Part shown: piece after piece, positions 1 to 44,645 of the stretch
How positions within the stretch are numbered: the stretch's first letter is position 1
Layout of the letters: every line of letters begins with the position of its first letter
IMG/VR virus record: IMGVR_UViG_3300049830_000036
Span: 1-44,645 of that record
DNA from: a virus
Reading direction: 5' to 3' (one strand)
DNA length: 44,645 bases
Program-made: the position numbers and the translations under genes
Notes under the pieces: model-generated
Told to the model about the DNA's origin: nothing
Database searches by the model: none
The model's input: the letters and a program-made list of their open reading frames with translations, nothing else

Positions 1-127
1 GGAATATAAAACCATGTCAGATACTCCAGTAGTTCCCCGTCGCTTTAATATGTATAAGTCTCACATCCGTTCTACTCAATTCATCTTTGGTAACCAACCT
101 GACTTTGATCCAGTACGTAATCCTATT
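1..127. repeat. 127-bp terminal repeat, copy 1 (circle join)
   Basis: These bases are repeated without a mismatch at 44519-44645. The repeat begins inside the intergenic region after the capsid gene and runs into the first structural gene. An exact 127-base overlap is what a k=127 assembler leaves at the ends of a circular contig, so this is most simply an assembly join. A true short direct terminal repeat is possible but less likely, because the join falls in the middle of an operon and not near the terminase genes. Confidence 0.95.
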
Positions 128-565
128 CGCAGTGCTATCAATGGTAAGATAGCAGCATTTGTAGATGGTAAGTATCGCACTGATAACGCATTCGAAATTG
201 CCCAGTTAGATCACGAAGTAGCATCTGGGCATCCTACTATTTATGTCGATCCCAATGAGAGTGTAGTTGAGATTGATTCCAATGATCCTCTTGCTTCTCT
301 GAAAGCTGCATGGTTGGCAGAGGCAGAGGCTAAGATTCGCGCTGAGATGCTTGCAGCTGTGAACCCAGCAAATGATGCAGGTTCGTATACTGCTCCTCAG
401 GTAAAAGCACAGAACACTTCAGTTCAGGATAGTATGGGAGTAACGGAAGTACAGAAGAATGATAGGCTCAGAGCCGCAGCAGCTGCATTGATTGCTCAGC
501 AAGCTGCACCTGCTCCAGTAGTGGCACCTGGCTCTCTTGATGCGCTTGCAGCTCTGAAGATCTAA
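14..565 (+). CDS. Structural-region protein downstream of the major capsid protein, function unknown
   Basis: A 183-residue protein that I do not recognise. The ATG follows an AGGA ribosome site about 10 bases upstream. The N-terminal half is mixed in composition. The C-terminal half (about residues 95-183) is alanine- and glutamine-rich and probably helical or disordered. It lies directly after the major capsid gene and its terminator and directly before the head-completion gene. This position suggests a head or head-tail joining component, but no motif supports a specific role. Its first 38 codons occur again at the right end of the window because the genome is circular. Confidence 0.8.
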   Translation: MSDTPVVPRRFNMYKSHIRSTQFIFGNQPDFDPVRNPIRSAINGKIAAFVDGKYRTDNAFEIAQLDHEVASGHPTIYVDPNESVVEIDSNDPLASLKAAWLAEAEAKIRAEMLAAVNPANDAGSYTAPQVKAQNTSVQDSMGVTEVQKNDRLRAAAAALIAQQAAPAPVVAPGSLDALAALKI

Positions 566-578
566 TTAGGAAACTACA

Positions 579-1211
579 GTGACAACTTTCGCTCAACTGG
601 TGGCTGATGTATACACCACTACAAACCGACCTGATCTGGTAGCAGAGACGAATCTAGCAGTTCGTAAAGCTACTATGAAACTTCATACCACTGGGTGGGA
701 TATGGAGACAGATCGGCCGAAAGGTGTGCTCTATTGGCCAGATAGAACAGAGAAAGTTGTCCCTGTTACTGCTGTAGATCCAACGCTGTACACCTATTCT
801 GTACCGATTGCTGCACCAATTCTCCGGTTCCGAGGATTGAGTTATCTGCGCCAATACACTCCAGATGTTACAGATAGATTCTTTAACTCTGTAGACTTCG
901 ATCGTTTGTTTGATGAGTATCAGGTAGAAAAGACTGATGTATATTATATGCTCGGACAGATGATTAACATTCGTTCCAGTGTAGCATTGATTGATGTACT
1001 TGTAGGTTTCTATCAGTATCCAGTAGTTACTCAGGTAGGATATTCTTCCTGGGTAGCTGATCAACTCCCTGATATGATAGTAGAGGAAGCTTGCTCTCTC
1101 ATATTTAAGATGATTGGTAAGGATGATGAATACCAGAAATACAATGCACTGTTCAAAGAGAATGCAGGAATGCTTGAAGGTCAATTCACTACACAGTCTG
1201 TGAGAACATAA
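579..1211 (+). CDS. Putative head-tail adaptor (gp11/gp4-like head completion protein)
   Basis: A 210-residue protein starting with GTG at 579, the first start in the frame with an AGGA site before it. Length, predicted helical N-terminus and position between capsid and tail genes match the podovirus adaptor proteins (T7 gp11 / P22 gp4 type) that form a ring under the portal. The residues starting MTTFAQLVADVYTTTNRPDL, followed by a long helix, are typical of this family as I remember it. The stop codon overlaps the next start (TAATG), so the two genes are translationally coupled. The functional name rests on position and general resemblance, not on a catalytic motif. Confidence 0.6.
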   Translation: MTTFAQLVADVYTTTNRPDLVAETNLAVRKATMKLHTTGWDMETDRPKGVLYWPDRTEKVVPVTAVDPTLYTYSVPIAAPILRFRGLSYLRQYTPDVTDRFFNSVDFDRLFDEYQVEKTDVYYMLGQMINIRSSVALIDVLVGFYQYPVVTQVGYSSWVADQLPDMIVEEACSLIFKMIGKDDEYQKYNALFKENAGMLEGQFTTQSVRT

Positions 1212-2251
1212 TGCCATATACTCCTGATCCTACTGACCCAACTAATCCACTAGATTCAGTGGATGCTAGCACAGCAGCTGCTGAATTTCGTGCATTGAAA
1301 GGATACATAGTAGCCGGCGTATTTCCATTTTTAACCGCCAGCAAAGCTAATGTAGGTACTGATACTACTATCCTCACTGCTAACACAGACAATACCAATG
1401 CAGCATCTGGAGCTCTGAATTATGTTCGGGTAGCTGGGGCAGCAGCTGGTGATCCCAGAACTTGGTACTCAGTAGCTGGTGCTTATACTTGGGGAGTGGG
1501 ATTAGATAACAGTGACAATGATAAATTTAAAATCAGTGCAGGTACAGATCTTGGTGTAAATACTGCTTTCACTATTGACTCTTCTTTTAGAGTTACTACA
1601 GGAGATGGTGCTAATATAGGTTCTGTAGCTCTTGCTGTTACTGGACTAGCATATACTGGCTCAGTAGATGTAATAAAGAATGCTGCTGGATTTACCTACC
1701 GCCAACTTACATCTGCAGGTGCGCATCAAACAGGATTATATACAGATGGACTTGGAGTATTGTCTCTTTATGCAGAAAGTGCTGAGCAAGTTAGACTAGC
1801 GGCTATTGCTGGTGCAGCTAGATATCTAATATTCTCAGGAAGTGTTGTTGCTGAGCCAATTATTGGTACCAGTGCTGGAGCATTGAAACTAATGCCTGCT
1901 GCAACAGGAGTAGGAATCGGAGTTGCTCCTGGGTATGGTTTGTCAGTTGGTATGTACACTGCAAGTGGAGGTTGGAATTATACTACTAGTTTTTCAGATT
2001 TGATTAATGCATCGATGCTGTTTGGTGTAAAAGCTGGCAGTGCAATTGTACAAACAGATGCTACCACTCTTGTATTAGCGGCCTCTAACACAGAATCTAT
2101 GAAGATCACTGCCGCCGGTATTAGACCAGTAAATGCAGGTGGATATCTTGCACAAGATTTGAGTCCTGGGATTAGTATCAATATCACTACAGCCAATTTA
2201 GTTGGTAAAACTATTACTGTTAAAGATGGTATCATAACAGCATTCGCTTAA
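1211..2251 (+). CDS. Tail fibre / receptor-binding-type protein
   Basis: A 346-residue protein rich in Ala, Gly, Thr and Ser with many short beta-prone segments, as in phage fibre shafts. Residues 242-303 form a module found again in the Sec-exported protein at 16179-16775 (35 of 62 residues identical by eye). The C-terminus (about 304-346) resembles the generic beta-rich ends of phage tail proteins. It is coupled to the preceding adaptor gene by TAATG and opens a cluster of small fibre-like genes, so a tail fibre or fibre adaptor role is likely. The N-terminus starts with a Pro/Asp/Thr-rich stretch, possibly the virion attachment part. Confidence 0.65.
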   Translation: MPYTPDPTDPTNPLDSVDASTAAAEFRALKGYIVAGVFPFLTASKANVGTDTTILTANTDNTNAASGALNYVRVAGAAAGDPRTWYSVAGAYTWGVGLDNSDNDKFKISAGTDLGVNTAFTIDSSFRVTTGDGANIGSVALAVTGLAYTGSVDVIKNAAGFTYRQLTSAGAHQTGLYTDGLGVLSLYAESAEQVRLAAIAGAARYLIFSGSVVAEPIIGTSAGALKLMPAATGVGIGVAPGYGLSVGMYTASGGWNYTTSFSDLINASMLFGVKAGSAIVQTDATTLVLAASNTESMKITAAGIRPVNAGGYLAQDLSPGISINITTANLVGKTITVKDGIITAFA

Positions 2252-2269
2252 CTCAATGGATATTATATC

Positions 2270-2584
2270 ATGATTAAAATCGATTTTTCTGTTGTACTAT
2301 TAGACTTACAAGGGAAGCCACTGAAACGAGATGGAAATGAATCATTCACTCTCAGTAAGGCTTGTGTTGAAGCATTGATGTTATCTACTGAGCAGGACAG
2401 AAATGAGACAGGAGAAGTTAAGTTGCAACGTTATATGTTAGCTCAGCAGCTCAACAATGCACAAATTGTTGAGCTCACACCAGAACAAATAGTTTTTGTT
2501 AAGAATTATGTGGGTAAACTTTATAGTCCTGCAGTAGTTGGCCCGGCATTTACATTGCTAAATAAAGATTGCAAATCAGCGTGA
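2270..2584 (+). CDS. Small conserved phage structural-region protein
   Basis: A 104-residue acidic protein with no membrane segment. It resembles small proteins of podovirus tail-gene regions that begin with a 'DLDGKP' stretch and continue into a helical region around EEKLKRYxLAQ; here the corresponding segments are LLDLQGKPLKRDGNE and EVKLQRYMLAQQL. I recall this as a recurrent family without an established function. Its stop overlaps the next start (TGATG), so it sits in a tightly packed operon between two fibre-type genes. Confidence 0.7.
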   Translation: MIKIDFSVVLLDLQGKPLKRDGNESFTLSKACVEALMLSTEQDRNETGEVKLQRYMLAQQLNNAQIVELTPEQIVFVKNYVGKLYSPAVVGPAFTLLNKDCKSA

Positions 2585-2814
2585 TGGATAGTTACGGCCC
2601 TTCTCAGAGTATAGATTCTGCTCCGGCAGCTAATGCGCCAGTAGAATTATCTGATGTTCTCACCTGTGCTCCTCCGGGAGCTATAGTTATTGTTATTCCA
2701 GGTGTAACTCCACAGAAGATTAAGAAGCCAGAAGAGAAAATTATCGGTAGAGGTAATACTAATTTTGATGCATCTCTGCTTCTTGAAGATGGTACACCAA
2801 TCTTATTGCCATAG
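2584..2814 (+). CDS. Small hypothetical protein in fibre cluster
   Basis: A 76-residue protein; the ATG at 2584 overlaps the upstream TGA (TGATG), which decides the start over the TTG at 2569 or GTG at 2581. It contains a short hydrophobic beta-prone stretch (about residues 30-42, GAIVIVIPGVTP) and a conserved-looking ending 'EDGTPILLP'. I do not recognise it. The 'VIPG' motif echoes the VIPGP motifs in the collagen-like protein encoded next. It may be a small fibre or chaperone component. Confidence 0.6.
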   Translation: MDSYGPSQSIDSAPAANAPVELSDVLTCAPPGAIVIVIPGVTPQKIKKPEEKIIGRGNTNFDASLLLEDGTPILLP

Positions 2815-2823
2815 ATACTACAC

Positions 2824-3558
2824 ATGTCCGGCACTCCTATAACTGGTTTAACACCTACAGTAATTCTAAATGCAACTGATGCATTCGTAATCGCTAGACT
2901 AGGTTCGCCTAATGTTAACTATCAAATCTCTTGGAGTGCACTACAAGCATTAGTAGGTACTGGTGGTGGTGTAGGTGCGCAAGGTATACCAGGTTTAGCT
3001 GGAGAAGATGGTGAAGCTGGTATAGATGGTACTCCAGGAGTAGCAGGAACTCAAGGTATTCAAGGTATACCTGGAACTAATGGTACAATTGGTGTAAATG
3101 GTAATACTTTATTCTTCGAACCTGATCAACCTGAGGATGCAATAGTAATACCCGGGCCACCGGGATCTTCTGGAACTAATGGTGCAACTGGGCCAACTGG
3201 GCCAACTGGTGCAAGTGGACTTAGTATAGTTGGTCAGGATGGTATTGATGGTGAGGATGGTATATCAATACCTGGAGTTGCTGGAGCTACTGGTACTCAG
3301 GGAACGCAGGGATTAACTGGAGTAGCAGGTTCAATTCTATTTCTAGAACCAGATATATTTGATGATAATCCAGTAATTCCAGGCCCAATAGGTGCAACAG
3401 GTAATGCAGGAGCAACAGGTGCAGCTACAACAAATTACTCTCCTGGTACTACTTCCATTCTTACTGAAACTGCTGTACTTTTTGTCAATCATTTAAAACT
3501 CACAGGTACACAACGATTGAGTGTTGCTGGAACTGGTAGAGCAAGGATACATAACTAA
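2824..3558 (+). CDS. Collagen-like tail fibre protein
   Basis: A 244-residue protein with an N-terminal non-collagen domain (residues 1-47), then Gly-X-Y triplets over about residues 50-93, 111-150 and 151-200. The triplets are interrupted twice by the same insert, residues 94-112 and 170-188, with the pattern (F/L)xEPDxxxDxxVIPGP. Collagen-like triple helices are known in phage fibres, where they act as trimeric shafts. The inserts probably form small trimeric knobs or hinges. The C-terminal 45 residues are not collagen-like. The gene follows directly after the 76-residue gene and ends just before the next ATG, so it belongs to the fibre operon. Confidence 0.85.
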   Translation: MSGTPITGLTPTVILNATDAFVIARLGSPNVNYQISWSALQALVGTGGGVGAQGIPGLAGEDGEAGIDGTPGVAGTQGIQGIPGTNGTIGVNGNTLFFEPDQPEDAIVIPGPPGSSGTNGATGPTGPTGASGLSIVGQDGIDGEDGISIPGVAGATGTQGTQGLTGVAGSILFLEPDIFDDNPVIPGPIGATGNAGATGAATTNYSPGTTSILTETAVLFVNHLKLTGTQRLSVAGTGRARIHN

Positions 3559-3559
3559 T

Positions 3560-4186
3560 ATGGCTGATGTTCTCTTAGATGCACAAAGTAAACCAGCTAC
3601 TCCAGCGGCAGGACAGGCTGTACTTTCTGTAAATAATACTACCAAGAGACTTACAGTTCTTGATGATGCTGGTTTTCTTCGCACTCTAGGATTTGTTAAC
3701 TTCTCAACTGCAGCTCAATCACCAGCCGCTGCTACCAGAACCTATATCACTGGTTCTAATATTCCTATTCCAGCAGGTGGATTGCAGGCAGGTACAATCT
3801 TTCGCTGGAAATTCGACCTTACTAAAACAGGTGCCGGAACAGCTTTAAGTACTTTTGATATTGCATTCGGAACAGCAGGAACTACTGCTGATACTGCACG
3901 AGTATCCTTCACTAAACCAGCAGGAACAGCAGTGGCAGATGAAGGTACTGTTGAGATTACTTGTGTCATTCGTTCTATTGGAGCAACTGGTGTTGCAGTT
4001 GGTCAATTCCACATGACACATAATCTTGCTGCTACTGGACATGCAGTTATTCCCTGTGTGGATGTTAATACAGTAAGTGCTGGTTTTGATATGACTGCAC
4101 TTACTAATATTGGTGTATGTGTTACCTCTGGTGCTGCTGATGCAATAACCATTCAACTTTGTACGGCTGAAGCTTTTAACGTCTAA
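3560..4186 (+). CDS. Putative fibre/tail beta-rich protein
   Basis: A 208-residue protein. The start is set at the ATG at 3560, immediately downstream of the stop of the collagen-like gene; the open frame upstream would overlap that gene. It is rich in Thr, Ala, Gly and Val and likely folds as a beta sandwich. It resembles the C-terminal receptor or decoration domains of phage virion proteins ('FNVAFGTAGTTADTARVSF'-type strands). Because the collagen-like gene lacks a large head domain, this product may be its distal partner. There is no motif to prove it. Confidence 0.65.
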   Translation: MADVLLDAQSKPATPAAGQAVLSVNNTTKRLTVLDDAGFLRTLGFVNFSTAAQSPAAATRTYITGSNIPIPAGGLQAGTIFRWKFDLTKTGAGTALSTFDIAFGTAGTTADTARVSFTKPAGTAVADEGTVEITCVIRSIGATGVAVGQFHMTHNLAATGHAVIPCVDVNTVSAGFDMTALTNIGVCVTSGAADAITIQLCTAEAFNV

Positions 4187-4204
4187 TTTTAGGAGAAGTG
4201 AATT

Positions 4205-4576
4205 ATGGCAGCAAATAAAGCAATACGTATTGGCCCAGTTGCAGTAGCTAATGTTGCTGGCAATCTTATTAATCCACCTATCCTCTCAGGTGGTGTTAAT
4301 CCCCCAGCATTATCAACTGCATCTTATCTTATCCTTAAGCATATTAGGGTAATTAATAAGACTGCTGGTGCAGTGAATATGTCAGCATTCATTGGTGCAA
4401 CTGGTGGATCCGCTGCTGGCACAGAGTTTGCTTGGTCTGCTACTCCTGTACCAGCTAACTCCTATCTTGACTGGTATGGACTTCTTCGTCTAGATATTGC
4501 TGACTTCCTTACTGGTTTAGCATCGGCTGCAACTTCTCTAGTTATCGAAGCTGAAGGTGAGATTGGGGTAGCGTAA
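4205..4576 (+). CDS. Small virion beta-sandwich protein
   Basis: A 123-residue protein with a good ribosome site (AGGAGA, 9 bases before the ATG). Its composition (Ala, Gly, Asn, Thr) and the hydrophobic strand near 'YLILKHIRVINKTAG' look like the small jelly-roll-like proteins of phage tails, which often contain 'hIrv.Nkt.. av..sl.iGatg'. I infer a minor structural or fibre component. It is the last gene of the fibre cluster before the membrane-protein gene. Confidence 0.65.
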   Translation: MAANKAIRIGPVAVANVAGNLINPPILSGGVNPPALSTASYLILKHIRVINKTAGAVNMSAFIGATGGSAAGTEFAWSATPVPANSYLDWYGLLRLDIADFLTGLASAATSLVIEAEGEIGVA

Positions 4577-4613
4577 ACATATTCATTTCTTTCTATTCTG
4601 GAGATAATAATAA

Positions 4614-4919
4614 ATGCCATTAACTGAGGAACGTAGAAATGCTGATCGTAGATCGGAGGTTGCACATATGCAAGAGAGACTGAATGCATTAGAAGCTGGA
4701 CATGTGTTGCTTAATCAGAAGATAGATATTAATACTAATCTTACTGCAGGGGTAAAAGAAGATACCTCTGAGCTAGTAGAACTTCTAAAGAGTATGAAAG
4801 CATTCGGAAAATTCCTCTCTGCTGTAGCTACAGGATCTAAATGGTTCACAGCCATTGCAGCAGCTTGTGCTATGATCTATGCTCTGATGCATGGTGTTCT
4901 ACCTTCTTCAGGAAAGTAA
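4614..4919 (+). CDS. Coiled-coil plus single membrane segment protein (XhlA-like)
   Basis: A 101-residue protein. Residues 1-70 are charged and helical with heptad character (AHMQERLNALEAGHVLLNQKI), and residues about 76-94 form one hydrophobic membrane segment (WFTAIAAACAMIYALMHGVL). This architecture matches the XhlA/haemolysin-type accessory proteins of phage lysis or DNA-ejection regions. A 3TM holin lies elsewhere (17245), so this is probably an accessory membrane protein. It could also be a virion-associated membrane protein; sequence alone does not decide. Confidence 0.6.
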   Translation: MPLTEERRNADRRSEVAHMQERLNALEAGHVLLNQKIDINTNLTAGVKEDTSELVELLKSMKAFGKFLSAVATGSKWFTAIAAACAMIYALMHGVLPSSGK

Positions 4920-4928
4920 AAATATCTA

Positions 4929-6554
4929 ATGGCACAACTAACTGTTCGTGGCAATCTTAGTGCCGCGAATTTTCCATTTGTATCTGATTTCTGGGGACGT
5001 ACTGTGATTATCGCACAGTACGATATGAACTATATTCCTCCTCAATCACAGAGCGGTGCAGATGCAGATCGCGACAGAGGTATTCCACAACTATTTTACG
5101 CTCAGAATGTACTCCCAGATGAACAGGGGTATAAGTCAGTGAGTACTGTAGGATTTATTCGTAATCAGCCAGCTACTACCAATTTCACATCTGGATTTAT
5201 AGCAAGAGATCCTAGTGAGACTAAATGTTTCATAGGATTCACCATCACCGGTAAAGTGTGGATGTACAAATCATTCTCATGGATTGATGTAACTCCTGCA
5301 TTTGCATGGCCCGGCGGAGAAGTAAGTTACGGATTCGCTAACGGATATACCTACATCTGTTTCGCAGGTTATGGGATATATAAGGTAGATATTGCAGGTT
5401 CAGCTCTGATTCACCCAGCTTGGGCAGGAATTGTAGACACTGCTATTATTGCTATTACAGGTTCAGTGAATTATCTTATCGCTTGTACAGGAACTATTGC
5501 AGCGTGGAGTAGCACTGCTAACCCAGAAGATTTCACACCTTCTTTAATTACCGGTGCCGGTTCAGGTACGCCGAACGATCTTGCTGGTCTAATAATTGCA
5601 GCAGTTCCATTCGGCAATGGGTTCGCAATTTATTCTACCCAGAATATCATCCTAGCGGCATTTTCAGGCAATACTCGCTTCCCTTGGGTATTCAGAAATG
5701 CGAATAATGGAGCAGGTATTACTAGTAAAGAGAGTGTAGCATTTGAAGGAGATCTGGGAAATAATTATGCCTGGACTAGTGCAGGATTACTCAAAGTAGC
5801 TAGCACTGGGTGCATACCTGAATTTCCTTCTGCTACTGATTTTCTGGCTGGCAAGATATTCGAAGATTATGATTATGTGACTGACGTATTCACACAGACA
5901 TATCTCACATCACAACTGTCAGTGAAAATGGCATTCGTAGGTTCGCGGTACATTGTGATCTCCTACGGTTTAACATCTGCATTAACTCATGCATTAATAT
6001 ATGACACAGCTTTACGTCGTTGGGGTAAAGTGAAGGTAGATCACGTAGATGTGATAGATATTGAAATGTCTAGTGCAGGTGGAACACTAACATATGCTGC
6101 ACTAACACCGACTACTTATACTCTTCTTGCAGGTGTTCCATATTCTGAGTTAAGGACTCTCTCACAAATAGCTGCAATGCCGAAGTACAATATGGGATTC
6201 ATGAAGAATACAGGGGAGATTATAATCTTAGATGCTGCTTTCGGAGATACTACTGCACAAGGAGTGTGTTTACTAGGGAAGTATCAGTTGAGCCGAAATC
6301 AGGCTATGTGTTCTCTACAGATGATAGATGTGGAAAATGCTGCACCCTCCTCCGGAGCTATGGATGTGCGAGTGCTTACTACCATTGATGGTAAGACATT
6401 TCTCCCAGCAGTAACTCCAACACTAGCAATAAATTCCGGGAACTTTCGCCGTTACACTTGCCGCACCAGTGGTATGAATCATTCAATAGTATATAAAGGT
6501 GCTATTCATCTAGCATCTCATGTACTCACATTCGCCCGTGGTGGGAGACGCTAA
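4929..6554 (+). CDS. Tail nozzle/hub beta-propeller protein (P22 gp10-like architecture)
   Basis: A 541-residue protein with repeated beta-blade segments, including an 'AAWSSTANPEDFTPS' segment (about residues 195-210) and 'LIYDTALRRWGKVKVDH' (about 355-371). These are hallmarks of propeller-type tail proteins such as the P22 gp10 tail stabilisation family and podovirus nozzles: a 'W(S)...(D/N)Pe.f' strand and a 'yD....rWgk' strand. It follows the adaptor and fibre genes and ends TAATG into the next gene. I infer that it forms the tail tube end. The family name is by architecture, from memory, and not by search. Confidence 0.6.
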   Translation: MAQLTVRGNLSAANFPFVSDFWGRTVIIAQYDMNYIPPQSQSGADADRDRGIPQLFYAQNVLPDEQGYKSVSTVGFIRNQPATTNFTSGFIARDPSETKCFIGFTITGKVWMYKSFSWIDVTPAFAWPGGEVSYGFANGYTYICFAGYGIYKVDIAGSALIHPAWAGIVDTAIIAITGSVNYLIACTGTIAAWSSTANPEDFTPSLITGAGSGTPNDLAGLIIAAVPFGNGFAIYSTQNIILAAFSGNTRFPWVFRNANNGAGITSKESVAFEGDLGNNYAWTSAGLLKVASTGCIPEFPSATDFLAGKIFEDYDYVTDVFTQTYLTSQLSVKMAFVGSRYIVISYGLTSALTHALIYDTALRRWGKVKVDHVDVIDIEMSSAGGTLTYAALTPTTYTLLAGVPYSELRTLSQIAAMPKYNMGFMKNTGEIIILDAAFGDTTAQGVCLLGKYQLSRNQAMCSLQMIDVENAAPSSGAMDVRVLTTIDGKTFLPAVTPTLAINSGNFRRYTCRTSGMNHSIVYKGAIHLASHVLTFARGGRR

Positions 6555-7144
6555 TGGCTATCCAGTCCATTAACCCTGCGTCGCTCATTAATTTAAATCT
6601 TCCCCTGGTTCCGGAGTCAGATGATCCGAAACTAACTGCGGAACTGTTTAAAGTATATAATGCACTAAGGAATCTTAATATTGGAGTTATGCTCTACACA
6701 GGAGCTATTCCTAGAGATCCTAGTGAATGGTCATATGATCTACCTACCGATACCATTCTCACTCAGAATCTAAATCGGCTTTACGGACAGGCTACTGAGG
6801 CGATAGCATATGGTGCACTAGTTAATGTGTACGATCAAGGTGCAGGAGTCAGAGGATTTAGAAATGCCACAGCTACTGGAATACTTAAGCGCGCGCATGG
6901 TATATGTAATGTAGTTGGTGGAGTTGCATTAGGTGCATACACTGAGATACTCATAGGTAATGGACTATGCACTTCCGTTGGTGGACTAGTTATAGGTACA
7001 GAATACTATCTTTCCCTAGCTGCTGGAGGATTGATACAGAATGCACCACCGGTAGGAGTAGGGAATATAGCACAACATGTAGGTTATGGACTTGGTGCTG
7101 CATTACTATACTATTCCTTCCATGAAGTTCCTAAATATCTCTAG
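6554..7144 (+). CDS. Virion decoration/fibre-type protein
   Basis: A 196-residue protein coupled to the propeller gene (TAATG). The C-terminal half (about 105-195) has a pattern I recognise from many phage fibre and head-fibre ends: a glycine-rich run of strands with 'GxYYLSxxxGG' (here EYYLSLAAGGL), then 'PPxGxGxxxQxVGYxL' and a final strand. The N-terminus contains 'AELFKVYNALRNL', a helical segment. It is probably a trimeric tail accessory or fibre protein. Confidence 0.6.
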   Translation: MAIQSINPASLINLNLPLVPESDDPKLTAELFKVYNALRNLNIGVMLYTGAIPRDPSEWSYDLPTDTILTQNLNRLYGQATEAIAYGALVNVYDQGAGVRGFRNATATGILKRAHGICNVVGGVALGAYTEILIGNGLCTSVGGLVIGTEYYLSLAAGGLIQNAPPVGVGNIAQHVGYGLGAALLYYSFHEVPKYL

Positions 7145-7214
7145 TCTAGTAACCCTACTAGCTCTAGTATCGAATCCAATATACACTGTAATCATTCTGA
7201 CAGGAGTACATCCT

Positions 7215-8570
7215 ATGGTAATGGCAACCCAAGCAAATCCTTTAGTAGATATGTCTAGCATTTTTGCTAATGTAGCTCCTTATGTTCTCGGGAAACCTGG
7301 AGATAATAAAACTGAGACTACTACTTCTAGCACCGATCCCACTACGCAAGCATTTATGCAGGCGATACTGGCATCCATAGGTGACGGCAGTGGATTTAGT
7401 AAGCAGGCTGCTATTACTGATTCTATGGGGCCAGTACAGAATCTGGTTCAACAGGCACTGCAGAGAGAGTTACCTGGGATTTCTAGCGCTGCTAAAGGTT
7501 CAGGACTGTATAACTCCACTACTGAACAGATGCTTCAGAATGATCTAGCAGCTAGAACTACTGCGGCTGGCTCAGACGCTGTGCAGAAGAATATTCTTAA
7601 TTACGCTCAGATCCAAACTGCACAGGCAGATGCAGCTACTAGAGCAGCTCAGGTGAATAAGACTACCACTGCAAAAACTGCATCCACTCCACCTCTGGAT
7701 ATCAGTAAGTTACTTCTGCAGCTAGGGATTAGTGCCGGCGCTAAGAAGTTATATGACAAGAGTGGACTAGGTAGTAAGATTGATGATTTGTTCAGCTCCG
7801 GCAATTCAGGCGGAGGATCACTTACAGCTGGTATTGATGCTAATGCTAGTGTAAATCAATTCGAAGCTGCTCTACCTGGCGAAAATGCTATTACCTCTTC
7901 TGTTAGTTTCGATGCGGCTCCTACAGCGGTGCAAGGATTCTCAGCTAGTATAGATGGATCTACTGGTACTGATGCTAGTGGTAATGCTATTACCAACAAT
8001 GCAGCTTCTGCTGGCGCTGGTGCCACTGCTGCATCCAATGCTGATTTAGCTTCAGCTCTATCTAACCCAGACGCATTAGATGCATCTCTTGTATCTAATC
8101 CTAGTGGGGCAGCAGCAGAGGAATTAGGTGTGGGAGCCGGTGCTACTATTGCAGAAACTGGTGGTTTCGCAGCTGCTGATGCAGTAGGCGGAGCTAGTAT
8201 TATCGAAGAGTTAGCACCTCTTGCAATCGAAGGTAGTTCTGTAGTGTGTTATGAACTCGTGCGTACTGGAGAGATGGAGAAGTATCTGGCAGATGCCAGT
8301 TCCGCCTATGCTCCTAAACTCCCCGCTGCTGTGATTCGTGGGTATCATTATATGTGCCCGTTGATTCTACGCTTGATGCGTAAGCACAGTACCTTCCGCA
8401 GTTTCATGCGCTGGGCAGCTGTTGCTCGTTCACACGAGCTTACTACTTCTAGCACCGCTGGTAAACTAGTTCGTGTAATCTTTGAGCCTGCTTGCTGGCT
8501 TCTCGGTCACACTGTTGCTAGAGATACTGCTACTCGTCTTAACATTCCGGAGATGCTCACCAATGCCTGA
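7215..8570 (+). CDS. Putative internal virion / DNA-ejection protein A
   Basis: A 451-residue protein. The start is set at ATG 7215 because an AGGAG site lies 8 bases before it; starts at 7086 or 7122 would overlap the previous gene and add a hydrophobic leader without a ribosome site. Residues 1-200 are Ala/Gln/Thr-rich and helical, with low-complexity Ala/Ser/Gly through about 350. The C-terminal 100 residues are Arg-rich with hydrophobic helices. It is the first of three large genes (451, 574, 1800 aa), the arrangement of T7 gp14-15-16-like ejection proteins. Function is inferred from order, size and composition. Confidence 0.6.
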   Translation: MVMATQANPLVDMSSIFANVAPYVLGKPGDNKTETTTSSTDPTTQAFMQAILASIGDGSGFSKQAAITDSMGPVQNLVQQALQRELPGISSAAKGSGLYNSTTEQMLQNDLAARTTAAGSDAVQKNILNYAQIQTAQADAATRAAQVNKTTTAKTASTPPLDISKLLLQLGISAGAKKLYDKSGLGSKIDDLFSSGNSGGGSLTAGIDANASVNQFEAALPGENAITSSVSFDAAPTAVQGFSASIDGSTGTDASGNAITNNAASAGAGATAASNADLASALSNPDALDASLVSNPSGAAAEELGVGAGATIAETGGFAAADAVGGASIIEELAPLAIEGSSVVCYELVRTGEMEKYLADASSAYAPKLPAAVIRGYHYMCPLILRLMRKHSTFRSFMRWAAVARSHELTTSSTAGKLVRVIFEPACWLLGHTVARDTATRLNIPEMLTNA

Positions 8571-10287
8571 AATCACAGTGGCAGATCTAGTAGCTCAGCG
8601 AGATGTAGTTAATCTCGCAGCTCAGCAAGCAATGTCACAGATTCAGACTAATGCCACTAAAAGTAATGCGGCAGGAATTGCTATTGCTGAAGATCAGATT
8701 GTTATTGGAGCTGCTAATGCAGTGATTGTAGGTACTGAACAAGCTAAAGAAGCAGGTAGACAAGCACGAGCAGCTTCTATCGCTGCTTCCTTTGGTGGTG
8801 ATCCTAATGCACCTAATGAAGCATTCAGTGCTCTTGGTCAGGAGTATATTAAGAGAACTGCGGAGTATGAAAAGAGTCTGAAGGAAGTAGCTCGTAGACA
8901 GCAAGTAGGTTTCTTTGATGACCCTGCTGAATACATTGTTAATCAGTTTGGTGGAATTAATGATGCTATTCATGAAGCAAATAAGAATGAATTGCTCGCT
9001 GAATCATCCAAGAAAACAATGGATCAGTTGAACAATTCTGTTCAGCAGATGACTGTTACTAGCAAAGCTACACTGGTTACGAAGAATGAAGCTACCACCG
9101 CTGCTGCGGTAGATGTGGTGAAAGCTACTGCGGATATTGCAGCGAATCAAACAAGAATGGTGAATGCGAAGAACGATACCGAGAACATTCTCGCACTGCA
9201 AAAGCTCACTACTGAACAACTTACTACTAACTTCCATCTCTTCGGTGCTGCTAATGCAGCAGAAGATCTGAAGATTAAACAAGCGAATTTGGCATTGCAT
9301 ACTAAGCAGGTAGACGCTACTCTTGCAGAACATAAAGTTCGCATGGAGGCGAAGGAAGAGGATACAGTATCTAAACAATTCTTCGCCAATACCATTAATG
9401 CAGGCAGGGCACGAAGCGGGCTTGCTCCTATGACTGTGCAGGAGATTGAATCTCGCAGGAAATTAGGCGGTGCTGCTGCGAAAAAGCTGGAAGAGATGTT
9501 CACCTATGGCGATCAGGTGAAGAGTACTGGCAATACTATCTATGCTGCTGATCCTAGCTCTTCTCTCTATCGTATGCAGACTATGGGTGCTCTCCCTACT
9601 GAAGCTCAGAGACCAATGCTGGATGCAATTAAAGCAGTTACCAGTCCCATAGTTAACGGAATGAAACCAAAGAATCAAGCAGAACTTAATGCAGCAGTGG
9701 ATAAAACTAAACCTGCTGTAGCTGAATTCATTACTGGACAGAGAACAGTTATTAATGGTACCGATAAGGGTGCTAATATCTTTGCAGCTGTAGATCCACT
9801 CACCATTGTACAGATGGTGCCAGCAGTAGCTGAACTCCCATTCTATCAGCATGTGATTGCACCTCGCATTGTAGATGGTAAAGCAATTCCTACAGATCCT
9901 AAACAATTCGCAGGCACTGCTATTGCTGAATTAGCATCTGGTGGGCCGAATGCATTGACTTACAATCAAGTAGTTAATGGACTTCCAGCGTACTTTAAAG
10001 CAGCTGCTGGTGTGAATAATGCTACTATGAAGTACACTGATCTAGGTATTCAGAAACAGGATTCATACACAGTGTCTCTTCCTCTTCGCGGAGATATGGT
10101 GAAAGTGAATCTTATGGATAATGGACAATGGTCTTATTATGTAGCTCAGAAGCTTACTGAGAATCTCTCGCCTACACAGAAGTCTATTCCTGGTACACCT
10201 GCATTGAAGAATGAAGCTATGGCAAACTATCTTGGTCTACCTACTGAGACTATTGAACTTCTGCCTGTACTGAAGAAAGGTAAGTAG
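8563..10287 (+). CDS. Putative internal virion / DNA-ejection protein B
   Basis: A 574-residue, mostly alpha-helical, Ala/Lys/Gln-rich protein. The start at ATG 8563 overlaps the end of the previous gene by 8 bases; the longer open frame from 8482 would overlap by almost 90. Long heptad-like stretches between about residues 40 and 300 suggest coiled coils. It is the middle of the three ejection-type genes and is separated from the next by only 2 bases. No enzyme motif is visible. Confidence 0.6.
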   Translation: MPEITVADLVAQRDVVNLAAQQAMSQIQTNATKSNAAGIAIAEDQIVIGAANAVIVGTEQAKEAGRQARAASIAASFGGDPNAPNEAFSALGQEYIKRTAEYEKSLKEVARRQQVGFFDDPAEYIVNQFGGINDAIHEANKNELLAESSKKTMDQLNNSVQQMTVTSKATLVTKNEATTAAAVDVVKATADIAANQTRMVNAKNDTENILALQKLTTEQLTTNFHLFGAANAAEDLKIKQANLALHTKQVDATLAEHKVRMEAKEEDTVSKQFFANTINAGRARSGLAPMTVQEIESRRKLGGAAAKKLEEMFTYGDQVKSTGNTIYAADPSSSLYRMQTMGALPTEAQRPMLDAIKAVTSPIVNGMKPKNQAELNAAVDKTKPAVAEFITGQRTVINGTDKGANIFAAVDPLTIVQMVPAVAELPFYQHVIAPRIVDGKAIPTDPKQFAGTAIAELASGGPNALTYNQVVNGLPAYFKAAAGVNNATMKYTDLGIQKQDSYTVSLPLRGDMVKVNLMDNGQWSYYVAQKLTENLSPTQKSIPGTPALKNEAMANYLGLPTETIELLPVLKKGK

Positions 10288-10289
10288 GA

Positions 10290-13200
10290 ATGTTAGAAGA
10301 TTCCGGTTCTCTCCAAGCTACTACTAATCCTTCTGAGACTCCATCCACTGAGGATGGTTTTCTCTTTGGTAGTACTCCTTCTTACCTACTCGCAGCTGAT
10401 TCTCATGCAATTAGTGCAGGTAAGCCGAGTATGTTAGATCCCTCACAGTGGGGAGAGACTGCGCTGAGTGCTGGAAAATTCGGCCTAACTTCAGGAGTAG
10501 CGGCTGTAACCTCTGCTGCTAATTCTCTCATCACAGTAGGTAATTGGTTCGATGCTGATATTGAGAAGTTCTCTACAGCTGCTGCAATTCAAGGTTTAGA
10601 TGATGATCTCGGAGCATACTATAAAGCGAATCAAGCTGGGGTGGATATAGTAGGAGATATTGTAGGTAGTTTCATTCCTGGTCTTGGAGGAGTTAAACTC
10701 CTGAACTGGGGACAGAAGGTTATGCAGAGTGTGGAGAAGACTGGGAGATTAGGAGCGAACTTCACTCGTGCTACTGGTCTCCTTGCTCCTTCTAGTACTG
10801 CTCTCCTGGGTGAAGCTACTGCTGCTCAGGTGAGTGCATCTAGTGTATTCCGCATTACTGAAGCTAATACTCTTAAAGCACTAGCTTCTGGTTTTGGTCA
10901 GAATGCATTGGAAGCTGCTGCATTCGAAACTGCTGTGCAAGTAACTATGCACTCTTCTCCTATCCTTGATGGTCAGGATTATGGAGATATAGTATCTAAT
11001 GTAGCTTGGGGTGCTTTGTTTGGTGGTATTGCAGGTGGAGTTATCTCAGGTGCTAGAACTGTTGGAGAGATTAAGAAAGGTATTCGAGGTGAGGATCTGC
11101 TAAGTAAACCTTACACTCACATCACAGCTACTGCAAGTGTAAGTGATCCATTCGAGAAGATTCTCTGGGCAGTAAATGATATTCACTCTATTCCTACTCC
11201 TACAGGTGAGAGAGCAGTACAGTTCTCTTCACTTGCTGCTGAGAAGGTCTCCAAACTGAATAATGATATTCGTGGATATGTGCATGAGATTGTTGGAGGA
11301 GATAAGGAAGTAGCTAACCTCCTCGCAGACTCACTTCGCGGGATGAATAAGGAAGAAGTATTCGGAGCTGTGATGCACTTGAAAGCTAGTGCCCGTATGA
11401 CTCAGGTTACTGGAGTTGAGAAGTTGCTGAATAAGAATGCAACCTCCCTGAGTGAAGAGCAACTCGCTGCTCAGTGGAATATGAAAGTATCTCACCTGAA
11501 ACTCTGGGGTGAGGGAGCTGGAGAGGTTACTGCTGAAGGGCCGGGAGTACTAGCTTTGGCAGACACTCTTGGCAAGAATGAGATGCTCGCTGTGAGAGGG
11601 AACAAGGTTATTGCAGTTAATGCAGTCTCTGGTTCTGGGAGTAAGATCTTACACTCCTTCGACCCGAAAGTTAGTTGGAGTGCACTGGAAGCGAAGAGTA
11701 TTCAGGAAGCTGAAGCTAGATACATCTGGGCATTACATTCTCCTCCTCTAAAAGATGGTGTTACTATCCATCAGTTCGATATACCTCTGCTAGAGAAAGC
11801 GGGCAGGGAAGGTACGGAAGATGTATACATTCTCGGTGATGGTGGAGTTAAACACTATGCTCCTACACTGGATTCACAGTTTATTGAGAGTGTTAAGCGC
11901 ACTGTAGCTACCCGCCTTAAATATGCTACTGAAAATAAACAGATCGGTACTGATCCAGTAGCTGTAGAGACGAAACTGAAACAGATGCTTGGTATTAACT
12001 TCGAGGTTATTGATGAACCCGGAGTTATTGGTCAGTGGGTTCGCGGGAAAGTACACTGGAGTAAACAGGCACAAGCTATTCAGATGGATAGAAGAGCATT
12101 AACTTCTGTACCTTTATCTCGTCTTGTACAAACTATTAAGCATGAGGAAGGTCATAGCATCTTCGATACCATGCTTGACATTGGTATGATTCCTAATGAA
12201 CTCCTGCCACAAATCCGCGTAGAAGCAGAAGCACTAAGTAGGAAGATGAGACCTCAACACTGGCAGAATGTAGATAAAGATTATATTGCTGGTAATACAC
12301 AAGCATATTCTTATCTCCGTAAAGACCATGAACTTATGGCAGATACATTCTCCTACTTTGCTCAGCATCCAGGAGATTTACCTCTTGCTCCTACATTCAA
12401 CTCCGTAGCTGGCCATTTAATTCGGCCTCTCGATCAGAGTGTAATAGACTCTCTTAATCTCCAGGTGAAGAAACTAACTGAAGGAGAGATTGCAGCAGTA
12501 ACCAATACCCATCTCTCTTGGCTCAATCGCTCAGATCCTAGTGAGAAAGGTATGTTAGCTCTCCAGACTGCTAATGAAGAGTACATCGCTCGTAATGTTA
12601 AGTCCGGCCTACTCACTTCCCCTGAACAAGCTACTACTCCTGCATACTTCAAACCTCAGAATGTGAAATTAGGTTATGATGTACAAGCTATGCAAGATAC
12701 CAATGGCCACGTACTGGAAGGTATGACATATCTGAAGCAACGGCAGAAATTGTATCAAGCTACTATTGACAATGTATTTGCGAAAGGAGTAGGTGACAGG
12801 CTCGGAACCTTCACCACATTCACAGATGAAGATACTATTCGTACTTCTCGTCTTGGTACTGGTTCCGTTCTTACTGGTGGCGCCGGTGGCAATTATGGTG
12901 ATCCAGCATCTAAAGCAGAGTCTATCGGAGTAGCACTCTCTGAGCTTAAGAGAGCTAGAGTCTCAGAACTCAGTGAAGCTCTAGAATCATCCCGGTATGC
13001 GATTAAGAATTCAGAGCCAGCGAAACTGGAATATGCTACACTGTATGAGCAACTGCGTACATCTTCTGAGAACTACATTCTCCGTACCACTAAAGATGAG
13101 AATGGGAATATAATTAAAGCACAGGCGGTAAATAGGAAACTTGCTAATCCTGGAACTGGAAGGATTGAAGATGCAAGGATTCCTCCTGTGATTGAGATTA

Positions 13201-15692
13201 CGAATATGGAACTTGCACAGTACTTGCAAGCTCACATTGCTACTAATGATCTGCGCCAAGTTACTAAGAGCGATATACGAGGTGCTCAGAGTATGGCTAC
13301 TCAGAGAGATCTTAGCGGGAATATCTATCTTCCTCCTCCAGATCCTAAACAGTTTCAGCATTTCGCATTTGTGAGAGATACCAGTGTGACTAGTACTGGT
13401 CATGTATCTATGCTACATGCAGCTACTGAAGAGCAGCTTGCAGCCATGATCACTAAGGTACGCACTTCCTTTGGCGATACATTTGAAGTGACTACGAAGG
13501 AGCAGCAAGCTGCATTCCACAAAGCAAGAGGGGATTACCAGTACGATCTTGGGTTGAATGAGAACTATATTGATACTGCCATTAAGCGGAAAGGTATTTC
13601 TAACTTCTTCCCTCGTACTGATGGTGATAAACTTCTTGATCAGCATTTCGAGTGGGCTATTAGGCAGGAGCAGGGAGTAGCTACTGAACTTGTAGAACTT
13701 AAGTACTCTAAACCTATCACTGAACTCCGCAGGCAAGGACAGCAGTTTACAGATATCGCTACTTCTCGCTACACTGGAACTGGTGCAGCTGCTAAAGCAG
13801 AGGTGAAGAATCCCTATGAAGATATTGTTCGTACCATGCTTGATGTATCTAAGACTGCTGAGTTTCCTCTCTGGACAGCAGCGAACAGACTCGCTGAGAC
13901 TAGTGTATCTAAACTCGCTAGCACCTTAGGCAACCTCTGGGCAGGTACTAAGAGCACAGCAGATCTGGTGCAGGTAAATGATGCACTCGCTAAGGCAGGA
14001 ATAAAATCGGCCTACTATGATGCAGCTACTGAACTGCTAGCAAATCATACTGCTCCTAAACCTGTACTCTCAGATTTCATTCTCAAAGCTTCTGGTATCC
14101 TTAGTACTCTAGTTCTTCGTGCTGATCCTCTCAATGCACTTAACAATGGCTTAGGTGCTAATATTCTCCTAGCTGCTGAAGCAAACCATGTGTGGAAATA
14201 TGCAATGAAAGGGGATACAGATATTGCAGGCAAGCTCGCAGGACTGGGAACAATTAGAGTACCTGGTACTGATTCCACCGTGCGCTCACCTGGGAAACTA
14301 ATTGCTCAGGCATACTCAGATTGGTTCTCTGCTTTTGGAGCCGCTGGAGAAGTTAAGAATGAACTTAAAACTCTCTACCAGCAGAATGGTTGGATGACTT
14401 CCATTTCTGAGCAGATGAAAGCTACCTTTGAACATCTTATAGTGAAAGGTAATGAGACTCCTGCTGAACTGCAAACCATGCTCCAGAAATCTTGGGGAGC
14501 TATGAAGAGTTTGGGAGATGTAGCTGAGCGAGCTACTGGGAATAGAATGGCTGAGGAGATGAATAGATTCGTAGCTGCTAGGACTATGCATCTTATGGCT
14601 GAACCTCTAGTAGAAGCTGGAGAGATGAGCACGAAAGAGTTGGTATCATATATTAATACCTTTGTATCCCGCACTCAGGGAAATAGGATTGCATCTCAGA
14701 GACCAGTGATGTTTCAGGGACCACTAGGCCATAGTATCTCTCTCTTCCAAACCTACCAACTCAACCTGATGCAACAGATGTTCCGGTATGTAGCAGACGG
14801 GGGAGTTAAAGATGCGGCCTTACTCCTCGGATTGCAAGGTAGCATCTATGGTATGAATGGCTTACCTGCATTCAATGCAATTAATACTCACCTAGCAGGG
14901 AATGCATCTGGGAATACTGCACACACTGATATCACTGCCACTACCTTTGATGTAGCAGGTAAAGAAGCTGGAGATTGGATTCTTTATGGTATGGCATCTA
15001 ATCTCTTTCTGCATCCTGATCTCAAAGTGAACATGTATTCCAGGGGAGATATTAATCCTAGGAATAACACTATCATTCCAATCAATCCAGCAGATACTCC
15101 AATCTATCAAGGTGCTACTAAATTCTTTGGTTCCATTTTTGACACAGTATCTAAGATTGCAGGTGGTGGGGATGTATGGAGATCAATGCTTCAGGGGATT
15201 GAACATAATGGTATCTCTCGCCCACTCGCAGGACTGGCACAGAGTATGGAAGCAGCAGTTTCTACTACTGGCACTGCATACTCCACAGATGCGAAAGGCT
15301 CCATTGTAAACCAGAATGATTTCCTGTCCCTAACTACTCTCTCCCGCATCGCAGGTGGCAAGCCTCTTGATGAAGCTATTGCTCGCGATGCTGTATTCCG
15401 CATTAATTCCTATCATGCGAAAGATATAGCTGAGACTAAACTTCTTGGTGGAGCTATGCGAACTACCATGATAGAAGGTAGAGATCCAGATCTGGAGCAA
15501 CAGGATAGATTCTTAGAAGCATATGTAAAGCATGGTGGTAAGCAGGAAAATTTTAATAAGTTCATGATACAGCAGTACAAGCAGGCGAACACCTCACAAG
15601 CGAATAAGATATTTGAGAATCTTCGGAGTCCATTTGCTGTGAGTATGCAAAAAGTAATGGGTGGTTATCAACTTGATGATTTCAATAACTGA
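10290..15692 (+). CDS. Giant internal virion protein with zinc-metallopeptidase motif
   Basis: An 1800-residue protein, the largest in the genome. It carries an HEEGH motif (H618, E619, H622; HExxH class) followed by a third-ligand candidate, E681, in the segment HELMAD, as in gluzincin-type zinc peptidases. Glycine-rich hydrophobic segments near residues 115-140 and 240-255 could insert in membranes. A region near 1480-1500 (FQTYQLNLMQQMFRYVA) resembles internal virion proteins of other short-tailed phages. The size matches T7 gp16-like channel proteins. I see no lytic transglycosylase motif, so here the enzymatic part may be a peptidase that helps the genome cross the envelope. The peptidase call is by motif only. 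Confidence 0.7.
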   Translation: MLEDSGSLQATTNPSETPSTEDGFLFGSTPSYLLAADSHAISAGKPSMLDPSQWGETALSAGKFGLTSGVAAVTSAANSLITVGNWFDADIEKFSTAAAIQGLDDDLGAYYKANQAGVDIVGDIVGSFIPGLGGVKLLNWGQKVMQSVEKTGRLGANFTRATGLLAPSSTALLGEATAAQVSASSVFRITEANTLKALASGFGQNALEAAAFETAVQVTMHSSPILDGQDYGDIVSNVAWGALFGGIAGGVISGARTVGEIKKGIRGEDLLSKPYTHITATASVSDPFEKILWAVNDIHSIPTPTGERAVQFSSLAAEKVSKLNNDIRGYVHEIVGGDKEVANLLADSLRGMNKEEVFGAVMHLKASARMTQVTGVEKLLNKNATSLSEEQLAAQWNMKVSHLKLWGEGAGEVTAEGPGVLALADTLGKNEMLAVRGNKVIAVNAVSGSGSKILHSFDPKVSWSALEAKSIQEAEARYIWALHSPPLKDGVTIHQFDIPLLEKAGREGTEDVYILGDGGVKHYAPTLDSQFIESVKRTVATRLKYATENKQIGTDPVAVETKLKQMLGINFEVIDEPGVIGQWVRGKVHWSKQAQAIQMDRRALTSVPLSRLVQTIKHEEGHSIFDTMLDIGMIPNELLPQIRVEAEALSRKMRPQHWQNVDKDYIAGNTQAYSYLRKDHELMADTFSYFAQHPGDLPLAPTFNSVAGHLIRPLDQSVIDSLNLQVKKLTEGEIAAVTNTHLSWLNRSDPSEKGMLALQTANEEYIARNVKSGLLTSPEQATTPAYFKPQNVKLGYDVQAMQDTNGHVLEGMTYLKQRQKLYQATIDNVFAKGVGDRLGTFTTFTDEDTIRTSRLGTGSVLTGGAGGNYGDPASKAESIGVALSELKRARVSELSEALESSRYAIKNSEPAKLEYATLYEQLRTSSENYILRTTKDENGNIIKAQAVNRKLANPGTGRIEDARIPPVIEITNMELAQYLQAHIATNDLRQVTKSDIRGAQSMATQRDLSGNIYLPPPDPKQFQHFAFVRDTSVTSTGHVSMLHAATEEQLAAMITKVRTSFGDTFEVTTKEQQAAFHKARGDYQYDLGLNENYIDTAIKRKGISNFFPRTDGDKLLDQHFEWAIRQEQGVATELVELKYSKPITELRRQGQQFTDIATSRYTGTGAAAKAEVKNPYEDIVRTMLDVSKTAEFPLWTAANRLAETSVSKLASTLGNLWAGTKSTADLVQVNDALAKAGIKSAYYDAATELLANHTAPKPVLSDFILKASGILSTLVLRADPLNALNNGLGANILLAAEANHVWKYAMKGDTDIAGKLAGLGTIRVPGTDSTVRSPGKLIAQAYSDWFSAFGAAGEVKNELKTLYQQNGWMTSISEQMKATFEHLIVKGNETPAELQTMLQKSWGAMKSLGDVAERATGNRMAEEMNRFVAARTMHLMAEPLVEAGEMSTKELVSYINTFVSRTQGNRIASQRPVMFQGPLGHSISLFQTYQLNLMQQMFRYVADGGVKDAALLLGLQGSIYGMNGLPAFNAINTHLAGNASGNTAHTDITATTFDVAGKEAGDWILYGMASNLFLHPDLKVNMYSRGDINPRNNTIIPINPADTPIYQGATKFFGSIFDTVSKIAGGGDVWRSMLQGIEHNGISRPLAGLAQSMEAAVSTTGTAYSTDAKGSIVNQNDFLSLTTLSRIAGGKPLDEAIARDAVFRINSYHAKDIAETKLLGGAMRTTMIEGRDPDLEQQDRFLEAYVKHGGKQENFNKFMIQQYKQANTSQANKIFENLRSPFAVSMQKVMGGYQLDDFNN

Positions 15693-15711
15693 TCTGAATG
15701 GAGGTTTCAAA

Positions 15712-16164
15712 ATGAAATGGTTTAAAGTTCTCTTAGCTACATTGCTTTTGGGAGTATCTCAAGCGGCCCTGTGTCAATCAGCAGTAATCCGTGGTGAGAG
15801 TACACCTGGGAATTATGTCAATGTAAAGACTGATTCTACAGGGAATCTGTATACTGTAGGAGTAGTGAGTGGTAGTGCTGGAGTTAATAACCTTACCTCT
15901 GCTACTAATACTGCACTTACAGTCACAGGAAATGCAGCAACCTTTGGCTCTGCTAGTTCTACTCGCAAGTACATGCAGATCCAGAACAATGATACTACTG
16001 CAATTATTTGGGTAAATTTCGCTGGTACTGCTACAGTAGCCAATGGTATCAAACTCGGCCCAGGACAGATATATGCTCCACTCCTTCCACCTACTACTAC
16101 CTTTAGTGCCATTGCTTCGGTGGCTACTGCATCTGGTACTGTAATCTTCACTGATGGACAATAA
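15712..16164 (+). CDS. Sec-exported phage virion-like beta-sandwich protein
   Basis: A 150-residue protein with an AGGT-containing site 8 bases before ATG 15712. Residues 1-19 are a Sec signal peptide (two Lys, then LLATLLLGV, then SQA). A Cys at position 21 is not in a good lipobox because the residue before it is Leu. The mature part ends with a fold common in phage virion proteins: a strand with YMQIQNND, then IWVNFAGTA, then an IKLGPGQ turn. It lies between the internal virion genes and the lysis genes, next to a second exported protein. Export of such a domain suggests a periplasmic or surface role in infected cells and not simple virion assembly. Confidence 0.7.
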   Translation: MKWFKVLLATLLLGVSQAALCQSAVIRGESTPGNYVNVKTDSTGNLYTVGVVSGSAGVNNLTSATNTALTVTGNAATFGSASSTRKYMQIQNNDTTAIIWVNFAGTATVANGIKLGPGQIYAPLLPPTTTFSAIASVATASGTVIFTDGQ

Positions 16165-16178
16165 GGAGCACACATACC

Positions 16179-16775
16179 ATGAAGAAACTTCTTAGTACAC
16201 TTCTTCTCGCATTAGTCTCATTCGGTGCAGTAGCTCAGATCACTGGGCCACAATATAATCCAGCAGCCGTAGCTATCACTGGTGGATCTATAAATGGTGC
16301 AACAATTGGAGCTACTGTTAGAGCTGATATATTTGCCAACTCAGGTAGTTTCAATGCCGGACTAACTAGTTCTGGAGGATCAGCTGCTTCTTATGGATTA
16401 GTCGTCAGTAGATATACTCTAGCCGGTGGTTGGAATTATCTAGCATCTCTGTCAGATTCTGTTAATGCTACAATTCTTATTGGCATGAAGTCTGGCAGTG
16501 TAGTTTATCAAGCTGACGCTACTACTACTAGTATAGCTCCAAGTAATACAGAATCTCTTAAAATAACTACAGCATCTACATCTGCGTTAAATAAAATCTT
16601 TCCTGGAACTGATGCCGGTGCCTTTCAATCAACTGCCGGTATCTATGGCGGGTCGGGTGTACCTTCTAATGCTAATGGAAACAATGGAGATTACTATTTT
16701 CGCAGTGATACTCCGGGAACTGCATTGCAAAGGATATATGTTAAATCGGCTGGAGCTTGGGTAGGAATTATCTAA
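16179..16775 (+). CDS. Sec-exported paralogue of the tail fibre module
   Basis: A 198-residue protein with a textbook Sec signal peptide: MKK, hydrophobic LLSTLLLALVSFG, cleavage after AVA (residue 19). Mature residues 72-133 align with residues 242-303 of the fibre protein at 1211-2251, with 35 of 62 residues identical by eye (shared GGWNY, DATT and SNTES segments). The C-terminus (about 155-198) resembles the end domain of tail fibres ('NGNNGDYYFRSDTPG... RIYVKSAGAW'). It lies just upstream of the endolysin. I infer an exported fibre-like protein, possibly a receptor-masking (superinfection or progeny-release) factor; that role is not shown by sequence. Confidence 0.75.
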   Translation: MKKLLSTLLLALVSFGAVAQITGPQYNPAAVAITGGSINGATIGATVRADIFANSGSFNAGLTSSGGSAASYGLVVSRYTLAGGWNYLASLSDSVNATILIGMKSGSVVYQADATTTSIAPSNTESLKITTASTSALNKIFPGTDAGAFQSTAGIYGGSGVPSNANGNNGDYYFRSDTPGTALQRIYVKSAGAWVGII

Positions 16776-16777
16776 TC

Positions 16778-17233
16778 ATGATAGATTCCCGCAAACTAGA
16801 AGATCTGCATCCTGAATTCCGCTCTCGTCTTATCTCCTTTCTATCTCACTACCAACAAGTTACTGGAATAGAAATACTGTGGACTTCTACCTACAGAGAT
16901 GTGGAGATGCAAAATGCCTTATATGCTCGTGGACGCACACTTCCTGGAACTCGTGTCACTAATGCTTGTGGCGGTGAATCTGCCCATCAGTATCGTATTG
17001 CTGCTGATGGTTATCCGCTCATAGGCGGTAAACCGCTATTCTCTACTGATGCAAATCACGACGGTAAGTTAGACGAGGAATGGGCAGTGTACGGGAAACT
17101 GGCCGTAGAACATGGACTAGAGTGGGCAGGGAATTGGGCTAACTTCAGAGAATATCCACATGTTCAATACACCGGCTCATATACTCTCCACGATATTATT
17201 GCTAATCCGAAATTTTTAGACTCACTTACATAG
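16778..17233 (+). CDS. Endolysin, L-Ala-D-Glu peptidase type (M15/VanY-like)
   Basis: A 151-residue cytoplasmic protein without signal peptide. It has the M15 zinc site: H70 and D77 in SAHQYRIAAD (SxHxxxxAxD) and H128 in YPHVQ, with R40 upstream. Known members (T5 Lys, ListeriaA500-type) cut the L-Ala-D-Glu bond of the peptidoglycan stem. Between the metal ligands, residues 91-101 (DANHDGKLDEE) look like an EF-hand calcium loop; I recall that T5 endolysin is calcium-stimulated through a similar loop. It sits one gene before the holin, which supports lysis. Start: ATG 16778, two bases after the stop of the previous gene. Confidence 0.9.
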   Translation: MIDSRKLEDLHPEFRSRLISFLSHYQQVTGIEILWTSTYRDVEMQNALYARGRTLPGTRVTNACGGESAHQYRIAADGYPLIGGKPLFSTDANHDGKLDEEWAVYGKLAVEHGLEWAGNWANFREYPHVQYTGSYTLHDIIANPKFLDSLT

Positions 17234-17244
17234 GAGTTATTAAC

Positions 17245-17778
17245 ATGGATATGTCTTGGCTTAAAACAATAGCACCCACAGTGGCATCAGCTCTAGGCGG
17301 CCCACTGGCAGGAATAGCAGTAACTGCTCTTGGTTCTGCATTAGGCTGGACAGATACTACGAAAGAGAAAGTAACAGATATGTTACAATCTGGTAATATG
17401 ACTGGAGAACAGTTAACTGCCGTAAAACAGGCAGAACTAGTACTGAAACAGCATGAGTCCGATAATAACTTTAAATTCGCGGAACTGGAAATTCGAGATC
17501 GGGAATCTGCTAGAGCTAGAGAGATTGCTACTAAAGATACCACTCCTACCATTCTTGCTTGGATTATCATTGGTACTAGTATGGCAGCAGGTATGCTCAT
17601 TCTCTCAGGCACTACCTCTGAAGTATTCAAAGATGCCACTACAGCTGCTACGGCTGGAACTGTAATTGGCTATCTATTCAATGAAGCTAAGCAGGTACTT
17701 GCATACTACTTCGGCTCCTCTGCTGGGAGTAAGGCAAAGGACGATGTGATAGCAGATCAAGTTAATAACAGTAAATAA
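17245..17778 (+). CDS. Holin, 3TM/GTA type
   Basis: A 177-residue protein. Hydrophobic segments lie near residues 11-33 (Gly/Ala-rich), 105-125 (AWIIIGTSMAAGMLIL) and 135-147, with a charged helical middle (55-95) rich in Glu/Lys/Arg. This matches the 3TM phage holin family (PF11351 type) as I know it. ATG 17245 follows an AGGAG site 11 bases upstream and lies 11 bases after the endolysin. It is the last gene of the rightward transcript; a strong terminator follows at 17799. Confidence 0.8.
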   Translation: MDMSWLKTIAPTVASALGGPLAGIAVTALGSALGWTDTTKEKVTDMLQSGNMTGEQLTAVKQAELVLKQHESDNNFKFAELEIRDRESARAREIATKDTTPTILAWIIIGTSMAAGMLILSGTTSEVFKDATTAATAGTVIGYLFNEAKQVLAYYFGSSAGSKAKDDVIADQVNNSK

Positions 17779-17798
17779 TGTTACAAAATCTGGACAAT

Positions 17799-17828
17799 AA
17801 AAAAGCCACCTTAATCGGTGGCTTTTTT
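17799..17828. terminator. Bidirectional intrinsic terminator between converging operons
   Basis: The stem GCCACC (17805-17810) pairs with GGTGGC (17817-17822) around a 6-base loop, with A6 before and T6 after, so a U-tail exists in both directions. It sits 20 bases after the holin stop and 21 bases before the end of the leftward lipoprotein gene, exactly where the two arms converge. Confidence 0.95.
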
Positions 17829-17849
17829 ATTTCCTACTTTTCTTATCTG

Positions 17850-18074
17850 CTATCCCATGCACTTATGCCAAGCTTTACCCATTGCAAGATCTTTAGATCC
17901 TACATCATTCGGCTCGGCATACTGTGCTTGATAAGCAGCTTCTGCTACCTTAAGACACTTAGCTCGCTGTGCTGCTGTACTGCCCGGATATTTATCAAGC
18001 CAGTATGGGATACCTTCAGTTGCACAGCCTACTGAGAAAAGCATTACTGCGAGAAGTACGAAAAATTTAAGCAT
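17850..18074 (-). CDS. Small lipoprotein, last gene of the leftward operon
   Basis: A 74-residue protein with a lipoprotein signal peptide: MLKFF, hydrophobic VLLAVMLF, then SVGC with the lipid-attachment Cys at position 17. The 57-residue mature part is polar and has two further Cys. A GGAG site precedes the ATG. Size and class recall phage superinfection-exclusion lipoproteins (T5 Llp is 77 aa) and also small o-spanins. It is not proline-rich as many Rz1 proteins are, and it lies in the early-strand operon, so superinfection exclusion is my preferred guess at low certainty. Confidence 0.7.
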   Translation of the reverse strand: MLKFFVLLAVMLFSVGCATEGIPYWLDKYPGSTAAQRAKCLKVAEAAYQAQYAEPNDVGSKDLAMGKAWHKCMG

Positions 18075-18157
18075 GATTGCTCCAAGTTAGATAGTTATAA
18101 AACAAAATCGGCCCACTTGCACCGACACTTTATAGTACTACAATACTCGTACTATTC

Positions 18158-18499
18158 CTAACGGTGTTTCTTACTCGGCATACCAAATCTATTTTTCTCC
18201 AGTCTGTCCACTCGCATTACCAATACATTAAATGCAGGGATGAATGCACTAAGATCACCACATACTTTCTGTAGTGTAAGTGTTTGAGCACCGAGAGTTT
18301 CTGACAGGAATGAGATTTTTTCAGTGTCAGTGAATTCATGCCAAACTGCTTCACCTTTAGCACCAATTATTCGGGAGACATACTCTTCATAGGTTTCGTC
18401 TTTGCTACGAGCTGCCCTATTCTGCACAACTACTGGTGCAGCTGCTATGCTCAATGCCTTCAACGCATCCAGTGTACCTGGGATTGGTTCTGTGCTCAT
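18158..18499 (-). CDS. Hypothetical early protein
   Basis: A 113-residue protein, not recognised. Residues 50-80 contain a 'WHEFTDTEKISFLSETLG' helical segment, and the C-terminus is basic (KKHR). There is no membrane segment. The start overlaps the stop of the upstream gene as ATGA, so it is translated in coupling with the 82-residue protein. Confidence 0.65.
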   Translation of the reverse strand: MSTEPIPGTLDALKALSIAAAPVVVQNRAARSKDETYEEYVSRIIGAKGEAVWHEFTDTEKISFLSETLGAQTLTLQKVCGDLSAFIPAFNVLVMRVDRLEKNRFGMPSKKHR

Positions 18500-18744
18500 G
18501 ATACTTTCACTCCTATCGGTAAGATTAATAAAGTCCTTCTCTCCTGCAACTTCCTCACTAACATCTCACAGGTTGGTTTCATATCGTACATTCCATCCAT
18601 AAGGATATTCAGTTCTGCTGCTATCGCTGCTATTGCACTAGCGAATGAATCTCCTGGATTTAGTTTCTGCTGCAAGTCTGGGTGCTTAGTGAGTTCCTGT
18701 TGTAGAGCTAGTATGTACTCTGGATACATTTCTATGTATGCCAT
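18496..18744 (-). CDS. Hypothetical small early protein
   Basis: An 82-residue, mostly helical protein that I do not recognise. It follows the DUF3987-type ATPase gene by 2 bases and overlaps the next gene by ATGA, so it is a regular operon member. It may be an accessory of the primase/helicase, but only position suggests this. Confidence 0.65.
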   Translation of the reverse strand: MAYIEMYPEYILALQQELTKHPDLQQKLNPGDSFASAIAAIAAELNILMDGMYDMKPTCEMLVRKLQERRTLLILPIGVKVS

Positions 18745-18746
18745 AT

Positions 18747-19982
18747 TTAATAATCCTTCTCTTCCTTTGAGAGTAAATTAAAATCCACCATACCTGCTGG
18801 TGGTTCCACTACTACCTTCTTCTTCGGTAAGAATCCTAACTTACCTATATACTGCACCTTCTCTGCTTCTCTCAATCCATTCATTATCTCACCTAACTCC
18901 TGCATGTTCCTTAGGTTCGTATGTACCTCTTTCCAAATATCTTTAATAGTTAGAGGGCGTACAGTCTGCTCTAGAACTACCATGATATGGTGTGCTACAT
19001 CCGAATTCTTCGCCTTACCAAACTCACCTAATGCTTTATGCATTCGGTTCTCAGTGTGAGTGAGAATGGTATTCGCTAGGATTACATCATCTTCAGTGAG
19101 CACAGTGCGAACGTATGAGGCACAGACACAGAGACATAGTTTTAGCAGATGAGTGAATCTTCTGTTCGCATAAGAAGCGAATCTAGTATCTTCCATTCCC
19201 GGCCAGGTCTGATAGATCTTATCCAACAGTGACTCTGCTCCTGAGGTGAACTGCACATTCCCAACACATTTAGATCTTATCGCTACTAATACTTCCACCA
19301 GGGCAGCTGTCTCTTTAGGATCTGGTGTTCTTGGGAAACTAATCTTTCTTCCGGTACGCGAACCGTGAATTATAACTAACCTAGAAAAGAAACCTTGACC
19401 AAAGATCTCAGCAGGAAATGCAGTAGCGAAACCAGTGGGAGTATTGCCGCCTAGTACAGAAACAGTAGGATTAGGTATAGCAACAGACTTACCTGTTTTA
19501 ATCCTGCTCTCATATATGCCATTATAATCCCAAAGACTACCTAGCATGGATAAGAATTCTATATTTCCATTACCAAGAAAATCATTGAATTCATCTAGCA
19601 TTACACAGCATTCAGTCACATTACTTTCATTTCCAGTACCGAATAGATTGTGTTCCAGAATATCATCTGGACTACCACCTTGACTGCGCTCTAACATATC
19701 CAGCAGGAACTTCTCCTTACTAGTTTTATCCGCAGCCATTGCAGTATATCCTGCTTCCACCATGAGTTTCTTCATCATCTTAATAGCTGCACCTTTCCGC
19801 GTACCTGCATCTCCTAGAAGCATACAGTACATGTTAGGATACACTGTGAAATGTCCATGCTGAAAGTAGATATTTCTAGAGAGCAATGCACCTATACCAA
19901 ATAGACTACACCAGCGATGATAGAATTTAGGAGATTCTGTATCGCTGGTGTACTGTGAATATGCTGCATGGAAATCTGCCAT
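18747..19982 (-). CDS. DUF3987-type replication ATPase (primase-helicase-like)
   Basis: A 411-residue protein with a P-loop-like segment GDAGTRKGA (residues 57-65) and a Walker B VMLDEF (D130, E131). The pattern 'YHRWCSLFGIGALLSRNIYF' before the P-loop and the 'GGNTPTGF' segment near residue 200 are what I know from DUF3987 proteins, which are P-loop ATPases often fused to or near primases. In this phage no other replicative helicase is visible, and the gene is next to DNA polymerase, so it is the best candidate helicase/primase component. The P-loop lacks the usual Ser/Thr directly after Lys (KG instead of KS/KT), which is unusual for an active ATPase. Confidence 0.7.
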   Translation of the reverse strand: MADFHAAYSQYTSDTESPKFYHRWCSLFGIGALLSRNIYFQHGHFTVYPNMYCMLLGDAGTRKGAAIKMMKKLMVEAGYTAMAADKTSKEKFLLDMLERSQGGSPDDILEHNLFGTGNESNVTECCVMLDEFNDFLGNGNIEFLSMLGSLWDYNGIYESRIKTGKSVAIPNPTVSVLGGNTPTGFATAFPAEIFGQGFFSRLVIIHGSRTGRKISFPRTPDPKETAALVEVLVAIRSKCVGNVQFTSGAESLLDKIYQTWPGMEDTRFASYANRRFTHLLKLCLCVCASYVRTVLTEDDVILANTILTHTENRMHKALGEFGKAKNSDVAHHIMVVLEQTVRPLTIKDIWKEVHTNLRNMQELGEIMNGLREAEKVQYIGKLGFLPKKKVVVEPPAGMVDFNLLSKEEKDY

Positions 19983-20015
19983 TTAGGTCAGGTTCCTCCT
20001 GTTGTTATTATTTAG

Positions 20016-20231
20016 CTAGATTTCAATTTGCCACAATATTCCAAAGTTATCGTTAAGAATGTAAATAAGTTCTACTCTGTCATCCTCTTCTTCGAATACT
20101 TGTCTAAACTTACTGATCTCTAATCCTGCTAATTTTCCTGTGGCAAATAATTCTTTATATTCAGTATCAGTTACATTAACACTGAGTGACTGATCATTTT
20201 GTTTGAGAGTCACATCCAAAAGAAAGTTCAT
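20016..20231 (-). CDS. Small acidic protein coupled to DNA polymerase
   Basis: A 71-residue protein; start at 20231 because this ATG overlaps the polymerase stop as ATGA (a further ATG at 20246 would lie inside the polymerase gene). It has alternating beta strands and an acidic patch (FEEEDDRVE). Not recognised. Its place between polymerase and the ATPase suggests a replication accessory. Confidence 0.6.
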   Translation of the reverse strand: MNFLLDVTLKQNDQSLSVNVTDTEYKELFATGKLAGLEISKFRQVFEEEDDRVELIYILNDNFGILWQIEI

Positions 20232-22519
20232 TCTAATTCGCTCCAATATTTTCCACCAGTTTTAATGGCAACCGGAACTACTAGTCGCCTCGTTATACCC
20301 CTGACATCAGTTACATCTACAGGTATTTCCATGTTCTGTTTCACTAGACCTATCAGATACTCATGACCTTCTCGGTACTGGAAGAGTATAGAGTCATGGA
20401 TCTGAGCACAGAGTTTGAAATGATCTGGGTATCTCATCCATACATTATAGAATACTAGCATCCACGCACGATTGAGAGTTAGAGCATTTAAGTTCTGTGG
20501 CTTATGGGCTACTGCACTGTTGAGTGCATGTTTAGATTTTGCAGGGTCAGCAAAGAATCTGCGAGTCCATTTCTTATTCTTATTGTAATCTAGATGTGCT
20601 GCATAGTACTCCAATCCATTTAAGGTAGATGACTGTACTACTGCAGGTACTGCCGGAGATACTAACATCCCAGTAGTAGCTATCTCATACACTACCTTCT
20701 CATAGAACTTCCCTCGAATATCTGGATAGGTTTTATCGAACTGCTCTAATAGATATGTAGCTATCTCTACCAGTCCCCAAGTCTTACCTGGATACTTCTC
20801 CCGCAGCTTTAGCAATATCGCGGCCTGATATACCTTATCTTCTCCCATAGTATCTATGAGTACTCCTGGCCCCATATTATAATTAGCTCCGTGATTCACT
20901 CTCTTAGCTAAATCCCTCAGGGTCTTGTCAAGAATTTTCTTTGTATCTGGGTTAATAATACTTTCATACGCAACTCCAAAGAAGGATGAAGCATTTGTAG
21001 CATGAAAGTCCCTCCCAGAATTAACTGCTTCAAGAAGATTTCTATCCCCGGAGAGGTAAGCTGTATCTCTAGATTCAGCCTGTTCGAAATCAGCTTCTCC
21101 GAATCTAAATCCTTCATCGGAGATAAAGAACTGTTTGACACTTTCGCCACGGACGATGTTCTGAATTTGGAATCCACACCAAAAATGGTGGTCTCTAGAC
21201 GCCAGCCTAGCTGAGTCTGTTCCATGCGGATTAAGAGAATATAAGATTCTTTCATTCAGTGTGATTCCGTCTTTAAGGTAGGAGGAAATAAGTTTTCTAG
21301 TCTTTCTAATGCTAATAACCTTGTCGATAATTCTTCCATTAAGAGGATGCCGCAGTTTTGCTTTAGCAAGGTTTTTAGCATCGCTCGACGGGAGATCACT
21401 ACAGCCGAGCACCTTGAGTAAAGATTTAACTTGTACTGGACTGTTGGTGTTGAATGTGGGAGTAGCAACCATCTTCCTGAGTTTAGTATATTCATCTTCT
21501 AACTCTACTTCCTTCTGTGTGAACACCTTATCAAACACTACTCTATCCCTTGCAATCCCTGTCATCTCAGCAAGGTGGCATGGGAATACCAGAGGAAACT
21601 CTTGCAGGTAATTCTCCTTCGCCCACTTCGGTGCTTGCAAGTGCCACGCTAGAAATACATTCGCAGTAGCCCAGAGATCTTTTGCATTGTACAGATAGTA
21701 TTCTTCTAAATCAGAAGTAACAGAATCATCTTTCCAGTATCTAGCAGTACGTACGAAAAAAGCATTGAGGAAACCCAGATCTTTTGGGAGTTCGGAATAC
21801 CAGGAATGAAACATATGTGCAGTATCCCAGTAATAACACATAGGTACTGCATTATAACGAGAGAGATAAGCGATGTCATATTTACCATTCTGAAAGATCT
21901 TAGGAACTGGGAGATCGTTAAATCGTTTTATCCACGTGAGATAATAAACCGAAGTACATGGTATGACAATACAATGAGTACGGATACTGTCACCATCAAA
22001 CCATATACCTGCAAAACCGACACAGCGAATACTAAGGTTCTCTTTAAAGGTTTCAATATCTTCTGCAATTGCTGCTGCAGAAGTAAATGAATTATAGAGC
22101 GACTGTAATGTACTTTCATTTGCAATCTCCCAAGAGAAGGTAGTTTCAGGGAACCATGTTTCGCGTTCAGTTAGCTTGGTGATATAACGATGGATTAGAA
22201 AACTGCCATAGGGAACAGTGAATAGATGTTCTAGAGGATGAGAGAATACTATTTCTACACCTTGATAGAGGAAGTAGCTGCCTGCGTAGTCATCTATACT
22301 AGGTGCTTTGCGCTCTGGGCGATTCACCAGTTTCTTCAATATCTCTACTTGAGTGCAGATCACACCAGTAATGTGTTTAGCCTTACAGTACATCACTAGT
22401 TCAGTGAGTGTACCGAAAGGTTTGGTGTAGATGAATGTGGAATTCCCTGGCTTGATATACTTCTTCAGATACGGAAGATAGTTAGTGTCTTCATATGTAC
22501 CTACGAATGCGAGGATCAT
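20228..22519 (-). CDS. DNA polymerase, family A, with 3'-5' exonuclease
   Basis: A 763-residue replicative polymerase. Proofreading domain: Exo I D154/E156 (EDIETF), Exo II N211/D215 (NGKYD), Exo III Y277/D281 (YNAKD). Polymerase domain: motif A D477 with E482 (ADFEQAES), motif B R535, K539, Y547 (RDLAKRVNHGANY), motif C H708-D709 (QIHDS). There is no 5'-3' exonuclease domain, as usual for phage enzymes. Two positions are not the classical ones: the residue equal to E. coli F762 is His (H543), and the Glu after the catalytic Asp of motif C (E883 in E. coli) is Ser710. The ATG overlaps the upstream stop (ATGA). Confidence 0.97.
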   Translation of the reverse strand: MILAFVGTYEDTNYLPYLKKYIKPGNSTFIYTKPFGTLTELVMYCKAKHITGVICTQVEILKKLVNRPERKAPSIDDYAGSYFLYQGVEIVFSHPLEHLFTVPYGSFLIHRYITKLTERETWFPETTFSWEIANESTLQSLYNSFTSAAAIAEDIETFKENLSIRCVGFAGIWFDGDSIRTHCIVIPCTSVYYLTWIKRFNDLPVPKIFQNGKYDIAYLSRYNAVPMCYYWDTAHMFHSWYSELPKDLGFLNAFFVRTARYWKDDSVTSDLEEYYLYNAKDLWATANVFLAWHLQAPKWAKENYLQEFPLVFPCHLAEMTGIARDRVVFDKVFTQKEVELEDEYTKLRKMVATPTFNTNSPVQVKSLLKVLGCSDLPSSDAKNLAKAKLRHPLNGRIIDKVISIRKTRKLISSYLKDGITLNERILYSLNPHGTDSARLASRDHHFWCGFQIQNIVRGESVKQFFISDEGFRFGEADFEQAESRDTAYLSGDRNLLEAVNSGRDFHATNASSFFGVAYESIINPDTKKILDKTLRDLAKRVNHGANYNMGPGVLIDTMGEDKVYQAAILLKLREKYPGKTWGLVEIATYLLEQFDKTYPDIRGKFYEKVVYEIATTGMLVSPAVPAVVQSSTLNGLEYYAAHLDYNKNKKWTRRFFADPAKSKHALNSAVAHKPQNLNALTLNRAWMLVFYNVWMRYPDHFKLCAQIHDSILFQYREGHEYLIGLVKQNMEIPVDVTDVRGITRRLVVPVAIKTGGKYWSELE

Positions 22520-22782
22520 ACAAACACATGCACTTCCACAATCTCAGGAGTTTCTGAGCCGGGGATTATAGTAAGCATCTGATCTTTCAATCTCGTGGCG
22601 AAGATATCACCACGGTTCACTACCTCATGAACCATGGTGGAATTGAATAGCTTCTTACCTGGGATTACTCTCAGGTAGATGTCATCTTTGTAGATGAAAC
22701 CTTTCTTAGTCTCAGCTATTCTGTATTGCTTCTTAAGATTACCAGATGTAACTGGCTCTTCAAAATGGAATTGCATCCACAT
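22516..22782 (-). CDS. Hypothetical small early protein upstream of polymerase
   Basis: An 88-residue protein with beta-prone segments and a basic N-terminal half; not recognised. It begins inside the 3' end of the zinc-ribbon gene (23-base overlap, or 17 if the second ATG is used) and ends with an ATGA overlap into the DNA polymerase, so it is part of the replication operon. Confidence 0.65.
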   Translation of the reverse strand: MWMQFHFEEPVTSGNLKKQYRIAETKKGFIYKDDIYLRVIPGKKLFNSTMVHEVVNRGDIFATRLKDQMLTIIPGSETPEIVEVHVFV

Positions 22783-23107
22783 TTCTTAGTATCCTTCCAG
22801 GACAATGTTCTATAGTCAAATTTATTCTATCTTCATCGCTAAGCTTGCAGCTTCTAATCGCTTGATACAATGCTCCGTAACTTGCATAATCGCAGCACTT
22901 ACTTCCTTTTCTGTGGGGGAACCAGTAGCCACTACAGGTGCAAGTGATCTGTTTATATTTCTTAACAACTCTGTATTTTCTGCTACCGCACGACTTGCAT
23001 TTTGGTATGCGGTTTGCACTAGTATAGCCAGAGCTGTGGTAGGTATCGGGATACTTATTGAGGACGCGTCGAGCACTGCACTTGGAGCATCTGACATAGT
23101 ATTTCAT
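22760..23107 (-). CDS. Phage zinc-ribbon protein
   Basis: A 115-residue basic protein with two Cys pairs, C7-x2-C10 and C37-x2-C40, and a third Cys cluster (TCTCSG, then FPHRKGSKCC). I recognise the layout (CxxCxARRVL, PKCxxCG, then HRxGSKxC) from a recurrent phage protein often encoded near DNA polymerase or nuclease genes. It probably binds DNA or RNA. An AAGGAAAG site precedes the ATG. A second open frame (22822-23097) with phage-like codon usage lies inside the same DNA. Confidence 0.75.
   Translation of the reverse strand: MKYYVRCSKCSARRVLNKYPDTYHSSGYTSANRIPKCKSCGSRKYRVVKKYKQITCTCSGYWFPHRKGSKCCDYASYGALYQAIRSCKLSDEDRINLTIEHCPGRILRNVDAIPF
22822..23097 (-). CDS. Possible overprinted gene inside the zinc-ribbon gene
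   Basis: A 91-residue open frame on the same strand, shifted against the zinc-ribbon frame and starting 10 bases after its ATG. The product starts MSDAPS, as other proteins of this genome do (MSDTPS, MSDTPV), and then forms a plausible amphipathic helical protein with few Cys. Its codons (GCA, GTA, ACT, CCT) are the usual ones of this phage, while the zinc-ribbon frame shows more C-ending codons. The same AAGGAAAG site lies about 12 bases before its ATG. Both frames look coding, so either one is a shadow or the region is a true overlapping pair. Confidence 0.35.
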   Translation of the reverse strand: MSDAPSAVLDASSISIPIPTTALAILVQTAYQNASRAVAENTELLRNINRSLAPVVATGSPTEKEVSAAIMQVTEHCIKRLEAASLAMKIE

Positions 23108-23191
23108 TGCTTTCCTTGTGAGAGAATAATTATATTAGTACCGCCCAGTGTATGCAGCGGTATGAATCTAACTACTTAGTACATTGATGCA

Positions 23192-23647
23192 TTAGGGAAA
23201 AGATACTGCTTTAATCCCAAGATACTTCACACTCTTATCATCCTTCTTATGCCGAACTACTGTGACCAGCATGATCTGCAAACCTTTCGCAGCTTCTACT
23301 ACCTCACTAACCTTGCTCATGTTCAACTGCTGAGCGATAGGTTTAATGAACTCTTTGAAACTACCTTGTCCCAGTTCATTATCCATCATGAACGCAGTAG
23401 AGGTTTCAGTTCCAGGAGCAGGAGGAGTGTCAGTTGGGTCTGCCAGTTCTACCACATCGGTGATACGGAAGGTTGCTTCAAATGCAGGATGCTTATTGAT
23501 ATCCTTCTTCACAATTCCTACAATGGTAGCGAGATAAGCTCCTGCTGGAGGAACCAGGAACTCCGGCATATCTGCCAGGTCATCCAGATTCATATCCAGG
23601 AGATCATCCATTGATGCTGCTTTAAACTCTTTCTTAGCTTCTGTCAT
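23192..23647 (-). CDS. Putative single-stranded DNA-binding protein (DUF669-like)
   Basis: A 151-residue acidic protein. It has an acidic N-terminal tail (MDDLLDMNLDDLADMPEF), then an OB-fold-like region with 'PPAGAYLATIVGIVKKDI' and alternating strands. The combination with a Sak4-like ATPase and a nuclease in the same operon fits an ssDNA-binding partner; phage SSB genes are commonly paired with Sak4. In canonical SSBs the acidic tail is C-terminal, so this N-terminal tail is atypical. Its start overlaps the upstream kinase stop (ATGA). Confidence 0.5.
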   Translation of the reverse strand: MTEAKKEFKAASMDDLLDMNLDDLADMPEFLVPPAGAYLATIVGIVKKDINKHPAFEATFRITDVVELADPTDTPPAPGTETSTAFMMDNELGQGSFKEFIKPIAQQLNMSKVSEVVEAAKGLQIMLVTVVRHKKDDKSVKYLGIKAVSFP

Positions 23648-24249
23648 GATTGATTAACTTTCGTAAATGATTGAATGAGTGAATAGAATTTACTAATCTC
23701 TTTCTGTAGATCTTTCAGAGTACCATCATTCTTTAACAGATATGTTCTATCTGATTGCGGAAATAATAGTGTCTGTTCTGATCTATGGTTAGCGATACCA
23801 ACTGCGCCATTTGCTCCTTCCCTAGTGATGTGACATATCCAGCCACCTTGTTGAAGAATCCAGTCTACTTCATTCTGGAATCTGACATCTGTGATTAGTG
23901 CTACTGTAGGTACAAATGTATTCCACTGTACTTGCATTCTCTTAAGCCAGATATCCTGAGAGATAATATCTCTGCCCATTTCAGTACCTACTAACTGAGC
24001 CATTTGACGAGGAGACAGATTCCAGAAAGGATCTATTTTTTCTTTATCTTCTACAGTATCAAAGTACCAACGAGGTACTCCGAACATTTCAGCTGCTGCA
24101 TCTTTAACTGGTTTAGCAAATGCGAATTTAGATATAACTACAGGATGATTTTGGCGATAGATAGAACCAAACCAGTCAGCTGTAGTATCTTTCCCTGCAC
24201 CTGCATGTCCATAGAAACCTACTATTAGCTTAGGTTTATGATTATTCAT
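23644..24249 (-). CDS. Deoxynucleoside monophosphate kinase
   Basis: A 201-residue protein with P-loop GHAGAGKDT (residues 14-22), followed by an 'FAFAKPVKDAAAEMFGVP' segment and 'LITDVRFQNEVDWI' near residue 120. These are features of phage dNMP kinases (T4 gp1 / T5 type), which phosphorylate dNMPs from degraded host DNA to dNDPs. The gene is coupled by ATGA to the Lar-like gene upstream and to the SSB-like gene downstream. Confidence 0.85.
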   Translation of the reverse strand: MNNHKPKLIVGFYGHAGAGKDTTADWFGSIYRQNHPVVISKFAFAKPVKDAAAEMFGVPRWYFDTVEDKEKIDPFWNLSPRQMAQLVGTEMGRDIISQDIWLKRMQVQWNTFVPTVALITDVRFQNEVDWILQQGGWICHITREGANGAVGIANHRSEQTLLFPQSDRTYLLKNDGTLKDLQKEISKFYSLIQSFTKVNQS

Positions 24250-24605
24250 AGTTTCTTCTCCTGCGCAAGCTGCGCGGCGATGGCGTCAGCGGCTTGGCGT
24301 AGCGTTGCGCCGGATTGCTTCTTGCCAGCGTCGTCAAAGTCTTGCGCCATCATTTCAAGCGTGTCGAGCAACTCCGCATGTCCCGGCGCGCTTGCTGCGA
24401 GGGCGCGTTTGTTCCATGCGTCAACAAGCAATTCTTTCTTATAACGATTAGGAACCTGCGCACCGCAATGGTAGCAACACATTGACCAAATAACTCCAGT
24501 TGGGCTTTCTCGTGTATGTTCGTGCCTGTCGAATCGAATGTCAATGCCACCACAAAAAGGACACGGCTTTACCGCCGCCAGCAACTCCGACTTGCTCTGT
24601 GTCAT
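24246..24605 (-). CDS. Lar-like restriction alleviation family zinc protein, atypical composition
   Basis: A 119-residue protein starting MTQSKSELLAAVKPCPFCGG; the 'KPCPFCGG' start and a second Cys pair (CCYHCGA) define the Lar-like zinc-ribbon family (PF14354). Some members (Rac prophage Lar) reduce type I restriction; for most the function is unknown. The C-terminal half is a helical Ala-rich tail (LRQAADAIAAQLAQ). The DNA is clearly GC-rich (many GCG/GGC codons) against the AT-rich, A/T-ending codon use of its neighbours, which suggests recent transfer. It still has ATGA coupling to the downstream kinase. Confidence 0.75.
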   Translation of the reverse strand: MTQSKSELLAAVKPCPFCGGIDIRFDRHEHTRESPTGVIWSMCCYHCGAQVPNRYKKELLVDAWNKRALAASAPGHAELLDTLEMMAQDFDDAGKKQSGATLRQAADAIAAQLAQEKKL

Positions 24606-24609
24606 AGCA

Positions 24610-25488
24610 TTATCCTTTCTTCTGTTCCGCTAACTTCGCTCTCAATGCTTCTAAGTTAGGAGTAGCCTGCACAATTGTATTAGTCTCAGTCACACTGGCC
24701 GGTGTAGTACCAGTCGGCCGAAAGATAGCCAGTAGTGAAGGTGCAGTCTTAGTATTCTCCACTGCCACATCAGTTCTGGAACCTGTGAGCATACTACCAT
24801 AACCTGTGCTACTTCCAAATGCATGTTTCCTATTCTTAATCTCCGCATACACTACATGATCAAAGTACTTAGCTGTGTTCCGAGAGAAGTTAGTAGTACC
24901 AGCAACAGGTACTAGTTTCATATTACCATCCTCTAACTGTGTCTCTACCTCATGAGTGATACACACTATATTACATTTCGCTTGCTGTACCTGAGACAGA
25001 AACTTATCCATCAACTGACCTTGGTTCCTGTAATCATGCCACTCAGCTTTATAGGTATCTTCTTGCCCCTTCGTTAGATGATTCATCGCGCTATTGGCGA
25101 GCTGAGTGAGAGAATCTACTACAATGATCGTATCATCTGGAGTTTCTGAGAGACAAATTTCCGTGACTGGCTTGCTATCCTTCTTGCAGAGCTGACAGGA
25201 AACCTTACCATGTTCCTCACAGATAGAGACTCTGGCTCCAGTAATGACCTTGAGCATTGTTTCAATTGCGATCGGAAAAACCTTTGTATCTGGAATGGAT
25301 ATAAGGTTAATACGTTCTTGCCATTCCTTCGGGAGTTTCGTAAGAGTAACATATCCATTCTCCAAGTCAAACCATTGAAGGTTGAAGTGCTCAGCTAGTT
25401 TACCTACTAGCTCAGTCTTACCAGATTTCGGCCCACCATATACTATTACACGGTGAACGGTAGATACTTTCTTATCGGTGAGTTTCAT
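24610..25488 (-). CDS. RecA-fold ATPase, Sak4-like
   Basis: A 292-residue protein with Walker A GGPKSGKT (residues 18-25) and Walker B IIVVDS (D125). A Cys/His cluster at C90, H93, C98 and C101 sits before Walker B and may bind zinc. Single RecA-core ATPases of this size next to SSB and nuclease genes are the Sak4/AAA_24 group, which promote strand annealing with SSB in phages. A DnaB-like helicase loader role cannot be excluded. The ATG overlaps the stop of the 52-residue gene (ATGA). Confidence 0.7.
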   Translation of the reverse strand: MKLTDKKVSTVHRVIVYGGPKSGKTELVGKLAEHFNLQWFDLENGYVTLTKLPKEWQERINLISIPDTKVFPIAIETMLKVITGARVSICEEHGKVSCQLCKKDSKPVTEICLSETPDDTIIVVDSLTQLANSAMNHLTKGQEDTYKAEWHDYRNQGQLMDKFLSQVQQAKCNIVCITHEVETQLEDGNMKLVPVAGTTNFSRNTAKYFDHVVYAEIKNRKHAFGSSTGYGSMLTGSRTDVAVENTKTAPSLLAIFRPTGTTPASVTETNTIVQATPNLEALRAKLAEQKKG

Positions 25489-25643
25489 TTGTAGAAGGTC
25501 TCTCTTAGTGTCATTAATTTATCCATAACAGGCTGAGGTGCATTTACTTGCAAGCCTACTAGCACCAACATGTGTGCCATACCGTGCGCCTTAACTTTGT
25601 TTTTCTCGTCTCGCACGAATTGCATTAGTAGTTCCCAGTTCAT
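25485..25643 (-). CDS. 52-residue gene between nuclease and Sak4-like ATPase
   Basis: An open frame of 52 codons that fits exactly between two genes: its ATG overlaps the nuclease stop (ATGA at 25640-25643) and its TGA overlaps the ATG of the ATPase (25485-25488). The predicted protein starts MNWELLMQFVRDEKNKVKAH and is basic-helical. The double ATGA coupling on both sides is strong evidence that it is a real gene. Function unknown. Confidence 0.8.
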   Translation of the reverse strand: MNWELLMQFVRDEKNKVKAHGMAHMLVLVGLQVNAPQPVMDKLMTLRETFYK

Positions 25644-26578
25644 ACTATTTCCCTTTCTAATTGCGAATTTACCAGATCTAACAGATTTAGGTTGATAGTG
25701 TATTCCTTATCTTCCACCTTTACATCATTCGTGTCTACCAGATTCTCAGTCTTCATACCACAGAGATTGAACCAGTCACACTGACGGAAGTAATCATAGC
25801 AGGACTCTCCGTGTTGCGGGAATAGTCCACCAGCACTATACATCTTGATCATCTCACAGTCATACAGGAGTTGCTGAATCCAAACCGCTCGCTGGAGATA
25901 AGACTTCCCAAATGGCAGTGCTTCATATTCCATGTTCATTGAATGGTACACTAGATATAGTACCTCATACTCACTAGCACCTGGAGCAATGGTATCTAGA
26001 ATAATAGAATACCCTAGAGCCTGTGCAGAGTTCTTATACTGTGCTTCATCTACCCTATTCTTGGTAGTCTTACACTCCAGTACTCGAAACTTCTTACTCT
26101 CCCGATGCACCAATACAGCATCGACATAGCCGCGATAGATAAATCCATCAGGCAGAACAATACGAAACGAAAGTTCAATGGCTGGTTTCCCTCCAATATA
26201 AGCGAGGTCATAATCACCAAGATGGATACCATTAAACACAGTAGGAAACTTTGCAACTGCATGTATTGCGAGGCAGAGAGACTTCTTAGCTTTCTCTTCT
26301 TCATCCCACAGTGGTGCATCCCAAGCAAGAAATGCTGCGAAGATTGCACGCTCGGTAGATTGTGATTGTAGGTACTCTTGGATACCAGCACCAACGGAGT
26401 GACCATATGCGAATGTGACATTAGGATTCTCTATTAGATTACCTTGTTCATCATAAACCAAACGCTCTTTCAGCTTGTCCAGTTGGAATCTCCGAGGGCA
26501 GGCATGTAGACTGAGGTTGCTGCTGTAAGACATTAGTTTCAGTTTTGGGTGTACCTGATCTGTCAATGTGATGTCCAT
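25640..26578 (-). CDS. PD-(D/E)XK nuclease, RecB/Cas4-like
   Basis: A 312-residue protein with the PD-(D/E)XK core: E135 (AIELSF), D153 (GYVDAV), E168-x-K170 (LECKT), then a Gln/Tyr-rich helix (QYKNSAQALGY). One N-terminal Cys (C27, HACPRRF) and three C-terminal Cys (C260, C267, C273) match the layout of the iron-sulfur cluster in Cas4/AddB nucleases, though the spacing between the first two of the trio (6 residues) is wider than the common 2. It is probably a 5'-3' exonuclease for recombination or host DNA use, and works near the Sak4-like and RecD-like proteins. Confidence 0.85.
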   Translation of the reverse strand: MDITLTDQVHPKLKLMSYSSNLSLHACPRRFQLDKLKERLVYDEQGNLIENPNVTFAYGHSVGAGIQEYLQSQSTERAIFAAFLAWDAPLWDEEEKAKKSLCLAIHAVAKFPTVFNGIHLGDYDLAYIGGKPAIELSFRIVLPDGFIYRGYVDAVLVHRESKKFRVLECKTTKNRVDEAQYKNSAQALGYSIILDTIAPGASEYEVLYLVYHSMNMEYEALPFGKSYLQRAVWIQQLLYDCEMIKMYSAGGLFPQHGESCYDYFRQCDWFNLCGMKTENLVDTNDVKVEDKEYTINLNLLDLVNSQLEREIV

Positions 26579-26918
26579 TGTATATTACTTTCTTAGCTAG
26601 TTTCTCTATGCATACTGGATGAATATTTAGGAAGCGAGCGAAATGATACAACTCGTATTCGTGTGGTCTACTGCGTTTACAGTAGGAACAGTGCGATCGT
26701 AATACGGTATCGTCACTAGACCGCAGACAATTCCAGCATCCTCCGTATGGTTCATTGATCGGATACTCCTGGAAATGAGGCGGAATTGGATTAGCCTTAA
26801 CTACTTCTAATAACTTATTCGCTTCATTGAAATAGTTGATGTAGTATGATTTCCTGTACCTCAGATAGATGCACAGGAAAAGATAGAGATCATCACTGTA
26901 ATTGGTATCCACGGGCAA
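26451..26918 (-). CDS. Cys-rich early protein overlapping the nuclease gene
   Basis: A 155-residue protein with a zinc-finger-like set CWNC (C61, C64) and CSYC (C77, C80). The region 26579-26892 has no other good coding frame, so the gene is likely real, but its last 42 codons run inside the start of the nuclease gene (128-base overlap, or 83 if the nuclease starts at its second Met). The overlapping tail is Gln/Pro/Thr-rich and low-complexity, as expected for a sequence shaped by the other frame. Function unknown. Confidence 0.6.
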   Translation of the reverse strand: MPVDTNYSDDLYLFLCIYLRYRKSYYINYFNEANKLLEVVKANPIPPHFQEYPINEPYGGCWNCLRSSDDTVLRSHCSYCKRSRPHEYELYHFARFLNIHPVCIEKLAKKVIYNGHHIDRSGTPKTETNVLQQQPQSTCLPSEIPTGQAERAFGL

Positions 26919-27186
26919 GTATCTCCTGCTTTGCTTGCATATTCATATCAAGGTACTGTGAATCTATCACTGAGAGAATAGCTTCAACAGTAAGTTCATC
27001 TGACCAATCTGCTGCATGAGGAAATTCTATTTCATTACGAAGAAGAGAGAGACCATCAGTTAGCTGGTAGAAATAGGTATGAGTGAATAGGGGATGCGCA
27101 CAGATTACAATGCGACAATAGTTTCTAGTACCACACCAGAGTACCTTCACTGGTTTAGCATCTGGAGGGTCAGCAAAATCTACCAT
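26893..27186 (-). CDS. Hypothetical early protein
   Basis: A 97-residue protein, not recognised. The ATG at 27186 overlaps the TGA of the upstream gene (TGATG); a GTG three bases upstream is an alternative. Composition is mixed with an aromatic-rich centre (HTYFYQL) and an acidic end. Its 3' end overlaps the start of the Cys-rich gene by 26 bases. Confidence 0.6.
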   Translation of the reverse strand: MVDFADPPDAKPVKVLWCGTRNYCRIVICAHPLFTHTYFYQLTDGLSLLRNEIEFPHAADWSDELTVEAILSVIDSQYLDMNMQAKQEILARGYQLQ

Positions 27187-27452
27187 CACAGATCTTCCAT
27201 AGTAATCTGCTTACCACCTTTACTCTTACCTGCACCTTTAACTATCGCACTCGCAATGGTAGTCTGTGTAATATTCATTAGCCCAGAAACAACAATACCG
27301 ACTTCATCGTCGGATAGTGTGGTGACTAATGCAGGATCTTTGCGTAGTGCAGTGTGGATTATTTTAGCTAGGGAATGGAGCTGAGGATTAGCTTCCAAGA
27401 GCTGTGCTTGGAGAGTTAAGATGGATTCTTTGATCTGCTCAGTAGGAGTCAT
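27186..27452 (-). CDS. Hypothetical small early protein
   Basis: An 88-residue helical protein with a Gly/Lys-rich basic linker near the end (KGAGKSKGGKQ). Not recognised. It is coupled by overlap at both ends (ATGA with the upstream 69-residue gene, TGATG with the downstream gene). Confidence 0.65.
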   Translation of the reverse strand: MTPTEQIKESILTLQAQLLEANPQLHSLAKIIHTALRKDPALVTTLSDDEVGIVVSGLMNITQTTIASAIVKGAGKSKGGKQITMEDL

Positions 27453-27658
27453 GATGGGTTCGCATCCAATTCGGATTGGTTTTTATAAGGCTTAAGAGAT
27501 GGATTAGATTCATGTTGGGTACGTAGTACACCTGCCACTGCACAGGTACAGTAGTAAGGCTGAGTGCCTAGTGCATTAGTACCTATGAGAATGTAACCCA
27601 TATTATTGCATAGGCGACAGATACCAGATTCAGATACTTGTGGAATAGGTGTGTTCAT
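27449..27658 (-). CDS. Small Cys-pair protein
   Basis: A 69-residue protein with two Cys pairs, CRLC and CTC, spaced by about 22 residues, probably binding one zinc. The start is placed at ATG 27658, four bases after the upstream stop; the open frame extends further but would run into the upstream gene. The stop overlaps the next ATG (ATGA). Similar zinc-ribbon proteins are frequent in phage early operons. Confidence 0.6.
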   Translation of the reverse strand: MNTPIPQVSESGICRLCNNMGYILIGTNALGTQPYYCTCAVAGVLRTQHESNPSLKPYKNQSELDANPS

Positions 27659-27662
27659 GATA

Positions 27663-27869
27663 TTAGAACTCCAATCCTTTCTTCTCTGCAATCCACTTAG
27701 TCACTACTATCTCATCTTCACCTACTGTGTTAGTTCTCTTCAGTGAATCCATCTGTGATAGTGGGAACCATTCAGTAGTCTGTCCTTCTATTGCAAACTG
27801 TACTGCCTTATCAGTCTCTCGGAGAATGGTGCCAGTGAAGGTTACTACATCTTTAGTTGCTCTTGACAT
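27663..27869 (-). CDS. Small hypothetical early protein
   Basis: A 68-residue protein starting MSRATKDVV, with alternating beta strands and the pattern 'VQFAIEGQTTEWFPLSQ', similar to small phage proteins with one beta barrel. The start at 27869 is chosen because upstream in-frame sequence lies within the neighbour. It overlaps the 97-residue gene by 17 bases. Confidence 0.6.
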   Translation of the reverse strand: MSRATKDVVTFTGTILRETDKAVQFAIEGQTTEWFPLSQMDSLKRTNTVGEDEIVVTKWIAEKKGLEF

Positions 27870-28146
27870 CTGCGCCCATCTCCATAAAGTTAATTCCAGT
27901 ATCAATGCCAAGTTTCTCTTCCACTGACTTATACACCTTCAGAGAGAAAGTAATCTTGGATGATTCCCGCTTGAAATACACTCTCACAAACCATTTCTTT
28001 TCTGAGAGCATAAACTTATACAGTGTATCTTGTGTTCTTTCTTTCAGTACTGCTTTAATCACACGACGATGATAGGCAACAGGTGATGCTACTGTGCATT
28101 TACCTGTTGCCTTGAGTTGTTCCCAAATTGCTTGATACTTACGCAT
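27853..28146 (-). CDS. Small basic hypothetical early protein
   Basis: A 97-residue Lys/Arg-rich protein with a helical N-terminal half and beta strands (WFVRVYFKRESSKITFSLKV). Not recognised. It overlaps the upstream gene by 8 bases, consistent with one operon. Confidence 0.6.
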   Translation of the reverse strand: MRKYQAIWEQLKATGKCTVASPVAYHRRVIKAVLKERTQDTLYKFMLSEKKWFVRVYFKRESSKITFSLKVYKSVEEKLGIDTGINFMEMGADVKSN

Positions 28147-28504
28147 CTTCCACTTTTAGGATTGTGTATGGATACTTCTTTGGTTCTAACCAGAGAGTTA
28201 GATTGTATCCATCGTCTACTAATTTTTTAGTGGTACCTTGTACATATTCTAACTCTGTTGGTTCAGTAATAGCTACTACTACTTTAACTGGTACTACATC
28301 AAACCTCAGTACATCTTTCGCATTCTCTTCCTCATATCCTATACCTCTAATCGTTCCTTCCATCTTAGAGCGTACTGATCTGATATGAGATTGGAAGTTC
28401 TTTAGATCTTCTTGAGATGTGAAGGATAGAGTGATCTTTTTACCAGCTACTAGCTCGGCATAGATCTCTCTGACGGATAGAGCTGTTGATGGAGTGTCTG
28501 ACAT
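28139..28504 (-). CDS. Hypothetical early protein with structured 5' leader
   Basis: A 121-residue protein starting MSDTPS, with a likely mixed alpha/beta fold (KKITLSFTSQEDLKNF, FDVVPVKVVVAI). Not recognised. Upstream lies a 185-base gap containing a long imperfect inverted repeat (28538-28552 with 28598-28612), so the start of this operon segment may be regulated at RNA level. Confidence 0.65.
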   Translation of the reverse strand: MSDTPSTALSVREIYAELVAGKKITLSFTSQEDLKNFQSHIRSVRSKMEGTIRGIGYEEENAKDVLRFDVVPVKVVVAITEPTELEYVQGTTKKLVDDGYNLTLWLEPKKYPYTILKVEDA

Positions 28505-28537
28505 AGGGTTTCCAATCTAGTTAGTTATGTTTCTCAA

Positions 28538-28612
28538 TGCTTACTCCACAGATTAGAGTTTTGTTTAGTTAAATGATTAAGCATCAACCAAACCAATTCT
28601 GTGGGCTAAGCA
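28538..28612 (-). promoter_or_regulatory. Inverted repeat in 5' leader
   Basis: Arms 28538-28552 and 28598-28612 are reverse complements at 13 of 15 positions, with a 45-base loop, lying 34-108 bases upstream of the start of the 121-residue gene on the minus strand. It may be a leader RNA hairpin or an operator. No Rho-independent U-tail follows. Confidence 0.5.
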
Positions 28613-28689
28613 CTATTCCTGTCTAGTGAGTCCGCTTGATTATCTCGCGCAGAATACTATGAGAGGGGCTTAACTACCTGCGCAGGGTT

Positions 28690-29016
28690 CTATACGTGTA
28701 CTACTCCTGTGATCTGTTTCTCATGCTCTGCTACCCTAGCTTCTAACTTCCCAACCTTTTCATAAAGAGCGTAGTATCGATCTTGCATAGTGTTAAGACG
28801 TTCACTCATGTGATGACTATAGTTCTTGACGTTGTTACCGAGATCTAGTACTGTGCGAGCAAGAGTTTTTTCTACTGGTTTGATAGTCGCTAGTGGCGCT
28901 TCGCAGTCCGCACCTGCTGCACTGGCAATTGTATTCATTGCTTCTTTAAGAACTTTATCTACTGCTGCTTTACTCACTGGTACTTTAACTGTTTTCTCTC
29001 TCTTTGCTGTACTCAT
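28690..29016 (-). CDS. Coiled-coil hypothetical protein
   Basis: A 108-residue protein starting MSTAKREK. The N-terminus is basic. Residues 60-108 form a probable coiled coil (MSERLNTMQDRYYALYEKVG, then KLEARVAEHEKQI). The start at 29016 is chosen over ATG 29028 because it is the better-spaced one after a GGAGTGAC-type site. The gene is isolated, with gaps of 185 bases downstream and about 270 upstream. Possibly a small oligomeric DNA-associated protein. Confidence 0.65.
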   Translation of the reverse strand: MSTAKREKTVKVPVSKAAVDKVLKEAMNTIASAAGADCEAPLATIKPVEKTLARTVLDLGNNVKNYSHHMSERLNTMQDRYYALYEKVGKLEARVAEHEKQITGVVHV

Positions 29017-29075
29017 GGTATGTGTCACTCCTGTGATTGAATTGGAATTGGGTATGGTAGTTATTTATAAGGATA

Positions 29076-29081
29076 CCAGCC
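29076..29081 (-). promoter_or_regulatory. Candidate extended -10 element
   Basis: On the minus strand TGG-TATCCT occurs about 60 bases upstream of the 108-residue gene. The same extended -10 is used in the promoter at 34405-34433. The matching -35 is weak, so this is only a candidate. Confidence 0.3.
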
Positions 29082-29231
29082 TTAAGTAGTTACGTTTAGT
29101 GCCAGAGCTACCAAAGGCAGAGGATACTTACACAATTAACGTCAACAAGTATCAAGAGTACGACTGGATATAGGATGTACCTAGGTACGAGGCTACAGAC
29201 AATCCAGTAAGTCTTAAGCTCCTAGTGCAAA

Positions 29232-29262
29232 AGCCCTAGTAGACTTGTGATCTACTAGGGCT
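29232..29262 (-). terminator. Intrinsic terminator after the 220-residue gene
   Basis: A perfect 12-bp stem (29232-29243 with 29251-29262, reading AGCCCTAGTAGA) with a 7-base loop, followed on the minus strand by TTTTGC. It lies 27 bases beyond the stop of the gene at 29289-29951 and would end its transcript, making that gene a separate unit. Confidence 0.75.
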
Positions 29263-29288
29263 AGGTACTACATTACACTTTTGGTGTA

Positions 29289-29951
29289 TTAGAGGTTGGC
29301 GCTCAGATCAACATCGTGACCTTTGATAATTGCATCTGCTTTATTGTTCAGGAATTCAAACACATCAGCAAACTCTTCTGCATTAGTGGTAGCTGCAAAC
29401 CACTGACCCAGTTGGCTCTTAAGAAAGGTAACAACTTCTTTCTTAAACTTGCATTCCTGAAACCGGCCAACCAAGAGTTTAGCAGCATTGCCAACTTGGT
29501 CAACACTCTTACCAGTAACAGAGGGAACAACTGCAAGATAATCCTTGGTGAAAGCTTCCCAAGTTTCCTTGCTGATACCACCACCACGACGATCCGAAGG
29601 CGGGAGATTAGCAATGTAAGCCCAAGAGAGTTCATTAGCTTTCAGAGTCTCTTGAGTGATCTTAACATCAGAGTTAACTTGCTCGCGTGCTTGGATGACT
29701 ACTACATCTTCCATCACTGAGAGCAGGAGTTCAAGTTCTTTCTTTGCTGCTTCTTTCGCTTTCTTACCAGCTTCATCATCTGGGTAAGTAGCTGCTGCAC
29801 GAGTGAGAATGTCGATTACTGCTGCATCGGTAGGTACACCGAATTTAAGATTAACAGTCTCTCGTTTGTTACCGAGTTCATCCTTTTTGAAATGGAACTT
29901 AAAAGCTTTTTCGATAGTGAGGGAAGGTGCTGCTTGGGGAATTGCAGACAT
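29289..29951 (-). CDS. Abundant-type hypothetical early protein (220 aa)
   Basis: A 220-residue acidic/lysine-rich soluble protein. The N-terminal strand region (FKFHFKKDELGNKRETVNLK) is followed by long helices. It is a single-gene unit with a clear AAAGGAAAC ribosome site and a strong terminator behind it, which suggests high expression. Its layout (about 215 residues, N-terminal beta, helical rest) resembles that of the 212-residue protein at 35390 but I see no clear sequence identity. Function unknown; a DNA-binding or anti-host role would fit. Confidence 0.7.
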   Translation of the reverse strand: MSAIPQAAPSLTIEKAFKFHFKKDELGNKRETVNLKFGVPTDAAVIDILTRAAATYPDDEAGKKAKEAAKKELELLLSVMEDVVVIQAREQVNSDVKITQETLKANELSWAYIANLPPSDRRGGGISKETWEAFTKDYLAVVPSVTGKSVDQVGNAAKLLVGRFQECKFKKEVVTFLKSQLGQWFAATTNAEEFADVFEFLNNKADAIIKGHDVDLSANL

Positions 29952-30045
29952 GATGTGTTTCCTTTGCTTAGTGGATTGGATTGATACTACATTGATACTG
30001 CGGTTTGTACTACTTACTACTGGTACTAATGTGAGTAGGGAATAC

Positions 30046-30201
30046 CTACCACAGTTTCTCTGCTACAATGAACAGCGAACCTTTACCATCTACATCTTGT
30101 ATTATTCTTTTCTCTCCTCTAAGTCTGCTATACTGTGAGCATATCTCTTCCCAGTTACGAGAGATATCTAAGCAGACACCGAAGTTATAAAGATAGAACA
30201 T
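30046..30201 (-). CDS. 51-residue early gene
   Basis: A 51-codon frame with one of the best ribosome sites of the genome (AAGGAGGAG, 10 bases before ATG 30201) and a promoter directly upstream (30239-30267). The predicted product starts MFYLYNFGVCLDISRNWEEI and is small, aromatic and mixed in charge. Not recognised. It is the first gene of a leftward unit and lies before the 220-residue gene. Confidence 0.75.
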   Translation of the reverse strand: MFYLYNFGVCLDISRNWEEICSQYSRLRGEKRIIQDVDGKGSLFIVAEKLW

Positions 30202-30238
30202 AGTAGTTACTCCTCCTTAGAAGTGATGGCGAATTGTG

Positions 30239-30267
30239 ATAGTAACATGGGGCCGGGTTGATGTCAA
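30239..30267 (-). promoter_or_regulatory. Sigma-70-type leftward promoter
   Basis: On the minus strand: perfect -35 TTGACA (30262-30267), 17-base spacer, -10 TACTAT (30239-30244) preceded by TGT (extended -10). It points into the 51-residue gene at 30046-30201, whose ATG lies about 38 bases downstream. Confidence 0.75.
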
Positions 30268-30301
30268 GAGGGGATTTTTATGCTAGATAGAGTATATGAT
30301 A

Positions 30302-30463
30302 CTAGCAGAGTGTGAAACTTATATTCTCATACCAATCATATGTAATACCTTCACTATCTTCTAACGGAGCTGATAGTACCTGTTTAATAGCTTCTTCTGC
30401 TTGTTCCTCTGTTAAATCTAACTCACCTAAATCTACATTGAAAGACACATTAAGTATTGACAT
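30302..30463 (-). CDS. 53-residue acidic early gene
   Basis: A 53-codon frame starting MSILNVSFNVDLGELDLTEE, acidic and probably a small alpha/beta protein. A GGAGA site precedes the ATG, and it begins 3 bases after the stop of the helicase gene, so it is an operon member. Function unknown; the acidic nature recalls DNA-mimic proteins but this is only composition. Confidence 0.75.
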   Translation of the reverse strand: MSILNVSFNVDLGELDLTEEQAEEAIKQVLSAPLEDSEGITYDWYENISFTLC

Positions 30464-30466
30464 GAT

Positions 30467-32173
30467 CTATTCTCCAGTTAGTTTCATTTGCTGTTGCTTA
30501 TCCGCGATTTTACCTTTGAAGTATTCTGCTTTCTCCGCCAGAGTATTACCTTTAATCCTCTGACTAAGAATCCCTTTTTCAAATGAATTGGGTTCGCAGA
30601 TTATGTACAGTTCCTCTCTTGGTCTGGTACATGCAGTGTAAAGTAACTCTCTTTGAAGCATAATGTTATGGGATTGGTGCAGGATTAAGAATACTTTTCT
30701 CCACTCAGAACCCTGAGATTTATGTACTGTAAGTACGTATCCCAGAAGTAGAGAGTTGACTTCGGAAGCGGTTGAGATACTAACTTCCTCTTCTGAATGG
30801 TACATACGGAGAGTTATTACATGTGATGCCTCCGTGATTCTATCTTCACCTGCATTTCCTGCCATTAGATCAAGCATAGAATCTATATCATCTAAATCCT
30901 TAGCTTCCGCTTCCAGTTTGTGTACTACATCAGTGGTAGTTTCTGGCTTTCGATAGTGCCCCCAACGATCTAGAAGTATGCTAGGTTCTTGATACTTCAC
31001 TCCAGAGTAGGAGCCGTTCATGCTGATGGATACTATCTCTGCATCTTCTTTATCGTACAGTACCTTATCTCCTACTGCCAGATAATGTTTCTTGAAACCT
31101 GCAATGATTTCATAAGTTACTGCTTTTCTCTGAGTAGCTATGAACTGAGCAATGAAATTGTTTAGATCAATAGAACCGAATGCTTTATTGAATGGAATTA
31201 GGATGATATCTTCTGAGGGATTGTACTGTCCTGCTTGGATAGCAGCAGTGAAGAATTTAGCAGCAGTGAGGAGAGCTGCATCTGGATGGAGTTTCTTTTT
31301 CCACGGATGGATTTTTAGTTTCTCAGGTACATAGAAGGTAGGGAACTCAGATGCTAGTATCTCTTTACCAGAGAGAATTCTATGCGCCAGCCTAATAATA
31401 GGAGATTCCAACGCTTGACGGTAAACCTCGGTAAGTTCAATCGTCGGTAATTCAAGCATCTTATATCCCAGTATTGCGCTTCCGAATACCGGCGGCAGTT
31501 GTTGAATATCACCAAGAAATATGTATTGTGGTTTATGCGGAAGTGCATTTTCTAACTCCTTAAAAAGTTCTACTGATACCATAGAGGGTTCATCTAGGAC
31601 TACAGTAGTAATAGATGCAGGGAGAGGATTACCAGCATGGCGAGTAGCTTCAAAACGCATAGTATTCTTCATCTTCTGCGAACCTTCATCCCATACTTCA
31701 TAGTACACTGGCTGGTACTCTAGCAGTTTATGAATAGTGAGAGTATTACCTTTCATAGATTCAGGCATTACTTGTTTCATATTCATTACTGCGCGTCTGG
31801 TGTAGGCGCAACATACAATGCCAGGAGTATCAGATGCTAGATACTTATGGCCATCATTGATGTACTTACCGGCAGAACCATCTGCGATTTTGTAGTTAAT
31901 GATCTCTCGTTCACAGGTAGTTTTACCTGTACCAGCAGCACCTAGAACGATTAAGGATTTACCTTTGAGTGCGGTAGTTACTGCTAGTGATTGGAGTTGG
32001 TTGAGAGTGATAGCAGTAGTACCATCTTTACTGAGAGATTTGATAGCAGTCTCCAGTGGTTTTTCTGGTACTGGTGACACTACTGGTGCAGATGTAGGTG
32101 TAGATGCGGATGCAGCAGCTGTAGCTCTTGCTTTAGCTAGAAGAGCAGCTAGGCGATCAGGATGTAGTGGCAT
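30467..32173 (-). CDS. SF1B DNA helicase, RecD2/Dda-like
   Basis: A 568-residue protein with an Ala/Pro/Ser-rich N-terminal linker (1-45), Walker A GAAGTGKT (78-85), motif Ia/Ib region, motif II VVLDEPSM (D194, E195), motif III GDIQQLPP (from 221), then motif V around LTVHKSQGSEW (about 480-490) and motif VI LLYTACTRPRE (about 508-518). These are the motifs of RecD/Dda 5'-3' helicases. It likely acts in replication restart and recombination together with the nuclease and Sak4-like proteins of the same operon. Confidence 0.92.
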   Translation of the reverse strand: MPLHPDRLAALLAKARATAAASASTPTSAPVVSPVPEKPLETAIKSLSKDGTTAITLNQLQSLAVTTALKGKSLIVLGAAGTGKTTCEREIINYKIADGSAGKYINDGHKYLASDTPGIVCCAYTRRAVMNMKQVMPESMKGNTLTIHKLLEYQPVYYEVWDEGSQKMKNTMRFEATRHAGNPLPASITTVVLDEPSMVSVELFKELENALPHKPQYIFLGDIQQLPPVFGSAILGYKMLELPTIELTEVYRQALESPIIRLAHRILSGKEILASEFPTFYVPEKLKIHPWKKKLHPDAALLTAAKFFTAAIQAGQYNPSEDIILIPFNKAFGSIDLNNFIAQFIATQRKAVTYEIIAGFKKHYLAVGDKVLYDKEDAEIVSISMNGSYSGVKYQEPSILLDRWGHYRKPETTTDVVHKLEAEAKDLDDIDSMLDLMAGNAGEDRITEASHVITLRMYHSEEEVSISTASEVNSLLLGYVLTVHKSQGSEWRKVFLILHQSHNIMLQRELLYTACTRPREELYIICEPNSFEKGILSQRIKGNTLAEKAEYFKGKIADKQQQMKLTGE

Positions 32174-32177
32174 AGTG

Positions 32178-32558
32178 TTAGTCTGCTACCTTAATTAATA
32201 CTACTGGTTGAATGGATGAATCTTTAGGTTGACGGAATGATAGTGCTATCTGCTTGCTAGTATTTCTGGCCTGATAGATTAGATCAGACAGGTTAGCATT
32301 ATCTACCATGAATAATCTGTATACTATATCTTGGTGTACTGTAGTATCATAGATCATTCTACCTGCTGCAAACTCTGGATGCCAGTAGAGTTGATAATAC
32401 TTAGCTAGTTTAGGTTTCAGCCATACTGGTACATTCCACTGTGTTTGTATGATTCTCTCAAATGCACCAGATGATATATGCTTAGCTATATTGATTTTAT
32501 TCGAGCTAATATATGCATCTAACTGTGCAGGAGTAAAGATACTAGGAGAATTAGACAT
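32178..32558 (-). CDS. Hypothetical early protein
   Basis: A 126-residue protein starting MSNSPSIFTPAQLDAYISSN, helical and aromatic-rich (LAKYYQLYWHPEFAAG). The start at 32558 lies within the end of the upstream gene (8-base overlap); an ATG at 32588 is possible but would extend further into that gene. It ends 4 bases before the helicase start. Not recognised. Confidence 0.65.
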   Translation of the reverse strand: MSNSPSIFTPAQLDAYISSNKINIAKHISSGAFERIIQTQWNVPVWLKPKLAKYYQLYWHPEFAAGRMIYDTTVHQDIVYRLFMVDNANLSDLIYQARNTSKQIALSFRQPKDSSIQPVVLIKVAD

Positions 32559-33552
32559 TCTCACCACCATCACCTTTCTGCACTGCACTAGCAGCTAACT
32601 TCTCTGCCATTTCCCATGCAATCTTGGCTCTCAGATAAGCTACCTTGCTAGGATAGTCTGCTTGCACTGGTAGTTTATCAGGTGCGCCCATTACTAGAGC
32701 CTGAATGTTCGCTTGCTCAGTAGTGGTAGTTTCATCTATGATCTTAAATGGAGAATCATTTAGATCTAGGCCGAGGAAGTTCTCATGCTTGGCTACGCTA
32801 TCATACATTAGGCGCAGTAGTGAGCTAGAGAATTGTGTGCCATGCTCTAAGTTATCTTCTAGATAGTCTACTATCTCTTTCAGATCATTCAGTTCTATTT
32901 TCCAGATTTGGTAATCGCTACGGCCGCAGTTACGAATGATCTCTTTCCAGTATTCATTACATGCAATGCTGGTGCCATTGATAGATAGAAGTGTGTGAGG
33001 GAATGAGACGGCAGCATCTGCCCAATCTGCTAAGATACGAGCGTAGATTTCTGGCCTGCGCTGAGGATTATTAATCATGCGCTGTAGTGCTAGTTCGCGA
33101 TTAATCTGGCGATCTAAATCGGAGCGGATTACTCTACCAGTTTCAAATGTTTCCCTGCACTCATACCAGCTATCTATCCAGTAGCGGATATTGGATAGAT
33201 CACAGTTATCAGTAGTTACTGCATAGTGTGGGATAGTGATAGATGGTACTTTAATTGTATCCACCCAGTTCACTATCTTAGCTAGGCGCTCCATGTTTAA
33301 TGCTACAGTGGAGTCAGAAGGTCTAGCTTGTGCGCGGAATTCTATTGCACCAGTAGAATTCATTAGACCCAGGAATAGGAGCTTAGATTCTACTGGCTCT
33401 AACTTACCTTCTACCCAGCGCGGGAGAAAGGATAGTAGTTTCCTAGTAGGTAGAGATAGGATAGGATGTGATTCTGTGCGATCATTAATAGTGTGTGGGA
33501 AATGTTCGCAGCGGTATGTGATACCAGAAAGGGCGCAGATTATTGTTGTCAT
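32551..33552 (-). CDS. Large hypothetical early protein (333 aa)
   Basis: A 333-residue protein. The ATG at 33552 is 4 bases after the stop of a 34-codon leader frame. The N-terminus reads MTTIICALSGITYRCEHFPH, a pattern ('LSGxxYxCEHFPxxL') I recall from proteins of other short-tailed phages encoded near the RecD-like helicase, with no known role. The C-terminal third is helical. Two Cys near the N-terminus could bind a metal. It is probably involved in replication or recombination by operon position. Confidence 0.65.
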   Translation of the reverse strand: MTTIICALSGITYRCEHFPHTINDRTESHPILSLPTRKLLSFLPRWVEGKLEPVESKLLFLGLMNSTGAIEFRAQARPSDSTVALNMERLAKIVNWVDTIKVPSITIPHYAVTTDNCDLSNIRYWIDSWYECRETFETGRVIRSDLDRQINRELALQRMINNPQRRPEIYARILADWADAAVSFPHTLLSINGTSIACNEYWKEIIRNCGRSDYQIWKIELNDLKEIVDYLEDNLEHGTQFSSSLLRLMYDSVAKHENFLGLDLNDSPFKIIDETTTTEQANIQALVMGAPDKLPVQADYPSKVAYLRAKIAWEMAEKLAASAVQKGDGGENV

Positions 33553-33556
33553 GGTT

Positions 33557-33661
33557 TTATAGCTCGCATCCCATTGAATACATATGGCAAGCATCTATGT
33601 ATGCAGAATTTGGAAAACTTAAAGCTATAAGGTGCATTTGTAGTATGAATTCTTTATGCAT
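33557..33661 (-). CDS. 34-residue leader peptide gene
   Basis: A 34-codon frame starting MHKEFILQMHLIALSF with an AGGAG site 11 bases before the ATG. It ends 4 bases before the ATG of the 333-residue gene. The same leader sequence (CAGGAGTAATACCAT) precedes the gene at 33871-34338. It may be a real small gene or a leader that controls translation of the next gene. Confidence 0.5.
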   Translation of the reverse strand: MHKEFILQMHLIALSFPNSAYIDACHMYSMGCEL

Positions 33662-33870
33662 GATGGTATTACTCCTGTAATGATAGAATCAAAATTGCGG
33701 ATATTGTCGAGTATGTAGTTAGCATACTCTGCCGTTACCTTCTAGCCAGTATGTCACATAGAAGCCGCGGTCAAGTTTAATGCCTATTCACGCTGTTAGT
33801 TTTATATCTACTAACGCTCGGTTTAGCTACCGTTTATGGGCTATACCTGCCATAACTCAGGTTCACTGCA
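33662..33870 (-). promoter_or_regulatory. Structured non-coding leader with small hairpins and a possible promoter
   Basis: This 209-base gap carries several short inverted repeats: GTTAGT/ACTAAC at 33795-33815, CGGT/ACCG around 33825, and GAGTATG/CATACTC around 33712-33732. On the minus strand TTGACC (about 33769-33774) is a good -35-like box with a weak TACTGG at a 17-base distance. I read it as the leader and promoter region of the 333-residue/helicase operon. Confidence 0.4.
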
Positions 33871-34338
33871 TTATTCAGGTATTACAAAATTTATATCTGC
33901 TGGTATATTATGTGAGCAGATATAAATTAAATCTTGTTTTTGTTTTTCTCTTTCAGCAGTAACAGCTACACCAATAGCAGTAGTAGTAGCAGCAGCATCA
34001 GCAGCTACACCAGCAGCAGCATCAGCAGCAGCAGCAGCAGCAACATAAGCAGCATAAGCATAAGCAGTAGCATAAGCAGTAGCAACATTGGTAGTATAAT
34101 TGTTTTTAATATGCTTAACTCTACTAACTGCTCTGTTAATCACCCAAAGTTTTTTACTCCAATCTGTTTTAGTTGTACGATAACACCAGATTGCATCTTG
34201 GATATTATTCGATTGTGCGATAGTTGCAAACGAGATAAGTTCATTATCTGCTTCTGTCTTACCAAGATACCTACACAGTCTAGTGTATCCTCCTGAACAG
34301 GGTAAACATTCGCGGATTGCATTTAATGTAGTGAACAT
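33871..34338 (-). CDS. Imm5-like N-domain protein with alanine-rich C-terminal region
   Basis: A 155-residue protein. Residues 1-75 (LNAIRECLPCSGGYTRLCRY, then LGKTEADNELIS and NIQDAIWCYR) match what I know of a widespread phage and bacterial group whose members continue into long Ala-rich helical repeats, related to the Imm5-like immunity family. Residues 85-128 are nearly all Ala, Tyr, Thr, Val, Asp, encoded by GCN/TAY triplet runs. Start: ATG 34338 with AGGAG; the frame reaching 34398 has no site. It has its own regulated promoter at 34405-34433 and a hairpin inside its last codons. An anti-host or counter-toxin function is an inference. Confidence 0.7.
   Translation of the reverse strand: MFTTLNAIRECLPCSGGYTRLCRYLGKTEADNELISFATIAQSNNIQDAIWCYRTTKTDWSKKLWVINRAVSRVKHIKNNYTTNVATAYATAYAYAAYVAAAAAADAAAGVAADAAATTTAIGVAVTAEREKQKQDLIYICSHNIPADINFVIPE
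33888..33928 (-). terminator. 14-bp hairpin in the 3' end of the CDS, possible embedded terminator
   Basis: A perfect 14-bp inverted repeat (33888-33901 with 33915-33928) with a 13-base loop lies in the last codons of the alanine-rich protein gene. On the minus strand it is followed by TTTTG. The stem is AT-rich, so it is a modest terminator at best, or an RNA stability element. Confidence 0.5.
33958..34085 (-). repeat. Triplet-repeat tract (GCN/CAG type) in a CDS
   Basis: Runs of GCT/GCA triplets, including an uninterrupted CAG-type run of six units near 34024-34042, encode the Ala-rich region. Units are in frame, so slippage would change length without breaking the frame. Confidence 0.8.
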
Positions 34339-34387
34339 GGTATTACTCCTGATAGAATCATTGATGAACGGTTGAGAAATGTACAAA

Positions 34388-34424
34388 ACTCTAGACAACA
34401 GTATAGGATACCATTGTCTAGAGT
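34388..34424. promoter_or_regulatory. 11-bp inverted repeat overlapping a promoter (operator candidate)
   Basis: Arms 34388-34398 and 34414-34424 are perfect reverse complements (ACTCTAGACAA). They flank the -10 box of the promoter at 34405-34433: the right arm lies in the spacer and the left arm at the expected transcript start. This is a classical repressor-operator layout. It could also form a hairpin followed by TTTTG on the minus strand. Confidence 0.65.
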
Positions 34425-34433
34425 CTGTGTCAA
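34405..34433 (-). promoter_or_regulatory. Sigma-70-type leftward promoter of the Imm5-like gene
   Basis: On the minus strand: -35 TTGACA (34428-34433), 17-base spacer, extended -10 TGG-TATCCT (34405-34410). It reads into the gene starting at 34338. Confidence 0.75.
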
Positions 34434-34452
34434 GCGAAATTTATTGCGCTGT

Positions 34453-34487
34453 TCACTGTATCACGGTACTAGCTCATTATACAGTGA
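34453..34487. repeat. 9-bp inverted repeat upstream of the promoter
   Basis: TCACTGTAT (34453-34461) is repeated inverted at 34479-34487. It lies just upstream of the -35 box of the promoter at 34405-34433. A similar ACTGTGAG palindrome lies before the gene at 35390-36028, so both may bind the same regulator. Confidence 0.45.
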
Positions 34488-34596
34488 GCAAGTATTACGC
34501 CATAGTCTACGCGGCGCATAGTATGCAAGATACCTAGCTGCGCAGATAATGGATACATTAGATGCTAGGAATTTAGCATTGGTGAGGAGATGCATA

Positions 34597-34812
34597 CTAT
34601 AATCCTTTCATTGCCAGAATATCAGCAGCAATAGCACGTTGGCGAGTTAAACTATTATCTTGGTGCAATTCAAATAATTTATGTGTTACTGCTTTTGACT
34701 TTGTGTAATTTACTCCACAGCGCAGACAATGCAACTCATAATTACTGTCATTTATCATCTGCTTAGCTTGTTTAAGAGCTAATTCTACTGCTTTAATTGT
34801 AGCTATTTGCAT
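34597..34812 (-). CDS. Small Cys-pair protein
   Basis: A 71-residue protein with helical N- and C-termini and a CLRC pair (about residues 29-32) followed by His residues (THKLFELH), a possible C2H2-like zinc site. The ATG follows an AGGAG site, and a stem-loop (34833-34860) lies in the leader. Function unknown; a small DNA-binding regulator is possible. Confidence 0.65.
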   Translation of the reverse strand: MQIATIKAVELALKQAKQMINDSNYELHCLRCGVNYTKSKAVTHKLFELHQDNSLTRQRAIAADILAMKGL

Positions 34813-34832
34813 GATGTGTAACTCCTATATCA

Positions 34833-34860
34833 AATACTGAAACCCTGTTGTTTCAGTATT
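34833..34860 (-). promoter_or_regulatory. Perfect 11-bp stem-loop in the leader of the 71-residue gene
   Basis: AATACTGAAAC (34833-34843) pairs with its exact reverse complement at 34850-34860 over a 6-base loop. It is 21 bases upstream of the start codon on the minus strand and ends next to the ribosome site. No U-tail follows, so regulation of translation or RNA stability, or an operator, is more likely than termination. Confidence 0.6.
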
Positions 34861-34867
34861 ACTACAA

Positions 34868-35190
34868 AACCTTAATTACCTTAATTACCTTTTGCACCTT
34901 CATTTCAACCTCGTCCCCTGCCTAAAACGGGGTCATTCTGACCATTTGCGTAGACTTATTACTCCCAGACAGTGAGATAACTAGATACGTTCTATACCTA
35001 AGCGTCTATATTTAGGGGTCAAAAAATTAAATTCATTTTGAAGGGATAGAAACTACCAGAGAATATGATAGATACTACTGTGAGCTAGTAATAAGTCTAC
35101 GCAAATGGTCAAAACAGGCTCTATTTATGGTGGGTGGCCCCTCGGAAATGAAGGTGCAATGGGTTATTAGGGTAATTTGGGTTATTCAGC
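34868..35190. repeat. Long inverted repeat (about 100-bp arms); candidate origin or structured RNA
   Basis: Left arm about 34868-34963, right arm 35087 to about 35190. The inner 25 bases (34939-34963 with 35087-35111) are perfect reverse complements, a further 15 bases (34892-34906 with 35145-35159) are perfect, and the outer ends share imperfect iteron-like units (TTAATTACC twice at 34872-34889; related ATAACCC/AATTACCC units at 35160-35190 on the other strand). The 123-base centre is AT-rich. No gene overlaps it. The whole 34813-35389 stretch has no coding frame that I trust. Confidence 0.85.
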
Positions 35191-35319
35191 AATTTTGGGG
35201 TTTATACGTTACTGCTACAACTCCGAATCCATGCAGTAAATATCAAAACCATAGTACCCACACTGTAAGGCTTCGCACCAAAAATCAAAGTAGCAATTTT
35301 GGATAGCTCGATAGCTTAA

Positions 35320-35372
35320 ATGCTAATCTGTTAACCTGCTATCGAATATCTAACAGGTTAACAGGTAGCATT
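35320..35372 (-). terminator. Stem-loop after the 212-residue gene
   Basis: An 11-bp perfect repeat, CTGTTAACCTG at 35328-35338 and inverted at 35354-35364, extends by about 6 more pairs with one bulge. It lies 20-70 bases beyond the stop of the gene at 35390-36028 on the minus strand. Only TTT follows, so it is a weak terminator or a processing signal. Confidence 0.5.
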
Positions 35373-35389
35373 ACACTAGCAGATGCGCT

Positions 35390-36028
35390 CTACAATCCCA
35401 ACATCTCCGCGTCATCCACCTTAGCCATTGCTTGCACCTTCGCTACCAGTTTCGCACCCAATGCATCTGCTTCCGCTCCGACAATATCAAACGCTTTGAG
35501 CAGATTCACTCGCACCTTCTCAGGGTAGAAAGTCTTTCCGCCAGCAAGAGCTGTAATCTTGCCCTTGTAATCCGCAACAATGGCATTGAGTTTCTGGGTT
35601 TCCGCTTCTGTAGGCGTATCGCTCACACCGAGTTTATTGGCGAATGCCACCGTGAGAGTATCAGCGGCATTGGTATCAAACCATGTACCGAGAATCTCTT
35701 TAGTAAGCCGATCTGATTTCCCTTCCTCGATCAAGTACGCGATGATCGCTTCCTCGCTAATCTGCTCGTTGGTGACTTCCTTCTGCCCTGCAATCACGCG
35801 AGCACGTATGATAGCATCTTGCACACCTTGCATGTAGCTCAGGATGTAAGGGCGCATTGCCACTGTATACGACTCCAACATTGGCACACTCACAGCAACA
35901 GATGCCCTCTTAACTTTCGTCTCTGCGTCAGTCTTAAATGTGATGGTACTCAAGCGCTGACCATCAAACGGCTTGGTAACTCCGGTAGTGTACGGCTTGA
36001 AATCGTGGGTGCTAGAAATGACTGACAT
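35390..36028 (-). CDS. Conserved phage early protein (212 aa), probably highly expressed
   Basis: A 212-residue protein. The N-terminal part MSVISSTHDFKPYTTGVTKP with 'FDGQRLSTITFKT' and the middle 'YMQGVQDAIIRARV' segment match a protein family I recall from many tailed phages, without known function. The rest is helical. Its codons are more GC-rich and C-ending than its neighbours (many GCC, ACC, CTC), typical of a strongly translated gene or a different history. It has an AGGAG site, its own promoter-like palindromic leader (36070-36100) and a hairpin behind it. Confidence 0.75.
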   Translation of the reverse strand: MSVISSTHDFKPYTTGVTKPFDGQRLSTITFKTDAETKVKRASVAVSVPMLESYTVAMRPYILSYMQGVQDAIIRARVIAGQKEVTNEQISEEAIIAYLIEEGKSDRLTKEILGTWFDTNAADTLTVAFANKLGVSDTPTEAETQKLNAIVADYKGKITALAGGKTFYPEKVRVNLLKAFDIVGAEADALGAKLVAKVQAMAKVDDAEMLGL

Positions 36029-36069
36029 AATAGAATCTCCTGAATTAGTAAGGTTGAGGCGGATTGCCT

Positions 36070-36100
36070 CTCACAGTATAACTTATAGATACACTGTGAG
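36070..36100. promoter_or_regulatory. Palindromic operator-like site before the 212-residue gene
   Basis: CTCACAGT (36070-36077) and ACTGTGAG (36093-36100) form an inverted repeat around TATA-like sequence; on the minus strand TATAAG and TATACT fall inside, so a -10 box may be covered. It lies 42-72 bases upstream of the start codon. Confidence 0.5.
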
Positions 36101-36107
36101 CGGGAAT

Positions 36108-36299
36108 CTACTCAGGTATCATTTTATTAACTTTAGTCTCGGTGTCAATCCAACGACCTTCATATTTCACTGCTCCGCCTTTACGCACAATGCGCGAGAT
36201 AACTTCAATATCATAGAAGTATGTTCCCATACATTCACGATCACCATTAATACTAACATCGTATTCAACGACTTCATACTTAACACTCCAAGTAGCCAT
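36108..36299 (-). CDS. First gene of the leftward arm, small hypothetical protein
   Basis: A 63-residue protein with alternating strands (VKYEVVEYDVSI) and a C-terminal basic part. An AGGAG site precedes the ATG 36299. It is the first coding frame after the divergent control region and would be the first product of the leftward transcript. Not recognised. It may be an immediate-early host-takeover factor, judged by position only. Confidence 0.7.
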   Translation of the reverse strand: MATWSVKYEVVEYDVSINGDRECMGTYFYDIEVISRIVRKGGAVKYEGRWIDTETKVNKMIPE

Positions 36300-36393
36300 G
36301 TGATCTAACTCCTATCTGTTCGCAACAATGGAAAACCCAAGTACATACATGCAACATCAATGCCAAGTGTGCCAATCCGTCACACCCCAGGGA

Positions 36394-36421
36394 AAAATAG
36401 CAAATATCCCTTTAGAATCAA
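36394..36421 (-). promoter_or_regulatory. Candidate leftward early promoter
   Basis: On the minus strand: -35 TTGATT (36416-36421), 16-base spacer, -10 TATTTT (36394-36399) preceded by TGC (extended -10). About 95 bases upstream of the first leftward gene. Confidence 0.5.
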
Positions 36422-36493
36422 GCACTTACAGCACTAATGGCACTAACACTGTACATGCATACAGGTAAAGTACATGGCACGAAGTGTGCTAGT

Positions 36494-36528
36494 GTGACAA
36501 TCTACGGCAGTAAGTGACAACCTACGCC
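36494..36528 (+). repeat. Tandem 15-bp direct repeats, 20-bp period
   Basis: GTGACAATCTACGGC (36494-36508) and GTGACAACCTACGCC (36514-36528) differ at two bases and are spaced by 20, about two helical turns. The CTACGC core also occurs in the long inverted repeat at 34939-35111 and at 34504-34512. Confidence 0.65.
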
Positions 36529-36575
36529 GTCACATGCCAGTACGCGGCATCTGTCTCATTAGTACCACACATAGC

Positions 36576-36658
36576 AGTAAGCACTCACTAACAGTAGCGC
36601 AACTAGTGAGTACATACACACGTTAGTAAGTACACACATATAAGTGAGCACCCACTAC
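36576..36658 (+). repeat. Four iteron-like repeats AGTRAGYRCWYAC
   Basis: Copies start at 36576, 36605, 36625 and 36643, with spacings of 29, 20 and 18 bases. This is the typical look of initiator or regulator binding iterons in a control or origin region. Confidence 0.6.
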
Positions 36659-36853
36659 CGACCTTTTTTAAGTTCTGGCGCGATGGGTATCCTCTGCACC
36701 TTCTCTAAATTTTGTGTACTTTTTAATACCACCACCTGTAACTACAGGAGTTACACACTGTATTAGTTTCAGTTACTGTTAGCTTCAGTGTGAACCCTAC
36801 TGTACATCACCTTCGGCCTGAGATACTATGACAGTATAGAAACTATCGCAGGA

Positions 36854-37576
36854 ATGGACTACGCAATGACTACAGATGTAGGTGATGTACGCTACACAGG
36901 TACGGAAGACCGGATTCTGCAACTCCTGGGTTCAGGGCTGAGTAATGAGACTGTAGCAGCAGCAGTAGGAGTATCTCCTCAGTACATTACTAATCTTCTC
37001 AGCGGCACTGAGTTTAAGAACGCAGTCTCTGAACTCCGCTTTACTCGCTTGAATGCACATAATGAAAGAGATGCTAAGTATGATGACATCGAAGATGAAC
37101 TTCTCGATAAACTTAACTCGTGTGTAGATATGCTCTATAAACCAAGAGAGATTCTTGGTGCTCTCGCAGTAATCAATAAAGCACAGCGCCGGGGAGTTTC
37201 TACTCCTGAGCAACTAACCACTAGTAAAGAAGTAGTAGCATTAACTCTCCCACCAGTAGTAGTTAATAAATTCACAGTTAACATTCAAAACCAAGTAATT
37301 CAAGCAGGCTCGCAGGATCTTGTAACTATACAAACTGCTGCACTGGATTCTCTCGCAGGATTGAAGCCGGTACCAGGAGCGCGTAACCAAGTCCCAGCTT
37401 TAGTGGAAGGAAATATTAATGATGCCATTGGACTCTCAAGAGATATTAGTAGCGGAGCCGTTGGCCCTGCTAGCAAAGCGCCAGAAGGCGAATATGCAGG
37501 AGGTAGACTTACTTACCGGAGTATCGCCGCAGGAATTGCAGAGAAAGTTGCTGCTGCAAAACAAGCAGCGGGCTGA
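36854..37576 (+). CDS. Putative terminase small subunit / DNA-binding protein
   Basis: A 240-residue protein. Residues 25-52 (LGSGLSNETVAAAVGVSPQY, then ITNLLSG) form a helix-turn-helix of the type found in small terminases, which recognise the packaging site. The middle is helical and the C-terminus is Ala/Gly/Lys-rich and flexible. It precedes the large terminase gene by 69 bases. The ATG at 36854 lies very close to its AGGA site; ATG 36866 is an alternative start with longer spacing. Small-subunit identity is inferred from HTH plus position. Confidence 0.7.
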   Translation: MDYAMTTDVGDVRYTGTEDRILQLLGSGLSNETVAAAVGVSPQYITNLLSGTEFKNAVSELRFTRLNAHNERDAKYDDIEDELLDKLNSCVDMLYKPREILGALAVINKAQRRGVSTPEQLTTSKEVVALTLPPVVVNKFTVNIQNQVIQAGSQDLVTIQTAALDSLAGLKPVPGARNQVPALVEGNINDAIGLSRDISSGAVGPASKAPEGEYAGGRLTYRSIAAGIAEKVAAAKQAAG

Positions 37577-37645
37577 TGCTATTCTGCTCTCCATCCGTAT
37601 CTCCCTCAGTTCACGAGTTACTAGCACGTCTGTACCGTTCCGGAC

Positions 37646-39244
37646 ATGAAACAGGAAGATGTACAGCGCACAGTCAGTGCAGCTTCCATAGAGGCGAAAC
37701 TAGGATTAGAAGGATATGACACACGCACCTCAGATCAGCGAACTAAGATTTCAAATAGCTCTGAAACTTCTACTGGCGTTGAATCGCCATATAGATCTAC
37801 TGAAGCGGAAGATTTAGCTCGCACAGACCCAGACTTTCTTGCTGGTCTGGCAATGCCACTGACATTTCTCTACCTGTGGCCGTCAGTGTTGCGAGCAGTA
37901 TGGGAATGGCTTACGACATATGTACAAAAGTCCAGAGATTTTAGTCAACTACTGCTGGGACTACCTCGCGGATTTGGTAAAACTACTCTCATTAAGATCT
38001 TCATTCTCTACTGCATTCTCTTCACAAAACGAAAGTTTATACTTGTAATCAATGCAAGAGAAGATCTAGCAATAAACACAGTATCTGATGTCTGCCGTAT
38101 GCTTGACGAACCTAATATGGTTCGCTTGTTCGGTGACTGGAAGATTGGAGTAGAGAAGAACACTGCTACTATTAAGATCTTTGGTTTCAGAGGGCGTAGC
38201 ATCATTCTCTGGGCAGCAGGAGTAGATACCGGTATTCGTGGTATCAATGTAGTTAATGAGCGCCCAGATGTAATGATTTTTGATGATATACAATCTCGCA
38301 AAGATGCAGATAGCAAGGTAGTATCTGAAGCTCTAGAAGTAAATATCATTGGTACTGCTATGAAAGCGAAGTCTCCTCATGGCTGTCTGTTCGTATTCAT
38401 AGGTAATATGTATCCAACTCCGCATTCAATACTCCGGAAGTTGAAAGGTAATCCGAACTGGGTTAAATTCATTGCAGGAGGAATACTAGCTGATGGCACT
38501 AGCCTTTGGGAAGAACTACAGCCAATTAAGCAACTACTAGCAGAGTACCGGAATGATGCTAGTATGGGACACGGAGAGATCTTTCGTGCAGAAGTTCTGA
38601 ATGATGAGAATGCAGCAGTTAACACCTCCATTGATCTCAATCTCGTACCACCTTATAAGTACGATGATACTGAACCAGCAACTCATAAGTTTGTAATAGT
38701 AGATCCATCCTCCGATAAAGCTAATGCTGACCTTGTAACTATCGGTTTAGTAGAAGTATATGACACCAAACCTGTACTTCGGAAGGTTCTAGAAGATAAA
38801 CTATCTCCTGGTGAGATAGTTAAAGAATCAATCCGCATGTGTGTGGAACAGCAGTGCAGAGTAGTAGTTTTCGAAGCACAGGGCGCTCAGTATCAGTACC
38901 TTTACTGGTTTAAAAAGACTTGTGAGGAACTAGGTATATATGGCTTAGAAGCCCTAGAAGTATATTCCGGTCAAATGAGTAAGAATGGCCGAATTATCAA
39001 CATGCTGAAGATGTACATTAAAGGTGAGATCTGGTGTCACCCTGACTGTAAGATACAGGCACATGACCAGATTAAGAACTTTAATCCAGCTAAGCGAGAT
39101 AATAATGATGGTATCTTGGATGTAATGACCTACGCTCCAAAAGTACTAGAAGAATATGGAGATTACATTCAAAGTGTGACTAATGTATTTGAAATGCAAG
39201 AGTTTGAAACTACAAAAGTGTGGGATTCTAACACATCATTCTGA
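37646..39244 (+). CDS. Terminase large subunit
   Basis: A 532-residue packaging motor. ATPase domain: Walker A GLPRGFGKTT (residues 105-114) and Walker B VMIFDD (D213, D214). Nuclease domain: D353 (VIVDPSSD), E410 (VVFEAQ) and D488/D492 (NDGILDV), the acidic triad of RNase H-fold terminase nucleases. It pumps DNA through the portal and cuts concatemers. No upstream in-frame start with a better site was found; the ribosome site before ATG 37646 is weak. The first 55 residues are Ser/Thr-rich. Confidence 0.95.
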   Translation: MKQEDVQRTVSAASIEAKLGLEGYDTRTSDQRTKISNSSETSTGVESPYRSTEAEDLARTDPDFLAGLAMPLTFLYLWPSVLRAVWEWLTTYVQKSRDFSQLLLGLPRGFGKTTLIKIFILYCILFTKRKFILVINAREDLAINTVSDVCRMLDEPNMVRLFGDWKIGVEKNTATIKIFGFRGRSIILWAAGVDTGIRGINVVNERPDVMIFDDIQSRKDADSKVVSEALEVNIIGTAMKAKSPHGCLFVFIGNMYPTPHSILRKLKGNPNWVKFIAGGILADGTSLWEELQPIKQLLAEYRNDASMGHGEIFRAEVLNDENAAVNTSIDLNLVPPYKYDDTEPATHKFVIVDPSSDKANADLVTIGLVEVYDTKPVLRKVLEDKLSPGEIVKESIRMCVEQQCRVVVFEAQGAQYQYLYWFKKTCEELGIYGLEALEVYSGQMSKNGRIINMLKMYIKGEIWCHPDCKIQAHDQIKNFNPAKRDNNDGILDVMTYAPKVLEEYGDYIQSVTNVFEMQEFETTKVWDSNTSF

Positions 39245-39262
39245 GAAAGTGACACTAAACCT

Positions 39263-41353
39263 ATGACCGCAGCTACTCCATTCATTCTCCCTAAAAAAGT
39301 GCAAGAAGGTATTATCCAATACAATCGTGCATGTTACTCTCTATTGAATACTCAGTGGAATATACGCTTGCAGATGCAGCAGGTGGATCTAGCATACATG
39401 AGAGAGAATGACTTTACTACTGTTAATAGGCGCGCTCAGATTGCTAACCAATATGGAGACTCCACCAAACTCCGTAATGTAACTATCCCTATCGTACTTC
39501 CACAAGTAGAGAACTTCACTGCTCACATGTGCAGTGTATTTCTATCAGGTAATCCTATATTCGATGTAGTAGCATCCCCAGAGTACGAAGATGCTGCTAT
39601 CCAGATGTCTACTATTCTTGAGAACAATCAAATCCGAGGTGGTTGGACTAGAGAGATAGAACTGTTCTTCCGCGACTCTGCGAAGTATAATATCTCATTC
39701 CTAGAAGCTTCCTGGGCTAGAGAGATTACAGCAGTTCTGGAGACTGATCTATCCTTCTCCGCTTCCCAAGGTAAACCTAAAGAAGTAGTGTGGGAAGGTA
39801 ATCGTATCAAACGCTGGGATCCTTACAACTCCTTCTGGGATACTCGTGTATCTCCTGTAGATCTTCCCAAGAAAGGTGAGTTCGCAGGTACAGTAGAGCT
39901 AATGGGCCGGGTGCAACTGAAACAATTCATTGCCACTCTCCCAGACAAACTTACAGAGAATCTCACTGAGGCATTTGAATCCGGAATTGGCTTTGTCTCA
40001 GGTGCGAATATTGGTATTGGTGGAGCTGAATCCTATTTTGTTCCTCAGATCAATCCTAATGCGATTCTTAATTACAATCCTCAGTGGGGAACTGATTGGA
40101 TGATGTGGGCACAGGCTTCTGGAACTGTGCCAAAAATCAATTATAAAAATATGTACACAGTTACTACAATCTATGGTCGCATCCTTCCTGCCGATTTCGG
40201 TATGCGAGTTCCTTCACCTAACACTCCTCAGGTATGGAAGTTTATCATTATTAATAACCAGGTCCTTATCTACGCAGAGCGCCAGACTAATGCACATGGA
40301 ATGATTCCAATACTAGTAGGCTCTCCTATGGAAGATGGTCTCGCATACCAGACTAAATCATTTGCAAATAATGTGCGCACGCAACAAGAAATCGCATCTG
40401 CACTTTGGACTTCTATTATCCAATCTCGTAGGAGAGCTATCAGTGACAGAAAACTCTTTGACCCTTCTAAGGTTCGCGAAGTGGATATCAACTCTGATAA
40501 TCCTAGTGCCGCTATTCCTGTTCGTCCTGCTGCTTATGGTAAACCATTAGATCAGGCAGTCTACGCATTCCCTTACCGTGATGATCAAGCTGGTATCATC
40601 TTTCAGGAGTCTGATCGCTTAGAAGGTATGGCAGATAAGACTTCTGGATTCAATCGCGCCCAGCAAGGTCTGTTCACGAAGGGTAATAGGACTAAGCAGG
40701 AGTTTGATACTATCACAGCTCATGCTGATGCAAGACCTCAGATGACTGCACTGAAAATGGAAGTGCAGGTATTTGCACCACTGAAGGAGATACTGAAGTT
40801 AGATGTACTTCAGTATCAGGGTGGAGGGATTAGTCTATTCAGTCCTAGCAAGTCGAGAGGAGTTAAGATTGATCCAGTAGCACTCCGGAAAGCTGTATTT
40901 ACATTCAAGGTGAGCGATGGTCTCATTCCTACAGAGAAAGAGATTGATGGAGATGCATTCGCTACTGCTCTACAAGCAATCGCATCTCAACCTTCCTTAG
41001 GTGCAGGATACAACATCACTCCTATGTTTTCCTATCTTATGAAAACTCAAGGAGCTAAACTCTCTACCTTTGAAAAGTCTCCTGAGCAAATAGCATTTGA
41101 ACAAGCAAATGGAGCATATCAGCAAACTCTTAGACTCATTGGTGAACTAGCATTGAAACAAGGTATTGATCCTAGTAAGATTCAGTGGCCACCAGCTCCT
41201 ACACCAGAACAGTATAAGTATGATCCTAGTAAGCCGATTATTCCTGATACTTCCACAGGTACATCTCTCCTAGCAGCTGCACTATCTCCACCCACAGCAG
41301 CAGCACAAACCTCAGAAGTACCATCAAATGCAGGAGAAGGTAATGTCACATAG
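39263..41353 (+). CDS. Portal protein
   Basis: A 696-residue protein directly after the large terminase, the standard portal position. An N-terminal helical region with 'YSLLNTQWNIRLQMQQVDLA', a central wing/stem region with 'RAISDRKLFDPSKV', and the segment 'DKTSGFNRAQQGLFTKGNRT' match podovirus portals. The C-terminal 60 residues are Pro/Thr/Ser/Ala-rich, as in portals with flexible tails. It forms the dodecameric entry ring of the head. Confidence 0.85.
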   Translation: MTAATPFILPKKVQEGIIQYNRACYSLLNTQWNIRLQMQQVDLAYMRENDFTTVNRRAQIANQYGDSTKLRNVTIPIVLPQVENFTAHMCSVFLSGNPIFDVVASPEYEDAAIQMSTILENNQIRGGWTREIELFFRDSAKYNISFLEASWAREITAVLETDLSFSASQGKPKEVVWEGNRIKRWDPYNSFWDTRVSPVDLPKKGEFAGTVELMGRVQLKQFIATLPDKLTENLTEAFESGIGFVSGANIGIGGAESYFVPQINPNAILNYNPQWGTDWMMWAQASGTVPKINYKNMYTVTTIYGRILPADFGMRVPSPNTPQVWKFIIINNQVLIYAERQTNAHGMIPILVGSPMEDGLAYQTKSFANNVRTQQEIASALWTSIIQSRRRAISDRKLFDPSKVREVDINSDNPSAAIPVRPAAYGKPLDQAVYAFPYRDDQAGIIFQESDRLEGMADKTSGFNRAQQGLFTKGNRTKQEFDTITAHADARPQMTALKMEVQVFAPLKEILKLDVLQYQGGGISLFSPSKSRGVKIDPVALRKAVFTFKVSDGLIPTEKEIDGDAFATALQAIASQPSLGAGYNITPMFSYLMKTQGAKLSTFEKSPEQIAFEQANGAYQQTLRLIGELALKQGIDPSKIQWPPAPTPEQYKYDPSKPIIPDTSTGTSLLAAALSPPTAAAQTSEVPSNAGEGNVT

Positions 41354-41636
41354 AGTAGATACCTCATTCACTCGCTATGTATTCACTCCTGAGGAGGAGA
41401 TGAATGCTTGCCTATTCAATGATCTTCAACTTCAATGGTTACAGAATGAACTAGCTCTGTCTGCTGAGACTAAACTCGCTCTGGAAGTAGATTCAACCAA
41501 TGTAACTAAGTTCATACAAGATGAAGCATTCAATGCAGGTAAGATTCAATTCATCCAATACGCATTACAGTGTCACGAAGATTCAGTTGCTAAACTGAAA
41601 GTAATCCAAGCAGCACAACAATCCCAACCGCAGTAG
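41343..41636 (+). CDS. Small head-region protein
   Basis: A 97-residue helical protein starting at ATG 41343, with an AGGAGAAGG site inside the end of the portal gene (11-base overlap). It contains aromatic and Gln-rich helices (NDLQLQWLQNELALSAETKL). Similar small frames after the portal are common in phages of this layout; the function is not known, possibly assembly. Confidence 0.7.
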   Translation: MSHRVDTSFTRYVFTPEEEMNACLFNDLQLQWLQNELALSAETKLALEVDSTNVTKFIQDEAFNAGKIQFIQYALQCHEDSVAKLKVIQAAQQSQPQ

Positions 41637-41675
41637 TAACACAACCTAACCATCAAACCACAGGAGTAATAAATC

Positions 41676-42473
41676 ATGGCCGGCGTAGCTGATCTCTTTA
41701 AAAACTTTGCAAACGTAGTAGTAGGTAATAGTCCTCAGAATCCTGCACTTCCCGGATTACCTAATGGTACTCCCAATCCTGCGAATCCTCCTGCCTCTGT
41801 GGTAGCTAATCCAGGAGTTCCGAATCCAGGTAATGAACCGAATCCAAAACCAGGAGATTCTCCTCAACTATCTTCTGGGCCTAATGCCAATGCAGCCTCA
41901 GGTGCAACCCCTCTCGATCAGTTCAAGGAAATATGGCAAACTCCTGAGAATGCAGTAGATCCAAATGCCCCCATTACTTTTACAGCAGATCCTGCTAAAC
42001 TTCTGGCAGCTTCTAAGAACTTAGATTTCAAACAGTTCATTACTCCAGAAGTAACAGCTCGTATCGCTGCTGGCGGTGAAGATGCAGTAAAAGCAATGGC
42101 AGAAGCAATGAACATGGTAGCACAAGGCACGTATGCACAATCAGCCTCAGCTACTACAAAGATTGTAGAAAAAGCAATTCAATCCGCGCAAGAGAAATTC
42201 CTCGCACAAATCCCATCGCTGGTTAGAAATGGCACTGTCTCAGAGAGTTTACGGACAGAGAATGCTAAGTTTAACCATCCCGCCGTAGCACCAGTCATCA
42301 AGAATCTAGAAAAACAGATGGCTATCAAATTCCCCAACTCCTCAGCTTCAGATCTAACTAAGATGGCACAGGACTATTTCACTGCCCTAGCCTCTGAGTT
42401 CACACCACCTCCACAGAAAGATCCTAATGCACGAGATGATAAATCTCAGGATTTTTCTCAGTATTTCCAGTAA
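41676..42473 (+). CDS. Putative scaffolding protein
   Basis: A 265-residue protein with a Pro/Asn/Gly-rich N-terminal region (residues 20-75, repeated NPxNP-like segments) and then a helical part, ending in a charged tail (KDPNARDDKSQDFSQYF). Low complexity plus helical C-terminus, between portal and major capsid genes, is typical of scaffolds. It has a GGAG site before the ATG. No protease motif was noticed. Confidence 0.7.
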   Translation: MAGVADLFKNFANVVVGNSPQNPALPGLPNGTPNPANPPASVVANPGVPNPGNEPNPKPGDSPQLSSGPNANAASGATPLDQFKEIWQTPENAVDPNAPITFTADPAKLLAASKNLDFKQFITPEVTARIAAGGEDAVKAMAEAMNMVAQGTYAQSASATTKIVEKAIQSAQEKFLAQIPSLVRNGTVSESLRTENAKFNHPAVAPVIKNLEKQMAIKFPNSSASDLTKMAQDYFTALASEFTPPPQKDPNARDDKSQDFSQYFQ

Positions 42474-42515
42474 CATTTTCGTACTATCCATTTAAATCTT
42501 TTAAGGAATTAAACT

Positions 42516-43169
42516 ATGTCTCTCTTGAAACCTGTAGTATATGATGCTGGTATGCAACGTCAAGTTGCTCCTGGCGATGCAGTAGGAGCAGGTGAAGCTA
42601 TTGACACCTCAATGGTTACTGTAGGTGCAATGACTATCCTTGCTGCTAATATCCTTGCTGGTATTATCCAACGTGGTGGTGCACAAGGTGGTGGTTTTGT
42701 TGACACTACTGATACTTCCACTAATTTGCTCGCTGGTATGGCGCAAGGTGCAGGTATTCAGAATGGTACTTCCTTCCGCTTTATTATCTCTAACCTTGCT
42801 GCCACTGGCCAGACTGAGACTATTGCTGGCGGCACTGGAGTTACTGCTTCTGGTATCCTCACTATCGCCACTGGTTCATGGGCTGAATTCCTGCTCACAG
42901 TAGTGAATGGTACTGCTGGTTCTATCCAGACCGCAGCTACAGTGAACGGTTCCGCAGTGATTACTGGTATGACTCAGGCAGCTACCAATGCAATTGCTCC
43001 TGGTATGCTTGTTACTGGTACTGGTATCCCAGCTGCTGCTACTATTCTCTCAGTGCAAGCCGGAGTTGGTTTCACTCTCTCCGCCAATGCTACTGCCACC
43101 AACAACCCAGTTGCTCTGACCTTCTTGCCTACTATGACACTGAAACGTGTCCGTGGTGGTACGAACTAA
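42516..43169 (+). CDS. Putative head decoration protein
   Basis: A 217-residue Ala/Gly/Thr-rich beta protein between scaffold and major capsid. The middle contains 'GGTGVTASGILTIATGSWAEF' and 'TGMTQAATNAIAPGMLVTGTGIP', which look like Ig-like or beta-roll decoration domains on phage heads. The N-terminal segment (LLKPVVYDAGMQRQVAPGDAVGAGEAID) resembles that of phage head decoration proteins. Function is inferred. Confidence 0.65.
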   Translation: MSLLKPVVYDAGMQRQVAPGDAVGAGEAIDTSMVTVGAMTILAANILAGIIQRGGAQGGGFVDTTDTSTNLLAGMAQGAGIQNGTSFRFIISNLAATGQTETIAGGTGVTASGILTIATGSWAEFLLTVVNGTAGSIQTAATVNGSAVITGMTQAATNAIAPGMLVTGTGIPAAATILSVQAGVGFTLSANATATNNPVALTFLPTMTLKRVRGGTN

Positions 43170-43218
43170 GCCCACCTACTTTCACTAATCTTACTAACTC
43201 TCTAAAGGACTCGCTAAC

Positions 43219-44439
43219 ATGACTGTAGGTATCTTTAACACCTCCTTGATTACTCAGGATCTCGCACGAAAATCATTCGCTGCGATGTTCACGCGGCTGT
43301 TTCCTAATGGTACAGCTCCTCTCTTCGGTCTCACTAGTATGCTTAAAACTGAGACTGCTCTGCAATATGAACATGGTTTCTTTACTAAAACCATGCTCTT
43401 CCCACAGATGACTTTCTCAGCAGCAGGTCAGACTAATGCTGATATTACCTTCACAGTTCTCTCAACAGTGAACCTGCTTCCTGGGCAACTGCACAGGGTG
43501 AATCTGACTGGTGAGATCTTCATCATTAACTCTGTAGTGTCTCTCACTCAGATCACTGTAACTCGTGCAGTAGGCCAGATCTCTGCACAAGCAGTTACTG
43601 CATCTGATCTTGCTTACCAAGTTGGTAATGCATATGAAGAGAGTTCACTGCGTCCTCAAGCTCTCAGCATCAATCCTGTTCGTATCACTAACTTTACTCA
43701 GATCTTCCGTAACACTTGGGCAATCTCTGATTCCTTCCGTGCTACGCAGATGCTGGTGGGTGATACTAATATTGCTGAGAATCGCCAGGATTGTGCAGCT
43801 TTCCACGCAGCTGATATTGAGAAGATGCTGTTCTGGGGCCAGAAGTTCCAAGGTACTCGGAATGGTCAGCCTTTCCGTACTGCTGATGGACTGCTCTCCA
43901 TTGTAGGTAATCTCGCCTACTATCCTGCTTCCTATGCAGCTGCTAACTCCTTCACTGCTGGTGGCACTACGAACTACACTCAGCTGGAAGGTTTCCTTGA
44001 TCCGGTATTTAATCAAACTACCGATCCTAAGGTAGCTAATGAGAGGGTATTGTTTGTAGGTGGTACTGCTCACAGGGTAATTAATAACATTGGTCGCTTG
44101 AATGGTCAGTACTTCATTGCTGATGGACAGACGAGTTGGGGTCTGCAATTCGGTACTTTCAAAACCACTCGTGGTACCTTCCGTGTCATTGAGCATCCTC
44201 TGTTCAATACCAATGTGAACTGGGCTAAGATGGCAGTTGCAGTTGATATGTCCACTTTCTCTCTCGCTTACTTGGGAGATCGGAAGACTCAGAACAAAGA
44301 ATTTAATATGGACAATGATGCTGTAGATAATGGTGTGGATGCAGTAGGAGGTACGTTGACTACTGAGTGCACCGTGGAGGTTAAGAATCCTCCGGCCAAC
44401 AGCGTTATCTTCGGTCTCACTGCTGCTGCTGTAGGTTAA
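43219..44439 (+). CDS. Major capsid protein (SU10/DUF5309 type)
   Basis: A 406-residue protein. The region around residues 170-215 (AISDSFRATQML, NRQDCAAFHAADIEKMLFWG, QKFQGTRNGQPFRTADGLLS) and the segment near 290-325 (FKTTRGTFRVIEHPLFN) match the DUF5309/SU10-type HK97-fold capsid proteins as I remember them. Length is normal for that family. It is followed by a strong hairpin terminator, which fits a high, separately limited transcript level. Confidence 0.85.
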   Translation: MTVGIFNTSLITQDLARKSFAAMFTRLFPNGTAPLFGLTSMLKTETALQYEHGFFTKTMLFPQMTFSAAGQTNADITFTVLSTVNLLPGQLHRVNLTGEIFIINSVVSLTQITVTRAVGQISAQAVTASDLAYQVGNAYEESSLRPQALSINPVRITNFTQIFRNTWAISDSFRATQMLVGDTNIAENRQDCAAFHAADIEKMLFWGQKFQGTRNGQPFRTADGLLSIVGNLAYYPASYAAANSFTAGGTTNYTQLEGFLDPVFNQTTDPKVANERVLFVGGTAHRVINNIGRLNGQYFIADGQTSWGLQFGTFKTTRGTFRVIEHPLFNTNVNWAKMAVAVDMSTFSLAYLGDRKTQNKEFNMDNDAVDNGVDAVGGTLTTECTVEVKNPPANSVIFGLTAAAVG

Positions 44440-44461
44440 TAGTTTCTTTGTTGTCTCCTTC

Positions 44462-44505
44462 ACCCTGCTACCTTCTTTCATCGGATCAGGTAGCAGGGTA
44501 TTTTT
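44462..44505 (+). terminator. Intrinsic terminator behind the major capsid gene
   Basis: An 11-bp perfect stem ACCCTGCTACC (44462-44472) with GGTAGCAGGGT (44489-44499), loop of 16, then ATTTTT. It sits between the capsid gene and the next structural gene (44532, equal to 14 in this window), so it probably works as an attenuator giving more capsid than tail message. Confidence 0.85.
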
Positions 44506-44518
44506 ACTCTCCCTTCTA

Positions 44519-44645
44519 GGAATATAAAACCATGTCAGATACTCCAGTAGTTCCCCGTCGCTTTAATATGTATAAGTCTCACATCCGTTCTACTCAATTC
44601 ATCTTTGGTAACCAACCTGACTTTGATCCAGTACGTAATCCTATT
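44519..44645. repeat. 127-bp terminal repeat, copy 2
   Basis: Identical to bases 1-127. See the first copy. The genome unit is therefore 44,518 bp. Confidence 0.95.
44532..44645 (+). CDS. Partial duplicate of the first gene (5' end)
   Basis: The first 38 codons of the gene at 14-565, cut by the window end. It is not a second gene; it reflects the circular overlap. Confidence 0.95.
   Translation, partial: MSDTPVVPRRFNMYKSHIRSTQFIFGNQPDFDPVRNPI

Follow-up and report, generated by a model that had tools for sequence, protein, structure and literature searches.

A Predicted Sec-Exported Protein Built of Tail Fiber Modules in the Late Operon of an Environmental Phage

Introduction

Tailed-phage fibers are thought to fold and attach to the particle in the cytoplasm. 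Ordinary tail fibers carry a virion-side part at the N terminus, lack a signal peptide, and contain few cysteines (0 to 1 in the eight that we checked). Shaft and linker modules are found in phage tail fiber and minor tail proteins, among them the PHROG tail fiber families and proteins of Rhizobium phages AF3, RL38J1, and others. The receptor-blocking superinfection-exclusion lipoproteins T5 Llp, T1-type Cor, and S. thermophilus Ltp are also phage encoded; they are exported and are unrelated to fibers. T5 Llp is periplasmic; it blocks the receptor and keeps phage from adsorbing to fragments of lysed cells (PMC9586334). In Porphyromonas gingivalis phages, signal-peptide proteins follow the Bacteroidetes Q rule (PMC10367356).

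Here we describe a gene at positions 16179 to 16775 of the window, by which we mean the whole 44,645-base stretch of DNA that was analyzed. Its product has the shaft and linker modules of the fiber families above, but unlike ordinary fibers, the class to which it belongs begins with a signal peptide. The purpose that we propose for it is that of Llp, Cor, and Ltp; however, it lacks a lipobox, exceeds them in size, and consists of fiber modules. It resembles the P. gingivalis phage proteins in being Sec addressed with a Q after the cleavage site, as are 47 of the 49 Cys-pair proteins described below, and it differs from them in its fiber modules, since the sections of that article considered here report no fiber or virion module (PMC10367356). 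A literature search confined to open-access papers returned no paper on exported fiber proteins of tailed phages.

Results and Discussion

The first and last 127 bases of the window (1-127 and 44519-44645) form an identical direct repeat, and the contig is therefore probably a complete circularized genome. Its late region starts at terminase and capsid (37646-44439) and continues across the contig ends as far as a gene for a giant internal virion protein of 1800 aa (10290..15692, plus strand; phrog_16165; homologs in 20 of 25 related records). This is followed by 15712-16164, 16179-16775, an M15/VanY-type endolysin gene (16778..17233, plus strand; Pfam PF13539, E 2.5e-9; phrog_2649 endolysin, E 7e-21), and a possibly holin-related gene (17245..17778, plus strand; phrog_1544). 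The endolysin gene starts 2 nucleotides after 16179-16775. A strong intrinsic terminator with a 15-pair stem and a T tail (17796..17831, plus strand) ends the operon. Fredfastierviridae-like podoviruses (Pseudomonas phage PaMx41, Polaromonas phage Tiera, and Aeromonas phage P5) have the same late-gene order ending in the giant virion protein, and the window terminase is 31 to 33% identical to those of such cultured phages. No comparable exported protein follows the giant gene in PaMx41, Tiera, or P5.

The gene at 16179..16775 (plus strand) starts with ATG, encodes 198 aa, and is preceded by a strong ribosome-binding site, AAGGAG, about 10 nucleotides upstream. Signal peptides were called by a heuristic scan for a positive n-region, an uncharged h-region, small residues at -3 and -1, and a ribosome-binding site upstream. 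The first-pass annotation of this DNA had claimed a textbook Sec signal peptide cut after AVA, and the scan bears this out. Residues 1 to 19 (16179..16235, plus strand; heuristic score 3.5) show the full n-, h-, and c-region layout with a signal peptidase I site at the translated N terminus, reading MKKLLSTLLLALVSFGAVA followed by Q20, with MKK, an uncharged hydrophobic stretch, and AVA before the inferred cleavage site. Only three ORFs in the window reach a heuristic score of at least 3.0: this one, its upstream neighbor at 15712-16164, and a minus-strand ORF at 17850-18074. The last of these lies at the end of a minus-strand operon, beside the late terminator, and encodes a 74-aa putative lipoprotein (MLKFFVLLAVMLFSVGC followed by ATEG...) that may act as a spanin or as an exclusion lipoprotein.

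For the 16179-16775 product, two described identities were rejected. An Llp/Cor-type lipoprotein does not fit because the predicted cut falls between AVA and Q, with no lipobox Cys at +1 and no Cys in the entire 198 aa. A spanin does not fit because there is neither the lipobox of an o-spanin nor the transmembrane segment and coiled coil of an i-spanin; instead, a cleavable-type signal peptide is followed by fiber-like sequence.

Judged by its modules, the whole mature product is fiber-like. Residues 32 to 44 (16272..16310, plus strand) carry the motif AITGGSINGATIG, which recurs in 121 ORFs on other viral contigs; almost none of these ORFs has a signal peptide. Residues 67 to 138 (16377..16592, plus strand) form a module common to a virion fiber of the same phage. 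Residues ∼156 to 194 (16644..16760, plus strand) form a GDYYF...WVG module (GNNGDYYFRSDTP...YVKSAGAWVG) with hits to phrog_30699 (E 6e-6) and to the collagen-like fiber L001 and with weak matches to tail fiber and minor tail proteins of cultured phages. The first-pass annotation was silent on the first and third of these modules and on the exported upstream gene. The product thus has the shaft or tip modules of a tail fiber and lacks the N-terminal virion-attachment domain, in whose place the signal peptide stands. AlphaFold gave a pLDDT of 37 for this protein alone and of 35 for the neighbor (three sequences), values too low for a reliable model.

What is the origin of the shared module? The window phage also encodes ordinary, nonexported fibers, one collagen-like at 2824-3558 and one of 346 aa at 1211..2251 (plus strand), and the latter holds the second copy at residues 237 to 308 (1919..2134, plus strand). 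BLASTP aligned the two copies with 39 of 72 residues identical (54%, E 4e-21). For the core of this alignment, residues 72 to 133 against 242 to 303 of the fiber, the earlier count of 35 identities becomes 36 of 62. The alignment also outscored shuffled sequences, with a Smith-Waterman score of 204 against a mean of 52 (SD, 8.4; maximum, 94; 2000 shuffles). At the DNA level, the module is only 61% identical between the two genes (132 of 216 positions), which indicates that the duplication is old rather than recent. When the full protein was compared by tblastn with 50,697 phage records, no match was obtained at E 0.01, and a scan of viral contigs with the shared module alone found no relative; in the records and contigs searched, neither copy matched anything but the other. 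These alignments make it plausible that the module derives from the phage's own fiber. The earlier proposal that it was taken from that fiber is strengthened by the mutual matches and qualified by the kind of module involved, which is of the shaft type and not a proven receptor-binding tip.

In the 1211-2251 fiber, residues 1 to 38 are 71% identical to the N terminus of a 464-aa protein in the relative G014, and this shared, anchor-like domain is most likely what attaches the fiber to the virion; residues 77 to 141 have weak matches to tail-fiber proteins. The exported protein has no counterpart of this domain.

The gene directly upstream, at 15712..16164 (plus strand), encodes a second predicted exported protein of 150 aa, with a signal peptide, an RGExTPGxY module, and a C-terminal virion-type domain. 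It starts with MKWFKVLLATLLLGVSQAALCQSAVIRGESTPGNYVNV, has GGAGG 7 nucleotides before its ATG, and has homologs in two relatives. In these, G001 and G003, a protein with a signal peptide and the RGE module also follows the giant gene directly (L116:377-1324 and L117:375-911), and a search with the signal-peptide-plus-RGE alignment recovered only these two again. The C-terminal half of the G003 protein is ∼29% like proteins without a signal peptide that other relatives have at the same site (L118, E 1e-4; L121, E 2e-3). Among the 18 relatives in which the site after the giant gene is present, such an exported protein was found only in G001 and G003 and a small lipoprotein in two others, and the slot is therefore accessory and variable. 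The two small lipoproteins (L123, oriented 323-520, and L125:320-529) both contain a YGPVG motif.

Proteins that combine a signal peptide with fiber modules were also found in other phages. A signal peptide directly precedes AITGGSINGATIG in two of the 121 ORFs, as a fusion to the AITGG fiber module in L157:495-1319 (plus strand) and L200:1967-3886 (minus strand); the L200 gene lies between terminase and portal. A Cys-bearing variant of a common tail-fiber motif served as the lead for a wider scan, in which viral contigs from IMG/VR, which are environmental assemblies, were searched with the pattern C[PA]TRPxGDxxNxCASTAF. Because the pattern itself requires the Cys pair, it is the signal peptide that counts as an independent observation in this class. 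The scan returned 49 contigs in 44 distinct contexts, with several near-duplicates, and heuristic calls placed a signal peptide immediately before the motif in 46 of them. Of the remaining three proteins, one is truncated where its contig ends, and the N termini of the other two are hydrophobic but contain no basic residue. Q follows the inferred cleavage site in 47 of the 49. Among eight cultured-phage fibers with the ordinary motif, none has a signal peptide or Cys at those positions, and the Cys count overall is 0 to 1.

In the Cys-pair phages, the exported genes are part of the structural operon, where most stand between the capsid and the tail genes, often as tandem cassettes, with three in a row plus a fiber in G030 and several in G031 and G032. 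Their products have a median of 18 Cys per 1000 residues versus 8 in a crude background set, an enrichment that is expected because the periplasm is oxidizing. This disulfide argument holds for the exported class and not for the Cys-free 16179-16775 protein. Among the exported proteins, one has a C1q domain, another has a pectate-lyase domain, and one matches the C-terminal domain of a tail-fiber family (E 1e-15). Sequence comparison thus indicates that predicted exported fiber proteins recur in unrelated environmental phages. A nonexported fiber was recognized in G032 and not in G030. The exported proteins of the soil phages have no close nonexported paralog in the same genome, with one exception in G042, so the own-fiber paralogy seen in the window is not general.

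Two of these loci are worth describing individually. At L342:13199-17625 (IMGVR_UViG_3300010396_000017), flanked by the major capsid and tail-adaptor genes, are genes for four signal-peptide proteins, one of which is a 599-aa fiber with a C1q domain; no other fiber gene was recognized in this 46-kb genome. L348:6296-17811 (minus strand) encodes several exported fiber-like proteins, one of which contains 26 Cys and a pectate-lyase domain, and beside them lies a nonexported tailspike-like protein (L348:9661-11700).

The signal peptide, the ribosome-binding sites, the exported neighbor, the same-site exported homologs in two relatives, and the recurrent class together support the first-pass claim that a fiber-module protein is exported, and we regard export of the 16179-16775 product as highly probable. 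Module homology, the signal peptide, operon position, and recurrence can be read from the DNA; export, multimerization, the ligand, and the benefit are what we infer from them. The reading that we favor, with a probability of roughly 0.4, is a Sec-exported soluble fiber that acts outside the cytoplasm by occupying receptors and freeing progeny. The protein would be made late, in the same operon as the endolysin and together with the exported virion-module protein of 15712-16164. With a signal peptide in place of a virion-attachment domain, it would not be built into the particle in the cytoplasm; rather, it would pass to the periplasm, probably fold there as a multimer, and be released at lysis. 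The free fiber would most likely bind host surface ligands, possibly LPS, capsule, or outer-membrane proteins, and this binding may make progeny less likely to readsorb to debris and to cells that are already infected. Occupation of ligands at and after lysis is suggested by the loss of the virion anchor together with release alongside the endolysin, and T5 Llp, which protects progeny from receptors on lysed fragments (PMC9586334), provides a precedent for the purpose.

Receptor blocking, superinfection exclusion, or freeing of progeny from debris, the role first proposed for this protein, is by our analysis one of two leading options; given export, a receptor- or ligand-occupying role falls somewhat short of an even bet. 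A location in the late operon beside the endolysin is more readily reconciled with action at lysis or later than with early superinfection exclusion, to which late expression is ill suited. Also counting against a free fiber, the shared module is shaft-like, and the exported sets hold decoration-like modules as well, beyond what receptor blocking alone explains. The lack of a recognized nonexported fiber in G030 would fit an exported protein that is the real receptor-binding protein.

More broadly, we tentatively propose, at a little under even odds, that many environmental podovirus-like phages Sec-export sets of virion-surface proteins (fibers and tailspike-like and decoration-like modules, often disulfide bonded) for use outside the cytoplasm, where they would serve as free decoys or complete the surface of the virion upon lysis. 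If true, this would break the rule that tailed phages make their surface proteins, and attach them, in the cytoplasm. A recurrent exported class in late structural operons would mean that receptor-binding material is staged outside the cytoplasm, either for protection of progeny from receptors on debris or for virion finishing at lysis. Such a class predicts disulfide-bonded, secretable phage receptor-binding proteins that would have value as reagents and cautions that homology to a fiber is no proof of location in the virion.

A close rival, which we consider rather unlikely, is that the protein is an exported virion part, held in the periplasm until holin and endolysin open the cell and then joined to the particle, so that part of the surface of the virion would be finished outside the cytoplasm. 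This would account for exported sets that are of virion-surface types and are encoded in the structural operon, with capsid genes on one side and tail genes on the other, for the exported C1q-domain fiber of G030, where no other fiber gene was recognized, and for a decoration-like module that is exported in two unrelated clades (G001 versus G026, 42%, E 5e-12) and links the window clade with the soil phages. However, the signal peptide replaces the anchor rather than preceding it, which leaves no known attachment domain, and dilution on lysis would demand fast, tight binding. Moreover, the window phage has its ordinary nonexported fibers, and we know of no tailed phage that completes its virion with an exported part.

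A lysis accessory is quite improbable. The exported pair would in this case act with the endolysin and its neighbor on the cell envelope, for example, by loosening the outer membrane, as could be suggested by the 2-nucleotide gap to the endolysin gene and by the small lipoproteins that follow the giant gene in two relatives. The protein nevertheless has none of the lipobox, transmembrane segment, or coiled coil of spanins, fiber modules have no known lytic role, and the exported genes of the soil phages lie between capsid and tail genes, away from the endolysin.

Least probable is that these are ordinary minor virion proteins, not exported, whose N-terminal hydrophobic helix works inside the virion, as the virion-operon position and module homology might suggest, since the full signal-peptide layout with small residues before Q is present in the 16179-16775 product, its neighbor, G001, G003, L157, L200, and 46 of the 49 Cys-pair proteins, and the exported class is enriched in Cys.

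Elsewhere in the window, a minus-strand ORF at 33871-34398 contains a long run of CAG/GCA-type repeats that encodes an Ala/Tyr-rich stretch.
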